A stretch of DNA of 64,000 bases from a virus: positions 1 to 64,000 of the IMG/VR virus record IMGVR_UViG_3300037230_000036. The stretch is one strand, 5' to 3'. The position numbers and the translations under genes are program-made. Below the pieces are notes generated by a model. That model was not told where the DNA came from. It ran no database searches and was given only the letters and a program-made list of their open reading frames with translations. This document shows, in pieces, positions 1 to 64,000 of the stretch; positions within the stretch are counted from its first letter, which is position 1; each line of letters begins with the position of its first letter.

Positions 1-1
1 C

Positions 2-1627
2 ACCGGCACGACATGGGTGATCGTCGGCAGCCTCGATTACGTCAACAACATCTGGTCCCCTCCGGCGGGGGGCGCCGGCATTGCGACGCTCGCCAGCGCT
101 CCGACGACGGACCTCGGATCGGTCAGCAATTCTGTCGTCGCGATCACCGGTTCGGCGAACATCACCTCATTCGGCACAACGGCCGTCGCCGGGACGATCC
201 GCTTCCTCCGGTTTATCGGCACGCCGACGCTCGCCTACAACTCGTCGACCCAGTTGATCCCGGGGGCGGCGAGCATCGTGACCGCGATGAACGATACGGC
301 GGTCGCCATCGCGCTCGGCGGGGGTGCCTGGCAGATCGCCTCCTACCAGCCGGCGCTTTCGCTTTATGCGTCCCTGGTCTCCCCGGTCTTCAGCGGGACT
401 CCCACGGCGCCAACGGCATCTCCCGGCACCGATACGCTGCAGCTTGCGACGACCGCCTTCGTGGCGACCTCGTTTGCGCCGATCAATTCGCCGACCTTTA
501 CCGGAACCCCGACAGCGCCGACGCCGGGGGCCGGCGACAACTCGACCAAACTCGCGACCACCGGGTTCATCACGCCGACCTTCGCGCCGCTGGCATCTCC
601 TGCCCTCAGCGGCATCCCAACGGCCCCGACTGCGGCGCAGGGAGACAACACGACGCAGATCGCGACTGATGCCTTCGTTACTGGTGGCGCCTTCGCGCCG
701 CTCGCGTCGCCAGCATTCACCGGCATTCCGACGGCCCCCACCGCCGTCCTGGGCACCAACACGACGCAACTCGCAACGACCGCCTTTGTGATCGCCAACG
801 CGGCCACCACTGTCTCCCCGACCTTTACCGGAACTGTGACGCTGCCGGATGGATCGACGTGGGGATCCGGGGGGCTCACGGCGACGGGAAACCCGATCGC
901 CACCAGTGCGTTGGGGCAGATTTCGACGCTGACGCTTCTTGGAAACGCGACAGGGGGGACTGCAAATGTCGCGTCTCTAACCGGGGGCGCGGTATCCGGC
1001 ATCCTCTGCCAGCGCCAGCGTGCTGTCGAGACGAGTGGCACCGGAACCTACACGACCCCGACCTGCAATGGCGTCACGGCAACGTGGGTTTCCGTCTGGG
1101 CGTGCGGCGCCGGCGGCGGCGGCGGGGGCTCTGGCTCCGGTTCTACCAATGGCGGCACTGGCGGAGCTACGACGTTCGGACCGCTGACCGCAAATGGCGG
1201 GATCGGGTCCGTGGCTAGTTCGTCCAACGGAGGAGGTGGGGGAACTGCCTCCGGCGGTGATGTCAATGTCACTGGAGCGGCCGGCGGTCCCGCCGCCGTC
1301 ACAGCGACGACCAACCTATTCTCCGGCGGATCGGGCGGCAGTTCGGTCTTAGGAGGGCGCGGGGCCGGCGGAAATGATGCGGGAGCCGGCCTAGCGGCCG
1401 CTGCTAATTCTTGCTCTGGCGGCGGAGGGCCAGGATCAAACGGAACAGGGTTCGCAGTGGGGGGAGGCGGAGCCGGCGGGTTTTCTGAGTTGTTGATTTT
1501 GGCCCCCTCTGCGACCTATTCCTACGGCGTGGGGGGCGCCGGAAGCGCTGGGAGCTCCGGCTCTGGCGGTCTGGCTGGCGGAGCAGGCGGCGCGGGTCTC
1601 ATCCTCGTCGACGCCGGATGGCAGTGA
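2..1627 (+). CDS. Tail fibre / glycine-rich receptor-binding protein, 5' end outside window
   Basis: The frame is open at the left window edge (codons before the GTG at 17 continue the same protein), so the N-terminus is missing. The first ~270 residues hold four to five repeats of the form SPxFTGxPTAPT...DNTTQLATTAFV, a repeat typical of phage tail-fibre shafts. From ~residue 350 the protein becomes extremely glycine-rich (GGGGGSGSG, GGAGGAGL) and ends in LILVDAGWQ. This is the usual ending of phage glycine-rich adhesin tips, which fold as polyglycine sandwiches and bind the host surface. The adaptor gene follows 4 nt later. Role inferred from composition and repeats; the receptor is unknown. 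Confidence 0.75.
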   Translation, partial: TGTTWVIVGSLDYVNNIWSPPAGGAGIATLASAPTTDLGSVSNSVVAITGSANITSFGTTAVAGTIRFLRFIGTPTLAYNSSTQLIPGAASIVTAMNDTAVAIALGGGAWQIASYQPALSLYASLVSPVFSGTPTAPTASPGTDTLQLATTAFVATSFAPINSPTFTGTPTAPTPGAGDNSTKLATTGFITPTFAPLASPALSGIPTAPTAAQGDNTTQIATDAFVTGGAFAPLASPAFTGIPTAPTAVLGTNTTQLATTAFVIANAATTVSPTFTGTVTLPDGSTWGSGGLTATGNPIATSALGQISTLTLLGNATGGTANVASLTGGAVSGILCQRQRAVETSGTGTYTTPTCNGVTATWVSVWACGAGGGGGGSGSGSTNGGTGGATTFGPLTANGGIGSVASSSNGGGGGTASGGDVNVTGAAGGPAAVTATTNLFSGGSGGSSVLGGRGAGGNDAGAGLAAAANSCSGGGGPGSNGTGFAVGGGGAGGFSELLILAPSATYSYGVGGAGSAGSSGSGGLAGGAGGAGLILVDAGWQ

Positions 1628-1631
1628 CGCG

Positions 1632-2405
1632 ATGTCCTATGACTACACCGAGTTCGTAACCTCGCTCCAGACGGAGCTCGTCATCCAGGACCCCAGCGGC
1701 ATCGCCAATCTCGCCATCGTGCTGCCGCGGATCATCGAGTACGCCGAGCTTCGGATGTACCGCGAGTTCGACTTCCTCGCGACGCGGACTCGGGACAGCA
1801 CGCAGCAGAGCACCATCGGCATCCGGCAGGTGCCGATCCCGCCGCAGCTTCTCGTCATCGAAGAGGTCTCCGTTGTCATCCCCGCCGGTGCACAACCGGC
1901 CGATGCTGGCGCCGAGCGGGTTACACTGCTGCGGACCTCGCGCCAGTTTCTCGACCTGACCTGGCCGCAGGAGAGTCTGACATCCCCGCCGGTGCCGTTC
2001 GAGACCTACTACGCCATCTTCAGCGAGCAGGAGCAGGCCGACGAAGGAACCGGCAATATCCCGAACGCCGTCCTCATCGGCCCGACGCTTGATGGCAACT
2101 ACCACGTCGAGTTCGCCGGCACCTTCCGGCCGCAGCCGCTGTCGGAGGGGAACCCGAACACGATCCTGACGGCGCTCTTCCCCGATGCGTTTTTTGCTGC
2201 GGCGATGATTTCGGCCGCGGGCTACCAGCGCGACTACGGGCGCCAGTCGGATGACCCGCAGATGGCGATGTCGTGGGAGGCTATCTACCAAGGCCTGAAG
2301 CCTGGGATCACGATCGAAGAGGGCCGCAAGCTCTCGCTTTCAGTCAATGCGACTACGGCCCAGCCACGCCTGGCGAACTCCGCCGCGCCACCTGCTGGGC
2401 AATGA
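1632..2405 (+). CDS. Head-tail adaptor-like structural protein (SU10-type)
   Basis: 257 aa. The N-terminal region has a helical motif around residues 35-55 (IIEYAELRMYREFDFLATRT) that matches my memory of adaptor proteins joining portal and tail in SU10-like podoviruses. The rest is a mixed alpha/beta fold with a disordered Ala/Pro tail. It starts 4 nt after the tail-fibre stop, and its last 53 nt overlap convergently with the homing-endonuclease gene. Assignment is by remembered family resemblance and position; a generic tail protein is the alternative. Confidence 0.5.
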   Translation: MSYDYTEFVTSLQTELVIQDPSGIANLAIVLPRIIEYAELRMYREFDFLATRTRDSTQQSTIGIRQVPIPPQLLVIEEVSVVIPAGAQPADAGAERVTLLRTSRQFLDLTWPQESLTSPPVPFETYYAIFSEQEQADEGTGNIPNAVLIGPTLDGNYHVEFAGTFRPQPLSEGNPNTILTALFPDAFFAAAMISAAGYQRDYGRQSDDPQMAMSWEAIYQGLKPGITIEEGRKLSLSVNATTAQPRLANSAAPPAGQ

Positions 2406-3282
2406 GCGCTGCAAGATGACGTTCGACAGCCCCCAGAAACGCCACGGCAGCAGGTGCGGACTCGTCGAAGGTGCCAAGAAACACGGAGTGTCGATCCAGC
2501 TTTATGTTGGCCTCCCATCGTCCACGCCGGAACCGGACGCCCTTGATTCCAGAGGCCCCGGCCGCACGGAGATCGCTAAGGCGACGCCGGGTCATCTCGA
2601 TTTTCGCATCCAACGAAATCGGCACCGCTGGCTTCCCCTTCTTCGCACGGCTGATCTTCTCGCCGGTTCCAGGTCGACGCTTCCGCCCGCGATTGGCGGC
2701 GGCTGTCTTGGCAATGGCAGCGAGCGAGCGTTTTCGTCCCCGCCTCGTTTCCGCGCCGCGCTCGATTGCCTCTCGCGACTGCTTTTTGCGCGGAGCCCCC
2801 GGCAGCTTGCGAGGCCGCTTAGGTCCGTCTACACCTTTCCAGTGGGCTCTCCCCATTCGCTCGCGCTGCTCCAGGGTGAAGATGCGACCCTTATTCGCGC
2901 GCGATATCCGGTCCCTGCTCTCTTGGGCCATTCCGTCGGACCCTTCGCCACCGAGCGTCATGTTGTAGCCGTAGGGGATAAAAGACCGATAGGACGCGAT
3001 CATGGCGCGCTCGACCGCAACGGCCTCGCGCAGGTTCACGGCCTCATAGATCATCTCAACATAGAATCGTTTAGCCCCGTACTTCATGATGGCTCGGTGA
3101 AATACCGCAGCGTGCCGGCCCTTTTTGTGGCTGTGCCGCGCGTTGTAGACATGCCACTTCCAGCGGACGGCGATCATCTGCCTCGTGATCCCGAAATAGA
3201 GCTTTCCGTTGTCGAGATTGAGCGCTCGGTAAACGCGCCAGAGCATATCATCATGTCTCTTCGCCGTTTCGGTGGCGATCAT
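2353..3282 (-). CDS. GIY-YIG homing endonuclease with NUMOD3 and AP2-like DNA-binding modules
   Basis: 309 aa from the ATG at 3282, which has GGAG 10 nt upstream; the open frame extends further 5' but only into the neighbour. Residues ~13-95 form a GIY-YIG nuclease core: VYRALN and LYFGIT stand for GIY...YIG, with a conserved Arg/His helix (RWKWH) and a later Glu (VERAMIASY). Two NUMOD3-like basic motifs follow (RISRANKGR, KISRAKKGK). The C-terminus carries an AP2/ERF-like segment (GIKGVRFRRGRWEANI...FLGTFD). This is a free-standing homing endonuclease on the strand opposite the structural genes. It overlaps both neighbours: its stop lies inside the adaptor gene and its start codon shares the CATG at 3280-3283 with the next structural gene. 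Confidence 0.85.
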   Translation of the reverse strand: MIATETAKRHDDMLWRVYRALNLDNGKLYFGITRQMIAVRWKWHVYNARHSHKKGRHAAVFHRAIMKYGAKRFYVEMIYEAVNLREAVAVERAMIASYRSFIPYGYNMTLGGEGSDGMAQESRDRISRANKGRIFTLEQRERMGRAHWKGVDGPKRPRKLPGAPRKKQSREAIERGAETRRGRKRSLAAIAKTAAANRGRKRRPGTGEKISRAKKGKPAVPISLDAKIEMTRRRLSDLRAAGASGIKGVRFRRGRWEANIKLDRHSVFLGTFDESAPAAVAFLGAVERHLAALIAQQVARRSSPGVAGP

Positions 3283-4759
3283 GTTCACTAGGCTCCAAAT
3301 TCCTCCAGGGGTGAACGTAGAAGCTAGCGCTAGCGCGGCTGATGGACAATGGAATATCAGCAACTTAATAAGATTTTTCGCACCGGGTGGCTTCGCGGAA
3401 AAAATCGGCGGCTGGGCCAAGCTCTGCAACACCGCCGTCTTGGGGGTCTGCCGCGCGCTGCACTACTGGGTCGACCTCTCCTCGATCCGATGGTTTGCAG
3501 CCGGGACCAACAGCAACCTCTATGTCGAGTCCAGCGGGGCGCTGACCAGCATCACGCCGGCGGGGTGGCCTGGCGGTGCGGCATCAAGCGGCGCTGTCCC
3601 GTACTCGCTCCTCATCTGGAGCCTCGACAATTTCGGCGAGAACCTGCTGGCGTGTCCGAGCGGCGGCGGCATCTACAACTGGGTGCCACCTGATACCGCA
3701 GTTCCGGCGGCGATCATCGCGACGGCGCCAGCCGCGAACCAGGGCGTCTTCGTCTCGGCGTCGCAGCAGATCGCCATCGCCTTCGGGGCGACGCCGCTGG
3801 GCGGCTCCGAGATGGACCCGATGCTGGTGCGGTGGTCGGATCAGAGCGACGATACCGACTGGATCCCGAGCACGACGAATCAGGCCGGCTCCTTCCGATT
3901 GAGCCGCGGCAGCCGGATCGTTTCCGGGCTATCGGCCCAGCTCAGCAACTTCATCTGGACCGACCTCGACCTCTGGCAGATGCAGTACATCGGCTTCCCG
4001 CTGGTCTACGGCTTCATCCCGGTCGGGCTGCAATGCGGGCTTCTTGCACAGAACGCCGTCGTCGTCCTCGGCGAAACGGTCTACTGGATGTCGGATCACG
4101 GCTTCTTTGTCTACTCCGGCTCCGGGGTGACGCCGATCCCCTGCTCGGTCTGGGATGTCGTCTACAAGAACCTCGACGACGCCAATGCCGACAAGTGCGT
4201 CACGCTTTCCAACTTCCTCTTCAACGAAATCTGGTTCTTCTATCCGTCGCTGAGCGGGGGAACCGGCGAGATCGACTCCTACGTCAAATACAACATCGTG
4301 ACGCAGGCATGGGATTACGGTTCCCTCATTCGCACCGCCGGCACCGATGCCAACAAGCCGAGCGGCCCGGTCTGGGTCGATCAGAACGGCTACCTGCAAC
4401 AGCACGAGAACGGGGTCGACGCCGATGGCGAGGCGATGACCGGAGTGCTGATCCGCAGCGGGTACACGCATCTGTCGCAGGGGCAGGACTTCCTTTTCAT
4501 CGACAGCTTTATCCCCGACTTCCTCTGGACTAATTCGACGGCTAACCCACCATCGGTCACCGTTACGCTGTACTTCCGGAACTGGCCCGGCGACACCCCG
4601 ACGACCGAGGGACCCTTCACCGTGACCCCAACGACCGAGTACATTACGTTCCGAACCCGCGCCCGCGAGGTCGCCATCGAGGTCGAGTGCAGTGCGCTCG
4701 GGGTCTGGTTCCGGCTCGGGCTGCCGTTTCTCCGGACACAGCCGGCAGGGAGGGTCTGA
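3281..4759 (+). CDS. Tail hub / DNA-stabilisation protein, P22 gp10-like propeller
   Basis: 492 aa from the ATG at 3281; a GTG at 3272 is in frame but adds only three residues. The pattern of short beta repeats with aromatic turns (WYVDLS-like, VYWMSDHGFFVYSG, ETVYW, WDYGSLIR) resembles the beta-propeller head-completion/tail-hub proteins that plug the portal in short-tailed phages. No transmembrane segment. The only ribosome-binding site is a weak GGTGG, and the whole upstream region is endonuclease gene, so the original leader was probably replaced. The stop overlaps the next start (ATGA). Confidence 0.5.
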   Translation: MFTRLQIPPGVNVEASASAADGQWNISNLIRFFAPGGFAEKIGGWAKLCNTAVLGVCRALHYWVDLSSIRWFAAGTNSNLYVESSGALTSITPAGWPGGAASSGAVPYSLLIWSLDNFGENLLACPSGGGIYNWVPPDTAVPAAIIATAPAANQGVFVSASQQIAIAFGATPLGGSEMDPMLVRWSDQSDDTDWIPSTTNQAGSFRLSRGSRIVSGLSAQLSNFIWTDLDLWQMQYIGFPLVYGFIPVGLQCGLLAQNAVVVLGETVYWMSDHGFFVYSGSGVTPIPCSVWDVVYKNLDDANADKCVTLSNFLFNEIWFFYPSLSGGTGEIDSYVKYNIVTQAWDYGSLIRTAGTDANKPSGPVWVDQNGYLQQHENGVDADGEAMTGVLIRSGYTHLSQGQDFLFIDSFIPDFLWTNSTANPPSVTVTLYFRNWPGDTPTTEGPFTVTPTTEYITFRTRAREVAIEVECSALGVWFRLGLPFLRTQPAGRV

Positions 4760-5229
4760 TGACCGGTACGCCTTATGGGACAGCCGCCGGTCCGGGCTCC
4801 GCTGCGGCCAACCAAGTCATCAACGCCTCGCAGGTCGCGCAGACCCTGCAGAACCTCGTGATATCGGTCAACGCGATCCTGGCGCAGCTGACGCAGATCA
4901 CGCCGGCGCTGGTGCGGGGCAGTGGGCAGGGCGGCTTCACCGCGCACGCCGGCGGCGGACAGGGCAGCGCCGTTGTTCTCACCGCGCAATTCAACGAGGT
5001 CGCCACCGTCGCCACCGCAGCGGACAGCGCCGCGCTGCTGACCTCGACGCCGGGACTCTGGCAGGGCGTGCAGAATGCGGGCGCCCATGCGCTGCAGCTG
5101 TTCGGCCAGGGCGCCGACACCATCAACGGATCGCCGGCCGGCACCGGCGTCTCGATCCCGGCCGGACATTCGGCGATCTGCTTCTGCGCGGTCGCCGGCA
5201 AATGGGCGATGGTGCCGTTCGCGCCATGA
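4759..5229 (+). CDS. Small virion-associated protein
   Basis: 156 aa from the ATG at 4759, which overlaps the preceding stop and is preceded by AGGGAGGG. The first 60 residues are helical. The C-terminal half (LQLFGQGADTINGSP... SAICFCAVAGKW) is a beta module found at the ends of many phage structural proteins, in which a DTINGxxAG turn precedes a hydrophobic last strand. Specific function unknown; probably a minor tail or decoration protein. Confidence 0.6.
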   Translation: MTGTPYGTAAGPGSAAANQVINASQVAQTLQNLVISVNAILAQLTQITPALVRGSGQGGFTAHAGGGQGSAVVLTAQFNEVATVATAADSAALLTSTPGLWQGVQNAGAHALQLFGQGADTINGSPAGTGVSIPAGHSAICFCAVAGKWAMVPFAP

Positions 5230-5465
5230 ACGCGCTGGATCCGATCCTCGCTGAGGCCTACTCGCTGGCGCACCAAAACCGGGCGCAGGCGATCGCGTTC
5301 CTGTCGAAGGCGATCGCGGATCTGGAGATGCGCACTGCGGCGGAGAAGCGACGGCAGGAGTTGGCGCAGATCATTGCTGTCCGCACCGTGGGCGATGTCT
5401 GCGGCTGCTACGTCTCGAAGTTCTACCTCGACCTGCTGGATGGCGCGCTGGCGCCGCCATCGTGA
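5226..5465 (+). CDS. Small helical phage protein, unknown function
   Basis: 79 aa, starting at the ATGA overlap with the previous gene. Mostly charged helices (AFLSKAIADLEMRTAAEKRR) followed by a short C-terminal helix with two cysteines (GDVCGCYVSKFY). It closes the first structural gene block just before the tRNA. Function not recognised. Confidence 0.6.
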   Translation: MNALDPILAEAYSLAHQNRAQAIAFLSKAIADLEMRTAAEKRRQELAQIIAVRTVGDVCGCYVSKFYLDLLDGALAPPS

Positions 5466-5485
5466 TAGGATAGCGGCGCTGGCGT

Positions 5486-5572
5486 GCCCGCTTGGCGGAA
5501 TGGGAAGACGCGACGGATTTAAAATCCGCTGTCCTCCGGGGCTTACCGGTTCGAGTCCGGTAGCGGGCCCCA
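5486..5572 (+). tRNA. tRNA-Leu(UAA)
   Basis: 87 nt with an encoded CCA end. Acceptor stem GCCCGCT (5486-5492) pairs perfectly with AGCGGGC (5562-5568). The D stem is GCG/CGC, the anticodon loop TTTAAAA gives UAA, and a T arm (ACCGG TTCGAGT CCGGT) is present. A long variable arm, as expected for tRNA-Leu, follows the anticodon stem. The outermost anticodon-stem pair is A-C, which is unusual but tolerated. It lies alone between two structural genes; it could also mark an old integration site. Confidence 0.92.
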
Positions 5573-5634
5573 GCAAACTCCTGAGGTAGACGCCGCCGCG
5601 AATTGTGATACAAAGGGTCATCCGGAGGTAGCCG

Positions 5635-6195
5635 ATGGCCGATCCCATTCAGACGCAGCCGTTGATGAGCCAGGGGCGCGCTGTCCGCACCTCTCCCGCG
5701 CTACCGGTTCACGCCCGCCGCGGAGCCTTCATGCCGGAGCCCGGGGGCTTCCTTCTGGTGACGCTGCCGGGTGAGGCGGTCCGGGCAACGGTCGAGGAAA
5801 TCTTCGGCGACGACATTGTGACGGTGCGGCTCATCGGGACCGTCATGGCGAAGACCGGCCACGCCTACAAGACCAACGACCTCATCGCAGTCCGTCGCAT
5901 GGATCGCGAGCTCAAGGAGACCTGGGAGCCCGTCACCGACCGCGAGGGACGGGAGCAGGAGGAGCGGGAGCGCGCCGTTACCGCGGCCCGGAGGGATGCC
6001 GCGCAGGTTGCCGCAGCCCCGGAGCCGGTAGCCGTCGCTGCCCCGGTTGCGCCGGCACCAGACCTTGCGGACTCAGCGTCGTTTCCGCCGCGGCCAGTGG
6101 TTGCCGAGCCGGTGCGCGCGGTCGAGCCGGTTCCGGCGCTCGCTCCGCGGCGTGTGCTGGGGCCGCGGCGCAGCAAAATCGCGAGGTCGGCATGA
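5635..6195 (+). CDS. Hypothetical phage protein with Ala/Pro-rich tail
   Basis: 186 aa; GGAGG lies 9 nt before the ATG. Residues ~25-95 look like a small beta-barrel domain (GFLLVTLPGEAVRATVEEIFGDDIVTVRLI) with a basic stretch, followed by a charged helix and a disordered Ala/Pro/Val tail. It overlaps the next gene by ATGA. Likely a minor virion component by position; family not recognised. Confidence 0.55.
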   Translation: MADPIQTQPLMSQGRAVRTSPALPVHARRGAFMPEPGGFLLVTLPGEAVRATVEEIFGDDIVTVRLIGTVMAKTGHAYKTNDLIAVRRMDRELKETWEPVTDREGREQEERERAVTAARRDAAQVAAAPEPVAVAAPVAPAPDLADSASFPPRPVVAEPVRAVEPVPALAPRRVLGPRRSKIARSA

Positions 6196-6473
6196 GCGAG
6201 GGGGTGAATCCTGGCGGCTTTTGCGAAAAGCACGGCCACTCATTCGTCCTGTGCTGCAAAGATTGCGGCATGGAAGCCTCGGCTTTCCATGACGCGCTCG
6301 ACGACCAACTTTACCGCAACTCGGACTACGCGCATCTCGCCATCACCGACGAGAAGGGCGAGAGCCGTTGCATCAAGGTCCCGGTGTGGTTCGGCGGCGA
6401 GGGGGAACAGTTGAAGCCCTCGTCATTTGGCGTCTCGTCATTCAAACTCCTGCGGTTCGAGTCTGCGAGGTAA
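6192..6473 (+). CDS. Small cysteine-rich protein, putative zinc ribbon
   Basis: 93 aa. The N-terminus has closely spaced Cys/His residues (FCEKHGHSFVLCCKDCG) that could bind one zinc, followed by a short beta-rich domain. Translation is coupled to the previous gene by ATGA. Function unknown. Confidence 0.55.
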   Translation: MSEGVNPGGFCEKHGHSFVLCCKDCGMEASAFHDALDDQLYRNSDYAHLAITDEKGESRCIKVPVWFGGEGEQLKPSSFGVSSFKLLRFESAR

Positions 6474-6476
6474 GCC

Positions 6477-7394
6477 ATGCCGTGGGCCACAGGTGATGAG
6501 TTCGCTGACCGGCACAACCACAAGCTGATGGGGCCTGCCGCGACGAAGGCCGCTCATATGGCGACGGCGATGGTCAGCTCCGGGGTCCCCGAGGGCGAGG
6601 CGATCGCCACGGCAAATAAGCATGGCAACGGCATGATGCACGATCAGCGCGCCCTCGGCGGCGGCCTCAAAAGCGAATCCTTCCACCTCGGCTCACCCGG
6701 CACGATGAAGCTCCCGACCGATCCGGGGTTCGGCAAGACGACCAGCCCGAGTCAGGGGTCGCCGTGGTGGACGCGGTCGGAGGCCCGCAGCGGGACACAT
6801 GCCGGGTTCCAGTACGGTGGCGATATCGGCATGGGTATGGGCCTCTCCTCGGCGGCCGGTGAGCAGCGGTATCCGGACCAGCAGTTCGACTCGGGGCTGA
6901 TCGGGGGCGGCGGGTTTGGTCGCACCGATCGGCTCCCTTTGAGCGTAGCTGCCGGGAGTCATGTTCTTCCGGCTGATGTCGTAAGCGGGCTCGGCCAGGG
7001 CAATACGCTCGCTGGAGCAAAGGTTCTTGAGGCATCGCTTGCGACCGGTCCCTGGGGTATGCGCATCCCACATGAGGATCGTGGGCATGGGCCGCCTCGC
7101 GCGCCCACGGTGCCATCGTTCCTGCAGCCGCAGGCCGGTGGCGGCGATCCGCACTCGACCTCGATCCTTGCGGCGGCTGGCGAAATTGTCGTCCCGAGCC
7201 GTGATGTTGTTGCCCTCGGCGAGCGTGCCATTGCGCAGGGTCTCGGCAAAAAGGGCCAGTCTGCTGCCGATGTCGGTCACGATCTCCTTGACCGGATGAT
7301 CCACAACGTCCGCCAGTTCAACATCGCGTGGCTTCAGAAGGCACCGCCGCCGAAAAGGTCTATGGGCGGCGCGGTCTTCGGGGCTGCGGTATAG
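6477..7394 (+). CDS. Hypothetical virion protein, glycine-rich
   Basis: 305 aa. The first 60 residues are an Ala/His-rich helical domain (ATKAAHMATAMVSSGVPEGE) that also occurs at the start of other phage internal proteins. A long Gly/Ser/Pro-rich middle follows, then a compact helical end (GEIVVPSRDVVALGERAIAQ, then LLDRMIHNVRQFNIAWLQ). Position just before the acetyltransferase and the ejection-type protein suggests a virion or scaffold role. Not recognised further. Confidence 0.5.
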   Translation: MPWATGDEFADRHNHKLMGPAATKAAHMATAMVSSGVPEGEAIATANKHGNGMMHDQRALGGGLKSESFHLGSPGTMKLPTDPGFGKTTSPSQGSPWWTRSEARSGTHAGFQYGGDIGMGMGLSSAAGEQRYPDQQFDSGLIGGGGFGRTDRLPLSVAAGSHVLPADVVSGLGQGNTLAGAKVLEASLATGPWGMRIPHEDRGHGPPRAPTVPSFLQPQAGGGDPHSTSILAAAGEIVVPSRDVVALGERAIAQGLGKKGQSAADVGHDLLDRMIHNVRQFNIAWLQKAPPPKRSMGGAVFGAAV

Positions 7395-7397
7395 GGC

Positions 7398-7979
7398 ATG
7401 GATGTGCTCACACAGAAGCCGAGGGCACCGCTGTCGGCCAAACCCGAGAACGTCCGCGCCGCCACCCCCGCCGACGAGGCCGCGCTGTACGACCTGCTGG
7501 TGCGCCTGCACCACCATAATTCCGATGGATGGAGCTATCCCTTCAACCCGGTGCTCGTCTCCCGGCAGATCGAGGTCGGCACGCGCCCGAACCCGGACAC
7601 CCGCACGGAACCCCGCGACAAACGCCTCGGCATGATCGGGATCATCGACGACCCGATGTATGAGGGGTTCGCCGGCACCGTGGGGATCTTCCTGCAGCAG
7701 CCGATGTGGTTCTCCGATGTGCTGGTGCCGACCGAGCTCTGGCTGTACGTCGAGCCGCGGCACCGCGGGCACGGCAACCACTACGAGGCCGATCTGATGG
7801 CCTTCGCGAAGTGGGTGCAGGCGACGATGAAGGCGAGCGCCGCGATGGCGGAGTACGGGGCGCCGTTCCCGTTGCTGACCGGGTTCATGCACCTCGGCGC
7901 CCGTTACCCCGCAATGCAGCGGCGCTGGCTACGGCTCTGCGGCGGGAAACAGGTCGGCTCGCTGTTCATGGTGGAATGA
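7398..7979 (+). CDS. GNAT-family N-acetyltransferase-like protein
   Basis: 193 aa. It begins with the ATPADEAALYDLL pattern usual for the first GNAT helix. The core strand ELWLYVEPRHRGHG carries the acetyl-CoA pyrophosphate loop (RxxGxG), and a helix (YEADLMAFAKWVQ) follows. Phages often place such enzymes among late genes, where they may acetylate virion or host proteins; the substrate here is unknown. It ends 60 nt before the 1,642-aa ejection-type gene. Confidence 0.7.
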   Translation: MDVLTQKPRAPLSAKPENVRAATPADEAALYDLLVRLHHHNSDGWSYPFNPVLVSRQIEVGTRPNPDTRTEPRDKRLGMIGIIDDPMYEGFAGTVGIFLQQPMWFSDVLVPTELWLYVEPRHRGHGNHYEADLMAFAKWVQATMKASAAMAEYGAPFPLLTGFMHLGARYPAMQRRWLRLCGGKQVGSLFMVE

Positions 7980-8038
7980 CAGCCTGACCATTCTGCCGTA
8001 ATCTACACCGGAATTTCGGGAAATCCGGCGAGGGCGCG

Positions 8039-11000
8039 ATGAGCGGCGGCAGTTCCGGCGGTACGACCACCACCACGAGTCAGCCACCCGCCGCGGTCCA
8101 ACAGGCCTATGGCGAGCTGACCAATGCCGCCTTCAACCAGTCGCAGCAGCCTCTCAGTCAGTATTCCGGAAGCTTGGTTGCCGGTTTTACGCCGCAGCAG
8201 CAGCAGGGTTTCCAGACCGTCGCGAACTCGGCGGGCGTCGCCGACCCCTACATCAACTCGGCGGCGCAGGAGTTCGGGTCCGCGACGACCCCGCTCTACG
8301 ACACGGTGCAGAATTACGAGAGCCCCTACACCACCGATGTCACGAATGCGACCCAATCCCTCTTCAACCAGCAGAACGCGACCCAGCTGCAGCAGGTGCA
8401 GGGGCAGGCGACGCAGGCCGGAGCCTATGGCGGCGACCGCGAGGCTGTGGCGCAGGCGTTGACGGCGCAGCAGCAGCAGCTCGCCGAGGCTCCGACCCTC
8501 GCAAACACGGAGCAGCAGGGCTACCAGACCGCGCTTTCGGCGGACGAGGCACAGGGCTGGCTCGGTAGCCAAGCCGGGTTCGGGATGTCGTCGCTCGGCA
8601 CCGAGGCGCAGAACACCGCGCTCACCGGGGCCTCCGCGAACATCTCGGCCGGCGGGATGCAGCAGCAGCTCGCGCAGGAAGAGCTCAACGTCCCCTACGA
8701 GGAGTACACGCAGCAACAAGCCTACCCCTACCAGCAGCTTCAGTTCCTGGCCCCCATTGTCGAGGGCACCGGGTCGCTGTCGGGCGGCACTGGCACGACA
8801 ACGACGCCGGCCCCGAGCACGCTGTCGCAGCTCGGCGGTCTCGGGATGGCCGGGCTCGGGGCCTACGGGCTCTACAACAGCGCAACGAGCGGAGCGAGCA
8901 CGGGTGCCGGCGTCGCGGCCGACTATGCGGATGCTGATTTCGGCAGCAAGAAAGGTGGCCGGATCGGCTTCGCGGGCGGCGGCGCTCCGATGACGAACAA
9001 CGGGATGGTGCCGAACCTATCGATCTCGGTGATCCCGCCGACCCAGATGTTGCCGGCGAACCCGTCATCGCCGATGTCGCCGTTCGCGCCGGTGACGACG
9101 CAGAGCAGCACCGCCGCCAGTTCCGGCATCCTCGGCGATCTCGGTCCGCTGGTGCAGATCGCGGGCCTCGCATCGAAGTTCCTGAAATCTGGTGGTCGGA
9201 TCAGTTTCCAGGATGGTGGCACCACGCTTCTCACACCGCAGACGACGTCGACGACATACGGCCTCCCGGCGGTTCCGCAGATCAGCATCGGGCAGATCAT
9301 CCAGCCGGCGACCGGCCCTGCGATCAAGGGCAGCGGTCCGCCGCATCCGCCGGCCGCGGCGCCAGCCGATAACCCGGAAAAGGATGCCTCCGGGCTCGTC
9401 TCCGGGATGCAGTCGCTGGAGAAATCCGGCCTCCTCGGTTCCGGGAACACTGCGGGTTCGGGCAGCAAAGCCGGGGGCCGGCTCGGCTTCCAGGACGGTG
9501 GGGAGTCGCTGGGGCCGTCGACGGGGACGATCGAGGGGGCGTCACCGAACACGCAGAACTATTTCCAGCAGCTCATGCAGATGTCGACCGAGCAGCTGCA
9601 GGAGCTGTCGGTGCGGATGCCGCCGAGTTCGCCCTACGGGGCTATGGTACAGCGCGCGCTGGCATCGAAGCGGATGAACCCCAGCAGCGCGGCGACGCCA
9701 TCGCCGAGTTACGCGCAGGGGGCGCAGCAACCCTCGGGGGCCGGCACCGTTCCGGGGATCTCTGCGCCCGCCCAGGCGGCCACACCGACCGCCGGCACCA
9801 CGCTCGCGGACGGCGGGATAGCATCGGGCATCGCGGTGCCCTCGGTTTCGGAAAGTGAGATCGATCCGGTTCCGGTTGTCGATCACAGCGGCGATACCGT
9901 GAAGATCCGGTATCCGTCGGAAGGGAAGACCCTCGACCTCGGGCTCCCGTCGATTCGTCCGCGGTCGCCGGGGTTCGCCGCTGGGGGATCGCCGGGGCCG
10001 GCCAGCGCATCATCGACATTTACGGCGCCCCCGCTGTCCTCGTTCTACGCCAACCCGTCGGCGAGCGGATACCAGTGGAACCTGCCGAGCCCGACTGGGA
10101 CCGGGGCCAACGCGGCGTCACCCGCGAATTTCCCATCGACGACGCAAGCCGGGTCGCCGGCGGGGATGTCATTTCTACAGGCACCGAACGGGGTCGCTAT
10201 CCCGCAGCTCAACGCGAACACGTTGACCGGCGGTCCCGGCGTCGGCGGCAATCCAGCCGTCGCGGCCGGGGGTGGTCTTGCTGGCTGGAACCAGCCGTTG
10301 GCGCAGTTGCCAAACCCCGGCGGTTCCCCGGTGACGACGCCGCCGCTCAATTTCGGCACACCGAGCCTCAACGGTATTGCGGCGACTACGACGCCGGGGG
10401 CAACGACGATCGCCATTGATCCTGAAATTGAGGCCGTGGAAAATTCTCCAAGCGGGGGCAGCAAGCGCGGTGGCCGCACCGGGTTCCAGGATGGCGGCGA
10501 TGCGGCTGGGCTTGGGGTTGACGACGGCACGGATGCCGGGGGCGGAGCGGCTCTGTTCCCTCCCGACGACCAGGTGCAGACCGACGTCTTCGCGCTTCCC
10601 AGCATCGGCCTCGGGACCCCCGCCGGGAGTACGAATTTCGCACCGCCATCGGGGCCGAAGTTCGCCCCCTCGTTCGGAATGGGTGATCCGGCTTCGGCCC
10701 TCGTGTCCGGGGCCAAGACGCTGGCGAGCGAAGCGACGACGCCCGACATGCCGGCCGGGTCGCCGAATACCTACGAGCCGCCGTTTACGCCGAAGCCGCT
10801 ACCGCCGATGCCGTCCAAATCGTCGGTGCCCGCCGCTGCGGCACCGGATACGACGGCACCGGATACGACGAAGGACGGGATGGTGTCCGGGTTGCCGAAG
10901 CCAGGCGCGGCTCCCGCGCCGGACCTCTTTGCGCCCGCAGCCGGGGATGCCGGGCTTGGTCTCCGCGACACCGGCTCGCCGGCAACATCAGCCGGTCCAG

Positions 11001-12967
11001 GTCAGGGTCCCGCGCCGAAGGATGCCGCCCCGGCCCCGATCTACGCCACCGGCGATAGTCACGCATGGGGTCTCATCGCGCATGGCGGCCTTCAGGGAAC
11101 GACCAGTGCGACGCCGCTTGACCCGAATGTCGACGGCTCGATCGGTCGGTCGCCGCGCGCTGAGTACGACTACATCACCTCGCGACCAGAGGGATATTGG
11201 AAAGGCAAGAGCGTCGTCTTGTCGACGGGCGTCGCCAACGATCCCTCCCAGGTTGATCTGGTGCCGTGGCAGATATCGGCGCTCAAGGAGCGCGGGGCGA
11301 GCGTGACTGGAATCGCTGGTTTCACCAAGACCGGCGCCAAGGGAACCGACATGACCCCTGTTGCGGCGCAGATCGACAAGATCGCTGGAGACGCCGGGAT
11401 ACCGTTCGGCGGTATTTGGCAACAGGATGTGAGGCCACAGGACCCGGTGCATCTGACGAACACCGGATATCAGAAGGTTGGTCAATGGTTTCAGGGAACG
11501 CCCGAGGCATCGGGGGTTTCCGCTCAACCGGCAGTACCGCCCCAAGGAAGTGCAGCAGAACAGCAGACCGCCGCGAGCACCGCAACGGGACCGATCGCAG
11601 ATTATATTCGCCAAGGATCCATTGCACGCGGTCTCGATCCTACGCTCGCGGAAAAAACGGTGGGGTCAGAAGGTGGCTTCGGAGCGTTCAAACTCGGGGA
11701 TAGTGGATCGTCGGGGGGTGCCTTCCAACTTCACCTCGACGATCCGAGTCGTCCGGGCCAGGGAACGTCGCTGGGTGACCAGTTCTACCGCGATACCGGC
11801 AAAAATCCGCTGGACCCCGCGAACCACCTCGCCACCATCGACTATTCACTCGACTACGCGAAGGCGCATGGGGGCACCTTTGATCCGAACATCTGGCACG
11901 GGTTGCGCAGCGGCAATCTTGTCGCTGGCGGAGGTTTGCAGCTTGGCCAACGCGCGGTGGGCGCAGGGGGCGGCGCACCTGCGGACCAGGTCGTTACCGG
12001 AGGGGCCGCCACTCCGCAGCAGCAGGCGACGGAGATCGGCAATCGCGCGCTCTCACAGGTGCCGCCGGAGCACCAGAGCGCGATGCGGCAGTGGATGCAG
12101 TCACCGTACTACATGGCATTCCTCACCGGGGCCGGCATGCTGGCGTCGCGGTCGCCGTATCCTGGGGTCGCGCTGGGCCAAGGGCTCGAGCTCGCGGCGA
12201 AGGGGATGCAGACGGAGGAGGCGCAGGACAATAAGCAGCAGCTCGCCGAGGCGCAGGTGCTCCGGCAGTCCGACCTCAACGATTACCGGATGCAGCGCGC
12301 CGGCGATCAGCACCAGGCCGCACTCAACACGGCAGCCAACAACACGCAGATGATGCAGTACCGCTACGACAACCTGCAGCGTCAAATCCAGCAGGGCAAC
12401 GACACGCTCGCGCTGCGGCAGGAGATCGCCACCACCTCGGCCGGAGTGCAGGCGTCCAAGCTCGAGGAGCAGCGCATCCGTGACCAAGCGACCCGGGATT
12501 ACCACACCGCCATCGCAAACCGGCCTCCTCCCGGCCTCGCCGTCATCCAGGCGCTGATGAACGACCCCAACGATCCGAACCGGCCGACCACGGTCGCCGA
12601 GGCACAACAGCGGCTGACGGCGGCGAAGGCGAATCCGGATGCCGCAGCCAAGCTCAACCTCTCGATCGAAACACAGGCGCGAACCTGGACGACCGAAGAC
12701 CAGCACGCATTCATGATGGACCCCTCGAACATCGGCCGCAGCTTCGATGCCAACGGGGCCTACCGGCAGCACCTCGACACGCTCAAGGGTGGGCTCGGGG
12801 TTACGCCTCAGCCGGGAGCGCCAGCCACTCAACCGACCCCGCAGGCAGCCGCGCCCTCAGGTCCGCCTCAGGCCGCCGTCAGCGCACTACAAGCTCATCC
12901 GGAAATGCGCGGGCAGTTCGACGCGAAGTACGGGGCCGGGGCTTCGTCGCAGTATCTCGGGCAGTAG
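8039..12967 (+). CDS. Multidomain ejection-type protein: SGNH hydrolase-like plus lysozyme-like domains
   Basis: 1,642 aa; GAGG precedes the ATG. Residues 1-250 are a Gln/Ala-rich helical domain. Four copies of a GGRxxFxxGG motif (near 302, 382, 476 and 807: GGRIGFAGGG, GGRISFQDGG, GGRLGFQDGG, GGRTGFQDGG) punctuate long disordered Pro/Gly/Ala linkers. Around 1003-1140 lies an SGNH esterase-like domain (block I GDSHAWG, block V DPVHLTNTGY). Around 1187-1295 is a lysozyme/transglycosylase-like domain (ARGLDP, SEGGFG with candidate catalytic Glu near 1210, GGAFQLH). The end (1350-1500) is coiled coil. This fits a protein ejected with the genome that cuts peptidoglycan and perhaps deacylates envelope sugars. 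Homology calls are by motif only. Confidence 0.75.
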   Translation: MSGGSSGGTTTTTSQPPAAVQQAYGELTNAAFNQSQQPLSQYSGSLVAGFTPQQQQGFQTVANSAGVADPYINSAAQEFGSATTPLYDTVQNYESPYTTDVTNATQSLFNQQNATQLQQVQGQATQAGAYGGDREAVAQALTAQQQQLAEAPTLANTEQQGYQTALSADEAQGWLGSQAGFGMSSLGTEAQNTALTGASANISAGGMQQQLAQEELNVPYEEYTQQQAYPYQQLQFLAPIVEGTGSLSGGTGTTTTPAPSTLSQLGGLGMAGLGAYGLYNSATSGASTGAGVAADYADADFGSKKGGRIGFAGGGAPMTNNGMVPNLSISVIPPTQMLPANPSSPMSPFAPVTTQSSTAASSGILGDLGPLVQIAGLASKFLKSGGRISFQDGGTTLLTPQTTSTTYGLPAVPQISIGQIIQPATGPAIKGSGPPHPPAAAPADNPEKDASGLVSGMQSLEKSGLLGSGNTAGSGSKAGGRLGFQDGGESLGPSTGTIEGASPNTQNYFQQLMQMSTEQLQELSVRMPPSSPYGAMVQRALASKRMNPSSAATPSPSYAQGAQQPSGAGTVPGISAPAQAATPTAGTTLADGGIASGIAVPSVSESEIDPVPVVDHSGDTVKIRYPSEGKTLDLGLPSIRPRSPGFAAGGSPGPASASSTFTAPPLSSFYANPSASGYQWNLPSPTGTGANAASPANFPSTTQAGSPAGMSFLQAPNGVAIPQLNANTLTGGPGVGGNPAVAAGGGLAGWNQPLAQLPNPGGSPVTTPPLNFGTPSLNGIAATTTPGATTIAIDPEIEAVENSPSGGSKRGGRTGFQDGGDAAGLGVDDGTDAGGGAALFPPDDQVQTDVFALPSIGLGTPAGSTNFAPPSGPKFAPSFGMGDPASALVSGAKTLASEATTPDMPAGSPNTYEPPFTPKPLPPMPSKSSVPAAAAPDTTAPDTTKDGMVSGLPKPGAAPAPDLFAPAAGDAGLGLRDTGSPATSAGPGQGPAPKDAAPAPIYATGDSHAWGLIAHGGLQGTTSATPLDPNVDGSIGRSPRAEYDYITSRPEGYWKGKSVVLSTGVANDPSQVDLVPWQISALKERGASVTGIAGFTKTGAKGTDMTPVAAQIDKIAGDAGIPFGGIWQQDVRPQDPVHLTNTGYQKVGQWFQGTPEASGVSAQPAVPPQGSAAEQQTAASTATGPIADYIRQGSIARGLDPTLAEKTVGSEGGFGAFKLGDSGSSGGAFQLHLDDPSRPGQGTSLGDQFYRDTGKNPLDPANHLATIDYSLDYAKAHGGTFDPNIWHGLRSGNLVAGGGLQLGQRAVGAGGGAPADQVVTGGAATPQQQATEIGNRALSQVPPEHQSAMRQWMQSPYYMAFLTGAGMLASRSPYPGVALGQGLELAAKGMQTEEAQDNKQQLAEAQVLRQSDLNDYRMQRAGDQHQAALNTAANNTQMMQYRYDNLQRQIQQGNDTLALRQEIATTSAGVQASKLEEQRIRDQATRDYHTAIANRPPPGLAVIQALMNDPNDPNRPTTVAEAQQRLTAAKANPDAAAKLNLSIETQARTWTTEDQHAFMMDPSNIGRSFDANGAYRQHLDTLKGGLGVTPQPGAPATQPTPQAAAPSGPPQAAVSALQAHPEMRGQFDAKYGAGASSQYLGQ

Positions 12968-12973
12968 CCGGCT

Positions 12974-13423
12974 TTAGGACGCTCGCCAGTTCCAGAATCC
13001 CTGTGCACCCCGCGCGGGAGCCGGAATGTCGAACCGTTCGATCTCCGTCAGCGGCCACGCATATTTCGAATGATCGACGCGGTCGCTGTCGAGAAATCCC
13101 GGCGCGTGGGAACGCAGCCAATCCATGACGGGGATCGGTTCGCCGACGATCGCCGTTCCGAGCACCGATGACAGCGGCCAGGAAAGCCGGTGAACGCCGG
13201 TCAACAGCGGTCGCGCGATCTCCCCGACCAGCGAGGTTTCGGCGTCATCGATCCGGCTGATGATGTCGGCGATCTCGTACGGCTTAACGGCCCGCGAACC
13301 GGCGTGGATCGCGATACGCTGCCCCTGGACATATTTCGGACATGGCCAGCCTCGCCACTCGACCGGCTTTGCGCCGGCCATAATAAGCGTCGCCCAGGGT
13401 TGCCAAATCGTCAGGGCCTTCAT
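12974..13423 (-). CDS. ASCH-domain protein
   Basis: 149 aa on the opposite strand to the structural block. The N-terminus (KALTIWQPWATLIMAGAKPV then EWR) is the classic start of the ASCH fold, a PUA-like RNA- or modified-nucleoside-binding domain; GQRIAIHAG and GTAIVGE supply the following strands. Its ATG overlaps the stop of the DUF5131 gene, so the two are co-translated. ASCH proteins can act on modified nucleosides; the substrate here is not known. Confidence 0.8.
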   Translation of the reverse strand: MKALTIWQPWATLIMAGAKPVEWRGWPCPKYVQGQRIAIHAGSRAVKPYEIADIISRIDDAETSLVGEIARPLLTGVHRLSWPLSSVLGTAIVGEPIPVMDWLRSHAPGFLDSDRVDHSKYAWPLTEIERFDIPAPARGAQGFWNWRAS

Positions 13424-14151
13424 GCTGCAAGCGCTGGCGGGAAGTGCTTGTGCTCGACCCCGTCGACCAGACAGCCGGAATCCTTGCCGCGCCGGCCGCC
13501 GTTCTGCTTGTGGTGGAAGGTGATGTCATTCCGCGCGCACTGATCCCGCAGGGAGCGCACGGCATCCATGTCGAGCGGGCGAAATCCGGCCCCGCTCTCG
13601 CCGCCCGAGATGATCCAATCAGGCTTCGCGTTGCCGATATCGATATGCCCAAGCAGGGGCTCAGCCGAGACGCCGTGCCACGCCGCCGGCACCGCCATCA
13701 GCTTGTGGAAGTCGCGATCCCAAACCTCTTGGTTTTCGAGGGTGGACATAAGCCCAGCGTTCGCGAAGGGCCAATCGGCGGGCAGCATCTTCGGCGCGTT
13801 GCCGATCCGCTTCGTCAACAATATCCACCGTAAGTTTGGCGTCTCGCGGAGAAGCTGCCACAGGTCATCACGCCATGCTTGCTCGACTTCGTTGTCGAAA
13901 ACGTCAGCGAGGGAGGCGCAGAAAACACGAGGACGATATCCGGTAAGCGCGGCCTTCCGGTTCCATTTTAGCGGATCTCTCCAGGTCTTGGTACGGATGC
14001 GAACTTCTCCTGGTCCCCATATCACTCTGCCGTAGCGGTCCTGCATCAGCGCCCGCGCATAGCACTTGTCACAGGCTGGCGAGACGGCGGTACATCCGAT
14101 CCAGGGGTTGAACGTGGCGTCTGTCCAGGATATCGCCGATGCCTCCGCCAT
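13420..14151 (-). CDS. Three-Cys-motif protein of the phage Gp37/Gp68 (DUF5131) family
   Basis: 243 aa from the ATG at 14151 (GGAG 8 nt upstream); the frame runs 14 codons further 5' without a better start. The diagnostic N-terminus WTDATFNPWIGCT, then CDKCYAR, gives three cysteines in a CX7CX2C pattern. The body has a TIM-barrel-like series (ILLTKR, AWHGVSAEP, WIISGGESG) resembling radical-SAM folds. The family is common in phages and of unknown biochemical role. Here it is paired with an ASCH gene. Confidence 0.8.
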   Translation of the reverse strand: MAEASAISWTDATFNPWIGCTAVSPACDKCYARALMQDRYGRVIWGPGEVRIRTKTWRDPLKWNRKAALTGYRPRVFCASLADVFDNEVEQAWRDDLWQLLRETPNLRWILLTKRIGNAPKMLPADWPFANAGLMSTLENQEVWDRDFHKLMAVPAAWHGVSAEPLLGHIDIGNAKPDWIISGGESGAGFRPLDMDAVRSLRDQCARNDITFHHKQNGGRRGKDSGCLVDGVEHKHFPPALAA

Positions 14152-14178
14152 ATTGCGCTCTCCGTTTTTGTGACCCAT

Positions 14179-14556
14179 ATGCGTATCACACATCCGCGCC
14201 CTGTGCTACAAGGTCGGCGTGGTCACGTACCGGGGATCGGGCAGTTGCAGCATCGCTTCGTCGTGAAGGCCGAAACGCACGAGGGCAATATCCTGCCGCT
14301 TCGGTATTTTCAAACCCTGGAGTCGGCGGAAAGCCACCCGGTCAAGATGTCTTTGTGGAAGCGCGTCTGGGTCGAAGAAATCGCGATGCCGGTTCCGGCA
14401 GAGCCCAGTTCACTATCTTTCCCGTGGACATCCGAGTGGCCCCACGGAAGCGCCTTCACATATATCCGCGCCGCCGATGGCCGCCGAATCATGTCCCTCC
14501 TTGGGACGGCTGAACAAAGAAAGCGGCTGGCGAAACTATTGGAGGGACTGAGATGA
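14179..14556 (+). CDS. Hypothetical protein, start uncertain
   Basis: 125 aa from ATG 14179; a GTG at 14170 is also in frame. It is divergent from DUF5131 with a gap of only 27 nt. The conserved-looking part begins near residue 25 (HRFVVKAETHEGNILPLRYF) and ends in a charged helix (TAEQRKRLAKLLEGL). It overlaps the next gene by ATGA, supporting its reality. No family recognised. Confidence 0.5.
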   Translation: MRITHPRPVLQGRRGHVPGIGQLQHRFVVKAETHEGNILPLRYFQTLESAESHPVKMSLWKRVWVEEIAMPVPAEPSSLSFPWTSEWPHGSAFTYIRAADGRRIMSLLGTAEQRKRLAKLLEGLR

Positions 14557-14819
14557 CGAAGCTCGAAGAAGCCACCCGCGCGCTCTATCGGGCATCAACT
14601 GGGAACAACCCGCCTGACCGTGCGCCAGATGCGAAGATCGGTGAAGATGCCTCCTGGACCAAATGGTGCCGGCTGACCCGGGCGGTCGTCGAGACGCTGC
14701 GGGAGCCAACGGAAGCCATGAAGGCTGCTGCCGCTCGCATCCCTCATGCGCAGGACAAGGAAATCTACCAAGCGATGATCGACGCGATCCTGAAAGAGGC
14801 AGAGGAGGCCGGGCTGTGA
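14553..14819 (+). CDS. Small hypothetical protein
   Basis: 88 aa, helical, with the pattern REPTEAMKAAAARI and a following ALKEAEEAGL-like end. This resembles short phage proteins that begin LREPTEAM. It is joined by ATGA and GTGA overlaps to both neighbours, forming one translational unit. Function unknown. Confidence 0.6.
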   Translation: MTKLEEATRALYRASTGNNPPDRAPDAKIGEDASWTKWCRLTRAVVETLREPTEAMKAAAARIPHAQDKEIYQAMIDAILKEAEEAGL

Positions 14820-15151
14820 GCGCGGCGATCGACTGCGGCTCCTGTCACGGCTGCTGCCATCAGATCGTCCTCATCATGCCATCCGACAAGCCGCCGCCGG
14901 CAGGCTGGCGCTTGGATGTTGGTGCCCCGATGTCGATCTTGGAGCGAAAGCCGAGCGGCGCTTGCACCTATCTCGATCCCATGATCGGCTGCACGATCTA
15001 CCAGAACCGCCCCGCTATCTGCCGGGAGTTTCACTGTGGGGAATGGTTCAAGGGTACGACCGCCGATCTGAAGCGGGAAATTCTACTCGCCGGGTCGAAG
15101 GCTGACCGGGAGATGCTGGCGTCGGGCCAGAAACATGGAGAACCGAAATGA
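14816..15151 (+). CDS. YkgJ-family cysteine cluster protein
   Basis: 111 aa from a GTG at 14816 that overlaps the previous stop. It carries the family signature: CGSCHGCCHQ near residue 6, CTYLDPMIGCTIYQNRP around 60-75 and CREFHCGEW near 80. These proteins are predicted to bind zinc or an Fe-S cluster; their substrate is unknown. The gene sits in the island with ASCH, DUF5131 and PAPS-reductase-like genes. Confidence 0.8.
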   Translation: MSAAIDCGSCHGCCHQIVLIMPSDKPPPAGWRLDVGAPMSILERKPSGACTYLDPMIGCTIYQNRPAICREFHCGEWFKGTTADLKREILLAGSKADREMLASGQKHGEPK

Positions 15152-15426
15152 GCGTCGTCGACGTCGTCCAGGAAACATGGCGTGCGCTCACGCCGGACGA
15201 ACGCCGCGCTATCCTCACCGGTATCCAGGCGATCTCGCCAGCATTCAACGGGGCCGGTAAAAGCGCTGCCGTTCTTTCCTATATCGACGATGCCGACGAT
15301 CTTCCGGCGGATGTCTTCGGGCGGCTCATCCTCGCGACGACCGATATAGGATTCGATCTCGACGAGTACCGTCGCACCCGCAGCATCTTGCTGACCCCAG
15401 CCGACCCAACGGGAGAGCCGAAATGA
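15148..15426 (+). CDS. Small hypothetical protein
   Basis: 92 aa, acidic and helical (VVQETWRALTPDERRAIL). It overlaps both neighbours by ATGA. No recognised domain; retained because of tight coupling in the operon. Confidence 0.55.
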   Translation: MSVVDVVQETWRALTPDERRAILTGIQAISPAFNGAGKSAAVLSYIDDADDLPADVFGRLILATTDIGFDLDEYRRTRSILLTPADPTGEPK

Positions 15427-15716
15427 CGAAGCTGAACAAGATGGCGCTTGCCTGCATCGCGACCGGCGCGCTGGTTTTCGGTGCCGGCAACGCGCTGGCG
15501 CAAATCTCGTATGACCAATACGGCAACCGGGACGACGACTACCGCGGCACGATCACGCCAAACCCGGCGTTCGCGCCACCGCCGCCGTTCTACGTGCCGT
15601 CGCTGCCGCAGATCCCGGATGTTTCCGGCGGCGTCGGTGATGGCGGCGAACCTTATGGCTCGTCGTCGGCATCGGAGCCGACCTATCTTCCCTGCACGAT
15701 GCCGGGCTGCCGCTGA
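15423..15716 (+). CDS. Small secreted protein
   Basis: 97 aa. A standard Sec signal peptide (MTKLNKMALACIATGALVFG, then AGNALAQ with cleavage after ALA) precedes a Pro/Gly-rich exported part ending in two cysteines (PCTMPGC). Phage-encoded periplasmic proteins of this kind may alter the envelope or exclude other phages; this is inference. Confidence 0.65.
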   Translation: MTKLNKMALACIATGALVFGAGNALAQISYDQYGNRDDDYRGTITPNPAFAPPPPFYVPSLPQIPDVSGGVGDGGEPYGSSSASEPTYLPCTMPGCR

Positions 15717-15721
15717 TCCTC

Positions 15722-15916
15722 ATGAGCGAACTCGTCGGCGGCGGCACAGTCGCGGTCAGCATCCGGGGCAGAACGGTCACGCTCGAAATCGAGCTCAAGG
15801 ACACCTACGCGGCAATCGCGCTGCATGAGGAGATCACCGAGCACCTACGGGCTGGCGAGGGGCTGCGGCTTGGTCTCGGGCAGGAAAACGTCGATCCGGT
15901 GGCGGAATTATCGTGA
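15722..15916 (+). CDS. Small hypothetical protein
   Basis: 64 aa, beta strand followed by helix (VAVSIRGRTVTLEIELKDTY, then AAIALHEEITEHL). It starts 5 nt after the previous stop and lacks a strong SD. No family recognised. Confidence 0.5.
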   Translation: MSELVGGGTVAVSIRGRTVTLEIELKDTYAAIALHEEITEHLRAGEGLRLGLGQENVDPVAELS

Positions 15917-15928
15917 TGGGCTGACCCG

Positions 15929-16825
15929 ATGCCGAACCCCTTCCGCGTCACCGGCCCCGCCGCAATCAACGTCAGCGGCGGACGCACATCTGGGATGATG
16001 CTGCACCACATCCTCGATGCTCATGACGGCAAGCTGCCCCCGGATGTGTTCGCGTTCTTCTGTAATACCGGGCGAGAGATGCCGGCGACGCTCGACTTCG
16101 TCCGCGACATGGGCGAGCGCTGGGGCGTCCATATCCAGTGGCTCGAATACCGCCGCGATCCCGAGACTGGGCGACAGTGGGCTGAGCCGGTGAGTCACAA
16201 CAGCGCCAGTCGCCATGGCGAACCCTTTGAGATGCTGGTGGGAGGAAAGGCCTTCCTCCCAAATCCGGTCACTCGCTTCTGCACGATCGAGTTAAAAATC
16301 CGGACGACGCGCCGCTGGATTGATGCCGAATTAGGCTGGTCGCGGTGGATCAGCCTCGTCGGATTCCGCGCCGACGAAATGAACCGCGTCATCCGCGCCG
16401 GTATCCGCAATGCCGCGCACAAAGAGCGTTTCCGCACCTCCTGTCCGCTCGTCAAGGCGCGGATGACAAAGGCCGCGCACATCACGCCGTTCTGGCAGGC
16501 GCAGCCGTTCGACCTGGATCTCGCCGGCTCATGGGAGGGGAATTGCGATGGCTGTTTCCTGAAGAAGCGAGCCGCGATCGAGCGGATGTTCGCGGATCAC
16601 TATGAGCGCATGACATGGTGGCCCGCGATGGAAAGCGGGCGCGGCAAGGAACTCGGCGTGAAGGTCGGAGCCCTCGATCCGACCTCCGCGCTGTTTCGGG
16701 CGGATCGGGACAGCTACCGTGAGATCGCCGAGCATGTGCGTCGGAGCCCGCGGTTGCCGGGCCTTGATCCCGATGAGTCCGGGTGGGATGTGTTCGCCGA
16801 CTGCGAGGGCGGCTGCGGGACCTGA
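15929..16825 (+). CDS. PAPS reductase / ATP-pyrophosphatase family protein
   Basis: 298 aa. Near residue 15 it has the PP-loop SGGRTSG that binds ATP pyrophosphate in the PAPS reductase/adenine-hydrolase superfamily. An early strand (VFAFFCNTGREMP) and a late cysteine pair (GNCDGCFLKKRA) match the phage-encoded branch, whose members are suspected to act in nucleic-acid or thiol modification rather than sulfate assimilation. Last gene of the accessory island. Confidence 0.8.
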   Translation: MPNPFRVTGPAAINVSGGRTSGMMLHHILDAHDGKLPPDVFAFFCNTGREMPATLDFVRDMGERWGVHIQWLEYRRDPETGRQWAEPVSHNSASRHGEPFEMLVGGKAFLPNPVTRFCTIELKIRTTRRWIDAELGWSRWISLVGFRADEMNRVIRAGIRNAAHKERFRTSCPLVKARMTKAAHITPFWQAQPFDLDLAGSWEGNCDGCFLKKRAAIERMFADHYERMTWWPAMESGRGKELGVKVGALDPTSALFRADRDSYREIAEHVRRSPRLPGLDPDESGWDVFADCEGGCGT

Positions 16826-17227
16826 TCCTTCGAGCTAGATGCGCGGGTGGTGAGGGCACAGGCTCCCCCAGCCGGAGCCGGGGGAAAATCTTATGCGCGG
16901 TATGGAGCCGCGACACAGTGCGATCTGGCGCTCCCTCGCGGGACCGGACGGGCCTTGCATCGCCCGGCTTTCGGCGCTGTTCCACATAGCGGGGTGTCTT
17001 AACGGTGTCTCTGGGCAGCCGATCGCATCGACATCCCAGAGCGGCGTCTATCGGCGCCTCGCGGTTTGCGGACGCGCGTTCCCGGTAAGCCGCTAAACCC
17101 GGTTTCCGCGCGTGCGGCGCCTCGCAGGCCACCCGAGCGCTGCCCTGCGGCACACGCCCTCTGCCTCGGCTAAAGCCGCTATGACAGATCGCACGCCGGT
17201 TTTGATGAGGGAGATATTGCGGAAAGG
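16826..17227. other. Non-coding stretch upstream of the giant gene
   Basis: About 400 nt with no convincing gene; open frames here are Arg-rich shadows without ribosome-binding sites. It contains one C5/G5 hairpin (CCCCC 16865-16869 with GGGGG 16880-16884, followed by AAAATCTT), which may end transcription of the PAPS-reductase gene. Otherwise I see nothing. Confidence 0.45.
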
Positions 17228-17256
17228 TTGTCAGGTGCGCTTTGGCGGCGCTATAA
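17228..17256 (+). promoter_or_regulatory. Sigma70-like promoter
   Basis: TTGTCA (17228-17233), a 17-nt spacer and CTATAA (17251-17256) form one of the best consensus promoters in the window. It points toward the giant polyvalent gene, but a strong hairpin lies only 45 nt downstream, so its main product may be a short RNA. Confidence 0.5.
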
Positions 17257-17262
17257 CCCCCG

Positions 17263-17336
17263 CAAGATCGCCGTCGCCCGAACGACATTCGATCCAGAGG
17301 GCCGGGGAGTTATCGCTCTCCGGCCTTCGCCTTTCT
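17263..17336 (+). ncRNA. Candidate short non-coding RNA
   Basis: Predicted from the promoter at 17228-17256 and the terminator-like hairpin at 17300-17325. The expected transcript is ~70 nt, C/G-rich and without an ORF that has a start signal. Ends are inferred, not observed. It could instead be an attenuated leader of the giant gene. Confidence 0.3.
17300..17325 (+). terminator. Strong hairpin, terminator or attenuator
   Basis: Ten-bp stem GGCCGGGGAG / CTCTCCGGCC (one G-U pair) with the six-nt loop TTATCG. It is followed by the pyrimidine-rich TTCGCCTTTCT, which is T-poor for a classical intrinsic terminator. Confidence 0.5.
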
Positions 17337-17361
17337 GATACACCTTCCGCATCTCGCGTTC

Positions 17362-17390
17362 AACGAAGTTCCGCCGTAGTATCGCCGCGC
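17362..17390 (+). promoter_or_regulatory. Conserved promoter-like element, copy 1
   Basis: A 28-nt block ending CCGTAGTATC then GCCGCGC, matched at 22 of 28 positions by 28790-28817. TAGTAT would be the -10 box. It lies ~20 nt before the start of the giant gene. A weaker relative (CTGCCGTAATCTAC, near 7993) precedes the 8039 gene, suggesting a phage late-promoter class. Confidence 0.4.
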
Positions 17391-17406
17391 GGCAACGGGG
17401 CGCTCG

Positions 17407-20400
17407 ATGGACGGCTGGCAGCATTTCGCCGAGGGTGGCGACACCGACGCGCCGGACCAGGTGGTAGCGCCGGCCGGGAACGTCTTCGACCAGTTCGACC
17501 AGCCCGCAAAGCCGAGCGCACCCGCCGCGACACCGATCCCCTCGGCGCCGCCGGGCAACTTCTTTGACCGCTTCGACGCGGGCACGAAGGCCGCGGCACC
17601 ACCTGCCACCGGCGGCAATTTCTTCGACAAATTCGACGCGCCGAAACCCGCGGCCGCCGCAGCCTTCACCCGCGAATCGCCGCTCCTCCCGAAGTCACAG
17701 GCGGACATCGACGCGGCGGCGCCGGGCTCCTGGATCAAAGACCCGACCCGCGGCGACCTCTACCAGATGCCGGCGAAGGCCGAACCAGCAGCGCCTCCGG
17801 CCCCCGCGCTCGACTTCTCGAGGCTGACCCCGGGGCCGAAAGCGCCGACCGCAGGGCAAGCGGCACTCCATGCCGCCGAGCGCAGCGTCGTGCCGGCTGC
17901 TGGCGGTCTCGTTGGGGCCGGAGCCGGGGCGGAACTAGGTGCGGCGATCGGTGCATTCGGGGGGCCGCTGGACTGGCTGACGGTGCCGGCGGGCGCGATT
18001 ATCGGCGGCGGCATCGGCGCTATGGGGGCCGGGTATGGCACCGAGAAGGCGCAGGAGGCAGTCACATCGAAAATCCCGGAGTCGGTCAAGGAAGCGGTCG
18101 GCCAGGGAACCGAGCAGCAAGAGGCGGAGACCAAGGCGCACCCGGTCGCCCAATGGATCGGCGAGAATGCCCCGTACCTTGCCGCGCTGTCTCCGTTCGG
18201 AGCCGCCGAGCATGCGCTTCCGGAAGGGGCTGGAGCATTCGCTCGGGCGATGCAGAACCCCGTGGCGCAGCGCGCTCTCCCCGCCGCGATCATGGGTGGC
18301 CAGGAGGCCGTTAATGAAAAGGTGCAGGGCGAGCCGCTGAATCCGTGGGAGATCGCCGGCGCCGCTGGGGTCGGCGGTCTCTTCAACAACGAGACTCGCG
18401 TCGGTTCGGCGCTGACCGGGGCCGGCTCGGCCGTGGCTCGGCCGCTGGCGGGTCCCGCCGCGCGGCTTGCCGGACACGCGCCGCCGTCGGAAACCGGGCC
18501 AGCGGCCCCGCCAGCGCCGCCAGGGCCCGGCGCAGCGGCCGCAGCCGCGCCAGCATGGCCGCCAGCCATCGGCGAGACGTTCGGCCTCAACATGGGCGAC
18601 GCCGGCGTGCAGCCGGTCACGGTCAGCCGCTATACCCCCGACGGCGACATCGTGCTCAAGGACGCCGACGGCACCGAGCACCCGATGACCCCGGAGGACG
18701 TCGCCCGGTTCCGTGCCCCGCTGCCGACAGGAGAAGCTGATGCCCCGACACCGGAAGCCGCAGGAGCGCCGCCAGCAGTCGAAGCGCCTCCCGCCCAAGG
18801 TTCAGCGCGCGCAGCAGTACCGCCAGCGCCAGCGGAAGCGCCTCGCCCGGAAGTGACGGCGGCGCCGCAGATGGCCGGCGAAGGCCAGCCAGCGACGATG
18901 GAAGATCTCGAGCACGTCGCCGCGCTGGAGCGTGCCGCCGCAACTGGGGCGCCGGTTACCCCGCAGCCCGCGCTTGCCACGGCGGAGGCGACGTTGGGGC
19001 GCGAGGCGCAGGGCGAGCCGATCGAACCACCGCGGCCCGCTGCCGCCCCCACAGAGTCTGACGCCGGGACGACGGCAAGCGTGCCGTTCATGATAACGGG
19101 CGCCATGCGCGCGGAGCTCGGCCGCCGCGGCTACACGCAAGAGCAGATTCGCAGCCTGACGCCGGCCGTTGCGCACTCCATTCTTTCTGCTGCGGCGCCC
19201 GTTGCGGAACCGGCAGCACCACCCCGATCCCAATTTGTATACGACGGCACTCCGCGGCCCGAAAACATCGGTACATGGGAAGATGTCCCTGAGACTCCGC
19301 CCGAGCCAGAAGCGACCCGAGTCACAGCGCAAGCCCCGGAGACTGCGGGAGAACCCGCGCCGGCCGTTGCGACAAATATTCCCGAAAATATTCCGGCGCC
19401 GCCCGATCCCTACCAGCGCGCGGTCGAATTGCTCCAGAACCGCGGCGTCGGCAATCCGATCAACGCCGGCATCCTCCGCTCGCAACTCGGGCTCAGCCTG
19501 CCTGACACGCGGAGCGTGATCGACAGATTGTCGGCCGAGGGATATTTGGCCGGCACCGGGCGCAACATGACGATCGCGGAGCCCGGTGCAGTGCCGCCGG
19601 TGGGAAATGAACCGGGGACTGCCGCTGCTACTCCGTTGCCTCAAGCCGCAGATGTCGGAAATGAGCGCGCCATTCCGCAGGCTGCTGAGACCGAATTGGC
19701 AACGGAACCGGAACGAGCGCCGGAACCTCTTCCTACGCCGGCACCTCAGCCGCAGCGCGCCCCAACCGAGGCGGACATCGGCCGCGCGTCCGAGCAGATC
19801 TTCGCCGCGTACCAACAGGGCGGACCAGACGCCGCACGGGGGGTGTACCAGAACCTCGTTGAGACCTGGCCTGGCGGTGCGGTGGAGAATGCCCGCGCCA
19901 GGTTTCAGAGCCTCGTTGAGGGCAGCGGAAAGCCGTGGGAACAAGCGCAGCAGGAGGCCGGAAACCGCGCCAAGGTCACCGAGGGCAACCACACCAAGAC
20001 CGGAGCGCCGATCGTCACGGTGCAACTCGCGCAGAAGGTCGGGTCGGACGAGTTCAAGGGGCTCGGGGCGCAGGCCCGGAAACTCGGCGGCTACTACTCG
20101 TCCTATCGGGGCCGCGGGGCACTACCGGGGTTCGTGTTTCCAGAAAAAGAAGGGTTGGCGGCGGCACGCGATCGGGCAAACGACTTCGCCGCCCTGGCCG
20201 AAGGGAAAGCGCAGGTGCCGGCGGCGATAAAGCCCGAACCTCCTCTCGCGGCGGACGAACATCTTGGCCTCGTCTCAACGTCGCTGGAGAGTCCGGCCAC
20301 CCCGCATTCCGACAATCCGCAGGTGCAGATGGCCGATACCATTGCGCTTCGGCTGGAGCAGGGCGGCACGCCGATCTCTGCCCGCGAGTTGCAGCAGCTT

Positions 20401-23400
20401 GCGGAGGGCGTCTACGGCAGCAAGCTCGCCGAGGGAAAATTCGACCGCGCCACGATGTACGATGCGCTCGAACTCGGGGTGAACAAGTTCATCGCCGCGC
20501 ACCCGGAGCGCTTTGATCCATCGGTAGACCTCAGCCGCGCCCTTAGCACCGCCGCAGAACTCCGTGCACTGAAAGAGAAATTGCCGACGCAGACGGTGCG
20601 TGCCGGGGAAAAGGAAACGCTTCAGCAGTTCTCGACGCCGCCGGACTTCGCCTATGCCGCCGCTTGGGCCGCCCGCCTCGACCGCGACGACTCCGTTCTG
20701 GAGCCTTCCGCCGGTACCGGCAGCCTCGCGGTCTTCGCAATGAACGCGAAACCGCGCGAGGTCACCGTCAACGAGATCTCCGCAAATCGCGCCCCGCTGG
20801 TCGAAAGCCTTCGGCCGACCCGGGCCTTCCGTGAGAATGCGGAGCAGATCAACAACATCCTGCCGCGCGAGGTGCGCCCGACTGCCGTGCTGATGAACCC
20901 GCCGTTTTCGTCGGCCGGGACGCGGCTCGCCGGTCGACGCCAGATCAACATCGGCGCGCAGCACGTCGAGCAGGCGTTGGAGCGGCTGGAGTCCGGCGGC
21001 AGGCTCGTCGCGATTGTTGGCCGCGGCATGGGGCAGAATATGGAGGCCGCGTACCGTCAGGGCACCGGGGCGCACTTCGCGGATTGGTGGCGACGGATCG
21101 GCCAGCAATACGACGTCCGCGCCAACATCGGCGTGCCGGGCGAGGTCTACAACAAGTACGGCACCAATTTTGAAACTCGGCTCCTCGTCATCGACAAGGT
21201 GCCACCAACGGGTCGCGCGCCGCTTATTGCGGAATCGACCGGCGTCACCGATCTTATGCAGAGGCTACAGGAGGTGCGGGATGATCGACCGCAACCCGTT
21301 GCCGGCGCTGAACCGGCTGCCGGTCAACCAAGCGGCGCAGCGGTGCATGGCGAAGGGGCAGTTGAGCCCGGACCCGAACCGGCTTCACGCGATCGAACTG
21401 CTGCAACTGGGGTTCCAGTTCCGCCTGCCGATACCGGGACAGGCCGAGGGCTATCGGTCGGACCTGGAGAGCGCGGCGGAGCAGCTGGACAGCCCGCGGC
21501 TCGCCCCAGCGGACGTGATGAGGTGGCTCCTCAGCAACCCGAACGCGGGGTCGACGGAGGAGCAGAGCAGCACCCTGTCGGAGGAGCTGCTGGACGCCCC
21601 GACGTGGCAGGCGGGAGCGCAGCGCCTGATGCAATGGTTCTACGACCTGAAGGCGAGCCTGGAGCCGTTCTACCGCCCGGCGCCACATCTCCAGACGTAG
21701 TTCCGTCGCCCGCTGTCGTCAGCGTCGACGAGACCGGCGCGAACCCGGAGACTGCGGGGCCGATCACCGAGCAGGTCTACGAACCGTACCGGCCACAGCG
21801 GATCACGGTCGCCGGCGCAAAGAGCCACCCGACAAAACTGGTGCAGACCGCCGCGATGGCATCGGTGATGCCGCCGGAAACGAGTTACGCACCGAGACTT
21901 CCGAAAGCGCTGATCTCGGCCGGGAAGCTCTCCGACGCGCAGCTTGAAGCCATCGTCTACGCCGGACACGCTCATGCGCAGATGTTGCCCGCGATCGAGG
22001 GCGAGGTGCCTCAGCGCCGCGGCTACTTCATAGGGGATGGGACCGGCGTCGGAAAGGGCGCTCAGGTCGGCGGCATTATCCTCGACAACTGGAACCAGGG
22101 CCGCACCAAGGCGGTATGGCTCAGCGAAAGCCGCACCCTCATCAACGATGCGCGCCGGGACTGGCGCTGGATGGACCGCGATCCGAAGGAAATCTTCGAC
22201 TTCGGGAAGACCGCGAAGCCGGGCGAGGATGTCAAGGTCGGGAAGGGGATCGGCTTCCTCACCTACGACACGCTCAAAGGCTATGAGCGGCAGGGGAAGG
22301 ACGCCGAGGGGAGGACGCTCAAAGGGCGTACCCGCGTCGACCAGCTCGTCGACTGGCTCGGCCCCGAGTTCGACGGGGTTATCGCCTTCGACGAATCGCA
22401 CAACCTCGCGAACAGCATTCAGACCAAGGGCTCCCGCGGCTTGCAGGACGCCGCGCAGAAGGCGCTGTCCGGGATCGAGTTGCAGCAGCGGCTACCGAAC
22501 GCCAGGGTCGTCTATGTGTCCGCAACCGGCGCGACAGAGGTCAGCAACCTCGCCTATGCGGAGCGGCTCGGGCTCTGGGGACATGGATCCGCCTTCCCGA
22601 ACAAGGGTGAGTTCATCAACCAGATCGGGGCTGGGGGAGTCGCGGCGATGGAGCTCGTCGCTCGCGACATGAAGGCGATGGGTTCCTACATCTCCCGCAA
22701 CCTCAGCTATGACGGCGTCGAGTACGACCGCCTCGAACACAACCTGTCGCCGGATCAGCGCCGCATTTACGATGATCTGGCCGACGGCTGGCAGAGCGTC
22801 CTCAACAACATGGAGGAAGCGCTGCTCGCGACGACCGGGACCCGTGACAACAATGGCAACCCGAAAGCTGATTCGCGGCAGCGGTCCAATGCGCTGTCGG
22901 CGTTCTGGTCGGGACACCAGCGCTTCTTCAACCAACTCATCACGACACTGCAGATGCCGTCGGTGATCCGCGGGATCGAGGGAGACCTGAGGGCCGGGCG
23001 CCAGTCCGTCCTGCAACTCGTCAACACGAACGAAGCCTCGCAGGAGCGCGCGATCTCCCGGGCGCGAGCCGAGGAAGGCGACCTTGAAGACCTCGACATG
23101 ACCCCACGGGATCAGTTGATGCAGCTGGTCGAGAAGTCATTCCCGGTTCACCAGATGGAGGGGTACGTCGACGAGAACGGCAACACGCGGAGCCGCCCGG
23201 TGCGGGACAGCGCCGGAAACCTCGTCGAGAACGCCAAGGCCGTAACTATGCGAGATCAGCTGCTGTCGCGGCTCGGCAGCATCCGTGTGCCGGACGGCCC
23301 CCTCGAACTGTTGATGAACCACTTCGGCACCGACAAGGTCGCCGAGATCACGGGCCGGAAGCAACGCGTCGTCCGGAAGGCTGATGAGCGCGGCCAAGTC

Positions 23401-26400
23401 CGCAACCAGATCGAGTCCCGGCCGGCGAGCGCGAACGTGACCGAGGCGGACGCCTTCCAGAATGCCAAGAAGCCGATCCTCGTGTTCTCGCAGGCTGGCA
23501 TGACGGGCCGCAGTTATCATGCCGACCTCTCATCGGAGAGCGCGGGTGCGCGGCGGTCGCACTACCTAGTGCAGGCTGGGTGGCGAGCCGATAAGGCGAT
23601 CCAGGGTTTCGGCCGCACGCACCGGACCAACCAGGCGTCGGCGCCGATCTTTCATCTCGTCACGACCGACCTCCAGGGACAGCGTCGGTTCATCTCTTCG
23701 ATCGCCCGCCGCCTGGCGCAACTCGGGGCTCTGACTAAGGGAGAGCGGCGCGCAGGGGAGTCCGGGATGTTCAGCGCCCGCGACAACCTCGAAAGTACGG
23801 AAGCCCGCTCGGCCCTGTCCGCCTTCTGGCGCGACATGCAGCATGGCCGCATCCCGGCGATCGAACCCCGCGACTTTGAACAGCAGACCGGTCTCAAACT
23901 GGAGAACAGCAACCACGAGAGTACCGAGGCACCAGAGATCACGCAGTTTCTGAACCGACTGCTGTCGCTGAAATTCGACACGCAGAACGCGGTCTTCGGT
24001 GCTTTCGAGGAACGGTTGAACACGGCGATCGACCGCGCTTCCGCTGCGGGCACGCTGGATGTTGGAACGGAAACCCTCAAGGCGGATCGGATCGCCAAAC
24101 AGGAGGAGCGCACCGTCCACCGCGACCCGCAATCCGGAGCAGAGACCAAGTACGTGCGGCTTCGGGTCGACAACCGGGTGAACCCGCGCACCTTCGATCA
24201 GGTATCCCGCAATGCCAGCCGCGGCGAGGCGCCGGCTTTCTATGTGCGCTCAAAGCGGTCCGGCAAGGTGATGGCGGTGTCGCCGTCGAACGATGTCACC
24301 GACGCTAAGACCGGGCGCATCATCCCGGAATACCGGCTCACCGATCCGCTGCGGTACACCTTCCTTTCCCGCGACAAGATCGACGGCTACGGCGCCGAAC
24401 GGAACTGGGAGCGCATCGATGACCCCGGCCAAGCCCGCGATCTCTGGAACGCGCAGGTGGCGGCACTCCCCGAGTTCCAGAGCCACGACGAACATCTCAT
24501 CACCGGCGCGCTGCTGCCAATCTGGGATCGCCTCAAGGGGTTCCCGAAGGTTTATCGGCTGCAGACCGACACCGGCGAGCGTATGCTGGGGCGCACTATC
24601 TTTCCGTCCGACCTAGATGCAACGCTGAAGGCCCTCGGGGCCGAAAGCAGCGGCCGCACCTACGAGCCGGCCGAGGTCGCGGCTGGCGTCGCGCAGGGAG
24701 CCCGCGCCTCGCTAGCCAACGGGTGGTCGCTGCGGCGATCAATGGTCGCCGATCAGCCGCGCATCGAATTGATCGGCCCCGACTACAGCAACGATGCCGA
24801 ATTGCGCTCAGCGGGGGTGTTCTCCGAGCGCATCGGCTACCGGACCCGCTACTTCGTGCCGACTGGAGATGACGCGGCCGGGTCGATCGCTAGGATCACC
24901 GAACGCCGCCCGGTCGTCGACATGATGCGCGGAACCGATGACGAGGAAGGGTTGGAGGAACCCGGGGCGACTTCGTCCAGCGCGCCAGGCGCACGGGACA
25001 CCACCGACGAATATCACCAGTTCGCCTCGGCCTATCCGCAGACCCCGGACGCCCAGACCGCTGCGGCCGCACACTACGTCTCCTATTCGGGAGCGCAGAC
25101 TGGAAACGAGCACCTCGCCATCGTCGACCGCAGCGGTCAGCCGATCGGAGCCGGGACCAGCGATGCGCCGGACCGCGTCAGCTTTGATGTGCCCGGGCTC
25201 AACGAGCGGCTGGCTGATCCGGCGTCTGACCTCGCCATCCACCACAACCATCCCCGAGACCTCGCGCTGAGCGGCAGCGACGTGGCGACGCTCGGCTATC
25301 CCGGCGCGGCCACCGTGGTTGCGCACGGGCCGCATGGCGACATCTTCGCAGCGCACCTGACGCCCGAGGCGAAGGTCGCATTCGACCAGCACATCGAGCG
25401 TCCCGGAAATCTATCCGCAGCCCGCGCGCCCTACGAAGCCGCGAACCGGATCGTCCGGAGCGCCCTCACGATGCAGGTGCTCGGCGACAAGTTGGCCCCG
25501 GACGCTGCGGAACGCCTGCAGGCCGACATGGTGAACCGCGCCCTTGATGCGGCGGGGCTCACCGATTATGTGAGTACACGCGGTTCCGAGGGGCTCCCGG
25601 ATCGCGTCTACCGCTCGATCGTCGCCCGCGCCGCGCGGGAAGCCCAGGACGCGATGGCGCAGTCGCCGCGCACCGCCGCACTCAGGGGAGATGTCAGTGC
25701 TCGACTTGATCGATCCACCGTCGTCCTTCAGCCCGACGCCGCAATGGCAGCAATTTCTCGATTCGCTGCCGGCGCAGAGCGCGGACCCGCAGACGCAGGC
25801 GCTGCGGACCGAGGCGCAGGACGAGTTGGCGCGGAGGCAGGGCGCGGGGAAGCCGTGGTGGGTGCAGGAGGACTCCGCGAAGAACCCGCCGACTTCGGCA
25901 GCGGAGCCGTCGACGAAGCCGTAGACGAGGCCGGAACGCCAGAGGACACCCGCGGCTATTTCCAGCGCCTCGGCGACTCGCTCGGCATGGGGCGCGCGGC
26001 GCCGGGCAGGGGCGACCACTTCTTCAACATCCTCAACAAGGACTTCACGTTTCCGCGGTCGAAGGCGTCGCTGGACCCGCGGTCATCGCAGAAGTGGCAG
26101 GCCGAGCTCGCGAAGAAGCGGTACGCGACGGCGCTCGCCGACGGCTACCACGATGGCCTCGCCTCCTGGACCGGGAAGCCGCCGGAGACCTGGCGCAAGG
26201 TCTTCGGGGCGATGGAGATCCTGACGCTGGAGGGCCGGCAGGTGCCGCTCGATGGTCGCGCCGTGATCGCCGAGAACTCGCGGTTCCCCTTCGCGGCCCA
26301 TTCGAAGATCGGCGATACCATCCGCCTGACGACCCCCGACGAAATCGGCATGTTCACCGACTACCGCCGCACGATGGACAAGGTGTGGAAGGATGTCGTC

Positions 26401-28770
26401 GGGGAGACGGCGCGGCAGTTCGGCTGGGAGGGCGAACCCAGCGCGGCGGCGATCTACAAGGCGGCCGAGGATGCCGGCGGCGATACCCGCGAGGGGAAGC
26501 GGTTGCGTCGCGCCGCGCAGCTGGTCGCCGCGATCGAGTACCAGCACCGCAACGCCTATCTGCCGCTGATGCGGCAGGGCGACTACTTCCTGCGGGTGAA
26601 GCCGCTGGAGGGAACCGCCGACAAACCCGGCATCCCCGGCTGGACCGAAGGCTTCCCGCCGACGGTCATGTATCGGCTTCTCGATTCGATGACCCCGTTC
26701 GAGCGCACCGTGGGCGGCGTCCGCAGCGGGACGCCGAAGACCGCCGCGGCCGCAATCGACGAGTTGCGGAAGAGTTTCCCCGAGAACGAATACAGCATCG
26801 ACCACGGCTACGCCTTCCGGTCGGCCGACGCTTTGCGCGACCTCGACATCCCGGCGATCGACAAGCTGATGATGCTGGTCTCGAACGATGTCCGCGGGCA
26901 GATGGAGGATCGCCTCACCCGGAGCGGCTACTCCAAGGGTGACGCCCGGGACGCCGCGCAGGGCGACTACGACAAGCTGGTCGACTCCGTGCTGGACCGC
27001 CTCTACGAGGAGCGCGTCGCCGGGTTCAAGCGGCAGCGGTTGGGGGTGGCCGGCTACAGCGGCGACTTCGCCCGCAGCACGGGCCAGTACACGCACTGGC
27101 TGGCGAACCACATCTCGACGATGAAGCACCAGCCGGAGATCGATGCGGCGGATCAGGCGATCGAGCATCACCCGGACCCGCAGACCCGTGCCTTCTGGCG
27201 GGACTGGGATCGCCGGCAGGAGGACTTCGGCAACCAGCTCCACGGTCCGCTGATGCGGCTGCGCCAGGGCGCCTTCTACTGGATGCTGGGGGCGAACGCC
27301 GCGACCACCGCCAAGATCATGCTGCATGGACCTCTCCGCGGCGTCCCGATCCTGACCACCGGACTCGGCGTCACCGGCCGGGCCCGTGCCGCGGCAACCT
27401 ATCTCGGGGCCAGCAAGGACATCCTCAAAGGTTTCCGGATCGGCCGCGACGGGCTCCAGGTCGATATCGCTGCCGGCGCTCGAGACGGGGCCGAGCGTGC
27501 CCTCGTCGCCGACGCGGAGCGCCAAGCCATCGTTCATCCGCAGACCACCGACGAAATGGCCGCAGTGCGCCAGCGGGGCGAGGATGCGCTGTCGCCGCGC
27601 GCCAGGGGAATGCGCCGGTTCCTCAACATCTGGTCCTCGAACGTCTCCGCCGCGGACCGATTGACCCGGGGGGCCGTGCTGCTCTCCGGCTACCGCACCG
27701 CTAAGGCCGAGGGCATGGAGACCATCAACCGGGTCTGGGATCGCGACCTGAATTGGCGGGACAACCCGGAGCGCACCCCGGAAGGTTTCGCGAAGTTCCT
27801 CGTCGACCAGACCGTTGGTATCTGGGGCGACATCAACCGGATGCCGTTCATGCGGTCGCAGCTCGGCGGGATGCTGGGCCAGTTCCGCCAATACGAGGTC
27901 GGCTATCTCTCGAACCTGCACCAGATGCTGACCCGCATGGGGCCGGAGGGGAAGGTGACGGCGGCGCTGATGCTCGGCGGCCTCGGCATGATGGGTGGCC
28001 TCGTCGCGCTGCCCTTTGCGAAGGACGCCATGCAGGCCGGGCAATGGGCCTATGGCGCCATTACGGGGACGACGCCGGATTGGCAGGATGATCTCCGCGA
28101 ATCGATGGATTGGATGATGCCGGGGGCCGGCGCCGAAATCATGCAGGGGACGCGACCGCTCGGCATCGACTGGTCCGGGATCGGCTTCGGCGACCTCATC
28201 GGCCGCAACGCGCAGTCGCCGCTCGATCTCCTCGGTGCCGCCGGGTCGATGGCGGTTGGTGCCCCGCAGCGTGCGATCCAGCGGGAGCGCAGCGGCCAGA
28301 GCGATCTCGCAGCCTTCGCCGAACTGACCCCGAACGCGGTCAAGCACATGCTGCAGGCGCTGTATCCGGAAATCAGTCTCTACTCGGCGAGCGGATCGAC
28401 GAAGATCGCAGAAGCCCCGACCGAAGCGGATCGCGTCCGCACCGGGCTCGGGTTCCAGTTGGGCTCCCGCGCCGAGCATTTTCAGCAGAGCAGCGAAGCC
28501 TATCGCCGCAGCGACGCTGCGCATGCTGCGCTCACTATGGCGGAAAACCGGATCGCGAACCTGCGGGACCGCGGGGAGCCGATCAACGATGCCCTCGTCG
28601 ATGCCGAGCATGTGATCCAGCAGGGAGAGCGCAGCGGCGTCTTTTCGCCGACGGAAGTCAGCACCTTCCGCCGCGATCTCCAGCACAAGTTCCAGCAGCG
28701 CGCCAATCCCCAGGCGGGATCGCCGACGATGCGGAGAATTCAGGCGATGCAGCCGACAGTCCAGCAATAG
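17407..28770 (+). CDS. Giant polyvalent protein: adenine methylase-like, strawberry-notch/DarB helicase and JAMM domains
   Basis: 3,787 aa, uninterrupted. Approximate order: three FDxFD repeats (25-80); Gly-rich hydrophobic segment (162-210); small helical domain (560-592); winged helix (667-720); DNA methylase with SAM loop EPSAGTGSLA (~1098) and catalytic NPPF (~1163). A Pro/Ala linker follows, then a superfamily 2 strawberry-notch helicase: Walker A GDGTGVGKG (~1543), DESH (~1661), C-terminal lobe FSQAGMTGRSYHAD (~2026) and GRTHRTNQ (~2068). Next is a JAMM peptidase-like domain with HNHP...SGSD (~2611-2624). A long C-terminal helical module carries hydrophobic stretches near 3295 and 3517-3540. 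Known 'polyvalent' proteins of this build, such as P1 DarB, enter with phage DNA and protect it from restriction. Three small ORFs are nested in its +1 frame. Confidence 0.88.
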   Translation: MDGWQHFAEGGDTDAPDQVVAPAGNVFDQFDQPAKPSAPAATPIPSAPPGNFFDRFDAGTKAAAPPATGGNFFDKFDAPKPAAAAAFTRESPLLPKSQADIDAAAPGSWIKDPTRGDLYQMPAKAEPAAPPAPALDFSRLTPGPKAPTAGQAALHAAERSVVPAAGGLVGAGAGAELGAAIGAFGGPLDWLTVPAGAIIGGGIGAMGAGYGTEKAQEAVTSKIPESVKEAVGQGTEQQEAETKAHPVAQWIGENAPYLAALSPFGAAEHALPEGAGAFARAMQNPVAQRALPAAIMGGQEAVNEKVQGEPLNPWEIAGAAGVGGLFNNETRVGSALTGAGSAVARPLAGPAARLAGHAPPSETGPAAPPAPPGPGAAAAAAPAWPPAIGETFGLNMGDAGVQPVTVSRYTPDGDIVLKDADGTEHPMTPEDVARFRAPLPTGEADAPTPEAAGAPPAVEAPPAQGSARAAVPPAPAEAPRPEVTAAPQMAGEGQPATMEDLEHVAALERAAATGAPVTPQPALATAEATLGREAQGEPIEPPRPAAAPTESDAGTTASVPFMITGAMRAELGRRGYTQEQIRSLTPAVAHSILSAAAPVAEPAAPPRSQFVYDGTPRPENIGTWEDVPETPPEPEATRVTAQAPETAGEPAPAVATNIPENIPAPPDPYQRAVELLQNRGVGNPINAGILRSQLGLSLPDTRSVIDRLSAEGYLAGTGRNMTIAEPGAVPPVGNEPGTAAATPLPQAADVGNERAIPQAAETELATEPERAPEPLPTPAPQPQRAPTEADIGRASEQIFAAYQQGGPDAARGVYQNLVETWPGGAVENARARFQSLVEGSGKPWEQAQQEAGNRAKVTEGNHTKTGAPIVTVQLAQKVGSDEFKGLGAQARKLGGYYSSYRGRGALPGFVFPEKEGLAAARDRANDFAALAEGKAQVPAAIKPEPPLAADEHLGLVSTSLESPATPHSDNPQVQMADTIALRLEQGGTPISARELQQLAEGVYGSKLAEGKFDRATMYDALELGVNKFIAAHPERFDPSVDLSRALSTAAELRALKEKLPTQTVRAGEKETLQQFSTPPDFAYAAAWAARLDRDDSVLEPSAGTGSLAVFAMNAKPREVTVNEISANRAPLVESLRPTRAFRENAEQINNILPREVRPTAVLMNPPFSSAGTRLAGRRQINIGAQHVEQALERLESGGRLVAIVGRGMGQNMEAAYRQGTGAHFADWWRRIGQQYDVRANIGVPGEVYNKYGTNFETRLLVIDKVPPTGRAPLIAESTGVTDLMQRLQEVRDDRPQPVAGAEPAAGQPSGAAVHGEGAVEPGPEPASRDRTAATGVPVPPADTGTGRGLSVGPGERGGAAGQPAARPSGRDEVAPQQPERGVDGGAEQHPVGGAAGRPDVAGGSAAPDAMVLRPEGEPGAVLPPGATSPDVVPSPAVVSVDETGANPETAGPITEQVYEPYRPQRITVAGAKSHPTKLVQTAAMASVMPPETSYAPRLPKALISAGKLSDAQLEAIVYAGHAHAQMLPAIEGEVPQRRGYFIGDGTGVGKGAQVGGIILDNWNQGRTKAVWLSESRTLINDARRDWRWMDRDPKEIFDFGKTAKPGEDVKVGKGIGFLTYDTLKGYERQGKDAEGRTLKGRTRVDQLVDWLGPEFDGVIAFDESHNLANSIQTKGSRGLQDAAQKALSGIELQQRLPNARVVYVSATGATEVSNLAYAERLGLWGHGSAFPNKGEFINQIGAGGVAAMELVARDMKAMGSYISRNLSYDGVEYDRLEHNLSPDQRRIYDDLADGWQSVLNNMEEALLATTGTRDNNGNPKADSRQRSNALSAFWSGHQRFFNQLITTLQMPSVIRGIEGDLRAGRQSVLQLVNTNEASQERAISRARAEEGDLEDLDMTPRDQLMQLVEKSFPVHQMEGYVDENGNTRSRPVRDSAGNLVENAKAVTMRDQLLSRLGSIRVPDGPLELLMNHFGTDKVAEITGRKQRVVRKADERGQVRNQIESRPASANVTEADAFQNAKKPILVFSQAGMTGRSYHADLSSESAGARRSHYLVQAGWRADKAIQGFGRTHRTNQASAPIFHLVTTDLQGQRRFISSIARRLAQLGALTKGERRAGESGMFSARDNLESTEARSALSAFWRDMQHGRIPAIEPRDFEQQTGLKLENSNHESTEAPEITQFLNRLLSLKFDTQNAVFGAFEERLNTAIDRASAAGTLDVGTETLKADRIAKQEERTVHRDPQSGAETKYVRLRVDNRVNPRTFDQVSRNASRGEAPAFYVRSKRSGKVMAVSPSNDVTDAKTGRIIPEYRLTDPLRYTFLSRDKIDGYGAERNWERIDDPGQARDLWNAQVAALPEFQSHDEHLITGALLPIWDRLKGFPKVYRLQTDTGERMLGRTIFPSDLDATLKALGAESSGRTYEPAEVAAGVAQGARASLANGWSLRRSMVADQPRIELIGPDYSNDAELRSAGVFSERIGYRTRYFVPTGDDAAGSIARITERRPVVDMMRGTDDEEGLEEPGATSSSAPGARDTTDEYHQFASAYPQTPDAQTAAAAHYVSYSGAQTGNEHLAIVDRSGQPIGAGTSDAPDRVSFDVPGLNERLADPASDLAIHHNHPRDLALSGSDVATLGYPGAATVVAHGPHGDIFAAHLTPEAKVAFDQHIERPGNLSAARAPYEAANRIVRSALTMQVLGDKLAPDAAERLQADMVNRALDAAGLTDYVSTRGSEGLPDRVYRSIVARAAREAQDAMAQSPRTAALRGDVSARLDRSTVVLQPDAAMAAISRFAAGAERGPADAGAADRGAGRVGAEAGRGEAVVGAGGLREEPADFGSGAVDEAVDEAGTPEDTRGYFQRLGDSLGMGRAAPGRGDHFFNILNKDFTFPRSKASLDPRSSQKWQAELAKKRYATALADGYHDGLASWTGKPPETWRKVFGAMEILTLEGRQVPLDGRAVIAENSRFPFAAHSKIGDTIRLTTPDEIGMFTDYRRTMDKVWKDVVGETARQFGWEGEPSAAAIYKAAEDAGGDTREGKRLRRAAQLVAAIEYQHRNAYLPLMRQGDYFLRVKPLEGTADKPGIPGWTEGFPPTVMYRLLDSMTPFERTVGGVRSGTPKTAAAAIDELRKSFPENEYSIDHGYAFRSADALRDLDIPAIDKLMMLVSNDVRGQMEDRLTRSGYSKGDARDAAQGDYDKLVDSVLDRLYEERVAGFKRQRLGVAGYSGDFARSTGQYTHWLANHISTMKHQPEIDAADQAIEHHPDPQTRAFWRDWDRRQEDFGNQLHGPLMRLRQGAFYWMLGANAATTAKIMLHGPLRGVPILTTGLGVTGRARAAATYLGASKDILKGFRIGRDGLQVDIAAGARDGAERALVADAERQAIVHPQTTDEMAAVRQRGEDALSPRARGMRRFLNIWSSNVSAADRLTRGAVLLSGYRTAKAEGMETINRVWDRDLNWRDNPERTPEGFAKFLVDQTVGIWGDINRMPFMRSQLGGMLGQFRQYEVGYLSNLHQMLTRMGPEGKVTAALMLGGLGMMGGLVALPFAKDAMQAGQWAYGAITGTTPDWQDDLRESMDWMMPGAGAEIMQGTRPLGIDWSGIGFGDLIGRNAQSPLDLLGAAGSMAVGAPQRAIQRERSGQSDLAAFAELTPNAVKHMLQALYPEISLYSASGSTKIAEAPTEADRVRTGLGFQLGSRAEHFQQSSEAYRRSDAAHAALTMAENRIANLRDRGEPINDALVDAEHVIQQGERSGVFSPTEVSTFRRDLQHKFQQRANPQAGSPTMRRIQAMQPTVQQ
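18740..18856 (+). CDS. Nested ORF 1 in the giant gene: very basic 38-aa protein
   Basis: Frame +1 to the giant ORF. GGAG sits 6 nt before the ATG. The product (MPRHRKPQERRQQSKRLPP then VQRAQQYRQRQ and KRLARK) is almost all Arg, Lys and Gln. Third codon positions are nearly all G/C, while the giant frame here is an Ala/Pro/Glu linker with many A/T third positions. Pro/Ala linkers read in +1 often give Arg codons, so this is the least certain of the three nested ORFs. Confidence 0.3.
   Translation: MPRHRKPQERRQQSKRLPPKVQRAQQYRQRQRKRLARK
21281..21700 (+). CDS. Nested ORF 2 in the giant gene: 139-aa protein overprinted on the methylase-helicase linker
   Basis: Frame +1 to the giant ORF. A perfect AGGAGG lies 6 nt before the ATG. 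The product looks like a folded helical protein (IDRNPLPALNRLPVNQAAQR; LHAIELLQLGFQF; APADVMRWLLSNP; AQRLMQWFYDLKASLEPFY). By hand count only about 12 of 139 third codon positions are A or T, against about 80 of 140 in the giant frame over the same bases, where the peptide is low-complexity Gly/Pro/Ala. Codon bias therefore says this frame is the one under normal coding constraint. Function unknown. Confidence 0.7.
   Translation: MIDRNPLPALNRLPVNQAAQRCMAKGQLSPDPNRLHAIELLQLGFQFRLPIPGQAEGYRSDLESAAEQLDSPRLAPADVMRWLLSNPNAGSTEEQSSTLSEELLDAPTWQAGAQRLMQWFYDLKASLEPFYRPAPHLQT
25691..25924 (+). CDS. Nested ORF 3 in the giant gene: 77-aa protein
   Basis: Frame +1 to the giant ORF. GGGGAG ends at 25690, so the start may be the GTG at 25697 (6-nt spacing) rather than the ATG at 25691. 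Product: LDLIDPPSSFSPTPQWQQFL, then a charged helix (TQALRTEAQDELARRQ) and KPWWVQED. About 9 of 77 third positions are A/T here versus about 36 of 78 in the giant frame, which is a Gly/Ala linker between the JAMM region and the C-terminal module. Function unknown. Confidence 0.55.
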   Translation: MSVLDLIDPPSSFSPTPQWQQFLDSLPAQSADPQTQALRTEAQDELARRQGAGKPWWVQEDSAKNPPTSAAEPSTKP

Positions 28771-28789
28771 CCGGCGCATCTTCCTTTTC

Positions 28790-28817
28790 ACGAAACGTCG
28801 CTGTAGTATCTCCGCGC
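28790..28817 (+). promoter_or_regulatory. Conserved promoter-like element, copy 2
   Basis: Contains CTGTAGTATC then TCCGCGC, matching 22 of 28 positions of 17362-17390. TTCCTT lies 17 nt upstream of TAGTAT and could serve as a -35. It sits 24 nt before the secreted-protein gene at 28842, just after the giant gene's stop. Confidence 0.45.
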
Positions 28818-28841
28818 TCAACCCTGCGTCTGGAGATGGCG

Positions 28842-30263
28842 ATGTCGCGCAAACTCACGAAGCTCTTTGCGGGTGCCCTGTTTGCGGCGTCGCTGTTCCT
28901 GCTCCCGCTGACCGCCGCCATTGCCCAGAGCGGGTCTGTCGGCTGCCCGATTTCGAGTACCATCGAAAAGACGGTCGCCGGAACGTCCTACACGGTCTTG
29001 CTGTCCGACCAGTGCAAGTTGCTCGCCTTTACGAACAGCGGCTCCGTTGCGGTCACGCTGCCCAATGCGGCAGCGACCTTCCCGGTCGGGTTCCGCGTCA
29101 GCATGCGGGCGCAAGGGGCCGGCACCGTCACCGTGACACCGACCACATCGACGATCAATGCCGGCTCGACCGTCTCGGCGGCGTCCGGCTTCGGCTTCGA
29201 TATCTGGACCGACGGCGTCAACTACTGGACCCAGGGCGGCGGCGCCCCCGGCGGCTCCGGCTCCTTCAACACCGTGACCTTCGGTGCGTCCTCGACGATC
29301 GGTGGCACTCTTGCTGGCGGCTCGACGGCCGCAACGATCGCCGCCACCGGCGCTTCCGGAAACCTGATCGTCGGCACGGCGGATCAGAGCGGCGGCGTCT
29401 ATCTCGGGGGCGGCGCGACCACCGTCGGCAATGCGGCTCTCCAGGCTGCTCCGGGCACCGGCACGATCGTCAACCAGGTCGTCGTTACCCCTGGCGCGAC
29501 GGGCACGGCCCCTTCGGTTCTCGCCGGCGGATCGCTCGCCGATGCCGGAGAGGGGGCCGTCTTCGGAACGAACGGCACCGGCACGCTCAGCTTCGATACC
29601 AGCGGATCGACGGTCCAGTTTCAGGTTCTCCGCACGGCTTCGGCGGTCAACAATCTGACCGTCACGGGGTCCACCGGAACCGGCGCCGTCACGCTCGGCA
29701 CGAGCGGCACCGGGGGGACGATCCCGATTGTCATCGCACCGAAATCGACGGGTATTCTTGCGCTCGGCGGCACGACAGTCGCGAACTCCGCCGTGCAGAT
29801 TACGCCGGTCGCGAGCAGCGTCGACTTTCTCGCTGCCACGGGCTCCGCCGCGGGTACGCCCGGCTCGGTTAGCCTCTACGCTGCCGGCACGGACACCAAT
29901 GTCCTGCTCAATCTCGGTCCGAAGGGGTCGGGATATCTCAACCTCGCGTCGTCGGCCGGCACCCCGGCGCACATCGTCACCACGCAGACGACGCCGCCAG
30001 CGTTGACCTCATGCGGCGGCGGTTCACCGGCTATCACCGGGTCCGATACCGCCGGCATCGTCACGATGGGGACGTCTGCCACGGGTTGCGTGATTACGTT
30101 CAACGTTGCCTACACGACGGCGCCGTATTGCATCGTGAACTGGATCGCGACGCCGCTCGCTTCGCAAAGCTGGGCGACAACCAACACGGCAATCACGCTG
30201 ACGCAGACTTCGGCCAGCACCAACAAGGCCGTGTATTTCTGCTCTGGCACCACCGGCGGCTGA
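28842..30263 (+). CDS. Secreted beta-rich protein, tail-fibre-like
   Basis: 473 aa from ATG 28842 (GGAG 6 nt upstream; another ATG at 28836 touches the SD). The N-terminus is a clear Sec signal peptide (KLFAGALFAASLFLLPLTAA, then IAQS). The mature part is Gly/Thr/Ser/Ala-rich with short beta repeats (TLPNAAATFPVGFRV, GSTGTGAVTLGTSGTGG) resembling trimeric fibre shafts. Its C-terminal beta domain has paired cysteines (ALTSCGGGSP, ATGCVITF, PYCIVNW). A signal peptide on a fibre-like phage protein is unusual: it may be displayed on or released from the host. Confidence 0.7.
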   Translation: MSRKLTKLFAGALFAASLFLLPLTAAIAQSGSVGCPISSTIEKTVAGTSYTVLLSDQCKLLAFTNSGSVAVTLPNAAATFPVGFRVSMRAQGAGTVTVTPTTSTINAGSTVSAASGFGFDIWTDGVNYWTQGGGAPGGSGSFNTVTFGASSTIGGTLAGGSTAATIAATGASGNLIVGTADQSGGVYLGGGATTVGNAALQAAPGTGTIVNQVVVTPGATGTAPSVLAGGSLADAGEGAVFGTNGTGTLSFDTSGSTVQFQVLRTASAVNNLTVTGSTGTGAVTLGTSGTGGTIPIVIAPKSTGILALGGTTVANSAVQITPVASSVDFLAATGSAAGTPGSVSLYAAGTDTNVLLNLGPKGSGYLNLASSAGTPAHIVTTQTTPPALTSCGGGSPAITGSDTAGIVTMGTSATGCVITFNVAYTTAPYCIVNWIATPLASQSWATTNTAITLTQTSASTNKAVYFCSGTTGG

Positions 30264-30286
30264 TCCGAAGTATTTGAATGCTGAAG

Positions 30287-30314
30287 CCGGGAGGGCTAGG
30301 TTCAGTCCTCCCGG
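30287..30314 (+). other. RNA hairpin between secreted-protein genes
   Basis: Perfect 8-bp stem CCGGGAGG / CCTCCCGG with a 12-nt loop and no T-run. It is 21 nt before the next start codon, so it may be an mRNA-processing or translational control hairpin rather than a terminator. Confidence 0.4.
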
Positions 30315-30334
30315 ACACCATCGGAGATGCCTCG

Positions 30335-30646
30335 ATGCGACTCATATTGACCGCGAGCGCGGTATTGTTCCTCGGCGCGGCCGGCGTATCAGCCGCCGCC
30401 GATTCCAACACCCCGAAGCAATACACGCTTACCGTGACCTCGGATGAGGTGAACGAGATCGGCGCCGCTCTCGGCAACGAACCCTTCAACAAGGTCTCCG
30501 CGCTGATGGAGAAGCTGAAGGCCCAGGTCACCGAGCAGACGCTGAAGGCCTCGGCGGCGGCATTGCCGAAATCTGACCCCGACAAGGCCGCGGGGGCGCC
30601 GGCCGCAGTTCCCGCGAAGCCCGACGAGACCGCACCCGTGAAATAG
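30335..30646 (+). CDS. Small secreted protein
   Basis: 103 aa from ATG 30335 (GGAG 8 nt upstream). Signal peptide MRLILTASAVLFLGAAGVSA precedes a helical domain (LTVTSDEVNEIGAALGNEPF, then NKVSALMEKLKAQV) and a disordered Ala/Pro/Lys tail. The mature domain resembles small phage proteins found near lysis genes; role unknown. Confidence 0.6.
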   Translation: MRLILTASAVLFLGAAGVSAAADSNTPKQYTLTVTSDEVNEIGAALGNEPFNKVSALMEKLKAQVTEQTLKASAAALPKSDPDKAAGAPAAVPAKPDETAPVK

Positions 30647-30672
30647 TCCTGGGCCCTGTTGGAAGTCCATAA

Positions 30673-31200
30673 ATGAGCACCTGCGCCTCTCTCCCGGACT
30701 CTGCCGCGAATGCCGTTCTCGACTTTGTGTCGGTCGAGGAGAGCGACGGCAATTACGACGCCTATATCGGGCACGCCGGGGCACCGGCCGGGACGATCAC
30801 GGGCAAAACGATCGCCGAGGTCTATGCATTCCAGCGGCAACTCGTCGACGATGGGGAGCCATCCTCGGCGGCTGGCCGATATCAGTTCATCCAGGTCACG
30901 TTGGAAGAATGCGTCCAGACCGCTGGCCTGCCATTGACCACCCTATTCACGCCGGCCGTACAGGATCAGCTTGCCCTTCAGCTGTTGAACACCCGCGGCT
31001 TTGCTCGCTGGAGGGTCGGGGAGTTGTCGGACGCGGCGTTCGCCCACAACCTGTCATGCGAGTGGGCATCGCTTCCAGACCCGCAGAATGCAGGGAAGTC
31101 GCATTATGACGGTGTGGGACCGAATCATGCCGGGCGCACGCTCAGCGAGGTCTATGCAGCCCTGGCCGCGGCACGAGCCTCGACGGTGTCCCCGACGTAA
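30673..31200 (+). CDS. Endolysin, lambda R-like lytic transglycosylase/muramidase
   Basis: 175 aa. The fold pattern follows lambda gpR: FVSVEESDGNYDAYIG with the catalytic Glu near residues 22-23, AGRYQFIQVTLEE, TPAVQDQLALQLL, then WASLPDPQNAGKSHYDG near the end. It cleaves glycan strands of peptidoglycan at lysis. No signal peptide, so a holin is needed. The cassette that follows supplies holin- and spanin-like genes. Confidence 0.85.
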   Translation: MSTCASLPDSAANAVLDFVSVEESDGNYDAYIGHAGAPAGTITGKTIAEVYAFQRQLVDDGEPSSAAGRYQFIQVTLEECVQTAGLPLTTLFTPAVQDQLALQLLNTRGFARWRVGELSDAAFAHNLSCEWASLPDPQNAGKSHYDGVGPNHAGRTLSEVYAALAAARASTVSPT

Positions 31201-31202
31201 AA

Positions 31203-31222
31203 GACCCCGCCGGAGCGGGGTC
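31203..31222. terminator. Terminator hairpin after endolysin
   Basis: Perfect 8-bp stem GACCCCGC / GCGGGGTC with CGGA loop, starting 3 nt after the endolysin stop. The adjoining AAAA on the left gives a T-run only for - strand transcripts, so it is a better intrinsic terminator in that direction; on the + strand it may still slow or trim mRNA. Confidence 0.6.
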
Positions 31223-31354
31223 AAGGTCGGGAGGAAACGCCTAAGAGACGTACAGCACGAGCGCATGCGCCCTCATACCGTGAGCGGCAATGTAGACTTT
31301 GGGATCAATTTCCGGTAGCCCTTATTGCAGAGTTCTTACCTCGCGGAGCCGGTC

Positions 31355-31726
31355 ATGGATTCAACGCATGCGGCTGTTGGCGTCAGCGCTGGCGGTGCTG
31401 TCGGCATCCTGACGGGGCTCATCGCCGGGACCTGGAAGCTCGACCCGACGCTCGCATCCGATTGGGCGATGGCGGTTGTCGGCACCGCAGGATTCGCAGG
31501 GGGTTGGCTGACCTGGTTCATCCGCTGGAAATGGCCGAGCGCCCCGCCGTTGCCGGGCGATACAATCACTCTCGCCGGCCCCGTGACCGCAACCGTGGCC
31601 GAGCCGGCACCTGTGCCGCCGCTCGCAATGGCTGCAGCGAGCCCGATCCGACCGCTGGCACCCGCGCCGCTGCCGTCTACCATTATCGGGATCGGCGGCC
31701 AGCCTATTCCGGAACAGGGGCACTGA
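31355..31726 (+). CDS. Holin candidate, two transmembrane segments
   Basis: 123 aa from ATG 31355 (GGAG upstream). Two hydrophobic helices: AVGVSAGGAVGILTGLIAG (8-30) and WAMAVVGTAGFAGGWLTWFI (38-60), the second ending in basic RWKW. A Pro/Ala-rich cytosolic or periplasmic tail follows. Size, topology and position right after the endolysin suit a class II holin; no specific family is recognised. Confidence 0.6.
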   Translation: MDSTHAAVGVSAGGAVGILTGLIAGTWKLDPTLASDWAMAVVGTAGFAGGWLTWFIRWKWPSAPPLPGDTITLAGPVTATVAEPAPVPPLAMAAASPIRPLAPAPLPSTIIGIGGQPIPEQGH

Positions 31727-31727
31727 A

Positions 31728-31895
31728 ATGAGCATCCTCCTCATCGTCGTTCTGGTCCTCGTGCTCGGTGGGGGCGGCTGGGGCTATTCCCGCTATGGCT
31801 ACTCCCGATACGGCTACGGCGGCGGGTTCGGCATCGGCGGAATCCTGCTGCTGGTCCTGATCGTGTACCTCATCTTCGGTCGCCTGCGGTTCTAG
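31728..31895 (+). CDS. Tiny membrane protein with Gly/Tyr repeats
   Basis: 55 aa. Two hydrophobic helices (ILLIVVLVLVLGGGGWG and ILLLVLIVYLIFG) flank a GYSRYGYSRYGYGGG repeat. This matches the style of small DUF3309-like membrane proteins common in Proteobacteria. It begins one base after the holin-candidate stop. It may be a second holin or antiholin, or a host-derived moron. Confidence 0.6.
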   Translation: MSILLIVVLVLVLGGGGWGYSRYGYSRYGYGGGFGIGGILLLVLIVYLIFGRLRF

Positions 31896-31904
31896 GGGTG
31901 GCGC

Positions 31905-32243
31905 ATGCTGGACCTCGGGGGAGTAGGAGAATTTCTTCTCGGCATCGCCGCCATAACGCCGACCGTAGTGTCCGGATTCGGAGCATTCGCGGCGTGGGGT
32001 GCGCGAACCGAGGCGAGGGCAGCGCACCGCTTTGGGAAGGCCGCGGCCGTGATCGCCGATGAGGTCCGCGTCGACATGAAGGAGCTTGCCGTCAACACGA
32101 ACAGCAAGATGGACGCGACGATCGAGGCGATAAAAGCCGAGGGTGCCGCGCACGCGATTGTCACCGGGCTTGAGGGTGAGAAGGCAGGAATTGCAACAGG
32201 TGTCGCGCAGGAAGTGGCGCGGCAGAACAAGGAGACGACGTGA
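31905..32243 (+). CDS. Membrane-anchored helical protein, possible i-spanin
   Basis: 112 aa. An N-terminal membrane helix (FLLGIAAITPTVVSGFGAFAA) is followed by ~75 residues of charged helix (VDMKELAVNTNSKMDATIEA). This is the plan of inner-membrane spanin subunits, although no direct family match is seen. The next gene overlaps by ATGA and is a lipoprotein, consistent with a lysis cassette. Confidence 0.45.
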   Translation: MLDLGGVGEFLLGIAAITPTVVSGFGAFAAWGARTEARAAHRFGKAAAVIADEVRVDMKELAVNTNSKMDATIEAIKAEGAAHAIVTGLEGEKAGIATGVAQEVARQNKETT

Positions 32244-32806
32244 TGCACAATTTACTGAACCCGTATCTTCCCGCTCGCGCCGCCGCTTGGTCGCTCAAGC
32301 TGGCCGGGGCGACGATTCTTGCTGTTGGGCTCGTGCTGGCTACGAGCGGATGCACGCTCCCCGTTGCCCCAACACCCCCGTCATCGGAGCAGGCCACATT
32401 TACGAAGGTGCTGAACCAACTCGGCAGCACGCAAATCCCGTCCCTACAAGATCAGGCCAACGCGGCGATGGCTGAGACGCCGCCGAACACACACATCGCG
32501 CAATGCGCAGGCACGCTGCCCGACCCGGCCAATCCGCAAACCGGGACTGGCGCCATGTCGGTTGCGGGGGCCATTCAGAAGCTCGCCGCCGCTGCCGGGC
32601 CAAATCCGAGCGCGCTGGTGCAGACGACCGTTGCGCTCGCTTTTGCGCCCCACAGCGCGCAGTTTGATTGGGCGGCCGGGCAGATCGAGCAGGGTTGTGT
32701 CCAGGCTCTTCAGGACGCTATCAATGCCGGAAAGGCGACGGCGGCTGATCTCCAGACCATGAACATCGCGACCGTTCTTGCGCTTGCGCAGGCGGGCACT
32801 CTCTGA
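32240..32806 (+). CDS. Putative lipoprotein
   Basis: 188 aa. Export signal (LAGATILAVGLVLATSGC) ends in TSGC, a slightly non-standard lipobox; mature part starts at that Cys. The body is helical with three more cysteines and repeated Ala-rich segments. Coupled by overlaps on both sides. Function unknown. Confidence 0.55.
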   Translation: MMHNLLNPYLPARAAAWSLKLAGATILAVGLVLATSGCTLPVAPTPPSSEQATFTKVLNQLGSTQIPSLQDQANAAMAETPPNTHIAQCAGTLPDPANPQTGTGAMSVAGAIQKLAAAAGPNPSALVQTTVALAFAPHSAQFDWAAGQIEQGCVQALQDAINAGKATAADLQTMNIATVLALAQAGTL

Positions 32807-32955
32807 TGACGAGGCGCCCCAAACTGCATGCGGCGGTCCTCATTCTGGGACTGCTGGCGCTCGCCGGCTGCAACCAACTTGCGGCGGTGCAAGCCCAGGT
32901 CGATCAGCGGGCGCTTGTGCTTCCGCCGGAGCCTGGAAAGGACGTAGCGCCATGA
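32806..32955 (+). CDS. Small lipoprotein, Rz1-like o-spanin candidate
   Basis: 49 aa. Basic start, hydrophobic core and perfect lipobox (AAVLILGLLALAGC); the short mature part ends Pro-rich (LVLPPEPGKDVAP). Size and composition match outer-membrane spanins of the Rz1 type. Start overlaps the previous stop (TGATG) and stop overlaps the next start. Confidence 0.55.
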   Translation: MTRRPKLHAAVLILGLLALAGCNQLAAVQAQVDQRALVLPPEPGKDVAP

Positions 32956-33098
32956 AAACCATCGTGATCCTCGCTCTCCTGGCACTGGCAGCATGTGCGT
33001 CCGCTAGCGGAGGAGCCCCGCTGCCGCAAGGTTCGACCATCGAGCCGGGGTTCTCGCTCTTCTGCGACACGCACCCGCATCAGGGAACATGCCAATGA
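32952..33098 (+). CDS. Second small lipoprotein
   Basis: 48 aa. Signal and lipobox MKTIVILALLALAAC; mature part is Gly/Pro-rich with two Cys (FSLFCDTHPHQGTCQ). Two tiny lipoproteins in immediate tandem are unusual; one may be the o-spanin and the other a paralogue or moron. Confidence 0.55.
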   Translation: MKTIVILALLALAACASASGGAPLPQGSTIEPGFSLFCDTHPHQGTCQ

Positions 33099-33148
33099 CC
33101 CCCGTCCAGGCCGTCAACCTCGCCGCCACGAGCTACGGAGAATTTTGA
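33095..33148 (+). pseudogene. Remnant of a duplicated lipase gene start
   Basis: Reads MTPVQAVNLAATSYGEF then stops. The 26 nt from ACCCCCGTCC onward match the start of the lipase gene at 34782 with two mismatches (protein MITPVQAVTLA). It lies between overlapping ATGA and TGATG junctions, so it may still be translated as a 17-residue linker peptide. Confidence 0.6.
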
Positions 33149-33477
33149 TGGGAAGCATGTACCGGGATCAATCTCAGGCAGAGATTGAGAAAGAGCGGAG
33201 GCGGTACGAGAAAGAACTGGAGAAGGAGCGCATCGAGGACATCGATGGAGAAATCAACTGGGCCTACTCGCAGATGCGGATCATCGAGGCCTGGTTGGAA
33301 GGCGCGATCGAGCGGAACGAGGCGCTGCTATCCGACAAGGACCAGAAGCGGATCGACAAGGCGATTGTCGTAACCCGGACCGGACTGAAGATGCTGAAGA
33401 AGGTCGTCAAGAGCCGCGCGCCGCATTTGGATACGGCGGCGTGGAAGGCTGAAGCCAAACAAACGACTCAGCAATGA
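33148..33477 (+). CDS. Coiled-coil hypothetical protein
   Basis: 109 aa from ATG 33148 (GGAG upstream). The first 60 residues are a charged coiled coil (EIEKERRRYEKELEKERIED) and the rest a basic helix. No membrane segment. The ATG overlaps the stop of the lipase-start remnant. Function unknown. Confidence 0.6.
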   Translation: MGSMYRDQSQAEIEKERRRYEKELEKERIEDIDGEINWAYSQMRIIEAWLEGAIERNEALLSDKDQKRIDKAIVVTRTGLKMLKKVVKSRAPHLDTAAWKAEAKQTTQQ

Positions 33478-33860
33478 TCCCCGATCAGATCGCCCAACTC
33501 AGCACCGTCAACACGCAGATCAACGCCGAGCCGTTTGTTCTCGACTCGCCGATGGAGCTGCCCGACACCTGGAAATGCAAGCCTGACGGCAAGGGCTGGC
33601 TCTGCCGGGACTACGTGCAGTGCAAGGCCGAGACGTTGCGTGAGGCCGGATGGGACAACGCGGCTATCCCGCTGCTGACGATCCTCTGCTACGACGAACT
33701 CGGCGATTACCATGCCGTTCTTGGTGTCGCCGATGGGCCGGACGTGATGATCCTCGACAACCGCGCGCCCGATATCTACCGCCGCTCGACCCCGCCCTTC
33801 GCCTATCGATGGGATCGGATACAGATCGTCGGTAGCGACGAGTTCGAGCCGCTGACGTGA
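33474..33860 (+). CDS. Transglutaminase-like cysteine protease (BTLCP type)
   Basis: 128 aa. Candidate triad in family order: Cys in WLCRDYVQCKAETL (~43), His in GDYHAVLGV (~80) and Asp in MILDNR (~93), followed by the typical Tyr-Arg-Trp motif (YRWDRIQI). Bacterial transglutaminase-like cysteine proteases are usually periplasmic or signalling-linked; here no signal peptide is seen. Phage copies occur near lysis regions. Substrate unknown. Confidence 0.7.
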   Translation: MIPDQIAQLSTVNTQINAEPFVLDSPMELPDTWKCKPDGKGWLCRDYVQCKAETLREAGWDNAAIPLLTILCYDELGDYHAVLGVADGPDVMILDNRAPDIYRRSTPPFAYRWDRIQIVGSDEFEPLT

Positions 33861-34162
33861 ACACGAGTGTCAGACTTAACGATGCCGTTTTACTTCTCGC
33901 GCACGATCTTGTGCGACCGGAAGATGGCGGGGATCACTTGCCAGTGAAGTTGGCGTCAGCTCGATCGTCTGCCGATACCATCGCGGTCGCTACCGAAATC
34001 CAAGCTGTCGTCGATGGTCTGAGGCAATCCGAGCGCGAGGCGATCGTCAACTTCATCGAGCGCTGCGCCGATAAGAGCGGCCAGCCGGCAAAGAACGTCC
34101 TCGAAAACATGGCAAGCACGATCCAGGCGCTGACCGATGGGGAAATGGAGGAGTTTCGGTGA
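33857..34162 (+). CDS. Hypothetical helical protein
   Basis: 101 aa from a GTG that overlaps the previous stop (GTGA). Helical, with a patch TEIQAVVDGLRQSEREAIVN and an acidic end. Not recognised. Confidence 0.5.
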   Translation: MNTSVRLNDAVLLLAHDLVRPEDGGDHLPVKLASARSSADTIAVATEIQAVVDGLRQSEREAIVNFIERCADKSGQPAKNVLENMASTIQALTDGEMEEFR

Positions 34163-34785
34163 CGCGAGTTGCCGCGCTCTTTGTGGAGGTTGGCGGCTGC
34201 TATTTCGGCCATCCAGACGTTGATCCATGGGATGAAACGCGCGACGCCAGAAAATATCATGGGCCGCATCCAGTCGTGGCGCATCCGCCCTGTCAACGCT
34301 GGGGACGGTTCTGGCACGGCTCGACCAGGAAGCCGCATCAATTCACACTCGGCGACGACGCCGGTTGCTTTGCTACTGCGTTGAATGCCGTTCGCACTTA
34401 CGGCGGTGTGTTGGAGCACCCTGCCGACAGTCGGGCGTTCGGGCATTTTGGACTACCGATCCCTAAGCGCGGATCGGGGTGGACCATCGCCGACGATCAT
34501 GGCGGGCGATCCTGCTACGTCGAGCAGGGTCACTATGGCCATGAGGCGCGCAAGGCAACGTGGCTCTATGCGGTCGGCGTAGAGTTCCCTGCGCTGAATT
34601 GGGAACGTGGCGAACAGAAAATCCCGCAGTGGATGACCGACCGCTACGGCTATGCCAAGGCTCGCAAAATAGGCGTCGTCGCGATGGTTGGCGGCAAGGA
34701 CAAGACCGCAATCCGCAACCGGACACCCGAACCGTTCCGAGACATACTGCTCAGTATCGCTAGGAGTGTGACGGCATTCCGATGA
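34159..34785 (+). CDS. Cytosine-methyltransferase-like phage protein lacking clear SAM motifs
   Basis: 208 aa from GTG 34159. Contains HPPCQRWGRFWHG, in which PPCQ resembles the catalytic motif IV of C5-cytosine methylases, and LEHPADSRAF, which stands where ENV/ENP motif VI would be. The Gly-rich SAM loop at the N-terminus is reduced (FVEVGGCYFG). Could be a base-modifying or base-recognising derivative. Seen in phages as an uncharacterised family; specific reaction unknown. Confidence 0.5.
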   Translation: MTRVAALFVEVGGCYFGHPDVDPWDETRDARKYHGPHPVVAHPPCQRWGRFWHGSTRKPHQFTLGDDAGCFATALNAVRTYGGVLEHPADSRAFGHFGLPIPKRGSGWTIADDHGGRSCYVEQGHYGHEARKATWLYAVGVEFPALNWERGEQKIPQWMTDRYGYAKARKIGVVAMVGGKDKTAIRNRTPEPFRDILLSIARSVTAFR

Positions 34786-35447
34786 TAACCCCCGTCCAAG
34801 CCGTCACCCTCGCCAAAGCGATTTACAACCCAGGCCCGAGCGACTTCGACTGGCACGGCGGCTGTGGCTTCGTCACCCTCGGCGTGAGGCATCTACCGGA
34901 CTGCGATGTTGTCGTGCCGGAAGGATCGATCACGACGCTGGATTGGTTCCGAGACGCGCTGTCTGAGGCTGGCGCGGCGATCCCCGGTTTTGAGGCGCTG
35001 GGGCCGATCCCGTTCGGATTCGCGCTGAAGCTGCCCGAAGCGCACCGGGATTTGGAGCCGTTGCTGCGGCCGGGAATCCCGACAGTCTACAGCGGGCACA
35101 GCCTTGGAGCCGTGACGGCCATTCTGCTAGCCGGGATGCATGTCTTAGCCGGCGGAAACCTCGGCGGGGTCTTCGCATTCGAGCCGCCTCGGGCCGGAAC
35201 CGCGCTGCTAACGAAACTGCTCGCCCCGTATCCGCTCTACCTGACGATCAACGGGATGGACCCCGTGCCGCATCTCCCCACCCCGCCGTGGGAGCGCCCG
35301 CGCGAGGCTGTGCGGCTGGACGCGGCACCGGCGGGGATCCTGGCCTACGATCCAATCAAGTGGCACGCGATCGGGCTCGTTGCGGCTGGCGTCGCGGCAT
35401 ATGAGGCGTCTAACTCGGCGGCGCTCTCCCCGCCGGACCGCGCGTAG
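34782..35447 (+). CDS. Alpha/beta-hydrolase, class 3 lipase-like
   Basis: 221 aa. The nucleophile elbow is textbook (VYSGHSLGAVTA, Ser near 108). The likely acid is Asp in TINGMDPVPHLP (~157), and the His is in IKWHAIGL (~198). No signal peptide, so it would act in the cytoplasm or after lysis on membrane lipids. A duplicated fragment of its 5' end remains at 33095-33148. Confidence 0.75.
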   Translation: MITPVQAVTLAKAIYNPGPSDFDWHGGCGFVTLGVRHLPDCDVVVPEGSITTLDWFRDALSEAGAAIPGFEALGPIPFGFALKLPEAHRDLEPLLRPGIPTVYSGHSLGAVTAILLAGMHVLAGGNLGGVFAFEPPRAGTALLTKLLAPYPLYLTINGMDPVPHLPTPPWERPREAVRLDAAPAGILAYDPIKWHAIGLVAAGVAAYEASNSAALSPPDRA

Positions 35448-35499
35448 CGGCATACCACAGAATCGCGGCGACGATCGGAAGCCAGGGCCAGAGGGTCAT
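35410..35499 (-). CDS. Tiny membrane peptide
   Basis: 29 aa: MTLWPWLPIVAAILWYAAT followed by a short Arg/Pro tail. Starts at an ATGA overlap with the 35496 gene and overlaps the 3' end of the convergent lipase gene by 38 nt. A single membrane span with no known match. Confidence 0.4.
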   Translation of the reverse strand: MTLWPWLPIVAAILWYAATRGPAGRAPPS

Positions 35500-35951
35500 G
35501 GTCTGGTGGTTAGGGCGCGGATAACCGCCGAGGCGCCGTAGATTTCAGCAGCGTCCAATTCCTGCGCGCACCGCTCTCGCTCGGCGGTGGCTACTTCGGC
35601 CCGAAAGTCGTCGAGGGTGATGGCCAACTCCTCGATCATGCCATGAACGGTCGACTGTGTCGTGATCCGTTCGTACCATGCCTTGCTCGCAGCCTCTCTC
35701 GCCTCAGCGGTCGTCGGCTCGTTGGACTTGGCACGTCCGGCATCGACCAATACGCTTACTGCTCGGTCGATATTGTATGGCGCTGATGTACGGGCTTGGG
35801 CAGCGAAGTCGTCGAGATAGGCAAACAGCTCGTCTCGTGTGATCAACGCCATATCGGGATAGTCTGCCGGGCTCGTGCGATCGTCCTTCTCCAACAATCC
35901 CCGCCAGATTGCCTCTCGCGTCTCAACGCTCGGTTCACGATCTTGCGTCAT
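35496..35951 (-). CDS. Hypothetical protein
   Basis: 151 aa from ATG 35951, preceded by GAGGGAGAGAG; an upstream in-frame ATG at 35972 lies inside the repeat end at 35970-36003. Acidic helical protein (DELFAYLDDFAAQA; MIEELAITLDDFRAEVATAE). No family recognised. Confidence 0.55.
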   Translation of the reverse strand: MTQDREPSVETREAIWRGLLEKDDRTSPADYPDMALITRDELFAYLDDFAAQARTSAPYNIDRAVSVLVDAGRAKSNEPTTAEAREAASKAWYERITTQSTVHGMIEELAITLDDFRAEVATAERERCAQELDAAEIYGASAVIRALTTRP

Positions 35952-35969
35952 TACTCTCTCCCTCTCATC

Positions 35970-36003
35970 CATGCTTATCCGGTTAGGACACACAGGAGCT
36001 ACC
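35970..36003 (-). repeat. Orphan right end of the TATCCGG inverted-repeat cassette family
   Basis: Read on the - strand: TAGCTCCTGTGTGTCC then TAACCGGATAAGCATGG. This is the near-inverse of the left ends at 46747-46785 and 58708-58746 and ends like the right ends at 47084 and 58265. No matching left end was found within about 1 kb on that strand, so any former cassette has decayed. Confidence 0.6.
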
Positions 36004-36011
36004 AGTTGCCC

Positions 36012-36143
36012 CTATCCGCACTCAACCCACCCGCGCCACGCCGGGTCCGGGTTTTCTCGACAGTCCCACCTGTCCATCCTGACGCAGGCGCTCAAGATGA
36101 GGCAGAGGAGGAATAGGGCGGTTAGTTTTGTAATGTGTGCCAT
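36012..36143 (-). CDS. Small lipoprotein
   Basis: 43 aa. Signal KLTALFLLCLILSAC with a good lipobox (LSAC), then a short mature part rich in Trp, Asp and Arg with two further cysteines. Start overlaps the stop region of the upstream gene. Function unknown; small phage lipoproteins can block reinfection. Confidence 0.5.
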   Translation of the reverse strand: MAHITKLTALFLLCLILSACVRMDRWDCRENPDPAWRGWVECG

Positions 36144-36144
36144 A

Positions 36145-36780
36145 TCAGCTTACCGCGTGTTTTTCGATGGCGACTGAAGCTTCTCGGCCCTTAAGTTCGG
36201 CCACTGAAAATTCATACGCCGCCAACAACGCTGCATCATCTGCCGTGCGCCAGTCATCTACATATCCAGCGACGGTTCCGATCTTCTTGTCGCCGATATC
36301 CCATTTCACGCGCGCACCTAACCTCGCCTCGAAATTGTCAGGATCGCGGCTGAACTCCGCGTAAAGAGGGGGATAAATATATCCGTCGTTATGGTCACGA
36401 CATAAGCGAAACCAATGATCATTCAGCGCGTGTTGTTCGTCAGTCCAGCGCCATTCAGGATGACTGGCAACTTGGCCCGGATCGTAGATCAAGAACGAAA
36501 TGTTGCACCAATCACAGACTTCGCCATCCTCGATGCTTTCCAGCCCATAAGATGGGCATGTATGGCCCGCAGGCCACTTCTGATCGACCACCCAAGACAG
36601 ATACCACTTGCTCGGTGGAGCCGCCTGCATGGCCACCAATGACCCATTAGGTGCCGTATCACTAATTCTGAACGCCATATCCTCCATAGGAGGAAATGGA
36701 TGTCCGCTCGCATGAATTCGGCCCAGCGAGAACTGCGCTATGTAACTCAGCAGAAGGATTCGCGCGCGTTCTTTCTTCAC
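36145..36780 (-). CDS. Hypothetical protein with Cys pairs
   Basis: 211 aa from GTG 36780, chosen because GGAGG lies 9 nt upstream; the open frame continues 5' only to a poor TTG. Contains GHTCPSYG and VCDWCN, a possible zinc site, and a C-terminal segment RLGARVKWDIGDKKIGTVAG that looks like a small beta-barrel. Family not recognised. Confidence 0.5.
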   Translation of the reverse strand: MKKERARILLLSYIAQFSLGRIHASGHPFPPMEDMAFRISDTAPNGSLVAMQAAPPSKWYLSWVVDQKWPAGHTCPSYGLESIEDGEVCDWCNISFLIYDPGQVASHPEWRWTDEQHALNDHWFRLCRDHNDGYIYPPLYAEFSRDPDNFEARLGARVKWDIGDKKIGTVAGYVDDWRTADDAALLAAYEFSVAELKGREASVAIEKHAVS

Positions 36781-36782
36781 AG

Positions 36783-36875
36783 TCAAAATCCTCCAAATGC
36801 GTGTTTGGGCACAACCCAAAATCCAGCCGCAGCGTATGGTCCTAACATCAACAAAGCGGCTATGTAGGGGGCCAT
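36783..36875 (-). CDS. Tiny membrane peptide
   Basis: 30 aa (MAPYIAALLMLGPYAAAGFW, then VVPKHAFGGF). GGAGG lies 7 nt upstream of the ATG, and the stop is just before the next gene's GTG. One hydrophobic span. A further 19-codon ORF (MTADDHACTAAEEDYLWPPT) links it to the gene at 36919. Confidence 0.4.
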   Translation of the reverse strand: MAPYIAALLMLGPYAAAGFWVVPKHAFGGF

Positions 36876-36918
36876 AGATAATCCTCCTCGGCGGCGGTGC
36901 ACGCGTGGTCGTCAGCGG

Positions 36919-37188
36919 TCATTGCTCGTGAAACCCAAGCCGCACCATCGCCTCCAGGAACCGGCGCGCAACGTCTCGCGGCTCCATCTTCGGGTCCATC
37001 TTGATCGTCGGCGGGGCGCCGGCGCAGATCGTCAGGCCGGGGATCGAGACGCACGCCGGCTCCAGGTTCACCGGCCCACTGATGGGCGCCACCCAGTTCT
37101 TCAGGTCAAAATGGGAGGTTTCCGCGCTCTGCCCCCACGCTGCCGGAGCGGCGAGACACAGGGCGGCGATGAGGGCGAGGCGGGTCAT
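36919..37188 (-). CDS. Small secreted protein
   Basis: 89 aa with a clear signal peptide (MTRLALIAALCLAAPAAWGQ). The mature part has two Cys (EPACVSIPGLTICAG) that could form a disulfide and a C-terminal helix. Overlaps the upstream gene stop. Function unknown. Confidence 0.6.
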   Translation of the reverse strand: MTRLALIAALCLAAPAAWGQSAETSHFDLKNWVAPISGPVNLEPACVSIPGLTICAGAPPTIKMDPKMEPRDVARRFLEAMVRLGFHEQ

Positions 37189-37709
37189 GGCATCGGCAAC
37201 CTTTTCGGGTTTTCACAGGTCGGGCACGGCTGGTAATGCCCACGAGTACACCGCGGGCACTTGATCCAACCGTCTCCAGCGCAGGTCTCGCATCCTTGTC
37301 GAATATCGGACGCGGCACCATTCCCGCCCATCCGCGCCCGGATCGCATCGAAATCGTCGGCGGCTCTAGTGGCCATCACTCTTTCTCCGACCCAGACCGC
37401 CATCCTCCGCGACGCCGGGGGCTCATGCGTTAGCGCGATATGATCCGGAGTTTCCGATGGTGGATTGCCGCTCTCACAGGCCGGGGGTTCGTCGGTCGCG
37501 GGGTCGACCACGAACGGAATGCGAGCGCGTCGCTCAAACAAAGTCTCTATCCATCCCTGCTTCCGCCGCTCGTCGCGATAGGCGGTGATGCACGCGGTCG
37601 CGGTCTCGGCGAGCTCCTGACCCGTGAAGCATCCCATGATGATCGGGTCGTCGCGCACCATTGCGGTCATCGCCGCTTCTAGGGCGGTGGGGTCGATAGG
37701 ATCGGTCAT
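37185..37709 (-). CDS. Hypothetical protein with DnaJ-type zinc ribbon
   Basis: 174 aa. N-terminal helical region (EAAMTAMVRDDPIIMGCFTG) of unknown role. The C-terminus has CETCAGDGWIKCPRC and then CPTCENP, matching CxxCxGxG-type zinc-binding repeats. Located in the recombination operon just downstream of recT. Confidence 0.6.
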   Translation of the reverse strand: MTDPIDPTALEAAMTAMVRDDPIIMGCFTGQELAETATACITAYRDERRKQGWIETLFERRARIPFVVDPATDEPPACESGNPPSETPDHIALTHEPPASRRMAVWVGERVMATRAADDFDAIRARMGGNGAASDIRQGCETCAGDGWIKCPRCTRGHYQPCPTCENPKRLPMP

Positions 37710-37731
37710 GTGGTCTGCCCTTCCTGGTTGC

Positions 37732-39333
37732 CTATTCCGCCGCCTCCCACGCCGCGACGTGCTGCCACTGTCGCTCGATCGCCGTATTGGCCAGCACTCC
37801 CTCGTTCGCTCCGGCTTCTCGCTGGTACTGCTGGATCAGATCCGCGTTACGCCCGAGCAGGCGCGCGAGGTCGGCGGTGTTTTGCGCGGTCTTGAGCCGA
37901 GGCAGAAACTGCGCCGCGTACCAGGCGGACCAGTTCGCGCGGCCGGCGTGGCGGGTGGGCTCCAGGCGCAGGCTCTCCCGGTCGTACCAGTCGCTGCGGT
38001 GGGGACGCTGCGGGGGCGCCACAGCGCGGGGAGCCGAGGCGGGCGTTGGAGCAAGCGGCAACTCGGCTTCGCGGGCTGGTGCGGCTGGCGCCGGGCTTCC
38101 ACCGGCCTCCCCGTGCGATACCGGGTTCGTCAGCAAGTCTGGTGCTGTGCGTGGCCGCTCGTCCTCCGCAGGGACGTACTGCCGGGCATTGGTCTCACTA
38201 AAGGTTCCAGGCGGATCATCGACGGGTTCGCCATCGGCTGTCTCCCCGCGTTTTCCCTTCGGTTCATCGGCCTCTGCCCGCTCTGGGATGGGGTCGGCCG
38301 GGGGCGGAGGGGAGCCCGCTGATCCCGGCCGCTGCACCGGGTCGCCCGGCGGCAGCTTGTGCGCGAAGGCTTCCTCGACCGCGCGGACGTGATCGGGGAA
38401 CTCGCCGCGATATTGTGACAGGAGGTCGGCGCTGGCGTCGCGCATCCGCGCCACGGACTCCGGTCGACCATCCTCGATGTTGTGCATCATCCGGCCGCGC
38501 CATTCCTCGATCGTGCCGAGCTCGATCTGCTTGGTGCCGGTGTCGATCACAAATTTGCGATGGTCGAGATCGGTGGCAGTCGGGGCGCCGGCGCGTTCGT
38601 CCGGGGCTGGGGACGCCATGCCCTCAATCACCACGCCGCGCATCGGATCGATGTAGCTGTGTTTGCCGCGCTCCTCGTGGGCCTCTTCCATGACGGCGGC
38701 GTTGACCATCAGGTTAACCGGCATGTCGCGGGCGAGGCGACGGCGCGGCGTCTTCTCGCACATTGCCGGGAAACCAATCTCCGCGTCGTTCCACGGCGAA
38801 TCGGATTTCTTCGCGCCAGGGCTGCGGCCTTTGACGAACATCAGCTCGTCGATGTCCATGACGCGGACAATGCTGCTGTGGCCGGGCCGGCTCGCGGTGG
38901 CCCACGCGCCGAGGATGCGCCGGCCGCGACCTGCGCCGAGTTCCGGCTTGTGGTGCACGTAGGCAGTGCTGCCGAGCTCGAAATCGAATTGATCGCCTTC
39001 CCGCACGACGGCGCCATTGATCGTGAAGCCGGATCGGCCCGCGAGGGTCGCGTAGCCGCGGTAGCCGATTACAGGCTGAGCCTTCCCGGCGAAGGGGATC
39101 ATGTAGAACTGGCCGAGCGCCCCATCGGCCTCGAGCCCGAGGACGGCCGCCGTCATCGCCGCCTGGATGATCGATGGCACCGAGCAGTTCTGCAGGCTCG
39201 GCGTCTTCTCCAGCGAGACGAGGATCGTGCGTAGCAGCTTTTCGGGGGCGAGCCCGCTACCCCTCAGAGCCTCGGCAAAATGGGGCATCAGCGGGGTAAG
39301 CTGCCGTTCGATGACGGCGAGTTCCTGGGGCAT
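37732..39333 (-). CDS. recT: RecT-family single-strand annealing protein with long C-terminal extension
   Basis: 533 aa from ATG 39333 (GGGAG upstream); the frame is open further 5' but overlaps another gene. Residues ~20-270 carry RecT features: LRTILVSLEKTPSLQNCSVP, AVLGLEADGALGQFYMIPFA, PVIGYRGYATLAGRSG, RRLARDMPVNL. The C-terminal ~250 residues are a disordered Pro/Ala/Glu linker and a terminal Trp-rich helical domain not typical of RecT (usual length ~270-350 aa). With the YqaJ exonuclease upstream it forms a phage recombination pair. Confidence 0.88.
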   Translation of the reverse strand: MPQELAVIERQLTPLMPHFAEALRGSGLAPEKLLRTILVSLEKTPSLQNCSVPSIIQAAMTAAVLGLEADGALGQFYMIPFAGKAQPVIGYRGYATLAGRSGFTINGAVVREGDQFDFELGSTAYVHHKPELGAGRGRRILGAWATASRPGHSSIVRVMDIDELMFVKGRSPGAKKSDSPWNDAEIGFPAMCEKTPRRRLARDMPVNLMVNAAVMEEAHEERGKHSYIDPMRGVVIEGMASPAPDERAGAPTATDLDHRKFVIDTGTKQIELGTIEEWRGRMMHNIEDGRPESVARMRDASADLLSQYRGEFPDHVRAVEEAFAHKLPPGDPVQRPGSAGSPPPPADPIPERAEADEPKGKRGETADGEPVDDPPGTFSETNARQYVPAEDERPRTAPDLLTNPVSHGEAGGSPAPAAPAREAELPLAPTPASAPRAVAPPQRPHRSDWYDRESLRLEPTRHAGRANWSAWYAAQFLPRLKTAQNTADLARLLGRNADLIQQYQREAGANEGVLANTAIERQWQHVAAWEAAE

Positions 39334-39548
39334 CAGTCGGATTCTCCCGCGCGGACGATTTTTGAAAATGACGCAAACTCTCCCCGCTTTTCCATGAGTT
39401 TCATTCCATGAGGAAAGTTGAAATTGCAGCAGATTGCGCCACCGTGAACCGTATACGACCTGCGCCATGTCCAGCACGCCGTTATCTGCCATAGTCGCGC
39501 TACAAGCCGGTCACCTTCGCATAGGTCGCTGTCGTGGATTTCGGCCAT
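39333..39548 (-). CDS. Small hypothetical protein coupled to recT
   Basis: 71 aa; GAGG upstream of the ATG, and the stop overlaps the recT start (TGATG). Contains a Cys/Trp-rich centre (ACWTWRRSYTVHGGAICC) and a basic end. Not recognised; the overlap supports translation. Confidence 0.5.
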   Translation of the reverse strand: MAEIHDSDLCEGDRLVARLWQITACWTWRRSYTVHGGAICCNFNFPHGMKLMEKRGEFASFSKIVRAGESD

Positions 39549-39559
39549 GAGAATCCGCC

Positions 39560-40834
39560 TCAGTACGCAATGGAAACGTGCGGGACGTGGCCCTTGGCAA
39601 TCGCGACGATCGCCGCCTCAGCCGCCTGCGCGGAGAGCCCGGCCGCCATCAGCGCAGCCTTGGCCTCGCCGTTGAACTTCGCCCGGTGCTGGCGGTTCTC
39701 TTCGCGCTTCCGGGTCTCCTCGCGCTCCTGCGCCGCGGCCGCAACCTTCGCCTGCCGTTCGGCCTCGACCGCCTCGTCGCGCGCCTGCGTCAAAGCTTCT
39801 GCATGCCGACGCTCTGCGGCCGCGGCTTCCTCGCCGGCCCGGCGTTCGCCTTCCCGCCGCGCGGCCTCGGCCTCCTGTGCCCGGCGAGCCTCTGCTGCGG
39901 CGCGCTCTTCTGCTTCGCGCTTCGCCTGCTCCTGGCGTGCGGCTTCTGCCTGTAGGGCAGCCTCCCGCTTCCGGGCGCCCTCCGCAGCGGCTTCGGCTTC
40001 CTGCCGGAACCGCTCCTCGGCGGCGACGCGCTCCTGCTCGACGAGCGCAGCCGCGGCCCGCAACTCATCCTCGCGGCGCTTGGCCTCCGCGGTGGCTTCC
40101 TCTTCCCGGCGCCGAGCTTCTGCCGCAGCGGCCTCGGCCTCACCCGCCGCCTTTTCCTCGGCTTCGATCCTGGCGCGCTCCGCAGCCTCCCGCGCGATCT
40201 GTTCCTCGCGCTCCCGCCGCTGCTGGGCTTCCGCCTCGACCCGGCGCAGCACCTCGGCTTCACGCTCGGCGTAGAGCGCGGCAAAGCTCTCCCGCATGTC
40301 CTTGAGCATCGTCAGCGCCGCGTCAACCGCGCGGACGCCCTTGATCTCGAATTCCTGCCAGTCCCGTTCGTAGCCGGTCAGGGAGGCGATCCGGGCGTCG
40401 ATCTCATGCAGCGGCGGCTCGTCGACGTCGAAGCGAACCATCGAGGCGATCCTGGTGACCTCGGCCTCGTGCCCTTCGATCCGCGCCGCCTCACGGGCTT
40501 CCCAGCGGTCGAGCGGGCCGCGGACCTCGTCCCTGAGCGCATCGAGGTCCTCGCGGATGCGGCGGCGGTCGGCGTTGATCGCGTCGACCTGTTTCCGCAT
40601 CTCGTCGCCGAGGGACTTCCCCATGTCGTCGAGCGCGGTTTTCGACCTCGCGATCTTGTAGGCGAGCGAGGCGCAGGCGGTGCGGCCAGCCTTCGTCGAG
40701 ATATCGATATCGACAGCCTTTGCCTCGGCCTTGACCTTGTCGAGGATGGCGTCGACCCCGCCGGGACCGAAGACAACCGCCGGCACCAGCGCCGACGAGA
40801 CGACCAGCATTCCGCCTTCGCGCGTTTCGCTCAT
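39560..40834 (-). CDS. Long coiled-coil protein of the recombination operon
   Basis: 424 aa. The first 180 residues are a helical domain (KTALDDMGKSLGDEMRKQVD; IREDLDALRDEVRGPLDRWE) common in phage operons with RecT or Erf. Residues ~190-380 form an unbroken Ala/Glu/Arg coiled coil. It ends 11 nt before the small recT-coupled gene. Likely a structural partner of the recombination proteins; exact role unknown. Confidence 0.65.
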   Translation of the reverse strand: MSETREGGMLVVSSALVPAVVFGPGGVDAILDKVKAEAKAVDIDISTKAGRTACASLAYKIARSKTALDDMGKSLGDEMRKQVDAINADRRRIREDLDALRDEVRGPLDRWEAREAARIEGHEAEVTRIASMVRFDVDEPPLHEIDARIASLTGYERDWQEFEIKGVRAVDAALTMLKDMRESFAALYAEREAEVLRRVEAEAQQRREREEQIAREAAERARIEAEEKAAGEAEAAAAEARRREEEATAEAKRREDELRAAAALVEQERVAAEERFRQEAEAAAEGARKREAALQAEAARQEQAKREAEERAAAEARRAQEAEAARREGERRAGEEAAAAERRHAEALTQARDEAVEAERQAKVAAAAQEREETRKREENRQHRAKFNGEAKAALMAAGLSAQAAEAAIVAIAKGHVPHVSIAY

Positions 40835-40845
40835 AGTTTCCCCTT

Positions 40846-41064
40846 TCAGATATCGTGCGCTCGTGAGGCGCTGTCATTTCCGTCGCCGCGGTAGCCGTAC
40901 CTCGTCGACATGATCGTATCGACCCAGACCGAGTGCTTCGTCGCGTCGTAATGCCGGGCAGCAACGGCGAGCGTGTTCTTCCCGTTCCACGCTTTGCCGC
41001 AGTCAAAACAGCCACCTTGCTGCTGACTGATGAAGCTAAAGCCGTCGCGGTCATTGCGGGCCAT
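40846..41064 (-). CDS. Small hypothetical protein with Cys pair
   Basis: 72 aa from ATG 41064, immediately after the YqaJ stop. Contains QQGGCFDCGKAWNGKNTLAV and a C-terminal basic/aromatic segment. Possibly zinc-binding; not recognised. Confidence 0.55.
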   Translation of the reverse strand: MARNDRDGFSFISQQQGGCFDCGKAWNGKNTLAVAARHYDATKHSVWVDTIMSTRYGYRGDGNDSASRAHDI

Positions 41065-41066
41065 CC

Positions 41067-42026
41067 CTACGCCCCCAGGTAGTCGGCAGGATCGCGTGTC
41101 GCCTTGGCGGTATCCGCCACGGGCGCGCTGTTCTCCTCGACGATCTCGATGTTGATCCGGGTCGACGCCTTCCGCGTGACCTTCGGTTCGAGGTGCGGTT
41201 CGCACATCCCGGCGGCGACCTCGGTCCGCTTGATGAACGCGGTGAAGCCATCGGTCTTGAGGATGCCCGCCGGCCCGGCGCGACCCAGCAGTTTCGCCTT
41301 CATCTGCTCCGCCAGTTTCTTCGCGAAGGACTCATCGCTCTTGGCTCTGGCGTACTGCCGCAGCACCAGCGACATTTCCTCGTCGCCGAACGCCTCGACG
41401 ATCGACGCCTTCTCGCTGAGCGGGTAGAGCGCGGCGAGCATCGGCAGCTCGAGCGGCGACCCCAGCGGGTCCGGCTCCTTCCCGGTCTTCAGGCTGTCGA
41501 AGAACGATGCCGCCTCGTCGCGCAGCCGCTCCTGCATCTCGCGGTTAGGCTCCCGCTCCAGGACGCGGAGGTCGTTGCCGCCGATCAGCACCGCGATCAT
41601 CCCGAGCTCGGCCTTGTCGACCATGACTTGCGTCTGCACCTGGATCTCGACGTGCATCGCGGCGGCGGTTTCGGTCCAGGTCTGTTTCCAGCGCAACCAA
41701 TCGACGCACTTCGCCTCGACAATGACCTTTCCTCTGTCCGGCATCACCATCCGGCCGTCGACCGTCGCGCCGAGGAGCCCGTCGCGGACATACTCGTCGG
41801 CGTCGTTGTGCTGCATCTCCAGCCGGTACTGCTTGGCGACGGCTTCGAGGATCGGGTGCTGTAGGGCCGTGCCCCAGTCGATCCGGTCGTCGGCGTCTGG
41901 CTCGATCATGGAGAGGTCGCGCTTGCGGAAGCAGTGGAACAGCATCCACCTGGTGCAATATGGACTCCGGTCGAAGAGGGCCGGCGCTTGACTGGCGCTG
42001 ACGGTCTCAAAGCTCTTATCGGGCAT
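41067..42026 (-). CDS. YqaJ-type viral recombinase / lambda-exonuclease-like PD-(D/E)XK nuclease
   Basis: 319 aa; GGGAG before ATG 42026. Family order is visible: a start with SASQAPALFDRSPY and WGTALQHPILEAVA, substrate-binding GLLGATVDGRM, and the PD-(D/E)XK catalytic core VIVEAKCVDW, with QVQTQVMV following. It would resect double-strand ends to give the single strands annealed by RecT, two genes downstream. Confidence 0.85.
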   Translation of the reverse strand: MPDKSFETVSASQAPALFDRSPYCTRWMLFHCFRKRDLSMIEPDADDRIDWGTALQHPILEAVAKQYRLEMQHNDADEYVRDGLLGATVDGRMVMPDRGKVIVEAKCVDWLRWKQTWTETAAAMHVEIQVQTQVMVDKAELGMIAVLIGGNDLRVLEREPNREMQERLRDEAASFFDSLKTGKEPDPLGSPLELPMLAALYPLSEKASIVEAFGDEEMSLVLRQYARAKSDESFAKKLAEQMKAKLLGRAGPAGILKTDGFTAFIKRTEVAAGMCEPHLEPKVTRKASTRINIEIVEENSAPVADTAKATRDPADYLGA

Positions 42027-42474
42027 CGCCTCGTTCTCCCATAGCTCGGCCCTTTTCCGCCTCCCGATCTGGCACTTGGCCTCGGAAGAGAGCCTTGTCC
42101 TTTGGCTCTAGGGCAGGATGCCCCGCGTACTCAGGTCCCTCCGGCTCTCGCCGCTCTGCCATAGCAGGTCCGCTGGGTGCTTTTTTCGGCGCACCCCGGC
42201 TTGGGTTCGGACTATCCCCTTGCCGTCCGTCACCGCCCTCTGGGAGGCCGCCGGTTGGAATGGGCTCACCAGAGCCGGCGATTTTTACAGGGACGCTTTT
42301 GCTCCACCGGCTTTTTGGGAGACGGAAGCCGGGCAACGCTGGGTGGCGATCGGGCATCCGGGGATTGTGGATTGCGCTGGGCTGCGCTATATCCCCGGCA
42401 GGAATGCAGGTCGCTACCACGACTGCGATCCAGAAGGCCGGTAGACGGTTGGTGCCGTCCCGGCCTTCGCTCAT
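42016..42474 (-). CDS. Uncertain ORF between regulator and exonuclease
   Basis: 152 aa in the - strand operon: it starts one base after the XRE-gene stop (TGAaATG) and overlaps the YqaJ start. Composition is Pro/Gly/Arg-rich and no SD is seen. On the + strand 42118-42444 encodes a more protein-like, Trp-rich peptide (GDFYRDAFAPPAFWETEAGQ). I cannot decide which strand is coding; operon continuity favours this one slightly. Confidence 0.35.
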   Translation of the reverse strand: MSEGRDGTNRLPAFWIAVVVATCIPAGDIAQPSAIHNPRMPDRHPALPGFRLPKSRWSKSVPVKIAGSGEPIPTGGLPEGGDGRQGDSPNPSRGAPKKAPSGPAMAERREPEGPEYAGHPALEPKDKALFRGQVPDREAEKGRAMGERGDAR

Positions 42475-42475
42475 T

Positions 42476-42787
42476 TCAGGATGCCGCATCGACTTCCTCG
42501 GCGCAAGGGGTTTTGTCAGCATCGTAAACCCCGCGCAGAACGATCCAATCGCGAGGAATGCGGCTCGGCGCTGGTGCCAGAGCGGCGGGAGATGTCAGCA
42601 GGGCGCCGGCGATATCGTAGAGATGATGCACGAGCATGCTTTGCCGCCCTTGCTCGATATTCACGATCGAAGGCCGACTCACCCCGACGCGCGAAGCCAA
42701 CTGGCTCTGTGTGAGTGCCATGAATTTCCGACGCTCGCGAACAAGGCGGCCGATCTCGCGATAAAGCGCGACGTGCTGCTCATTCAT
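42476..42787 (-). CDS. XRE-family HTH regulator
   Basis: 103 aa from ATG 42787 (a GTG nine codons earlier is possible). Helix-turn-helix LTQSQLASRVGVSRPSIVNI, then EQGRQSMLVHHLYDIAGAL, is a standard XRE domain (residues ~26-75). The remaining part is short and may mediate dimerisation. It lies in mid-operon rather than at a divergent promoter, so it may regulate a distant site. Confidence 0.8.
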   Translation of the reverse strand: MNEQHVALYREIGRLVRERRKFMALTQSQLASRVGVSRPSIVNIEQGRQSMLVHHLYDIAGALLTSPAALAPAPSRIPRDWIVLRGVYDADKTPCAEEVDAAS

Positions 42788-42849
42788 TCCGGTGTTCCGT
42801 TCCTGCGACGGCACACCTCGATCACACCTTCGAGTTCGTCGTCAGCCAT
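42784..42849 (-). CDS. Possible 21-aa coupling ORF
   Basis: MADDELEGVIEVCRRRNGTP then E and stop. Its start overlaps the upstream stop and its stop overlaps the regulator's start. It may be a short leader that couples translation; no other evidence. Confidence 0.25.
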   Translation of the reverse strand: MADDELEGVIEVCRRRNGTPE

Positions 42850-43091
42850 CACGCCACCGCCGGCAACGCAAGCCCGCAGAACCCGCTGTCCCTGGTCCCC
42901 ATGATCCAGCGCCACGCCATGCAATCGGAGGCGAGACAGCGACATGATGCGAGCGCTTTTGGGCCAGCAGTTTCAGGGTCAAAGCGATTGGCCGCGCCCG
43001 AAGCGGTTTTCCATTGAACCGCATCGCCCCGAATTTCCGGATGGTAGCGTGCGAAAGGACACCACTTCTGCCGCGCTTGATCCTCGGTCAT
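42849..43091 (-). CDS. Small Cys/Trp protein
   Basis: 80 aa from ATG 43091 (GGGAG 8 nt upstream; TGATG overlap). Pattern TEDQARQKWCPFAR...CRCLASDCMAWRW is a conserved small phage family I have seen with the same CPFAR and CMAWRW blocks. The four cysteines could bind metal. Role unknown. Confidence 0.65.
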   Translation of the reverse strand: MTEDQARQKWCPFARYHPEIRGDAVQWKTASGAANRFDPETAGPKALASCRCLASDCMAWRWIMGTRDSGFCGLALPAVA

Positions 43092-43291
43092 CAGTCTCGC
43101 TCCCATTCCTTCGCGTTGGCGCACTCGGCTAGAAACTCCGCATCATCCCGCCGCATCCCGTAGCCCTCGTGACCGCAATCCGTGTTCCAGCCGGGCTGAT
43201 CGGGCTCTTGCGACAGCGTCCAGATGCGGGCGTGGGGATCAGCTTTTGCCTCTACATCAGCGTCGGGATCAGCGACCACGAACCACGCCAT
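43091..43291 (-). CDS. Small hypothetical protein
   Basis: 66 aa, acidic (WFVVADPDADVEAKADPHAR), with one His/Cys segment (TDCGHEGYG). Coupled by TGATG to the next gene. Not recognised. Confidence 0.5.
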   Translation of the reverse strand: MAWFVVADPDADVEAKADPHARIWTLSQEPDQPGWNTDCGHEGYGMRRDDAEFLAECANAKEWERD

Positions 43292-43320
43292 CGAAGCCCC
43301 CCCCTATCGTCGTCCTGGCT

Positions 43321-43740
43321 TCATTCCGGCGCACTCTCCACGCGCACGTAGCCGCCGATGAGCCCGGCCCCGGCCAGATGCGGCGCGGCCTTCCCGGCTT
43401 CGACGAGCCGCTTCAGCGCGGCCTCGATCTGCCCCGGCTTGACGTTGCCGATCTTCTCGACCAGCGCATCCAGCGACTGCGGCTCGGTGGTCAGGCGGTC
43501 CAGCGTCGCGGCTTCGAGGTTCCGGCGCTGGCGACTCGGCGCGTCGTGGCCGTTGGGCGCGGGCGAGCCGGCGTCCTCGCGCATGGCCTCGACGGCGCGA
43601 TCGTGCGCAGCAATCGCGGTTCGCGCGACGTCAATGCTGGACTCGGCATCGGCCAAAATCAGCTTTGCCCGCTGGTAAGCCTCTACCGCGTGCTGTTGCC
43701 TGCCCAGCAGTTCGGCGCGGATATCGTCGATCTTGCTCAT
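43321..43740 (-). CDS. Coiled-coil plus winged-helix-like protein
   Basis: 139 aa from ATG 43740 (GGAG upstream). A helical first half (AELLGRQQHAVEAYQRAKLI) is followed by a C-terminal segment LDALVEKIGNVKPGQIEAAL with ...KRLVEAGKAA, which reads like a winged helix. Could bind DNA; not recognised further. Confidence 0.5.
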   Translation of the reverse strand: MSKIDDIRAELLGRQQHAVEAYQRAKLILADAESSIDVARTAIAAHDRAVEAMREDAGSPAPNGHDAPSRQRRNLEAATLDRLTTEPQSLDALVEKIGNVKPGQIEAALKRLVEAGKAAPHLAGAGLIGGYVRVESAPE

Positions 43741-44996
43741 GCTGTTTCTCTCTCCGGTATAAGTGCGAAAAATCTGCGGAGGCGCGGAGCCTGGCGACGC
43801 CACACCATGTCTTCGATCTCTCGGCCGTAGTGGTTGCCATAGGCGCGCTCATAGGCCTTTCGCATCTGATCTTGGCGCGTCATGTCGTACCCAGGCTGGC
43901 GTCGCGCGAAGAAAGGACGCCCTGCGGCGACCGTCGCCGGTGCCCTTCCGGTTAGCGCCGGATGCGCCGTTCCAGCGGTGGTCATGTTGAATAGGTTTCC
44001 CGTGTTGAGAAGTTCGCCAGCATTCCCCGCCTCGACGTGGAGCGCGATGGCGACCAACTGGTCGAGCGGCGGCGTCTCGTCAAAATAGAGGCAGAGATCG
44101 GCGAGCTTCTCGCCGCGGATCGCGGTCAGCCCGACGCGGATCCCACTATGCCCCAGCGCCGTCACGTTTTCCGACCGCACCTGGAAAATAAGATCGTTCG
44201 TCGTCGGGATCGCGACAGTCTCGCCGCGAACAAATGCCTGCACCGGCGCGGGACCGAGGATCTGCGCCGCCGTTGTCGCCGATCGCGCAAGGCGCTTCCG
44301 GTTGTCGCGGATCATGCGGCGCAGCGGCTGCCCGATTCGTTTCGCTTCCTGCTCGATGAGGAATTGGTTCAGCGCCTCCGTGCGGCGCCGGCCGCGCTCT
44401 TCATCCGCAGAGGTGAAGAGCGCGTCGAGCAGTTTCACTTCGTCCGGGTGCGCCGGCCACGGCAGCGAGCAGATACCCTTCGCGAGGCGCGCATGGTGGC
44501 CAACCGCGCGGCCGGGATCGGTGCGGACGTAGCGGCGGATTGCGGCTGGCGACCGGAGCCGACGCAGCACGCGGGGCCTCGGGCTGCCATCGGCGCGGAG
44601 GCGGATGTCGCTGCCACGGCGCCAGTGTTCCAGCGCCCCGCCGATCGTCGAATCGTCGTAGTTCCAGGCGGCCAGGACCTCGGCGAGTTCGTGGATACGA
44701 TAGCGTTCGCGGATAAGGGCTGCCGCCACAAAGGCACGCTGATGAGGCGCATCGAGTTCCGTAACGATCGCCCGGGCATAGTCGCAGAGGCCGAAACACA
44801 TTGCTTGGCGTCTACCGAGGTGCGTGTCGCTGTAGTCGCCATTGCGTTTAGGGCGCTCGACCAGATTGTCGATGACCCCTCGGTCGCCCAGCAGGTTGAG
44901 TGCGGCGTGGGACAGGCCGTCGAGCTCGCCGTACTCCACCGCCCCATCAAGGACGTATTGGATGTCGGGGGGAAGCGGCGACGGCCTGATCTGCAT
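43737..44996 (-). CDS. Large hypothetical protein of the early - operon
   Basis: 419 aa, coupled at both ends by ATGA-type overlaps. Basic, with an internal segment EERGRRRTEALNQFLIEQEA and a beta-rich part around residues 240-330 (VQAFVRGETVAIPTTNDLIF). The C-terminus is strongly basic (RRQAPRLRRFFALIPERE). No catalytic motif recognised. Confidence 0.55.
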   Translation of the reverse strand: MQIRPSPLPPDIQYVLDGAVEYGELDGLSHAALNLLGDRGVIDNLVERPKRNGDYSDTHLGRRQAMCFGLCDYARAIVTELDAPHQRAFVAAALIRERYRIHELAEVLAAWNYDDSTIGGALEHWRRGSDIRLRADGSPRPRVLRRLRSPAAIRRYVRTDPGRAVGHHARLAKGICSLPWPAHPDEVKLLDALFTSADEERGRRRTEALNQFLIEQEAKRIGQPLRRMIRDNRKRLARSATTAAQILGPAPVQAFVRGETVAIPTTNDLIFQVRSENVTALGHSGIRVGLTAIRGEKLADLCLYFDETPPLDQLVAIALHVEAGNAGELLNTGNLFNMTTAGTAHPALTGRAPATVAAGRPFFARRQPGYDMTRQDQMRKAYERAYGNHYGREIEDMVWRRQAPRLRRFFALIPERETA

Positions 44997-45382
44997 CAGC
45001 CGCCCCTGGCAGGACGTACCGCGACGGTTGCGGGCGATGCGACGATCTCTTGGGCATTGTGCGCGATGCGGCCTTGGCGCTTGCGTGGCGCCTCCGCAGT
45101 CTCGTTGTCGGTCTTGACGACTGTCACGTCGCCAATCCCGACAAGTGCGGCGAAATCTTTATCCGCCATCGCGAGGGCCCGCCGCTCGCGCACTTCAGCA
45201 ACGTCCTGCAGCGGCACGCGCCGCGGCGGGGCAAGACCGCCCGCGACCGGTTCGAGGAGGAAGAAGACGACGCCCTCGGCCAGCTTCTTTTCGATCACCG
45301 GCAAAACCGCAGCATCGCTCGACTCGTCCCAGATCAGAGTGGTATCGCCGGTGCGGTCAAGCATCGTGAGTGAGCGTTGCAT
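44996..45382 (-). CDS. Hypothetical protein
   Basis: 128 aa. Starts DRTGDTTLIWDESSDAAVLP, then a helix and a disordered basic end (TAEAPRKRQGRIAHNAQEIV). Start follows the upstream stop by one base, and its stop overlaps the next start. Not recognised. Confidence 0.5.
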   Translation of the reverse strand: MQRSLTMLDRTGDTTLIWDESSDAAVLPVIEKKLAEGVVFFLLEPVAGGLAPPRRVPLQDVAEVRERRALAMADKDFAALVGIGDVTVVKTDNETAEAPRKRQGRIAHNAQEIVASPATVAVRPARGG

Positions 45383-45383
45383 C

Positions 45384-45548
45384 TTATCTTGCCCCTTTGC
45401 GGTCGAGTTCGTCTTCCAGCCGGACGATCTGCTGCGTGATCGGGCCGCGCCGCTTGTCGTTCATCGGCAGAGATTTCAGCTTCGCACGGAGGTCCGCCAG
45501 CGCTTCGGAAAGGCTGCGGGGTTCGTGCCGGACAAGCGGGCTTAGCAT
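45384..45548 (-). CDS. First gene of the leftward operon, small helical protein
   Basis: 54 aa (LVRHEPRSLSEALADLRAKL, then a basic loop and QQIVRLEDELDRKGAR). AGGAG lies 8 nt upstream. As the first gene after the divergent promoter it may be an early regulator or anti-host protein; this is inference. Confidence 0.6.
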   Translation of the reverse strand: MLSPLVRHEPRSLSEALADLRAKLKSLPMNDKRRGPITQQIVRLEDELDRKGAR

Positions 45549-45663
45549 CGTGGTTCTCCTAAATTCTCACTTCATAGTGGGTATTCTCGGATGGGAAGGC
45601 AAGAAATAAATTATCACCACCAGGCTTGAGTTTTTCTGAAAGCGCGCCCATCGTTATGAAACT
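45549..45663. promoter_or_regulatory. Divergent promoter/operator region
   Basis: Separates the leftward recombination operon from the rightward replication operon. On the - strand TTGCCT, a 17-nt spacer and CACTAT suit a promoter. The interrupted palindrome CTCACT TCAT AGTGGG (near 45557) overlaps it and could be the operator of the adjacent HTH protein. On the + strand a TTGAGT box is present (45627-45632) without a clear -10. Confidence 0.45.
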
Positions 45664-45918
45664 ATGAACCTGGAACAACGAGCCTCCCAGATCGTCGATG
45701 CCGTCCGCCTGTGGATGGACGAGCATCGCGTCACGCCGTATCGCCTGGCGAAAATGGCCGGCATAGCTGAGTGGCAGGTGCGCTGGATCCGACGGGACGA
45801 TTTCACCGCGTCAGTCGAAGTGCTCGACAGGATCGACGAGGCGCGGCGGCGAAATCCTGCGCCGACGATTCCAAGGCCCGGCCGACCGCGCATTGCCGAT
45901 AAAGCCACAGCCCAATAG
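45664..45918 (+). CDS. HTH regulator, Cro-like
   Basis: 84 aa. A helix-turn-helix region (RVTPYRLAKMAGIAEWQVRW, then IRRDDFTASVEVLDRIDEA) spans residues 22-60, followed by a basic tail. It is the first gene after the divergent promoter, the usual place for a lambda-Cro-type switch protein. It lacks the usual third conserved XRE helix residues, so the exact family is uncertain. Confidence 0.6.
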   Translation: MNLEQRASQIVDAVRLWMDEHRVTPYRLAKMAGIAEWQVRWIRRDDFTASVEVLDRIDEARRRNPAPTIPRPGRPRIADKATAQ

Positions 45919-45926
45919 GAGAAGGC

Positions 45927-46502
45927 ATGGACACCATCGCCACCGACCAGAACCCAGGCGAAGCCGAGCCCACACCGGCACCGGGATCCAACGTCACGTC
46001 CGAAACCGCGCTGCTCCTGCACTCAAGGATGACGGTGCTGGAGAGCGAGAAGGCCGAGGCGGCTGCGGGTGTCCGCGCCTGCAGCCGCGCGATCAAGACG
46101 CTGAAAGGCGAGGTCGAGGCCGCCGGGATCGACCTCAAGGGTTTCATGCGGGCGCGCGAGGATGCCGAACTCGCCGGCTCCGAGCGGGAGCGCATGATCG
46201 CCGAGCACCAGCGGCAACTGGCCTGGTTGAAGAAACCGATCGGGTTCGAGCCGACGCTCACCCTGGCGGAGCCGATCACCTTCACACCGACCGAACTCGA
46301 ATTGATCGGGCAGAAGGGGCACGGCGCCGGCAAGAGCAACCGGAACCGCGACGCCAACCCGGAGAATGTCGGCACCGAGGCCTACGTCGCCTGGGACAAC
46401 GGTTGGATGAAGGCGCAGAAGGAGCTCGCCGCTGAGATGGGCGAGGCTCCGGCGTCGGAGAAGAAGCGGAGGCCGACAGTTGCCGGCAGCGGGCGCGCGT
46501 GA
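45927..46502 (+). CDS. Protein with GapR-like helices and RMF/CrpP-like end
   Basis: 191 aa. Residues ~30-95 (LESEKAEAAAGVRACSRAIK, GEVEAAGIDLKGFMRAREDA) resemble the helical GapR/DUF2312 fold, a chromosome-structuring protein of Alphaproteobacteria. Residues ~138-168 (SNRNRDANPENVGTEAYVAW, then DNGWMKAQ) follow the NP..GT..Y.AW..GW pattern of ribosome-modulation-factor/CrpP proteins. Both calls are by pattern; together they suggest a nucleoid- or ribosome-directed protein. Confidence 0.45.
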   Translation: MDTIATDQNPGEAEPTPAPGSNVTSETALLLHSRMTVLESEKAEAAAGVRACSRAIKTLKGEVEAAGIDLKGFMRAREDAELAGSERERMIAEHQRQLAWLKKPIGFEPTLTLAEPITFTPTELELIGQKGHGAGKSNRNRDANPENVGTEAYVAWDNGWMKAQKELAAEMGEAPASEKKRRPTVAGSGRA

Positions 46503-46747
46503 TGCTCACCGATCAGCAGGGGTCTCGGCTCTACGTCATTCGCCATTCGCGAAGTCAGACGGAGGACGAGCGGTTCTTGATTTCGATTATCGACGCGCTC
46601 AGCGAGGGATCGGCGCGAGAGCTCGCTGGCGAGATCGACGCGCGCCACAAACTCGAACTCGCCCTTTCCGGCAAGGATAGAGCGATGGGCGTGTTGTTCG
46701 ATCGTCTCGGAAAAGCCGGCATCGACTGCTCCGACCTCATCCCCTGA
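46502..46747 (+). CDS. Small hypothetical protein
   Basis: 81 aa from ATG 46502 (TGATG overlap). Beta start (SRLYVIRHSRSQTEDERFLI) then helices. Its stop abuts the inserted cassette at 46747. Not recognised. Confidence 0.5.
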   Translation: MLTDQQGSRLYVIRHSRSQTEDERFLISIIDALSEGSARELAGEIDARHKLELALSGKDRAMGVLFDRLGKAGIDCSDLIP

Positions 46748-46782
46748 ACCATGCCTATCCGGTTGTCGCACACAGGAGCTAG

Positions 46783-46920
46783 ATGTTGATGACCAAACAG
46801 CAGTTACGAATGGAGCCACTGAGATGGTGGCAGTGGCCGGCGGTGCTCTGCGGCCTTCCGCTGTTTCTCTTGCTGGCGTGGGTCGTTCTCGGGCCGTTTG
46901 GCGTGCAGAGTAAATATTGA
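46783..46920 (+). CDS. Tiny membrane protein in cassette 1
   Basis: 45 aa. AGGAG 5 nt upstream lies inside the repeat end. A Trp-rich start (LRWWQWPAVLCGLPLF) leads into one membrane span (LLLAWVVLGPFGV). Stop overlaps the next start (TGATG). Function unknown. Confidence 0.55.
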   Translation: MLMTKQQLRMEPLRWWQWPAVLCGLPLFLLLAWVVLGPFGVQSKY

Positions 46921-47096
46921 TGCAATACCCGGCGTTTAGCGGCCTGCCCGGAGGGGTTCTTTGGGACTTTATCTACGCCCATCCCTGGCTTTTGGCCCCG
47001 TTGATGTGGGTCGCTTGCGTAGGGCCATACGTCATCGGCCTCGGCGCTATCTGCTACGTTCTCTACAGGTGGTGGCGATGGGTAACAACCGGATAA
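46920..47096 (+). CDS. Second tiny membrane protein in cassette 1
   Basis: 58 aa: an aromatic N-terminus (LWDFIYAHPWLLAPLMWVAC), then a membrane span (VIGLGAICYVLYRWW). Its last codons and TAA stop are formed by the right repeat end (GTAACAACCGGATAA). Probably an envelope-acting moron together with its neighbour. Confidence 0.55.
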   Translation: MQYPAFSGLPGGVLWDFIYAHPWLLAPLMWVACVGPYVIGLGAICYVLYRWWRWVTTG

Positions 47097-47110
47097 GCAC
47101 GCCCTGAACC

Positions 47111-47764
47111 ATGTCTGGCGACGAAACTCCTCTTCCGATCGCTGGGCTGCTGGCCCTCGATATCGCCACAGTGTCCGGATTTGCCGCCTGTTTACCCGGC
47201 GGTCAGCCGATCTGGGGTCACCGCCGTATGGGGACGCCAGAGGCACCGATGGGAGAGACGCTGCATTTCTTCGGCACATGGATCGGCATGACGCTCGATA
47301 AGCTGCGACCGAAGCATGTGATGATCGAGCAGCCCTACGTCCCGACGGGTGCGCCTGCGGGACGCCGCGCCAGGCTCGCCAACTCGAGCATGACATTGCC
47401 GATCGCCGGATTACCCCTTGACCTCGTTCCATCGATGGCGGCCCCGATCAATTTAGCGACGATCTGGCGGCTCCTGGCCATGACGGGGCGCGTCTACGAA
47501 GCCTGCTTCGAGCGCGGGATCGAGTGCCGCCATGTGCCAACGCAAACATGGTCGAAGTTCTTCGTTGGACGCGGCTCCGGGTTCAAGACGAAGCAGGCAA
47601 AGAAGCAGGCGGCTATCGACACGGCGCTCCGTTATGGCTGGGTGGCGACGAATGACGAAGCCGACGCCTTAGGGATTCTCCTTTACGCGGAGCACATCTT
47701 CTACCCGCAGATCGCGGCAAAGCGCCGGCCGACCGGGCCGCTGTTCGCGAGGGGCGGCCGATGA
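47111..47764 (+). CDS. RuvC-like Holliday-junction resolvase / RNase H-fold nuclease
   Basis: 217 aa. Acidic residues of the RuvC fold are visible: Asp in LLALDIATVSGFAA (~17), Glu in HVMIEQPYV (~76) and the Asp/Glu pair in NDEADALGILLYAEH near 185. Poxvirus/phage RuvC-like enzymes resolve branched DNA before packaging. The gene follows the cassette, whose right flank supplies its start codon. Confidence 0.75.
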   Translation: MSGDETPLPIAGLLALDIATVSGFAACLPGGQPIWGHRRMGTPEAPMGETLHFFGTWIGMTLDKLRPKHVMIEQPYVPTGAPAGRRARLANSSMTLPIAGLPLDLVPSMAAPINLATIWRLLAMTGRVYEACFERGIECRHVPTQTWSKFFVGRGSGFKTKQAKKQAAIDTALRYGWVATNDEADALGILLYAEHIFYPQIAAKRRPTGPLFARGGR

Positions 47765-47829
47765 CGATTGATTTTGCGCCGTTCGCGATTCGGCCCCTTG
47801 AACGGGCGCCCATGGTAAGCGTAGCGTAG
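47761..47829 (+). CDS. Possible 22-aa ORF
   Basis: MTIDFAPFAIRPLERAPMVS then VA and stop, at an ATGA overlap with the RuvC-like gene. No other support. A weak 7-bp stem (GAACGCC 47844 / GGCGTTC 47874) follows. Confidence 0.2.
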   Translation: MTIDFAPFAIRPLERAPMVSVA

Positions 47830-47892
47830 GGACCAAGAAAGCCGAACGCCCCGGTTCGCGTCCAACGATCCGAGGCGTTCTCGCCGACCCCG

Positions 47893-48153
47893 ATGATCTG
47901 GATCGAGGAAATGGCTTGCCGCGTATTTAACTCACGGAAATGGCAGTTTCAAGGCGGCGGCGGTCATCGCGCCCGCATTGCGCTGCTGTCCGAGATCGCG
48001 CGCATCGACGAGACGATCGCCGAGATCGAGGAGTTCGATCCGGAACCCGACGAGCCGATCATGCTGGCGCACGTCCAGGTATCGACCCGGGCCGAGGCTG
48101 TGGCGCTGCTGCGGCGGTGCCGGCGCGAGATCGAGCGGCGGATGGCGGCATGA
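47893..48153 (+). CDS. Small hypothetical protein
   Basis: 86 aa, helical (ARIALLSEIARIDETIAEIE; AEAVALLRRCRREIERRM). Overlaps the next gene by ATGA. Not recognised. Confidence 0.5.
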   Translation: MIWIEEMACRVFNSRKWQFQGGGGHRARIALLSEIARIDETIAEIEEFDPEPDEPIMLAHVQVSTRAEAVALLRRCRREIERRMAA

Positions 48154-48326
48154 GGGCGATCCGCCACGATTTTGACTGGTCGAAGGCGCCGACGCCCTGG
48201 CGCTGGATCGGCCCCGCGTGGCGGGACGAGTGCGGGGCACGTCCGCCATCCCGTCTAAACGCAGCGCCGCTAAAAGCCGGTGACCTGCCGGAACCCCATC
48301 ACCTCCGCAAAAGAGAGAAGTTATGA
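48150..48326 (+). CDS. Small hypothetical protein before the reductase
   Basis: 58 aa, Trp/Arg/Pro-rich (DWSKAPTPWRWIGPAWRDEC). ATGA overlaps with both neighbours make it part of the reductase translational unit. Not recognised. Confidence 0.5.
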   Translation: MRAIRHDFDWSKAPTPWRWIGPAWRDECGARPPSRLNAAPLKAGDLPEPHHLRKREKL

Positions 48327-50113
48327 GCGACATCTACGGTCCGCGCAGCGATTTCGGCCAACTGATGCACGCGATGAAGTACCGCGCGCCCGAAGAGTCG
48401 TTCGACGATTACTGCGTCCGCTACGCCCGCACGACCGCCAACGACAACCAGGCTCATTTCCGCCGGCTCCTCGCATACCTGCGGGATCAGTCGATCCTGC
48501 CCGGCGGTCGGCAGCAGCTGGCCGTCGGCCGGCCTCGCGAGACGACCGCCTACCAGTGTTTCGTGATGGGGGAGATCCCGGACAGCACGCGCGGCATTTT
48601 CGACTCGGTGCGCGATACCGCGCTGACATTGCGGTCTGGCGGCGGGACCGGCATGGACTTCTCACCGTTGCGGCCGGCGGGCGAGCCGATCCGCGGACTC
48701 GGGCACGGCGCCTTCGCGAGCGGCCCGGTCAGCTTCATGGGCGTCTGGCACTCGGCCTGCGGCACGATCATGTCCGCCGGCGAGCGCCGCGGGGCGATGA
48801 TGGCGACCCTGCGCATCGACCATCCCGACATCCTTCTTTTCATCAAGGCGAAGCAGAACACGGGCGCGCTGACCAACTTCAACATCTCGGTCACGGTCAC
48901 CGACGAGTTCATGGAGGCGCTGGCGGTGGACGGTCTCTACACGCTGCGGTTCGGCGGGGTGGAGTTTGGCCAACTCCGGGCGCTCGATGTGTGGTCGATG
49001 ATAATGGAGTCGAATTGGGATTGGGGCGAGCCCGGCACGATCTTTATCGACAGGATCAACCGGCTCAATCCTCTCGCTTATTGCGAAACGATCCATTCGA
49101 CCAACCCATGCAGCGAGCAACCCCTGCCGCCTTGGGGCGCCTGCCTTCTGGGCTCGCTCAACATGGTCAAGTTCCTCGTCCCGATCCACGAGGCGGCCGA
49201 CGGGCTGAAACTCGCCGCGGAGTCCGGCCATCAGACGGTTCGGTACGAGATCGACTTCGAGCGGCTCGACGATGCGGTCGACGCTGCGGTGCGCGCTTTC
49301 GATGCGGTGATCGAGCGCACCATCTATCCGCTCGAGCAGCAGCGCGCCGAGGCTATTGCGAAGCGGCGCATGGGCGTCGGCGTGACCGGCATGGCCAATG
49401 CGATCGAGGTCTGCGGCGCCCCCTACGGAACGCCCGCCTACCTTGACCACCAAGACATCCTCCTCGAGCGCATCAACACGCAGGCCTATCGAACCTCGGC
49501 GGCACTGGCGCGGGAGAAGGGCACCTTCCCGCTGTGGAATGCCGAGCGCTATTGCGAGGGGGAGTTCTTCCGCACCCGGCTTCCGGATGACCTGCAGGAC
49601 GAAATCCGCCGCAACGGTCTCCGCAACGGTCTCCTGACATCGATTGCCCCGACCGGCACGATCAGCATGGTCGCCGATTATGTGAGCTCGGGGATCGAGC
49701 CGGTGTTCTCACCGCGGCTTTCCCGCACGATCAAGACGCCCCAGGGCGAGCGCCAATTCGAGGTCGTCGACTATGCGACCCAGTATTACGGCGTGAAGGG
49801 GCGCGCGGCCTCGGATGTGTCTGCCGAGGAGCACATCGACGTGCTGTGCCGGGCGCAGCGCTGGGTCGATAGCTCGATCTCGAAAACCTGCAACGTCACC
49901 GGCCAGATTGCCGGCGAGGGCTCCGGCATGAGTTTCGCCGACTTCAAGAACCTGTACCTGCGAGCGTGGGAGGGTGGCGCCAAGGGGTGCGCGACTTTCA
50001 ACTCGAACGGAAAGCGCCGCGGCATCCTGGCGCCGCTGCCCGATGCCGAGGCTGCGGATGGAGCCGCATGCTTCATTGACCCGGAGACCGGCAACCGCGC
50101 CTGTGGGGATTAG
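48323..50113 (+). CDS. nrdJ: Adenosylcobalamin-dependent (class II) ribonucleotide reductase
   Basis: 596 aa. Active-site landmarks: RSGGGTGMDFSPLRP, the finger-loop block NPCSEQPLPPWGACLLGSLN (radical cysteine in NPC; family norm is NPCGEQ), IAPTGTISMVADYVSSGIEP, and a C-terminal GCATF. Length and the lack of a separate beta subunit gene fit class II, which makes dNTPs for replication using vitamin B12 and works with or without oxygen. It lies directly upstream of the primase. The Gly-to-Ser change in NPCSEQ is a minor oddity. Confidence 0.85.
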   Translation: MSDIYGPRSDFGQLMHAMKYRAPEESFDDYCVRYARTTANDNQAHFRRLLAYLRDQSILPGGRQQLAVGRPRETTAYQCFVMGEIPDSTRGIFDSVRDTALTLRSGGGTGMDFSPLRPAGEPIRGLGHGAFASGPVSFMGVWHSACGTIMSAGERRGAMMATLRIDHPDILLFIKAKQNTGALTNFNISVTVTDEFMEALAVDGLYTLRFGGVEFGQLRALDVWSMIMESNWDWGEPGTIFIDRINRLNPLAYCETIHSTNPCSEQPLPPWGACLLGSLNMVKFLVPIHEAADGLKLAAESGHQTVRYEIDFERLDDAVDAAVRAFDAVIERTIYPLEQQRAEAIAKRRMGVGVTGMANAIEVCGAPYGTPAYLDHQDILLERINTQAYRTSAALAREKGTFPLWNAERYCEGEFFRTRLPDDLQDEIRRNGLRNGLLTSIAPTGTISMVADYVSSGIEPVFSPRLSRTIKTPQGERQFEVVDYATQYYGVKGRAASDVSAEEHIDVLCRAQRWVDSSISKTCNVTGQIAGEGSGMSFADFKNLYLRAWEGGAKGCATFNSNGKRRGILAPLPDAEAADGAACFIDPETGNRACGD

Positions 50114-50118
50114 GTGCG

Positions 50119-51036
50119 ATGCGTCTCAGCGACGAGCAGATTGCCCGCGCCCGCGCCCGCACGGACATCTACGCAAAGGCCACGACGCTGCGTCCGCACG
50201 GAAGCTGGCTCACGGGCCGGTGTCCGCTCCACGATGATTCGAAGCCCAGCTTCGGGATCAAGAACGGTCGGTGGACGTGCTTCTCGGGATGCGGAGGCGG
50301 CGACCCGATCGCCTTCCTGCAGCGCTGGCATGGCCTCTCATTCGAGGAGGCCGTGCGCGAGCTCACCGACGACGGACCCCTGCGCGGCACGCCGGTCGCG
50401 CCAGTGCAGGGCGCCCCACGCCGGGAGGAGGATACGACAGCGGTGCGCGACATCCTCCGCGGCTGCGAGCCGATCACCCCGACGACAGCGGCGCACCTCT
50501 ATTTGTGGTCCCGCAACCTGCCGACCCGACAGCCTGGACTCCTTGCGCACCGCGGCCTGATGTGCGTGGAGCAACGCCGCCCACTGCCGGCTTTGGTGGC
50601 GCCGATCTCCGACGCCGAGGGCAACGTGACGGCGCTGCAGCGGATCTGGTGCCGGTCCAGCTTCGACAGCGACGAGAAGGATGGCCGCGCGCTCCTAGAG
50701 ACGCGCCGGAAATCGTTGGGCTCGATGGGGCGCGGCGCCGTGCAGCTGAGCCGGCCCGGCCCGATCCTCGGGATTGCCGAGGGTGTCGAGAAGGCCATCG
50801 CGGCGTCGGCCATGTTCGGGGTTCCGGTGTGGGCCTCCTGCGGGGCGCAGCGGATGGCGCGGCTTGATCTGCCGCCGATCGCCGAAAAGGTTCTGCTGTT
50901 CGCCGACAATGATGACGCCGGGCGCGCGGCGGCGCGGGACGCCGTTGACGCCTATCGTCCCCGCCGGATCGTGCCGATGTTCCCGGAGCCCCGGTTCAAG
51001 GACTGGGAAGACCAGTACCGGGAGCAGGCATCGTGA
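50119..51036 (+). CDS. DNA primase (CHC2 zinc finger plus Toprim)
   Basis: 305 aa. A CHC2 zinc finger occupies residues 30-62 (CPLHDDSKPSF, then CFSGCGGGDPIAF). A central DUF/RepB-primase-like region follows, then a Toprim core with GIAEGVEKAIAA (~220) and LLFADNDDAGRAAA (~258) holding the metal-binding acidic residues. It would lay down RNA primers with the RecA-fold ATPase three genes downstream. Overlaps the next gene by GTGA. Confidence 0.88.
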   Translation: MRLSDEQIARARARTDIYAKATTLRPHGSWLTGRCPLHDDSKPSFGIKNGRWTCFSGCGGGDPIAFLQRWHGLSFEEAVRELTDDGPLRGTPVAPVQGAPRREEDTTAVRDILRGCEPITPTTAAHLYLWSRNLPTRQPGLLAHRGLMCVEQRRPLPALVAPISDAEGNVTALQRIWCRSSFDSDEKDGRALLETRRKSLGSMGRGAVQLSRPGPILGIAEGVEKAIAASAMFGVPVWASCGAQRMARLDLPPIAEKVLLFADNDDAGRAAARDAVDAYRPRRIVPMFPEPRFKDWEDQYREQAS

Positions 51037-51367
51037 GCACGGCAAGCCTATTCCCGGCCGCGCCTCGGGGCGAAGACCGCATCCGGGTCGACCATGCCCG
51101 CGTGAGATCAGATTGGTATGTGGAGCCGTCATGGAGTGTGGGGCTGCTGCTCGATGCGGTTTCGTTTCACGGCCCGGTGCATGATCCTTGTTGTGGGGGA
51201 GGGACGATCCCGAGAGCGGTGCTCGCGCATGGGGGAACGAGGTTTGTCTCGGCCTCCGATCTGGTCGACCGCGGATACGGCGAGGGTGGTCGATCAAATG
51301 GGATCCCCGGAAGCGCAGGGCGCCGCACCGGTTTGAGGACAGCGCCCGCCGGGAGGGTGCCGCGTGA
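51033..51367 (+). pseudogene. Decayed phage DNA methyltransferase
   Basis: Starts with GTG 51033 and encodes the N-terminal part of a SAM methylase (SDWYVEPSWSVGLLLDAVSF; VHDPCCGGGTIPRAVLAHGG; SASDLVDRGYGEGG). The catalytic NPPF/DPPY region expected next is absent. After ~51295 the plausible tail is in the +2 frame (SIKWDPRKRRAPHRFEDSAR then REGAA), ending at a TGA (51365-51367) that overlaps the next gene's GTG. This pattern indicates an internal deletion with loss of frame. The original frame runs on, by chance, into gcrA. Confidence 0.65.
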
Positions 51368-51669
51368 GGCCGCGGGTCGCCGAAATCCAGTACGCCGTCG
51401 CAGGTCGGTTCCGCATCAAGATGAGCGATATGGTTTCCCGTCGGCGCGCCCGGTGCGTGGCGAGGCCGCGCCAGGTCGCGATGTATCTGTCCCGCCAGCT
51501 GACGTCGCTGAGCCTGCCCCAGATCGGCCGGCATTTCGGGGACCGCGACCACACCACGGTCATGCATGCCTGCCGGGTCATCGAGACGCTGCGGGAAAGC
51601 CACGCCGACCTCGACGCCGCCATCACCGAGATCATCGCCACCCTATCCGAGGAGCACCCACCGATATGA
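51364..51669 (+). CDS. Free-standing DnaA domain IV (DNA-binding) protein
   Basis: 101 aa from GTG 51364. It carries the DnaA C-terminal signature: RRARCVARPRQVAMYLSRQL, SLPQIGRHFGDRDHTTVMHA, where RDHTTVxHA contacts DnaA boxes. No AAA+ or helicase-loading domain is present, so it can bind origin-like sites but not initiate by itself. Similar small phage proteins may recruit or block host DnaA. Overlaps gcrA by ATGA. Confidence 0.85.
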   Translation: MRPRVAEIQYAVAGRFRIKMSDMVSRRRARCVARPRQVAMYLSRQLTSLSLPQIGRHFGDRDHTTVMHACRVIETLRESHADLDAAITEIIATLSEEHPPI

Positions 51670-52076
51670 GCGAGCAGCATTTTGCGTGGAACGAGGAGAC
51701 CCTGGCCGCGCTTCGGCGCCTGGTCTGCGTCGAGGGGAAGACTTTTGCGGCGGCCGCGGAGAAACTCGGCACCTCCAAAAATGCGGTCGTCGGCAAGGCG
51801 CACCGGCTCGGGATCTATCCGTCCGATGCCGTGGCCTCGCCGCGGTCGGCGGCTTCGCGGCAAGCGCAGGAACGGCGCTGGAATCCGCCTCGGCCACCGG
51901 CAGCCGATCGCTTCCCACCAAAGGGATGCTGTCTCTTCCCAATTGGCGATCCCCGCGCAGATGACTTCCACTTCTGCGGCGACAAGATCGCGGCCCCTGG
52001 GGAACCCTACTGCGATGACCACCACCGGCTCTGTTGGCAGCCGGCGCGGGTGCAGCGTCTCGACGCCGCGGAATAA
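51666..52076 (+). CDS. gcrA: GcrA-family cell-cycle regulator
   Basis: 136 aa. N-terminal HTH (WNEETLAALRRLVCVEGKTF, GTSKNAVVGKAHRLGI) and C-terminal sigma-interacting motif (GCCLFPIGDPRADDFHFCGD, EPYCDDHH) match GcrA. In Caulobacter, GcrA binds RNA polymerase with sigma70 at methylated GANTC promoters and drives S-phase genes. A phage copy could redirect the host cycle or activate phage promoters. It sits directly after DnaA-IV. Confidence 0.88.
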   Translation: MSEQHFAWNEETLAALRRLVCVEGKTFAAAAEKLGTSKNAVVGKAHRLGIYPSDAVASPRSAASRQAQERRWNPPRPPAADRFPPKGCCLFPIGDPRADDFHFCGDKIAAPGEPYCDDHHRLCWQPARVQRLDAAE

Positions 52077-52104
52077 TGAACGAGATCAGGGTAAGGACGG
52101 CACG

Positions 52105-53256
52105 ATGGCACGCGGCGCAGAGGTCTTCCGGCCCCCGCAATGGAACGACGCGCCGGCGGCACCTCGCCCGTTCCGCCCCTTCTTTGCGGCCAGCCTTGAC
52201 GGCGAGCCCGACACCAAGCCGGAGTGGTTAATCGACGGTTTGCTGATGCGGGGAACGATCGCGCTCTTCGCCGGCGTGCCGAAGGTGGGAAAATCCCTCC
52301 TGATGCAGCAACTCCTTTCCGCCGTGGCGCTGGGCAAGGATTGGCTGGGCCGGGAAACGGTCTCGGCGCGGTGCTTCGGCCTCTTCTGTGAGGACAACCA
52401 CAAGACGCTCGTGAAGCGGCAACGCGACATCAACACTCATTTCGGGGTCGAGGCGCCGGACTACGAGACGGGACTGTCCTGGGAAAGTCACGACACCGAG
52501 GATGCCACGCTGGTCGCCTTCGAGAACTGGAGCGACAAGCCGCTTTTCACCGATCTCTGGCATCAGCTCTGGCGGCACGTCGACGAGAACGGCATCGAGC
52601 TTCTGGGGCTGGACCCCGCCGGGCGCATCTTCGGAGGCAACGAGAACTACAAGCGGCAAACCTCTAATTTCATTCTCGAATTGCACAAGAAGATATCGGA
52701 GCGCAACGGCGGTCTGATCCTTGCCGCGCACCCTCCGAAGAACGATCCCCGCGGCTATGCGGGCTCCGTGGCGTGGCACGGCTCGGTGCGGCTCGGCATG
52801 TCGCTGCAGCGGCCAAAGGGCTACAACGAGGACAAGGACGAGCCGCGGGACAGCCGCGTGCTGAAGAGTCTCGGCGGCAACTACGTGCCGGGCCGGTCGT
52901 CGGACAACATCCGCTACGAGCATGGGGTTTTCGTTGTCGACGAGCCGGAAGAAACCGAAAGACCAGAACGCTTTAGCATGGACGAGTTGAAGTATCGCGT
53001 CATGCAGGGGATGCGGCGAGTGATTGATAACGGCGGCTTGGTCCTGGCCGACGAGATGCACCCGAAATCGATGCCGATGCGGGCCCGGCGCAGCGGCGAC
53101 GCGGTGCTGTTAAGAACGCCCTTTAACTCGTTGTATATCGCGCAGGAAACGCTGCTGCGTGAGGGGAAGGTGGTCCGGGTCAAGGTGCGGGGGCAGTGCG
53201 TGCTGCGCCCCGCTGACGCCTCGGCTTACGACAACGAGCAGCCCTGGGAAGGCTAG
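52105..53256 (+). CDS. RecA-fold replicative ATPase / helicase (AAA_25, RepA-like)
   Basis: 383 aa from ATG 52105 (AAGGA upstream). Walker A is LFAGVPKVGKSLLMQQLL (residues ~50-65), Walker B-like acid ELLGLDPAGRIF (~165), sensor region GGLILAAHPPKN. The C-terminal third is a basic/winged region (YRVMQGMRRVIDNGGLVLAD). Members of this group are hexameric replicative helicases or helicase loaders encoded next to phage primases. Last gene of the rightward replication operon. Confidence 0.75.
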   Translation: MARGAEVFRPPQWNDAPAAPRPFRPFFAASLDGEPDTKPEWLIDGLLMRGTIALFAGVPKVGKSLLMQQLLSAVALGKDWLGRETVSARCFGLFCEDNHKTLVKRQRDINTHFGVEAPDYETGLSWESHDTEDATLVAFENWSDKPLFTDLWHQLWRHVDENGIELLGLDPAGRIFGGNENYKRQTSNFILELHKKISERNGGLILAAHPPKNDPRGYAGSVAWHGSVRLGMSLQRPKGYNEDKDEPRDSRVLKSLGGNYVPGRSSDNIRYEHGVFVVDEPEETERPERFSMDELKYRVMQGMRRVIDNGGLVLADEMHPKSMPMRARRSGDAVLLRTPFNSLYIAQETLLREGKVVRVKVRGQCVLRPADASAYDNEQPWEG

Positions 53257-53384
53257 GGGCCGGGATTGACCGCGCCGCCGTCGTCTTCCCAGCGCGGCAG
53301 GTCGATGGTGGCGATTCAGAAGCTGATTTCCGCAACATGCGAGTTTACGTAAAGTGTAAAATCGTGTTGACGATTGAGGAGCAC

Positions 53385-53504
53385 TTAGAACTGATCCGGC
53401 TGTCGCGCATAAGGGTTTGACCAGGAACCGGAACCACGTTCAAAGGCTCGCTCACCAGCGCGCTCCGCTTCCCAGCGGGTAGGGCAATCCCAACGATGAC
53501 TCAT
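53385..53504 (-). CDS. Tiny RMF/CrpP-like protein
   Basis: 39 aa. The sequence (WDCPTRWEAERAGERAFERG, then SGSWSNPYARQ) has the Ala-Gly-x-x-Ala...NPY arrangement of ribosome-modulation-factor/CrpP-like peptides. The start overlaps the upstream stop (ATGA). Such peptides may bind ribosomes or nucleic acid; this is inferred from pattern only. Confidence 0.5.
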   Translation of the reverse strand: MSHRWDCPTRWEAERAGERAFERGSGSWSNPYARQPDQF

Positions 53505-53740
53505 GGCGATCTCAGTCCTTCGGGGTTGTTACAGGAAGGGCACTCGCGGAAATGTGGGTCGGCCACGCCGAGCGCGTAACATTCCCAGCCGCTCCCCTCA
53601 CAGACGGGGCATGGATCGTCCTGGTAGCCGCCGCCCTCCGGCAGCAAACCTCCGCCGACGCCGCGACCGTCGCAGCAGGAGCAGAGGAAGCGCTTGCACA
53701 CACCGCAGCATGCAATCTGGTCAGCCAGCGCATCGGCCAT
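53501..53740 (-). CDS. Zinc-ribbon protein
   Basis: 79 aa with ten cysteines: ACCGVCKRFLCSCCDGRG, DDPCPVCEGSGWEC, ECPSCNNPEG. DnaJ-like CxxCxGxG pattern, probably binding two zincs. It overlaps the upstream gene by 21 nt. Role unknown. Confidence 0.6.
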   Translation of the reverse strand: MADALADQIACCGVCKRFLCSCCDGRGVGGGLLPEGGGYQDDPCPVCEGSGWECYALGVADPHFRECPSCNNPEGLRSP

Positions 53741-53921
53741 CGGCGCCCTCGTTGATGAGCCGGTCGAGCTCGCCGCAGAGCGCGCCCATCTCGCTCCACA
53801 GCCGCTCCCGGTCGTCTGGATCGCGCGCCGCGGAGATCCGACCCCCGACGTCGACGATGGCCTCCCGCACGGCTGCGGCGCGGTCCTGTGGCGCCCGCGC
53901 GGGGAACGGGATCACGGTCAT
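53721..53921 (-). CDS. Small hypothetical protein
   Basis: 66 aa, helical (DRAAAVREAIVDVGGRISAA). ATGA overlap with the upstream gene. Not recognised. Confidence 0.5.
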   Translation of the reverse strand: MTVIPFPARAPQDRAAAVREAIVDVGGRISAARDPDDRERLWSEMGALCGELDRLINEGADGRCAG

Positions 53922-54097
53922 TCGTCAGCCTCTTCGAGTTCGAGCAGGTCGGCTACCGCCTCTGCCTCGGTCGAGCCCCATCCGACCTTGGCGCCGAGAT
54001 CGTAGTCGCCGCGCGTGGCAGACCAGTCGGCGCTGCGGTACGGGATCGGCGGGTAGACGTGTTCGGTAACGATCTTTTCGGCCTCGATCTCGGTCAT
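53918..54097 (-). CDS. Small acidic protein
   Basis: 59 aa (YPPIPYRSADWSATRGDYDL, then AEAEAVADLLELEEADE). The block PPIP.R..DW.A...D.D is a small phage family I have seen often near single-strand-binding or recombination genes. Overlaps on both sides. Role unknown. Confidence 0.55.
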   Translation of the reverse strand: MTEIEAEKIVTEHVYPPIPYRSADWSATRGDYDLGAKVGWGSTEAEAVADLLELEEADE

Positions 54098-54333
54098 TCT
54101 ATCACCGAGAAATCGACGCCGAGGGCAACGAGTTCCTCCCGCAGCCGCGCCGCGTAGCGCTCGGCGATCTCGCGAGCCTCGATCGTAGTGATGCGCAGCG
54201 TGAGGTGGGGGCCGGCCGGCATGTCAAGATCGATCGCCGCTGAATTACCCCTCCTCGAGGCGCGCACGAACGTCTCGACCGCCTTCAACTCGTCATCCAG
54301 TTTCATTGCGGCAGTAAGGTTGTAGCGCTTCAT
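54094..54333 (-). CDS. Small hypothetical protein
   Basis: 79 aa from ATG 54333 (GGGGAG upstream; the frame extends 5' without a better start). Beta/alpha mix (HLTLRITTIEAREIAERYAA). Not recognised. Confidence 0.5.
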   Translation of the reverse strand: MKRYNLTAAMKLDDELKAVETFVRASRRGNSAAIDLDMPAGPHLTLRITTIEAREIAERYAARLREELVALGVDFSVIE

Positions 54334-54512
54334 CGGGATTCTCCCCTCTCCGCGAGTTTCCTGCACCGATCCCGCCACTGGAACAGAGCGTCCAAGATCG
54401 GGTCTGAGGCGCCGATGTCCTCGCGCTTTATCCGCCGCATGAACGCGAGGATCAGGTCGTTGGCGATCACGCTCGTCTGCTGAGCGTGGCGGCGGAGGTC
54501 AGAGGGCTTCAT
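54330..54512 (-). CDS. Small hypothetical helical protein
   Basis: 60 aa, basic helices (SVIANDLILAFMRRIKREDI). ATGA overlaps both neighbours. Not recognised. Confidence 0.5.
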   Translation of the reverse strand: MKPSDLRRHAQQTSVIANDLILAFMRRIKREDIGASDPILDALFQWRDRCRKLAERGESR

Positions 54513-54895
54513 GGCTTGTCTCCGGGCGAGGGCGAGCGAACCACAATCGTCTCGACGTGGTCGGGAACGCCGTCAGTCGGCAGCATCGCCGTCAGCCCTG
54601 ACCCTTTGCGGATCGTCTGGGTCGGGCCGAACTCCGCAAGCATCTCGACGAGTTTTTCGCGCCAGTTCTCGGAGGTGATCTGGTCCGCGCGCGCTAGCAT
54701 ACCGGGGGATTGTTGTTCCACCATCGCGCGCATATCTGCCATAAGCTGTTTATCGGCGAAATGATGCGTCCAGATTGGGTGTCCCATCAGGTATTCGGCC
54801 GCTTCATGGATTTCTGAAAAGCTTTTGCAGAGCATGACCCCACTCGCAATTGAAGCGATGACGCCAGTAGGAAATTCGCGAGCTTCGGGTTTCAT
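54509..54895 (-). CDS. Conserved phage hypothetical protein
   Basis: 128 aa from ATG 54895. Contains ASGVMLCKSFSEIHEAAEYL then MGHPIWTHHF, a block I associate with an uncharacterised phage family (TG..LC.F.E.HEAAEY..GHP.WTH). Its C-terminus is basic and disordered. Function unknown. Confidence 0.6.
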   Translation of the reverse strand: MKPEAREFPTGVIASIASGVMLCKSFSEIHEAAEYLMGHPIWTHHFADKQLMADMRAMVEQQSPGMLARADQITSENWREKLVEMLAEFGPTQTIRKGSGLTAMLPTDGVPDHVETIVVRSPSPGDKP

Positions 54896-55113
54896 CGGAT
54901 CGCCACCAGAAAGAGGACGATCGCGCCGAACAGAAACGCCATCGCGATCCAACCGAGCAGCGAGACAGCCGCGCGCTCGCCCTGTGGCGCGATGCTGACC
55001 GGCCCACCGACAACCGCGATGTCGCTGATGTGCCGAGCCATCGCATCGCGCTGGAACTCGCCGTCGCGCGCATCCAGTTGCGCCGGCCATGGGCGCGTGA
55101 TGCCTTTGTCCAT
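54892..55113 (-). CDS. Small tail-anchored membrane protein
   Basis: 73 aa from ATG 55113 (GGAGG 8 nt upstream; a TTG 18 nt earlier is also open). A soluble N-terminal part is followed by a C-terminal membrane span (LLGWIAMAFLFGAIVLFLVA). Function unknown. Confidence 0.55.
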   Translation of the reverse strand: MDKGITRPWPAQLDARDGEFQRDAMARHISDIAVVGGPVSIAPQGERAAVSLLGWIAMAFLFGAIVLFLVAIR

Positions 55114-55134
55114 TTCCAATTCCTCCGTCAAACA

Positions 55135-55347
55135 TCATTTCGTCCCCAGCGCCCGGAGATGCTCCTGCGCGTCGGCCAGGAACAGCCTTGCATGGGCATA
55201 GTCGCCCGCTTCTGCCGCTGCATGTGCGGTCTTGAGCGCGGCGAGCATGGCGATCTTGCGAGCGGCCGGCAGCGGGGGCCGCAGCCCGAGCACGTCGACC
55301 AATTCCCGCAGCGGCTTATTCAGATAGTCCGATTGAGCGTCAACCAT
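55135..55347 (-). CDS. Small helical hypothetical protein
   Basis: 70 aa; GGAG 7 nt upstream. Two or three helices (IAMLAALKTAHAAAEAGDYA). Overlaps the upstream gene's stop by 8 nt. Not recognised. Confidence 0.5.
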   Translation of the reverse strand: MVDAQSDYLNKPLRELVDVLGLRPPLPAARKIAMLAALKTAHAAAEAGDYAHARLFLADAQEHLRALGTK

Positions 55348-55603
55348 TGGTCATCTCCTTGGCGTTGACGGCTTCGATCTCAGTGCGCCATTTCTCGATC
55401 AGGGCATGGATGGCGGCGATGGCGTCCTCCGCAGTGTAAAAGGCCCCATGCCGGCTCGTAACCTCTTCGCGACGGAACCGGCCGCCCGCGCTTTGATAGG
55501 CGATCCAGCCATCGGCGGTCGCGCAGACCTCGGCATCGAGGCGCCCCAGGAACGGCGCGGCGGCATAGATCGCGTTCAGCTCATCGAGGGCCTTTGGGAT
55601 CAG
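55340..55603 (-). CDS. Hypothetical protein without ATG/GTG/TTG start
   Basis: Frame encodes a well-formed protein (LDELNAIYAAAPFLGRLDAE; AIAAIHALIEKWRTEIEAVN) that ends at 55340, but there is no ATG, GTG or TTG in range. The only placed option is CTG 55603, which overlaps the previous stop as CTGA, exactly as neighbouring genes use ATGA/GTGA. Alternatively a frameshift joins it to the 55600 gene. 87 aa if CTG is used. Confidence 0.5.
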   Translation of the reverse strand: MIPKALDELNAIYAAAPFLGRLDAEVCATADGWIAYQSAGGRFRREEVTSRHGAFYTAEDAIAAIHALIEKWRTEIEAVNAKEMTNG

Positions 55604-55980
55604 CGTCGAGTCCGCAAGCGCGGGGCCGGCATCTCGACAAAAGCAATGCAGGACACCGCCAGCGTGCGGACCAGGGCGAGGTTGGCCGCATCCTCGGCCA
55701 GGACGATGATTGCCCTCAAGGCGGCGTCCATCAGCGGGAGAGCCCGCATCGCCATCGCGATCTGCCCCTCGGTTTCGTCATCGATATCCCCACGCGGGTT
55801 GACCAGCGCGACCTCGCGACCGCCCCACACGATCGAGCGCGTAACGGTCCCCTCTTCTGCGGCACAGGTCCATTCGCCCCCAGGCGGGGTAGCGGCGTTG
55901 ACGATCGCCTCGTCCTGGCTGTAGGGGCGCCGGGATTGGGCGGCGAAGAATGCCTGCCTGATAGCGTTCGCGTCGCTCAT
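55600..55980 (-). CDS. Hypothetical protein
   Basis: 126 aa from ATG 55980 (GGAG 8 nt upstream). Contains WTCAAEEGTVTRSIVWGGRE and a helical end. Its last residues (MPAPRLRTRR) overlap the frame of the following ORF. Not recognised. Confidence 0.5.
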   Translation of the reverse strand: MSDANAIRQAFFAAQSRRPYSQDEAIVNAATPPGGEWTCAAEEGTVTRSIVWGGREVALVNPRGDIDDETEGQIAMAMRALPLMDAALRAIIVLAEDAANLALVRTLAVSCIAFVEMPAPRLRTRR

Positions 55981-55985
55981 CGGAT

Positions 55986-56234
55986 TCACTCCTTGTTACG
56001 GTGTCTCTGCGCGGCCTCGACGTCGCGCCAGTATTGGCCCCAATCCGCAACCACGTCGTCGAGGCGTAGGGTGCGATCGCCCCGCAGCCGGATGCCGATC
56101 GCGTTGAGGCGCTGCTCGGCCTCGCGCCACGGGGTTTCGTTGGTTCGCGCCTGTACGAAGCGGCGCTCTTCGGCGAGGACTTCGGGGAAGTGTTCGGCGA
56201 GGTAGCGGTTGGGGCGGGCGTAGGGGGCGGTCAT
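55986..56234 (-). CDS. Small hypothetical protein
   Basis: 82 aa from ATG 56234 (ATGA overlap). Basic helical protein (ERRFVQARTNETPWREAEQR; DDVVADWGQYWRDVEAAQRH). Not recognised. Confidence 0.5.
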   Translation of the reverse strand: MTAPYARPNRYLAEHFPEVLAEERRFVQARTNETPWREAEQRLNAIGIRLRGDRTLRLDDVVADWGQYWRDVEAAQRHRNKE

Positions 56235-56488
56235 CCTCGGCTCCGCTCGTTGCGATCGTTCCACACCACCCGGCAGTTCGCCGGCGCGTTGTTGTTCCGG
56301 TTGCCATCGATGTGGTGAATGCTGAAGGCTCCAAGCAGCGTGTGCATGTAGTCGGCGCGCTCGGTGTCGCCGCGAGCGCGGTAGAACTTCTCCAGCGCCC
56401 GCAGGCTCACTAAAGCCTCGAGGAAGTCCTGCGACGCGACGAGGGGGTCGGCTTCGCGTTCCTCGGCTGGGGTGGTGGGTTTCGGCAT
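56231..56488 (-). CDS. HNH-like protein, possibly inactive
   Basis: 85 aa. The end (FSIHHIDGNRNNNAPANCRV then VWNDRN) resembles the beta-beta part of HNH nucleases (HHxDGNxxNNxxxNL). The usual final His and zinc cysteines are missing because the protein stops there. Could be a trimmed homing endonuclease or a non-catalytic DNA-binding derivative. Confidence 0.5.
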   Translation of the reverse strand: MPKPTTPAEEREADPLVASQDFLEALVSLRALEKFYRARGDTERADYMHTLLGAFSIHHIDGNRNNNAPANCRVVWNDRNERSRG

Positions 56489-56497
56489 GGGCTTTTC

Positions 56498-56986
56498 CTA
56501 GAGCTTTTGGGCGTCGGGATGAGGGAGGCACGGGATAAGAGCCTCGATCTCTCTCTTGGTTTCCCGCTCCGAAACGTCTTTTGACGGGGGCGCAGACGCT
56601 TTTGCGAGTCCGTCTTTGCCATACCTCTCGTCGATGCGCTGGGTATCGTAATCGAGCCAGCCCTGGAACATGCCGCGGGTACGGCTGTCGTCCACGGACG
56701 ATACCCACGGCTGCAGCGCGGCGATCTTGGATCGGCATTCCTGCACAAAAGCGGCCGGAGCGCCCTCGTCTCCGCACTGTAAATTTAATCCTGCGTTGGC
56801 CAATATCTCCAGCGCAGAACGCCTTAGCACCTCGTCGGATGGTTCTGTCGGACCGCAGAAGGTGGAAATTTCGTCGGTGAGCCGGTGGCGCACTGCGTCG
56901 CGCGCCTCAGGCGACAGAAACCATGTTGCCGAGGAAATGCCCGCAATCGTCACGATCGTCCCGGCGACAAGATATCCGGTCTTCAT
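56498..56986 (-). CDS. Membrane-anchored or secreted protein
   Basis: 162 aa; GGAGG upstream. One N-terminal hydrophobic segment (GYLVAGTIVTIAGISSATWF) acts as anchor or signal. The exported part has three cysteines and charged helices. Function unknown. Confidence 0.55.
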   Translation of the reverse strand: MKTGYLVAGTIVTIAGISSATWFLSPEARDAVRHRLTDEISTFCGPTEPSDEVLRRSALEILANAGLNLQCGDEGAPAAFVQECRSKIAALQPWVSSVDDSRTRGMFQGWLDYDTQRIDERYGKDGLAKASAPPSKDVSERETKREIEALIPCLPHPDAQKL

Positions 56987-57020
56987 CTCAGAAATCCTCC
57001 AGAGGCGTGGCGCTTCCCGA

Positions 57021-57042
57021 GCGGCAAGCCGGAGCCTGCCGC
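57021..57042 (-). other. Hairpin upstream of the 56986 gene
   Basis: GCGGCAAGC / GCCTGCCGC can pair with one bulge around a CGGA-centred loop. It lies in the 73-nt gap before the membrane-protein gene and may trim or attenuate the long - strand transcript. No T-run. Confidence 0.3.
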
Positions 57043-57059
57043 CACGGAAGAACCCGCGT

Positions 57060-57302
57060 TCAGCACTCGACGCCGAGTTCCCTCAATTCCCGGCGGTAAT
57101 GGTTGGCACGCTCGACCAGCCAATCGACCCCGGCGTCAGTGGTGGGGAACAAAGCCTCGGTGACCCGCTGATTATCCAATTGCACGATTACGAAAACGTT
57201 GGCGCGTACCGGCGTGTTTTTGTCGAGAGCCTTCAGACCGGCGTTGATCTCTTGCAGCAGGGCGTTCAACCCCACGACGCGGGAGAGATTGGATAATTTC
57301 AT
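57060..57302 (-). CDS. Small hypothetical protein
   Basis: 80 aa; AGGAG 7 nt upstream inside the CCCTTCC spacer repeat. Beta/alpha (NVFVIVQLDNQRVTEALFPT; WLVERANHYRRELRELGVEC). Not recognised. Confidence 0.5.
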   Translation of the reverse strand: MKLSNLSRVVGLNALLQEINAGLKALDKNTPVRANVFVIVQLDNQRVTEALFPTTDAGVDWLVERANHYRRELRELGVEC

Positions 57303-57308
57303 CGTGTT

Positions 57309-57330
57309 CTCCTATGGCACGGGAAGGGTC
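57309..57330 (-). repeat. RBS-bearing spacer repeat, copy 1
   Basis: On the - strand GACCCTTCCCGTGCCATAGG then AGA: a near-copy of the repeats at 58075-58097 and 58747-58769 (one extra C). It supplies the AGGAG of the 57302 gene. Confidence 0.6.
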
Positions 57331-57335
57331 GGTGC

Positions 57336-58067
57336 TTAGTCTCTATAAGCGTGTTCCCATCTTGCCCAACGGTCGATCGCGCCGAGTTGATGAAGGTCAA
57401 GATCGGGCTGAATGCCCTTTGCGTGGTCGGATTTGATGACCTCAAGCCACGCGAGCATTGCCGCGTAGATGAGGTGCGTGCACTCGTCTCGCGTCGCCTC
57501 CTGTAGCGCGATCGGTTCATCCAGAAGGTTGCTGCGCCAGTCGAGCGGGTGACTGGTTGCCTCGAACCCTTCGGGCCACTTCTTTCGACCCCAGTGGCAA
57601 CCGCCATTGTCGTCGACGGCAGGCCAAGCGCAGCCGGCATCAAGATCCTCTTGGGCTTCGCACCCTTCCTGGTCGCAGACCGGCGGATTGGCCTCGCGCC
57701 ACTCCTCGGGCGAATACATTGACAGGCTCTGGCCGCAATACCCGCATCGAGCAGTCCCTAATTCTTCTTCAAGATGCGTGATGATCTCCTCGATGAATTC
57801 GCCGATGTAAAACTCATCGTCTTCGCGGCCAGGATAATCGTTTCCACAATCCCATCCGCTGTCGCCACGGATCACCCAGTATCGGGGGCGCTGATTGATG
57901 GTCCCGACATAGAAGAGGGCGCGACCGTCACCGTAGATTGTGTTCATCAGATAGGGGGTGAAGGTGATCGCACCGCTCGGTGTCCAAAGATGAGCCGTGG
58001 TCTCGATCTCGATCGCAGCCTTCAGGCGCGCGTGGATCGTGTCGGGCTTTCGTCTGATAAGGTCCAC
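57336..58067 (-). CDS. Hypothetical protein with zinc-ribbon residues
   Basis: 243 aa from GTG 58067 (GGAG 8 nt upstream). Beta-rich first half (RALFYVGTINQRPRYWVIRG), a central Cys cluster (ARCGYCGQSL, VCDQEGCE) and a helical end (ECTHLIYAAMLAWLEVIKSD). Largest gene of the leftward tiny-protein operon. Not recognised. Confidence 0.55.
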   Translation of the reverse strand: MDLIRRKPDTIHARLKAAIEIETTAHLWTPSGAITFTPYLMNTIYGDGRALFYVGTINQRPRYWVIRGDSGWDCGNDYPGREDDEFYIGEFIEEIITHLEEELGTARCGYCGQSLSMYSPEEWREANPPVCDQEGCEAQEDLDAGCAWPAVDDNGGCHWGRKKWPEGFEATSHPLDWRSNLLDEPIALQEATRDECTHLIYAAMLAWLEVIKSDHAKGIQPDLDLHQLGAIDRWARWEHAYRD

Positions 58068-58074
58068 GGGACAG

Positions 58075-58097
58075 TCTCCTACGCCACGGAAGGGTCA
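58075..58097 (-). repeat. RBS-bearing spacer repeat, copy 2
   Basis: On the - strand TGACCCTTCCGTGGCGTAGG then AGA; identical to copy 3 at 21 of 23 positions. It starts with the TGA stop of the upstream gene and provides GGAG for the 58067 gene. Confidence 0.65.
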
Positions 58098-58253
58098 GTG
58101 ATTAGCCTCGTAGGCCGATTGAAGCGCCTCGGCGATAACGCGAACCACATCCTCGCGCGGAGGATCAGTCAGCTTACGAGCCGGGTCATAAGCGAGCGCA
58201 ATAATCCGCGCCAACGCCTCCGCCTCTTTCTGGAAACAGGCAAGAATTTTCAT
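58095..58253 (-). CDS. Small hypothetical protein
   Basis: 52 aa (ILACFQKEAEALARIIALAY, then PREDVVRVIAEALQSAYEAN). GGGAG 7 nt before the ATG comes from the right flank of cassette 2. Helical. Not recognised. Confidence 0.55.
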   Translation of the reverse strand: MKILACFQKEAEALARIIALAYDPARKLTDPPREDVVRVIAEALQSAYEANH

Positions 58254-58751
58254 CGGTTTCTCCCATGCTTATCCGGTTGTTGCCCACGGCTGCTACCTAT
58301 AGCGCCGGAATATCCGACAGCGCGAAGACGATGCCTCGGCAGTATTTTTCGCCGTCCTCTAGAACCTCGAAGGACGCGTGCGGGATCGCCGTCTCGTAGA
58401 CCCAAGAGTAGCCCTCAACATCCCACTTTGCCTTAATCGGCGTTGCCGTCTTCATCAGCCGCTTGAAGTGCGGGCAGTCCTCGTTGTCGCATTCGTTGAC
58501 CAGTAGACCGCTTCTCGTGAAGAAGGCTTCACCACCTTCATAGCAACCCATCTCATCGTTCACAGCGCCCCGAAATTCCATCAAGTCATCGCTGGCACCA
58601 AACACGACTACCAGGCCGCTTTTTTTGGCGATCTGATTATCGGCTGGACCCGTCTCTTTCCCGTATTCGCACCCGTTGAGGGCGATAGCGAGTTCCTGGC
58701 TATTCATCATCTAGCTCCTGTGTGCGACAACCGGATAGGCATGGTTTCTCC
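58251..58751 (-). mobile_element. Inverted-repeat mini gene cassette, copy 2
   Basis: Read on the - strand. Left flank GGAGAAACCATG (58740-58751) is repeated at the right flank as GGAGAAACCGATG (58251-58263), the start region of the 58253 gene. Left end 58708-58746 equals 46747-46785 over 39 nt. The right end (58265-58283) reads GGCAACAACCGGATAAGCAT, matching the right end of copy 1 and the inverse of the left-end core. Cargo: one 137-aa protein whose SD and ATG lie inside the left end. Confidence 0.6.
58297..58710 (-). CDS. Cassette 2 cargo: hypothetical acidic protein
   Basis: 137 aa from ATG 58710 (or 58707). AGGAG is 5 nt upstream in the repeat. Contains SGLVVVFGASDDLMEFRGAV, a Cys pair (NECDNEDCPHF) and WVYETAIPHASFEVLEDGEK. 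The VVFGASDDLMEFRG block recalls small phage/plasmid proteins of unknown role. Confidence 0.6.
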   Translation of the reverse strand: MMNSQELAIALNGCEYGKETGPADNQIAKKSGLVVVFGASDDLMEFRGAVNDEMGCYEGGEAFFTRSGLLVNECDNEDCPHFKRLMKTATPIKAKWDVEGYSWVYETAIPHASFEVLEDGEKYCRGIVFALSDIPAL

Positions 58752-58769
58752 TATGGCACGGAAGGGTCA
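58747..58769 (-). repeat. RBS-bearing spacer repeat, copy 3
   Basis: On the - strand TGACCCTTCCGTGCCATAGG then AGA, beginning with the stop codon of the 58767 gene and running into the left flank of cassette 2. Confidence 0.65.
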
Positions 58770-59204
58770 GGCGTTGAGGTTGCGGTAGTACGCGCTTCTG
58801 GCGGTTGCCGGCGCTGGAGCGACCCGATAAATAATATGACCGTCAATCGGCCCCCATTCGGTCTCCGGGGTGTATCGAGAGTTGTCCGTCGCCTCCCGCT
58901 GCACCCGCGCGATCTCGTTGCACCGCGCCAGCTTGTCGAGGATGGCAGGCGATGCAAACACGGGTTCGGCGCAGTCGCCGCACGTTGTCCGATCCCAGCA
59001 GCCGCCCTGCGCCTCACATAGCCGGCTCCATTCGAGATCGCACGGCTCATGCCCACAGCACATGCCGGCGAGATCGACAGTGGGGTATTGGCAATCCCCA
59101 TGCGGGCGCGTGGCGCCAGTGCGCGCGGGCTCAACCTCGGTCTCGACGCCGGACGGGAATAGGCGCTCGGTTACGTGGTCGCCACGGTCCGCTAGGTATC
59201 TCAT
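58767..59204 (-). CDS. Hypothetical Cys-rich protein
   Basis: 145 aa; GGAGG upstream. Eight cysteines in the middle (GMCCGHEPCDLEWSRLC; GGCWDRTTCGDCAEP) suggest zinc binding; C-terminal basic helix. Not recognised. Confidence 0.55.
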   Translation of the reverse strand: MRYLADRGDHVTERLFPSGVETEVEPARTGATRPHGDCQYPTVDLAGMCCGHEPCDLEWSRLCEAQGGCWDRTTCGDCAEPVFASPAILDKLARCNEIARVQREATDNSRYTPETEWGPIDGHIIYRVAPAPATARSAYYRNLNA

Positions 59205-59207
59205 CGC

Positions 59208-59396
59208 TCAGCCCTCCGCCGGAACTACGTGAAACCGCATCGCCTCCGTGGCGACCTCTGGCCTCAAGATTCCGCCTTGCTCCAGGAAGATCACCAGCCG
59301 CGCAGCCCACAGTGCTGCCTCGGCGTCTTTCCCGCAGTCATGGTAGGAGAGGCATTTCGCCAGCGCCCGGTTGACCTCGCGGCGATCGAAACTCAT
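59208..59396 (-). CDS. Small hypothetical protein
   Basis: 62 aa, helical (VNRALAKCLSYHDCGKDAEA). ATGA overlap with the repressor gene, so it is co-translated with it. Not recognised. Confidence 0.5.
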   Translation of the reverse strand: MSFDRREVNRALAKCLSYHDCGKDAEAALWAARLVIFLEQGGILRPEVATEAMRFHVVPAEG

Positions 59397-59791
59397 TGCG
59401 CAGCCTCCGCGCCGGCCGACAGCGCCTCGAACTGCAGCACCGACGTCCGCACCATCTTGCGCAGGGTCGCCGGCAGCCGCGCGATGCGCCCGGCGATCTC
59501 GATGGCGTCCGCGGTCGCCGCGGGGTCGCTGTCCTGCGGCAGGCTGATGTCGTCGAGGAAGAACTGCAGCGGCAGCTTGGCGGCTGCAGCGATCGAGACG
59601 AGGCGCGAGATGCTGACGCGGTTCTGGGCGGTCTCGTTCTTGTGAACCTGCGCCAAGCTGAGCCCGAGCAACTTGCCGAGGTCGCCTTGCGTCATGCTCT
59701 GGAGAGACCGCGCTGCCCGGATGCGGCGTCCCACCGCAATGTCGATCTCATGTTCGGTCTTGGTGGCCCGCGGCCTTCCGACTTTTCTCAT
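59393..59791 (-). CDS. XRE-family repressor
   Basis: 132 aa from ATG 59791 (GGAG 8 nt upstream; the frame extends 5' across the promoter and is not used). HTH: RAARSLQSMTQGDLGKLLGL, SLAQVHKNETAQNRVSISRL (residues ~27-65). A helical C-terminal half could dimerise. It heads the leftward tiny-protein operon and faces TACGGT repeats in its own promoter, so autoregulation is likely. Confidence 0.8.
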   Translation of the reverse strand: MRKVGRPRATKTEHEIDIAVGRRIRAARSLQSMTQGDLGKLLGLSLAQVHKNETAQNRVSISRLVSIAAAAKLPLQFFLDDISLPQDSDPAATADAIEIAGRIARLPATLRKMVRTSVLQFEALSAGAEAAQ

Positions 59792-59830
59792 ACCGTAGTC
59801 TCCATAGCGAGCAAGCGGCAATATGCGCTG

Positions 59831-59876
59831 TACGGTTATCTCTACGGTATATACGTGGTTGTGATACGCGATGCAA
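59831..59876 (-). promoter_or_regulatory. Leftward repressor promoter with TACGGT operator repeats
   Basis: On the - strand TTGCAT (59876-59871), a 17-nt spacer and TATATA (59853-59848). TACGGT occurs as direct repeats at 59831-59836 and 59843-59848, and inverted (ACCGTA) at 59792 just before the start codon. The arrangement fits a repressor binding over and downstream of the -10. Confidence 0.6.
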
Positions 59877-59909
59877 GGGAGTTGACCGCAGAGACGCCGG
59901 AAACAGAAA

Positions 59910-59933
59910 CGCCCCGCCTGTTGGGGCGGGGCG
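59910..59933 (-). terminator. Intrinsic terminator for leftward transcripts
   Basis: Perfect 9-bp stem CGCCCCGCC / GGCGGGGCG with a 6-nt loop; on the - strand it is followed by TTTCTGTTTCC. It would stop transcripts entering from the right before the repressor promoter. Confidence 0.7.
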
Positions 59934-59946
59934 CTCTGCGAAACGG

Positions 59947-59976
59947 TTGACGCGGGCACGGCGGCTCGCGTATATC
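59947..59976 (+). promoter_or_regulatory. Rightward sigma70-like promoter
   Basis: TTGACG (59947-59952), 18-nt spacer, TATATC (59971-59976), pointing toward SSB and the packaging genes. It forms a divergent pair with the repressor promoter. Confidence 0.5.
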
Positions 59977-59982
59977 GCTTCG

Positions 59983-60270
59983 GTGATCAAGCGAAGTTTG
60001 CCGCTTCGCGAAGATCGTCGGCCGGGACGAACGGCCTTTCCGCGAAATAGCGCAGAAACCCGTCCCTCGGCAAGTGCTTTGAGGATATCGGGCGTGGGCG
60101 CAACGATCATTCATCCCCCGAAATGGTGGCTCCGCCGTCGGAGGAAGATTTCCGCGAAAGCGGTTCAGCGCGCAAATCGCCAGCTCTTGACCGCGCGCCA
60201 GGAACGCGAAACGGCCTTGGCACGGTGCGATGAAATCGGTATCGGTTTAAGGAAGCGAAGCGAGCAATAG
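59983..60270 (+). CDS. Uncertain basic ORF after the rightward promoter
   Basis: 95 aa from GTG 59983; Arg/Lys-rich (PPKWWLRRRRKISAKAVQRA) with a charged C-terminal helix (RQLLTARQERETALARCDEI). No SD. The 5' bases also form a GCGAAG/CTTCGC hairpin, so the transcript start could be purely regulatory. Confidence 0.3.
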   Translation: MIKRSLPLREDRRPGRTAFPRNSAETRPSASALRISGVGATIIHPPKWWLRRRRKISAKAVQRANRQLLTARQERETALARCDEIGIGLRKRSEQ

Positions 60271-60804
60271 CGGCTTTGGCCGTCCGCGAGGACTAGGGCA
60301 GATCTGACCGGTATCCCAGGTCGTGGAAGCCCGAACGGCGCCGCACCATTCTAGAAAAGGACGCGCACGAGCTGCGCGGACTGCCGCACCAGGGGCCTGC
60401 CATGATCGGCCCGCGGCAGTTGTTGACACCGTCATACGAGGGCAGAGGAAGCGAAAGCCAGCGGGTACAGGATGACCGCCCGCCGCCACCGCTGGGGTGC
60501 CCTGCGAAGCCAAGCGACGCAATGCAAACCCCAGCACCAGGCGCCTCCGATCATGGAGTGTCGAGCCGGCGACCGCGCCGATTTTTCGACCTCACCGACC
60601 TCGTAGGGCGGAGTGCGTCCGGAGACACGCCTGGCGGATGTCGCTCCGCTACGCTGCGCTCTCCTACGGCCTTCGGCCTCCGGGTCTGCGATGCGCAGAC
60701 TCATCCTTGGCTGAATAAGTCTCCAGATGGTGTTGAGAAATATATCGTAAATGGAATGTCATTAGGACGCGCGCGAATCGCAATCTTTGCACGGAGGACA
60801 AGAA
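60271..60804. other. Non-coding region before ssb
   Basis: About 530 nt with no convincing gene. The open frames are compositionally random and one would overlap ssb. The final 90 nt are unusually A/T-rich (TTGAGAAATATATCGTAAAT around 60740) and likely hold the ssb promoter. A TTGACA box at 60424 lacks a matching -10. Replication origin function cannot be excluded; I found no iterons or DnaA boxes. Confidence 0.4.
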
Positions 60805-61272
60805 ATGGCCGGCAGCGTGAACAAAGTCATCGTTCTGGGTAACCTCGGGCAAGACCCGGAAACCCGCATATTTCAAAACGGCGGATCGGTCACAAACCTG
60901 TCCGTCGCTACGTCGGAAAGCTGGAAAGACAAGTCGTCCGGCGAACGCAAAGAGCGAACCGAATGGCACCGTGTTTCGATTCTCAACGATACCCTCGGCG
61001 AGATCGTCACGAAGTACGCCCGCAAAGGGGATAAAATCTACATCGAGGGACAGCTGCAGACCCGTAAATACACAGATAACGCGGGCGTCGAGCGCTTCAG
61101 CACCGAGATCGTCGTCAAGGGCTTCAACAGCACCGTGCAGCTGCTCGGCGAGCGCCGCAGCAACGGAAATTCCAGCACCGACCGACAGAATGGACGCGAC
61201 GACGAATACCAGCCGCCACAGCCCCGCTCGCGTCCCGCGGGCAATGACCTCGACGATGAGATTCCGTTCTAG
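60805..61272 (+). CDS. ssb: Single-stranded DNA-binding protein
   Basis: 155 aa from ATG 60805 (GGAGG 8 nt upstream; six in-frame codons before it are not used). OB fold residues 1-110: VNKVIVLGNLGQDPETR, TNLSVATSESWKDK, EWHRVSILNDTLGEIVTKYA. A disordered linker leads to the acidic tip DLDDEIPF, which binds partner proteins. Coats single strands during replication and recombination, probably with RecT and the primase system. Confidence 0.95.
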   Translation: MAGSVNKVIVLGNLGQDPETRIFQNGGSVTNLSVATSESWKDKSSGERKERTEWHRVSILNDTLGEIVTKYARKGDKIYIEGQLQTRKYTDNAGVERFSTEIVVKGFNSTVQLLGERRSNGNSSTDRQNGRDDEYQPPQPRSRPAGNDLDDEIPF

Positions 61273-61417
61273 GGCGCGCATTGTCCGTTACCGCGCAAAC
61301 CTCGGAACCAACTCCCCAAAACCCCCGCGAGCCGTTGAAATCCACACCGCAACGATGTAGAACCGACGCGGAACCCTTTGCGCCGCCCCGGCGTACCGAG
61401 TAGGAGAACAACGCACC

Positions 61418-61687
61418 ATGTCGATCTGGGGCCGCATGCAAAAGATCGAAGACAGGGTCGAGCAGCACGGTACCGCCCTCACGCAAGCCGTCACCCTCCT
61501 CACCTCGCACGTCCAATCCTGCGACAAGCGCGGCGCTCGCACCGAAAAACTCGGCTATATCGCCATATCCCTCGTCATCGCCGTCCTCGGCTTCCTCGTG
61601 AAACCGTACTTCGAACAAACCCCCAGACTTCCCCCAGGGTATTACCTCGAAGTCCCCACAAGCCCCGGAACTCCGAAGCAGCCTTGA
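61418..61687 (+). CDS. Small membrane protein with N-terminal coiled coil
   Basis: 89 aa. Helical start (MQKIEDRVEQHGTALTQAVT), one membrane span (LGYIAISLVIAVLGFLVKPY) and a Pro-rich tail. Topology resembles XhlA-type holin accessory proteins. A distant position from the lysis genes argues for caution. Confidence 0.5.
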   Translation: MSIWGRMQKIEDRVEQHGTALTQAVTLLTSHVQSCDKRGARTEKLGYIAISLVIAVLGFLVKPYFEQTPRLPPGYYLEVPTSPGTPKQP

Positions 61688-61723
61688 CGGATAGCCGTAC
61701 TGAACGCGACTATCCCCCGTACT

Positions 61724-62326
61724 ATGTCGGTACTGAAAAACGCTAAACACGAAGCCTTCGCCCAGGCAGTCGCCGCCGGGAAATCCCTGGTCGATGCCCA
61801 TGAGATGGCCGGATATCCACGACATCGCGGCAATGCCTACTCGGTAGCGCAGCGTCTCGACATTAAAGGGCGAGTGGCTGAACTACTCAATCGCAGGGAT
61901 CAGCGAGAGTTCGCGTCGACCGAGCGCGCGATCGAGAGAACGGCGATCACAAAGACCCGTGTTGCGACCGAATTGGCGAAGATCGCCTTTGCCAGCATGG
62001 GCGATTATACGCGGGCTGAGGGCACGTCGAGGGTTCTTGACTTGACCAATGTGACGGAAGACCAACTCGCTGCTGTTCAGCAACTTGAGACTGACGTTTA
62101 TGTTCAGGGTAAGGGCGAAACGGCAAAGGCGGTGGTGCGGGTCAAGAAGTTCCGGCTGCACGACAAGCGCCAGGCCCTCATGGATATCGCGGCGCTGTTC
62201 GGCTACGTCATCAAGCGGACCGAGGTTCGGGAGGTCGACGAGTTCGAGACGATGGACGCCGACGCGCTGAAGGAGCGGGTATCGGAGATCATCGCGGGGG
62301 GGCGGGCTGAGCCGACGCGGCATTGA
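61724..62326 (+). CDS. terS: Terminase small subunit
   Basis: 200 aa. N-terminal HTH region (KHEAFAQAVAAGKSLVDAHE, AGYPRHRGNAYSVAQR) and central oligomerisation helices with RVATELAKIAFASMGDYTRA, then RLHDKRQALMDIAALFGYV, match the Terminase_2 family. It recognises phage DNA for packaging. The large subunit is not in the window and presumably lies beyond 64000. Confidence 0.78.
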   Translation: MSVLKNAKHEAFAQAVAAGKSLVDAHEMAGYPRHRGNAYSVAQRLDIKGRVAELLNRRDQREFASTERAIERTAITKTRVATELAKIAFASMGDYTRAEGTSRVLDLTNVTEDQLAAVQQLETDVYVQGKGETAKAVVRVKKFRLHDKRQALMDIAALFGYVIKRTEVREVDEFETMDADALKERVSEIIAGGRAEPTRH

Positions 62327-62336
62327 AGGAGTGGGA

Positions 62337-63287
62337 ATGATGGACGCAAGCAAGCCTGACGAGTTCGCGGCCGAGCTGGTCGACGCCTGTGCGCCTGGGA
62401 TGGTCAAGAGCAAGGCGGAGGCTTTGGCGCTGTACGATCGCCACGACAGCTCCGAGGCTGCGCAGAAGCGACGGGACGAGTGGGGTGAGCAGGAACAGGG
62501 CGACCCGGCGCTTGAGGCTTTGCGGCGCGCGCTGCTGCCGGGATTGCTGATGATCGAGGAGTGCTCCAGGCAGCTCACGCGGCAGTGGACACGGGTCTTC
62601 CGGAAGGTGGCAACGGCACCCATTGGGTTCGTGGAGATTCAGTATCGCGGAGCGCTTCACCGCCTCTGCTCGATGGATAGCAAGGGAGGTGTGGCGCTTA
62701 GGACAGTGCTGGCGCCGGAGAGGGGCCTGGAGGGGTTTGTCGTTCAGGCTATTGGGATGTCGGAGTGCTCCCTCCAAGTTGAGGAAATGCGCCACGCCAA
62801 CGTACTGGATGCCGGCCGGGTTGCGGACGCCGCGGAGGGTGGTGGAACTCCGCTGTTCTCGCTCAAACACCAGATCGACACCGGCGTTTACTCGAACATG
62901 CTCGACCCGGCTTCGGAGCTCAACGAGATGGCGGTGGAGATGGCGGCTGTGGCGGTTCGCAAGCTGCCAGACCAAGCTGGATCGCGGGCGTTGGCCAATC
63001 CGAAGCTGCTCGTGGTGCCGACAGGGTTGGAGTTCAGCGCCCATCGGCTCTGCAAGGGCGACCACGCCGCGAGTTGGCCGCAGGATGGCTATTGCGTTCT
63101 CGATTATCTCGTAAATCCGAAGGCGTGGTTTCTGACTACCACGATCAAGGGGCTCGTCAGCATCGAGAAGGCACCGTTCAAGCTGGACCTCAAGGTCGAG
63201 GGTGATGCGCTGGTGCTGGAAGGTTCGCAGTCCTACGCCGCCGGCTACATGAACCCGCGTGGGGTCTTCGGGAGCTTCCCCGGCTGA
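62337..63287 (+). CDS. Major-capsid-like protein (short, SU10/Mu gpT-like end)
   Basis: 316 aa from ATG 62337 (GGAG upstream; ATG 62340 also possible). The C-terminal 160 residues follow a capsid pattern: TPLFSLKHQ, NPKLLVVPTGLEFSAHRL, LDYLVNPKAWFLTTTIKGLV, AAGYMNPRGVFGS. The N-terminal third is shorter than in normal capsid proteins of this kind (~400 aa). It may be the capsid gene of a compact type or a diverged paralogue. Assignment by pattern memory only. Confidence 0.4.
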   Translation: MMDASKPDEFAAELVDACAPGMVKSKAEALALYDRHDSSEAAQKRRDEWGEQEQGDPALEALRRALLPGLLMIEECSRQLTRQWTRVFRKVATAPIGFVEIQYRGALHRLCSMDSKGGVALRTVLAPERGLEGFVVQAIGMSECSLQVEEMRHANVLDAGRVADAAEGGGTPLFSLKHQIDTGVYSNMLDPASELNEMAVEMAAVAVRKLPDQAGSRALANPKLLVVPTGLEFSAHRLCKGDHAASWPQDGYCVLDYLVNPKAWFLTTTIKGLVSIEKAPFKLDLKVEGDALVLEGSQSYAAGYMNPRGVFGSFPG

Positions 63288-63316
63288 GGTGCGCGGCGAC
63301 TGCGGATGTGATACAA

Positions 63317-63386
63317 ACCTCGTCTCTGAGGCTGTTCGTCGTAGCCGAGTGCGGTTGTCGGCAACGAGCTCGCTCACAGACGAGGT
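63317..63386 (+). other. Long-range hairpin with T-rich tail
   Basis: ACCTCGTCT (63317-63325) pairs perfectly with AGACGAGGT (63378-63386), followed by CTATTTTCC. It could be a terminator or attenuator after the capsid-like gene. The preceding TGTGATACAAA also occurs at 5607 before another gene start. Confidence 0.4.
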
Positions 63387-63418
63387 CTATTTTCCATAAT
63401 CGCGGCACGGATGGGGAA

Positions 63419-63622
63419 ATGAGCGAGGAAGTCTGCGATATCGGCTACATCAACCCCGAGAGGAAGCACGCGCTGATCAGCATCAAGGCACCGTCGCTGA
63501 ATAGCTGCCACTGCTCATGGCAGCGCAATATGGCGCAATTTGCGATCACCATCGAGAGCGCGATCGTTCTCCGCGCGAAGCTGAATGCGTTTCTCGCCCA
63601 GCACGGAGTCACATTTCAATGA
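63419..63622 (+). CDS. Small hypothetical protein
   Basis: 67 aa from ATG 63419 (GGGGAA upstream; the longer frame is not used). Starts EEVCDIGYINPERKHALISI and ends in a helix-strand pair (ESAIVLRAKLNAFLAQHGVT). ATGA overlap with the next gene. Not recognised. Confidence 0.55.
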   Translation: MSEEVCDIGYINPERKHALISIKAPSLNSCHCSWQRNMAQFAITIESAIVLRAKLNAFLAQHGVTFQ

Positions 63623-63789
63623 GCGACGCACCGCAGGAATGGCACCCGTGGGCCGATTATGGGGGAAGCCCGGATGAGCCTCCCGTAGCGGAAGCCGGGA
63701 TCGATCTCGCCGGCCCTCCCTGTGCGGGCTGCCGTTCCTGGGCTGAGTCGACTCCTCCATCGCGCTCTGAGGAGGAGATGCCGTTTTGA
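63619..63789 (+). CDS. Small acidic protein
   Basis: 56 aa (EWHPWADYGGSPDEPPVAEA, then PPCAGCRSWAESTPP). One Cys pair, otherwise disordered. TTGA overlap with the next gene. Not recognised. Confidence 0.5.
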   Translation: MSDAPQEWHPWADYGGSPDEPPVAEAGIDLAGPPCAGCRSWAESTPPSRSEEEMPF

Positions 63790-64000
63790 CCAAAGCCCGG
63801 CGCCCCACCGCAGCAGATCGTGACCTCGCCGATCACATTCGCCGGCTCCCGTTCGGCTCGTACAGGATCGATTCGATCGATGAGGCGGCGTCCGATGGGA
63901 CCGCACCGATGCGGTACTGTGGTCTGGCTCGTATGAAGCGCGAAGGGCAGCTCACGCTCGAAATTGGCGTGAAACGCATCGATATCTATCCGTCCGAGCC
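63786..64000 (+). CDS. Partial CDS at right edge, possible HTH-like protein
   Basis: Starts with TTG 63786 overlapping the previous stop and is open to the window end (71 codons). Begins KARRPTAADRDLADHIRRLP, then YRIDSIDEAASDGTAPMRYC. Unrecognised; probably a small regulator or packaging-region protein. Confidence 0.45.
   Translation, partial: MTKARRPTAADRDLADHIRRLPFGSYRIDSIDEAASDGTAPMRYCGLARMKREGQLTLEIGVKRIDIYPSE

What the first reader, a model, noticed from the sequence alone, without database searches (positions are those of the whole stretch)
8039..12967. Ejection-type protein combining SGNH hydrolase and lysozyme-like domains with four GGRxxFxxGG motifs
The repeated GGR.GF.DGG motif recurs at domain borders and may insert in membranes or be processed. 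An esterase beside a peptidoglycan-cutting domain in one ejected protein suggests removal of O-acetyl groups before cell-wall cleavage.
Basis: partly seen in the sequence, partly recalled or inferred. Interest (0 to 1): 0.55.

Follow-up and report, generated by a model that had tools for sequence, protein, structure and literature searches.

The report
Phage ejection protein with two wall enzymes
A large protein that a virus of bacteria probably injects into its host carries, side by side, an ester-removing enzyme fold and a probable cell-wall-cutting domain, behind a repeated short motif that turns up in many other phage proteins.

Summary
In detail: one intact 1642-aa ORF (8039-12967, +) with four GGRxxFxxGG motifs (0.00025 expected by shuffling), an SGNH domain and a lysozyme-like domain. 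Its N-terminus matches the PHROG 'DNA ejection protein' (E 8.8e-14); its lysozyme-like domain is related to internal virion proteins of alphaproteobacterial phages. The SGNH domain models well (pLDDT 84); its best solved matches include the peptidoglycan O-acetyl enzymes OatA and PatB, level with other GDSL esterases. Ser and His are kept in seven of seven relatives. Relatives of this SGNH domain occur in four phage proteins without a phrog_4287 match, three of them with a recognised wall-cutting domain, which favours 'deacetylate, then cut' without proving it. Membrane insertion or processing at the motifs has no support in this protein. The motif is widespread: among 57 other motif-bearing ORFs the only named PHROGs are tape measure, DNA ejection and endolysin, though at least 27 matched nothing. 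In ten, several closely related, a Tat-like segment follows it. Verdict: new variant of a known kind (mosaic ejection protein).

The parts
8039..12967 (+). mosaic ejection / internal virion protein, 1642 aa
   Evidence: ORF intact; single match in the record
8045..8893 (+). N-terminal ejection-protein domain, aa 3-285
   Evidence: phrog_4287 'DNA ejection protein' E 8.8e-14; 73 viral loci encode relatives; low-confidence helical model, pLDDT 58
8954..8983 (+). motif 1 GGRIGFAGGG (aa 306-315)
9191..9220 (+). motif 2 GGRISFQDGG (aa 385-394)
9473..9502 (+). motif 3 GGRLGFQDGG (aa 479-488)
9851..9964 (+). conserved block around VDHSGDTVKIRYPSEGKTLDLGLP (aa ~605-642)
   Evidence: 21 invariant positions in 5 aligned relatives; 6 viral loci, 4 of them on contigs already held
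10469..10498 (+). motif 4 GGRTGFQDGG (aa 811-820)
11036..11503 (+). SGNH hydrolase domain (aa ~1000-1155); Ser1007, Asn1067, Asp1135, His1138
   Evidence: alignments; model; structure matches
11591..11938 (+). lysozyme-like domain (aa ~1185-1300), Glu1211
   Evidence: tblastn to OH p39 6e-7, phiGT1_18 6e-6, RHph_TM16 3e-4, phiM5_28 1e-3; Glu invariant in 5 of 5 aligned
12086..12223 (+). conserved C-terminal hydrophobic block with GAGMLASRSPYPGVALGQGL (aa ~1350-1395)
   Evidence: a pattern lists a like block in 17 relatives besides the window protein, some near-identical to each other
7398..7979 (+). acetyltransferase gene just upstream, as in OH and phiGT1
   Evidence: phrog_1249 E 9.4e-6
6477..7394 (+). 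upstream gene with one related element AGFQYGGD
   Evidence: no PHROG or Pfam match
3272..4759 (+). virion structural protein
   Evidence: phrog_3287 E 6.2e-68
17407..28770 (+). 3787-aa ORF with a strawberry-notch-type helicase; HFAEGGD from aa 6
   Evidence: PF13872 E 2.1e-112 and PF13871 E 5e-72 in 1000-aa pieces; motif-like site

Best explanation
This is an internal virion (ejection) protein of a probably podovirus-like phage. It looks like a fusion of two genes that lie next to each other in phiM5 and OH (an N-domain gene and a gene with the lysozyme-like domain), lengthened by a linker with four GGRxxFxxGG motifs and by an SGNH domain. Likely mechanism: it is packaged in the head and passes through the tail into the periplasm, where the SGNH domain removes O-acetyl (or related) esters from wall sugars and the adjacent lysozyme-like domain cuts the freed glycan locally, so that the DNA channel can cross. 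Shown: ORF, domains, SGNH fold, conserved active-site residues, homology and gene order. Inferred: packaging, ejection, both enzyme activities, substrate and order of action. The GGR motif is most likely a linker element that several co-delivered proteins share (docking or threading); its role is a guess.
For: N-domain: phrog_4287 E 8.8e-14. A short-form relative, L030, finds OH p40 (E 3e-7) and, weakly, phiM5 gene 27 (E 4e-4); these lie directly upstream of the genes with the relative of the lysozyme-like domain, OH p39 and phiM5_28. phiM5_27 and _28 are annotated as detected in the particle proteome. Acetyltransferase gene upstream as in OH and phiGT1. SGNH fold: pLDDT 84.2, pTM 0.82; Foldseek first PDB hits are a C. 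jejuni GDSL esterase (E 7.5e-4, the only one under 0.001), an Agrobacterium arylesterase (2.2e-3) and PatB of C. jejuni and N. gonorrhoeae (2.2e-3, 3.1e-3); VIA top is S. aureus OatA, Z 12.8, rmsd 2.7 over 139 residues. Recurrence: an SGNH-only scan returned 6 loci, 2 on contigs already held; the four new proteins (L087, L088, L090, L091) have no phrog_4287 match; L087 and L088 carry Pfam SLT above cut-off, L090 matches an endolysin PHROG over aa 312-482, E 1.8e-14. The best viral structure match is a Synechococcus phage protein named for an M15C peptidase domain (E 5.6e-7). O-acetyl at C6 of MurNAc blocks lysozymes and lytic transglycosylases (PMC6174289, passages).
Against: No host is known, and PMC6174289 (passages) says O-acetylated peptidoglycan occurs mainly in pathogenic species and not in E. 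coli or P. aeruginosa. OatA and plain GDSL enzymes tie in Z (12.8 against 12.3), so the fold does not give the substrate. The lysozyme-like domain has no significant Pfam, NCBIfam or PDB match; one of its relatives is a tape measure protein of a long-tailed phage gene set, so the domain is not tied to podoviruses. The record nearest by terminase is titled 'Myoviridae sp.', so the tail type here is inferred. Only 2 of 26 long relatives examined keep the SGNH domain. L091, one of seven SGNH proteins, shows no recognised wall-cutting domain. Phage SGNH domains are best known from receptor-binding proteins (PMC13123978, passages).
Confidence: 0.6

Rival explanations
1. The SGNH domain deacetylates a surface polymer (capsule, O-antigen, exopolysaccharide) and its place beside the lysozyme-like domain is incidental.
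For: SGNH domains in Klebsiella prophage receptor-binding proteins are active esterases thought to remove capsule acetyl groups (PMC13123978, passages); polysaccharide deacetylases are proposed in Curtobacterium prophages (PMC9862828, passages); carbohydrate acetylesterases and sialate O-acetylesterases are among the structure matches.
Against: The domain sits in a protein with ejection-type N- and C-parts; SGNH relatives found by an SGNH-only scan lie beside SLT or endolysin domains in three of four new proteins.
Confidence: 0.2
2. The SGNH domain transfers acetyl rather than hydrolysing it, like OatA: it would re-acetylate or shuffle acetyl on peptidoglycan, limiting wall damage or later superinfection.
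For: A block reading IGR (window) and VGR (L004) fits the OatA (V/I)(G/S)(R/V) motif, whose Val/Ile favours transfer (PMC5697884, passages); OatA is the top VIA match.
Against: No acyl donor or membrane acyltransferase part was recognised in the protein; block III GVAN is one residue longer than G(T/V)N; the five other relatives lack IGR/VGR; OatA ties with plain esterases.
Confidence: 0.08
3. The SGNH and lysozyme-like domains are degenerate or structural leftovers of a fast-recombining protein.
For: Wall-cutting domains vary in kind and presence among relatives; in L007 none was seen in this gene, while the next gene has one.
Against: Ser and His kept in 7 of 7 at 29-60% identity to the window domain; Glu invariant in 5 of 5.
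Confidence: 0.12

Closest known systems
Internal virion proteins of phages phiM5, OH and phiGT1 (phiM5_27/_28, OH p40/p39, phiGT1_18)
   Same: N-domain family (phiM5_27, OH p40), related lysozyme-like domain, similar gene order
   Different: separate genes there; the window protein adds SGNH and four GGR motifs. Whether those phages encode an SGNH domain elsewhere was not tested beyond a tblastn of three SGNH-bearing queries against all phage records, which found none
T7 gp16 ejection protein
   Same: ejected, with a peptidoglycan-cutting domain; a review describes swaps of such domains among ejection proteins (PMC8954989, passages)
   Different: the window protein has no tblastn match in any of 50,697 phage records at E 1e-5; an SGNH domain is not mentioned in the passages read
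OatA / PatB peptidoglycan O-acetyltransferase catalytic domains
   Same: SGNH fold, catalytic Ser and His, OatA-like block II in window and L004
   Different: no transmembrane acyltransferase part recognised, block III spacing differs, 13-17% identity in the structure alignments
S. aureus phage 80alpha Tal (gp59)
   Same: SGNH/GDSL domain in phage entry machinery, suggested to act in wall degradation, activity not established (PMC7048315, passages)
   Different: baseplate tip protein of a long-tailed phage; no lysozyme-like partner in the passages read
Synechococcus phage S-H38 protein A0A873WIR8
   Same: best viral structure match of the SGNH model, in a protein named for an M15C peptidase domain
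   Different: only its name, length and the fold match were seen

Membership tests
phage ejection / internal virion protein | sequence relation to a family annotated as ejection protein | tested here: met
   phrog_4287 E 8.8e-14, aa 3-285
phage ejection / internal virion protein | position among virion genes next to an acetyltransferase and structural genes, as in OH and phiGT1 | tested here: met
phage ejection / internal virion protein | present inside the virion and ejected | not testable with these tools
   related phiM5 genes are annotated as proteome-detected
SGNH hydrolase | SGNH fold | tested here: met
   model pLDDT 84.2; PDB matches
SGNH hydrolase | catalytic Ser (block I), Asp and His (block V), Asn (block III) | tested here: met
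   GDS, DPVH, GVAN in the window; Ser and His in 7 of 7, Asp in 4, Glu in 3; the Asn is placed one residue apart in the two subgroups
SGNH hydrolase | significant sequence match to a curated GDSL/SGNH family | tested here: inconclusive
   none for the window; sub-threshold PF00657 for L088 (E 0.0013) and L090 (E 0.011)
peptidoglycan O-acetyl esterase or transferase (Ape, OatA, PatB) | activity on O-acetyl peptidoglycan | not testable with these tools
   fold only
OatA | (V/I)(G/S)(R/V) block II and G(T/V)N block III | tested here: inconclusive
   IGR/VGR in window and L004; block III GVAN is one residue longer; the other five lack the block II motif
lysozyme-like superfamily | significant match to a curated lysozyme or transglycosylase family | tested here: inconclusive
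   none in Pfam, NCBIfam or PDB; tblastn best E 6e-7 to OH p39, noted as putative peptidoglycan hydrolase, and 6e-6 to phiGT1_18, noted as muramidase-like
lysozyme-like superfamily | conserved candidate catalytic Glu | tested here: met
   Glu1211 invariant in 5 of 5 aligned

The most novel reading that the evidence does not exclude
GGR(I/V)GFxDGG is an undescribed linear motif that marks proteins which phages deliver into the cell. It is shared by unrelated proteins of one cassette and serves as a common docking, threading or Gly-Gly cleavage site; in some phages it directly precedes a Tat-like SRRxFLK plus hydrophobic segment inside the ORF, so that a cut at the motif would release a protein with an export or membrane signal. 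In the window protein the same motifs would space or release the parts ahead of a paired deacetylase and wall-cutting unit.
Probability: 0.25. Interest if true: 0.8.

Novelty: new variant of a known kind. Interest (0 to 1): 0.56.

Why it matters
Phages must pass the wall at the start of infection. A paired esterase and cutter in one ejected protein would show that some meet modified walls with a two-step tool, and would give a ready enzyme pair to test. The shared GGR motif, if it does mark delivered proteins, gives a handle for finding ejected proteins that homology misses, and a testable question: what binds or cuts it.

Tried and rejected
Pfam on the whole protein: nothing. tblastn of the whole protein and of its N-domain against 50,697 phage records: no match; likewise the L004 SGNH-lysozyme piece and the L088 SGNH piece. 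SGNH scan of viral contigs with the single window sequence: none of 5 candidate stretches confirmed; with window plus L004: 1 of 28, on the contig of L004. Lysozyme-domain scan: none of 27 confirmed. Genome-contig scan with the N-domain alignment: none of 68 confirmed, so no named host. NCBIfam on the enzyme regions: nothing above cut-off. PDB sequence profiles of the three kinds of wall-cutting domain: no significant match; the SGNH pair alone found nothing, the seven-member SGNH profile only weak hits, GDSL proteins and unrelated ones mixed (best E 0.033). The N-domain model is too poor (pLDDT 58) for a fold search, so none was run. Membrane insertion by the GGR motif itself was set aside for this protein because the motif is polar and Gly-rich (read from the sequence; no membrane predictor was run). 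Long minus-strand ORFs over the gene were taken as shadows of high GC and not studied. The ribosomal protein hits (E 0.12 and worse) are taken as chance.

Full report
WHAT IS THERE. The window is bases 1-64,000 of a 91,268-base virus record. The ORF 8039-12967 on the + strand encodes 1642 aa. It has four copies of GGRxxFxxGG at aa 306, 385, 479 and 811. Shuffling the protein 20,000 times gave on average 0.00025 copies and never more than one. The record carries a terminase (phrog_38, E 4e-62), a portal (phrog_1216, E 2e-15) and a virion structural protein (phrog_3287, E 6.2e-68). Terminase relatives include Roseobacter and Pelagibacter phages at 24-32% identity; the nearest record (34%) is titled 'Myoviridae sp.'. 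I call the phage podovirus-like because of the internal virion genes discussed below; the tail type is not shown. GC is 61-67%. The host is not known.

EJECTION PROTEIN. Residues 3-285 match PHROG 4287, annotated 'DNA ejection protein' (E 8.8e-14). A scan of viral contigs with an alignment of five such N-domains returned 73 loci; I extracted the ORF in 49 of the 73 and left out 24 that were weaker or repeated. Of the 49, 26 are 500 aa or longer and 23 shorter, some cut by contig ends. A relaxed GGR motif is present in 18 of the 26 long forms, absent in 8, and in 0 of the 23 short ones. Some of the 26 are near-identical (L012/L013, L019/L020, L026/L027). A short form, L030 (28% identical to the window N-domain, E 1e-15), finds 14 phage records, among them Caulobacter, Planktothrix and Microcystis phages, OH p40 (E 3e-7) and phiM5 gene 27 (E 4e-4). 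In OH and phiM5 the next gene carries the relative of our lysozyme-like domain, and phiM5 genes 27 and 28 are annotated as detected in the particle proteome. So the window protein looks like two neighbouring virion genes joined in one; this is an inference from order and homology. An acetyltransferase gene lies upstream in the window, OH and phiGT1. A C-terminal block like GAGMLASRSPYPGVALGQGL is listed by a pattern in 17 relatives.

SGNH DOMAIN. L004 (2134 aa) has the same domain, 62% identical over aligned letters, with GDSH, GVAND and DPVH intact. L015 (1934 aa) has a shorter relative. A scan with these three returned 6 loci: two on the contigs of L004 and L015, four new (L087, L088, L090, L091). 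Among the seven proteins the catalytic Ser and His are invariant; the acidic residue is Asp in four and Glu in three (L087, L088, L091). AlphaFold2 gave pLDDT 84.2 and pTM 0.82. Foldseek's first PDB hits are a C. jejuni GDSL esterase (E 7.5e-4), an Agrobacterium arylesterase and PatB from C. jejuni and N. gonorrhoeae. VIA puts S. aureus OatA first at Z 12.8, with a GDSL lipase-family protein at 12.3; these are ties. The window and L004 read IGR and VGR, fitting the OatA motif (V/I)(G/S)(R/V), and GVAN where OatA has G(T/V)N; the motifs are from passages of PMC5697884. The other five have G(S/T)N but not that block II. I therefore call the domain an SGNH ester enzyme of partly OatA-like build, not an OatA.

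WALL-CUTTING PARTNER. In the window it is a lysozyme-like domain with Glu1211. tblastn against phage records at E up to 5 gave 8 records: Ochrobactrum phage OH p39 (E 6e-7, twice listed), Sulfitobacter phage phiGT1_18 (6e-6), Rhizobium phage RHph_TM16 (3e-4), Sinorhizobium phage phiM5_28 (1e-3) and three weaker. OH p39 is noted as a putative peptidoglycan hydrolase, phiGT1_18 as muramidase-like, phiM5_28 as an exolysin; the TM16 gene is a tape measure without such a note. The Glu is invariant in five of five. L004 and L015 have another lysozyme-like domain; Pfam Phage_lysozyme2 reaches only E 0.028 in L015, below cut-off, and the two are 36% identical. L010, L005 and L006 share a third kind, named wall-cutting by eye only, and no SGNH. 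L087 and L088 have SLT (Pfam, above cut-off), L090 an endolysin match (E 1.8e-14), L091 none that I could recognise. So six of seven SGNH proteins have a wall-cutting partner: three on family evidence, the window by homology to annotated virion enzymes, two on weak evidence. The four new proteins have no phrog_4287 match; in L088, L090 and L091 the N-terminal part matches phrog_10475. In L087, L088 and L090 the SGNH domain follows the cutter, in the window, L004 and L015 it precedes it. The best viral structure match is a 1196-aa Synechococcus phage protein named for an M15C peptidase domain (E 5.6e-7). This recurrence in both orders is the best argument that the pairing is functional; no rate of chance pairing was computed.

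MECHANISM. Passages of PMC6174289 state that O-acetyl on C6 of MurNAc blocks lysozymes and lytic transglycosylases. A delivered esterase beside a delivered cutter would remove that block. T7 gp16 is an ejected transglycosylase, and a review describes swaps of such domains among ejection proteins (PMC8954989, passages). The esterase step, the substrate and the delivery of this protein are inferred. Against: no host; O-acetyl peptidoglycan is not general; and phage SGNH domains are best known from receptor-binding proteins thought to act on capsule (PMC13123978, passages) or from a staphylococcal tail tip (PMC7048315, passages).

THE GGR MOTIF. Related elements occur in other genes of the same neighbourhoods: window 6477-7394 (AGFQYGGD), window 17407 from aa 6, the ORF downstream of the ejection gene in L015 (GGRPGFAEGG at aa 5), L005 and L040, and the one upstream in L004, L007 and L016. 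Against exclusivity, the same pattern gave single hits in five other ORFs (L010, L011, L015, L016, L019), by their look mostly Gly-rich chance, and one GFAVGG in the tail fibre gene and one minus-strand match in the window. The two further stretches of this record gave none. I scanned 57 of the 80 ORFs, dropping look-alikes, four very short ones and one very long one; some close relatives remain. Of 14 PHROG families matched, those with a name are tape measure (5 members and 1), DNA ejection (4) and endolysin (2, 2 and 1); eight are unnamed; the member counts sum to 30, so at least 27 of 57 matched nothing. The longest motif-free ORFs of the same loci, 55 in number, are instead portals (17), phrog_3287 (15), terminases, fibres and others; this control is not matched for length or composition. 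A second motif gene lies in 11 of the 57 loci. Of 12 matches to RR.F[LMI][KG] among the 57 proteins, 10 come 2-8 residues after a motif and are followed by a hydrophobic stretch, as in GGMSRRTFLKIMAALASFPVVG, 9 with a Met just before; several of the ten are close relatives. The likeness to Tat signals is my own recognition and was not tested. I saw no such segment behind the motifs of the window protein (sequence). The string GGRIGF is in none of the held papers, and twin-arginine with phage and ejection protein gave none.

LITERATURE. Searches listed no paper whose title or abstract describes an SGNH domain with a wall-cutting domain in one ejection protein; I read passages of eight papers, no paper in full. 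Subscription papers are not held.

VERDICT. Observation confirmed; interpretation partly supported; a new variant of the mosaic ejection protein. Interest 0.56, for the recurring enzyme pair and for the shared motif.

Noticed in passing
L097, L103, L106, L109, L111, L112, L125, L127, L135, L174 (motif ORFs): A Tat-like twin-arginine plus hydrophobic stretch begins 2-8 residues after a GGRxGFxDGG motif in mid-ORF, in 9 of 10 with a Met just before: internal start, fused gene or cleaved export signal. Several are close relatives.
   Followed up: partly
window 17407-28770 (+): 3787-aa ORF with a strawberry-notch-type helicase (PF13872 E 2.1e-112, PF13871 E 5e-72) and a methyltransferase match just under cut-off, with a motif-like HFAEGGD from aa 6; possibly a co-delivered protein.
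   Followed up: partly
window 9851-9964 (+): Block VDHSGDTVKIRYPSEGKTLDLGLP, 21 invariant positions in 5 relatives and found in 6 viral loci, function unknown.
   Followed up: partly
window 5486-5572 (+): A tRNA-Leu (taa) sits between virion genes.
   Followed up: no
window 37732-42026 (-): RecT-like annealing protein and RecE-like exonuclease genes.
   Followed up: no
window 48323-50113 (+): Ribonucleotide reductase large subunit (phrog_84 E 6.4e-122).
   Followed up: no
L003 1441-3343: An HNH endonuclease ORF (phrog_99 E 9.4e-60) directly after a likely major head protein (phrog_371 E 9.3e-6).
   Followed up: no
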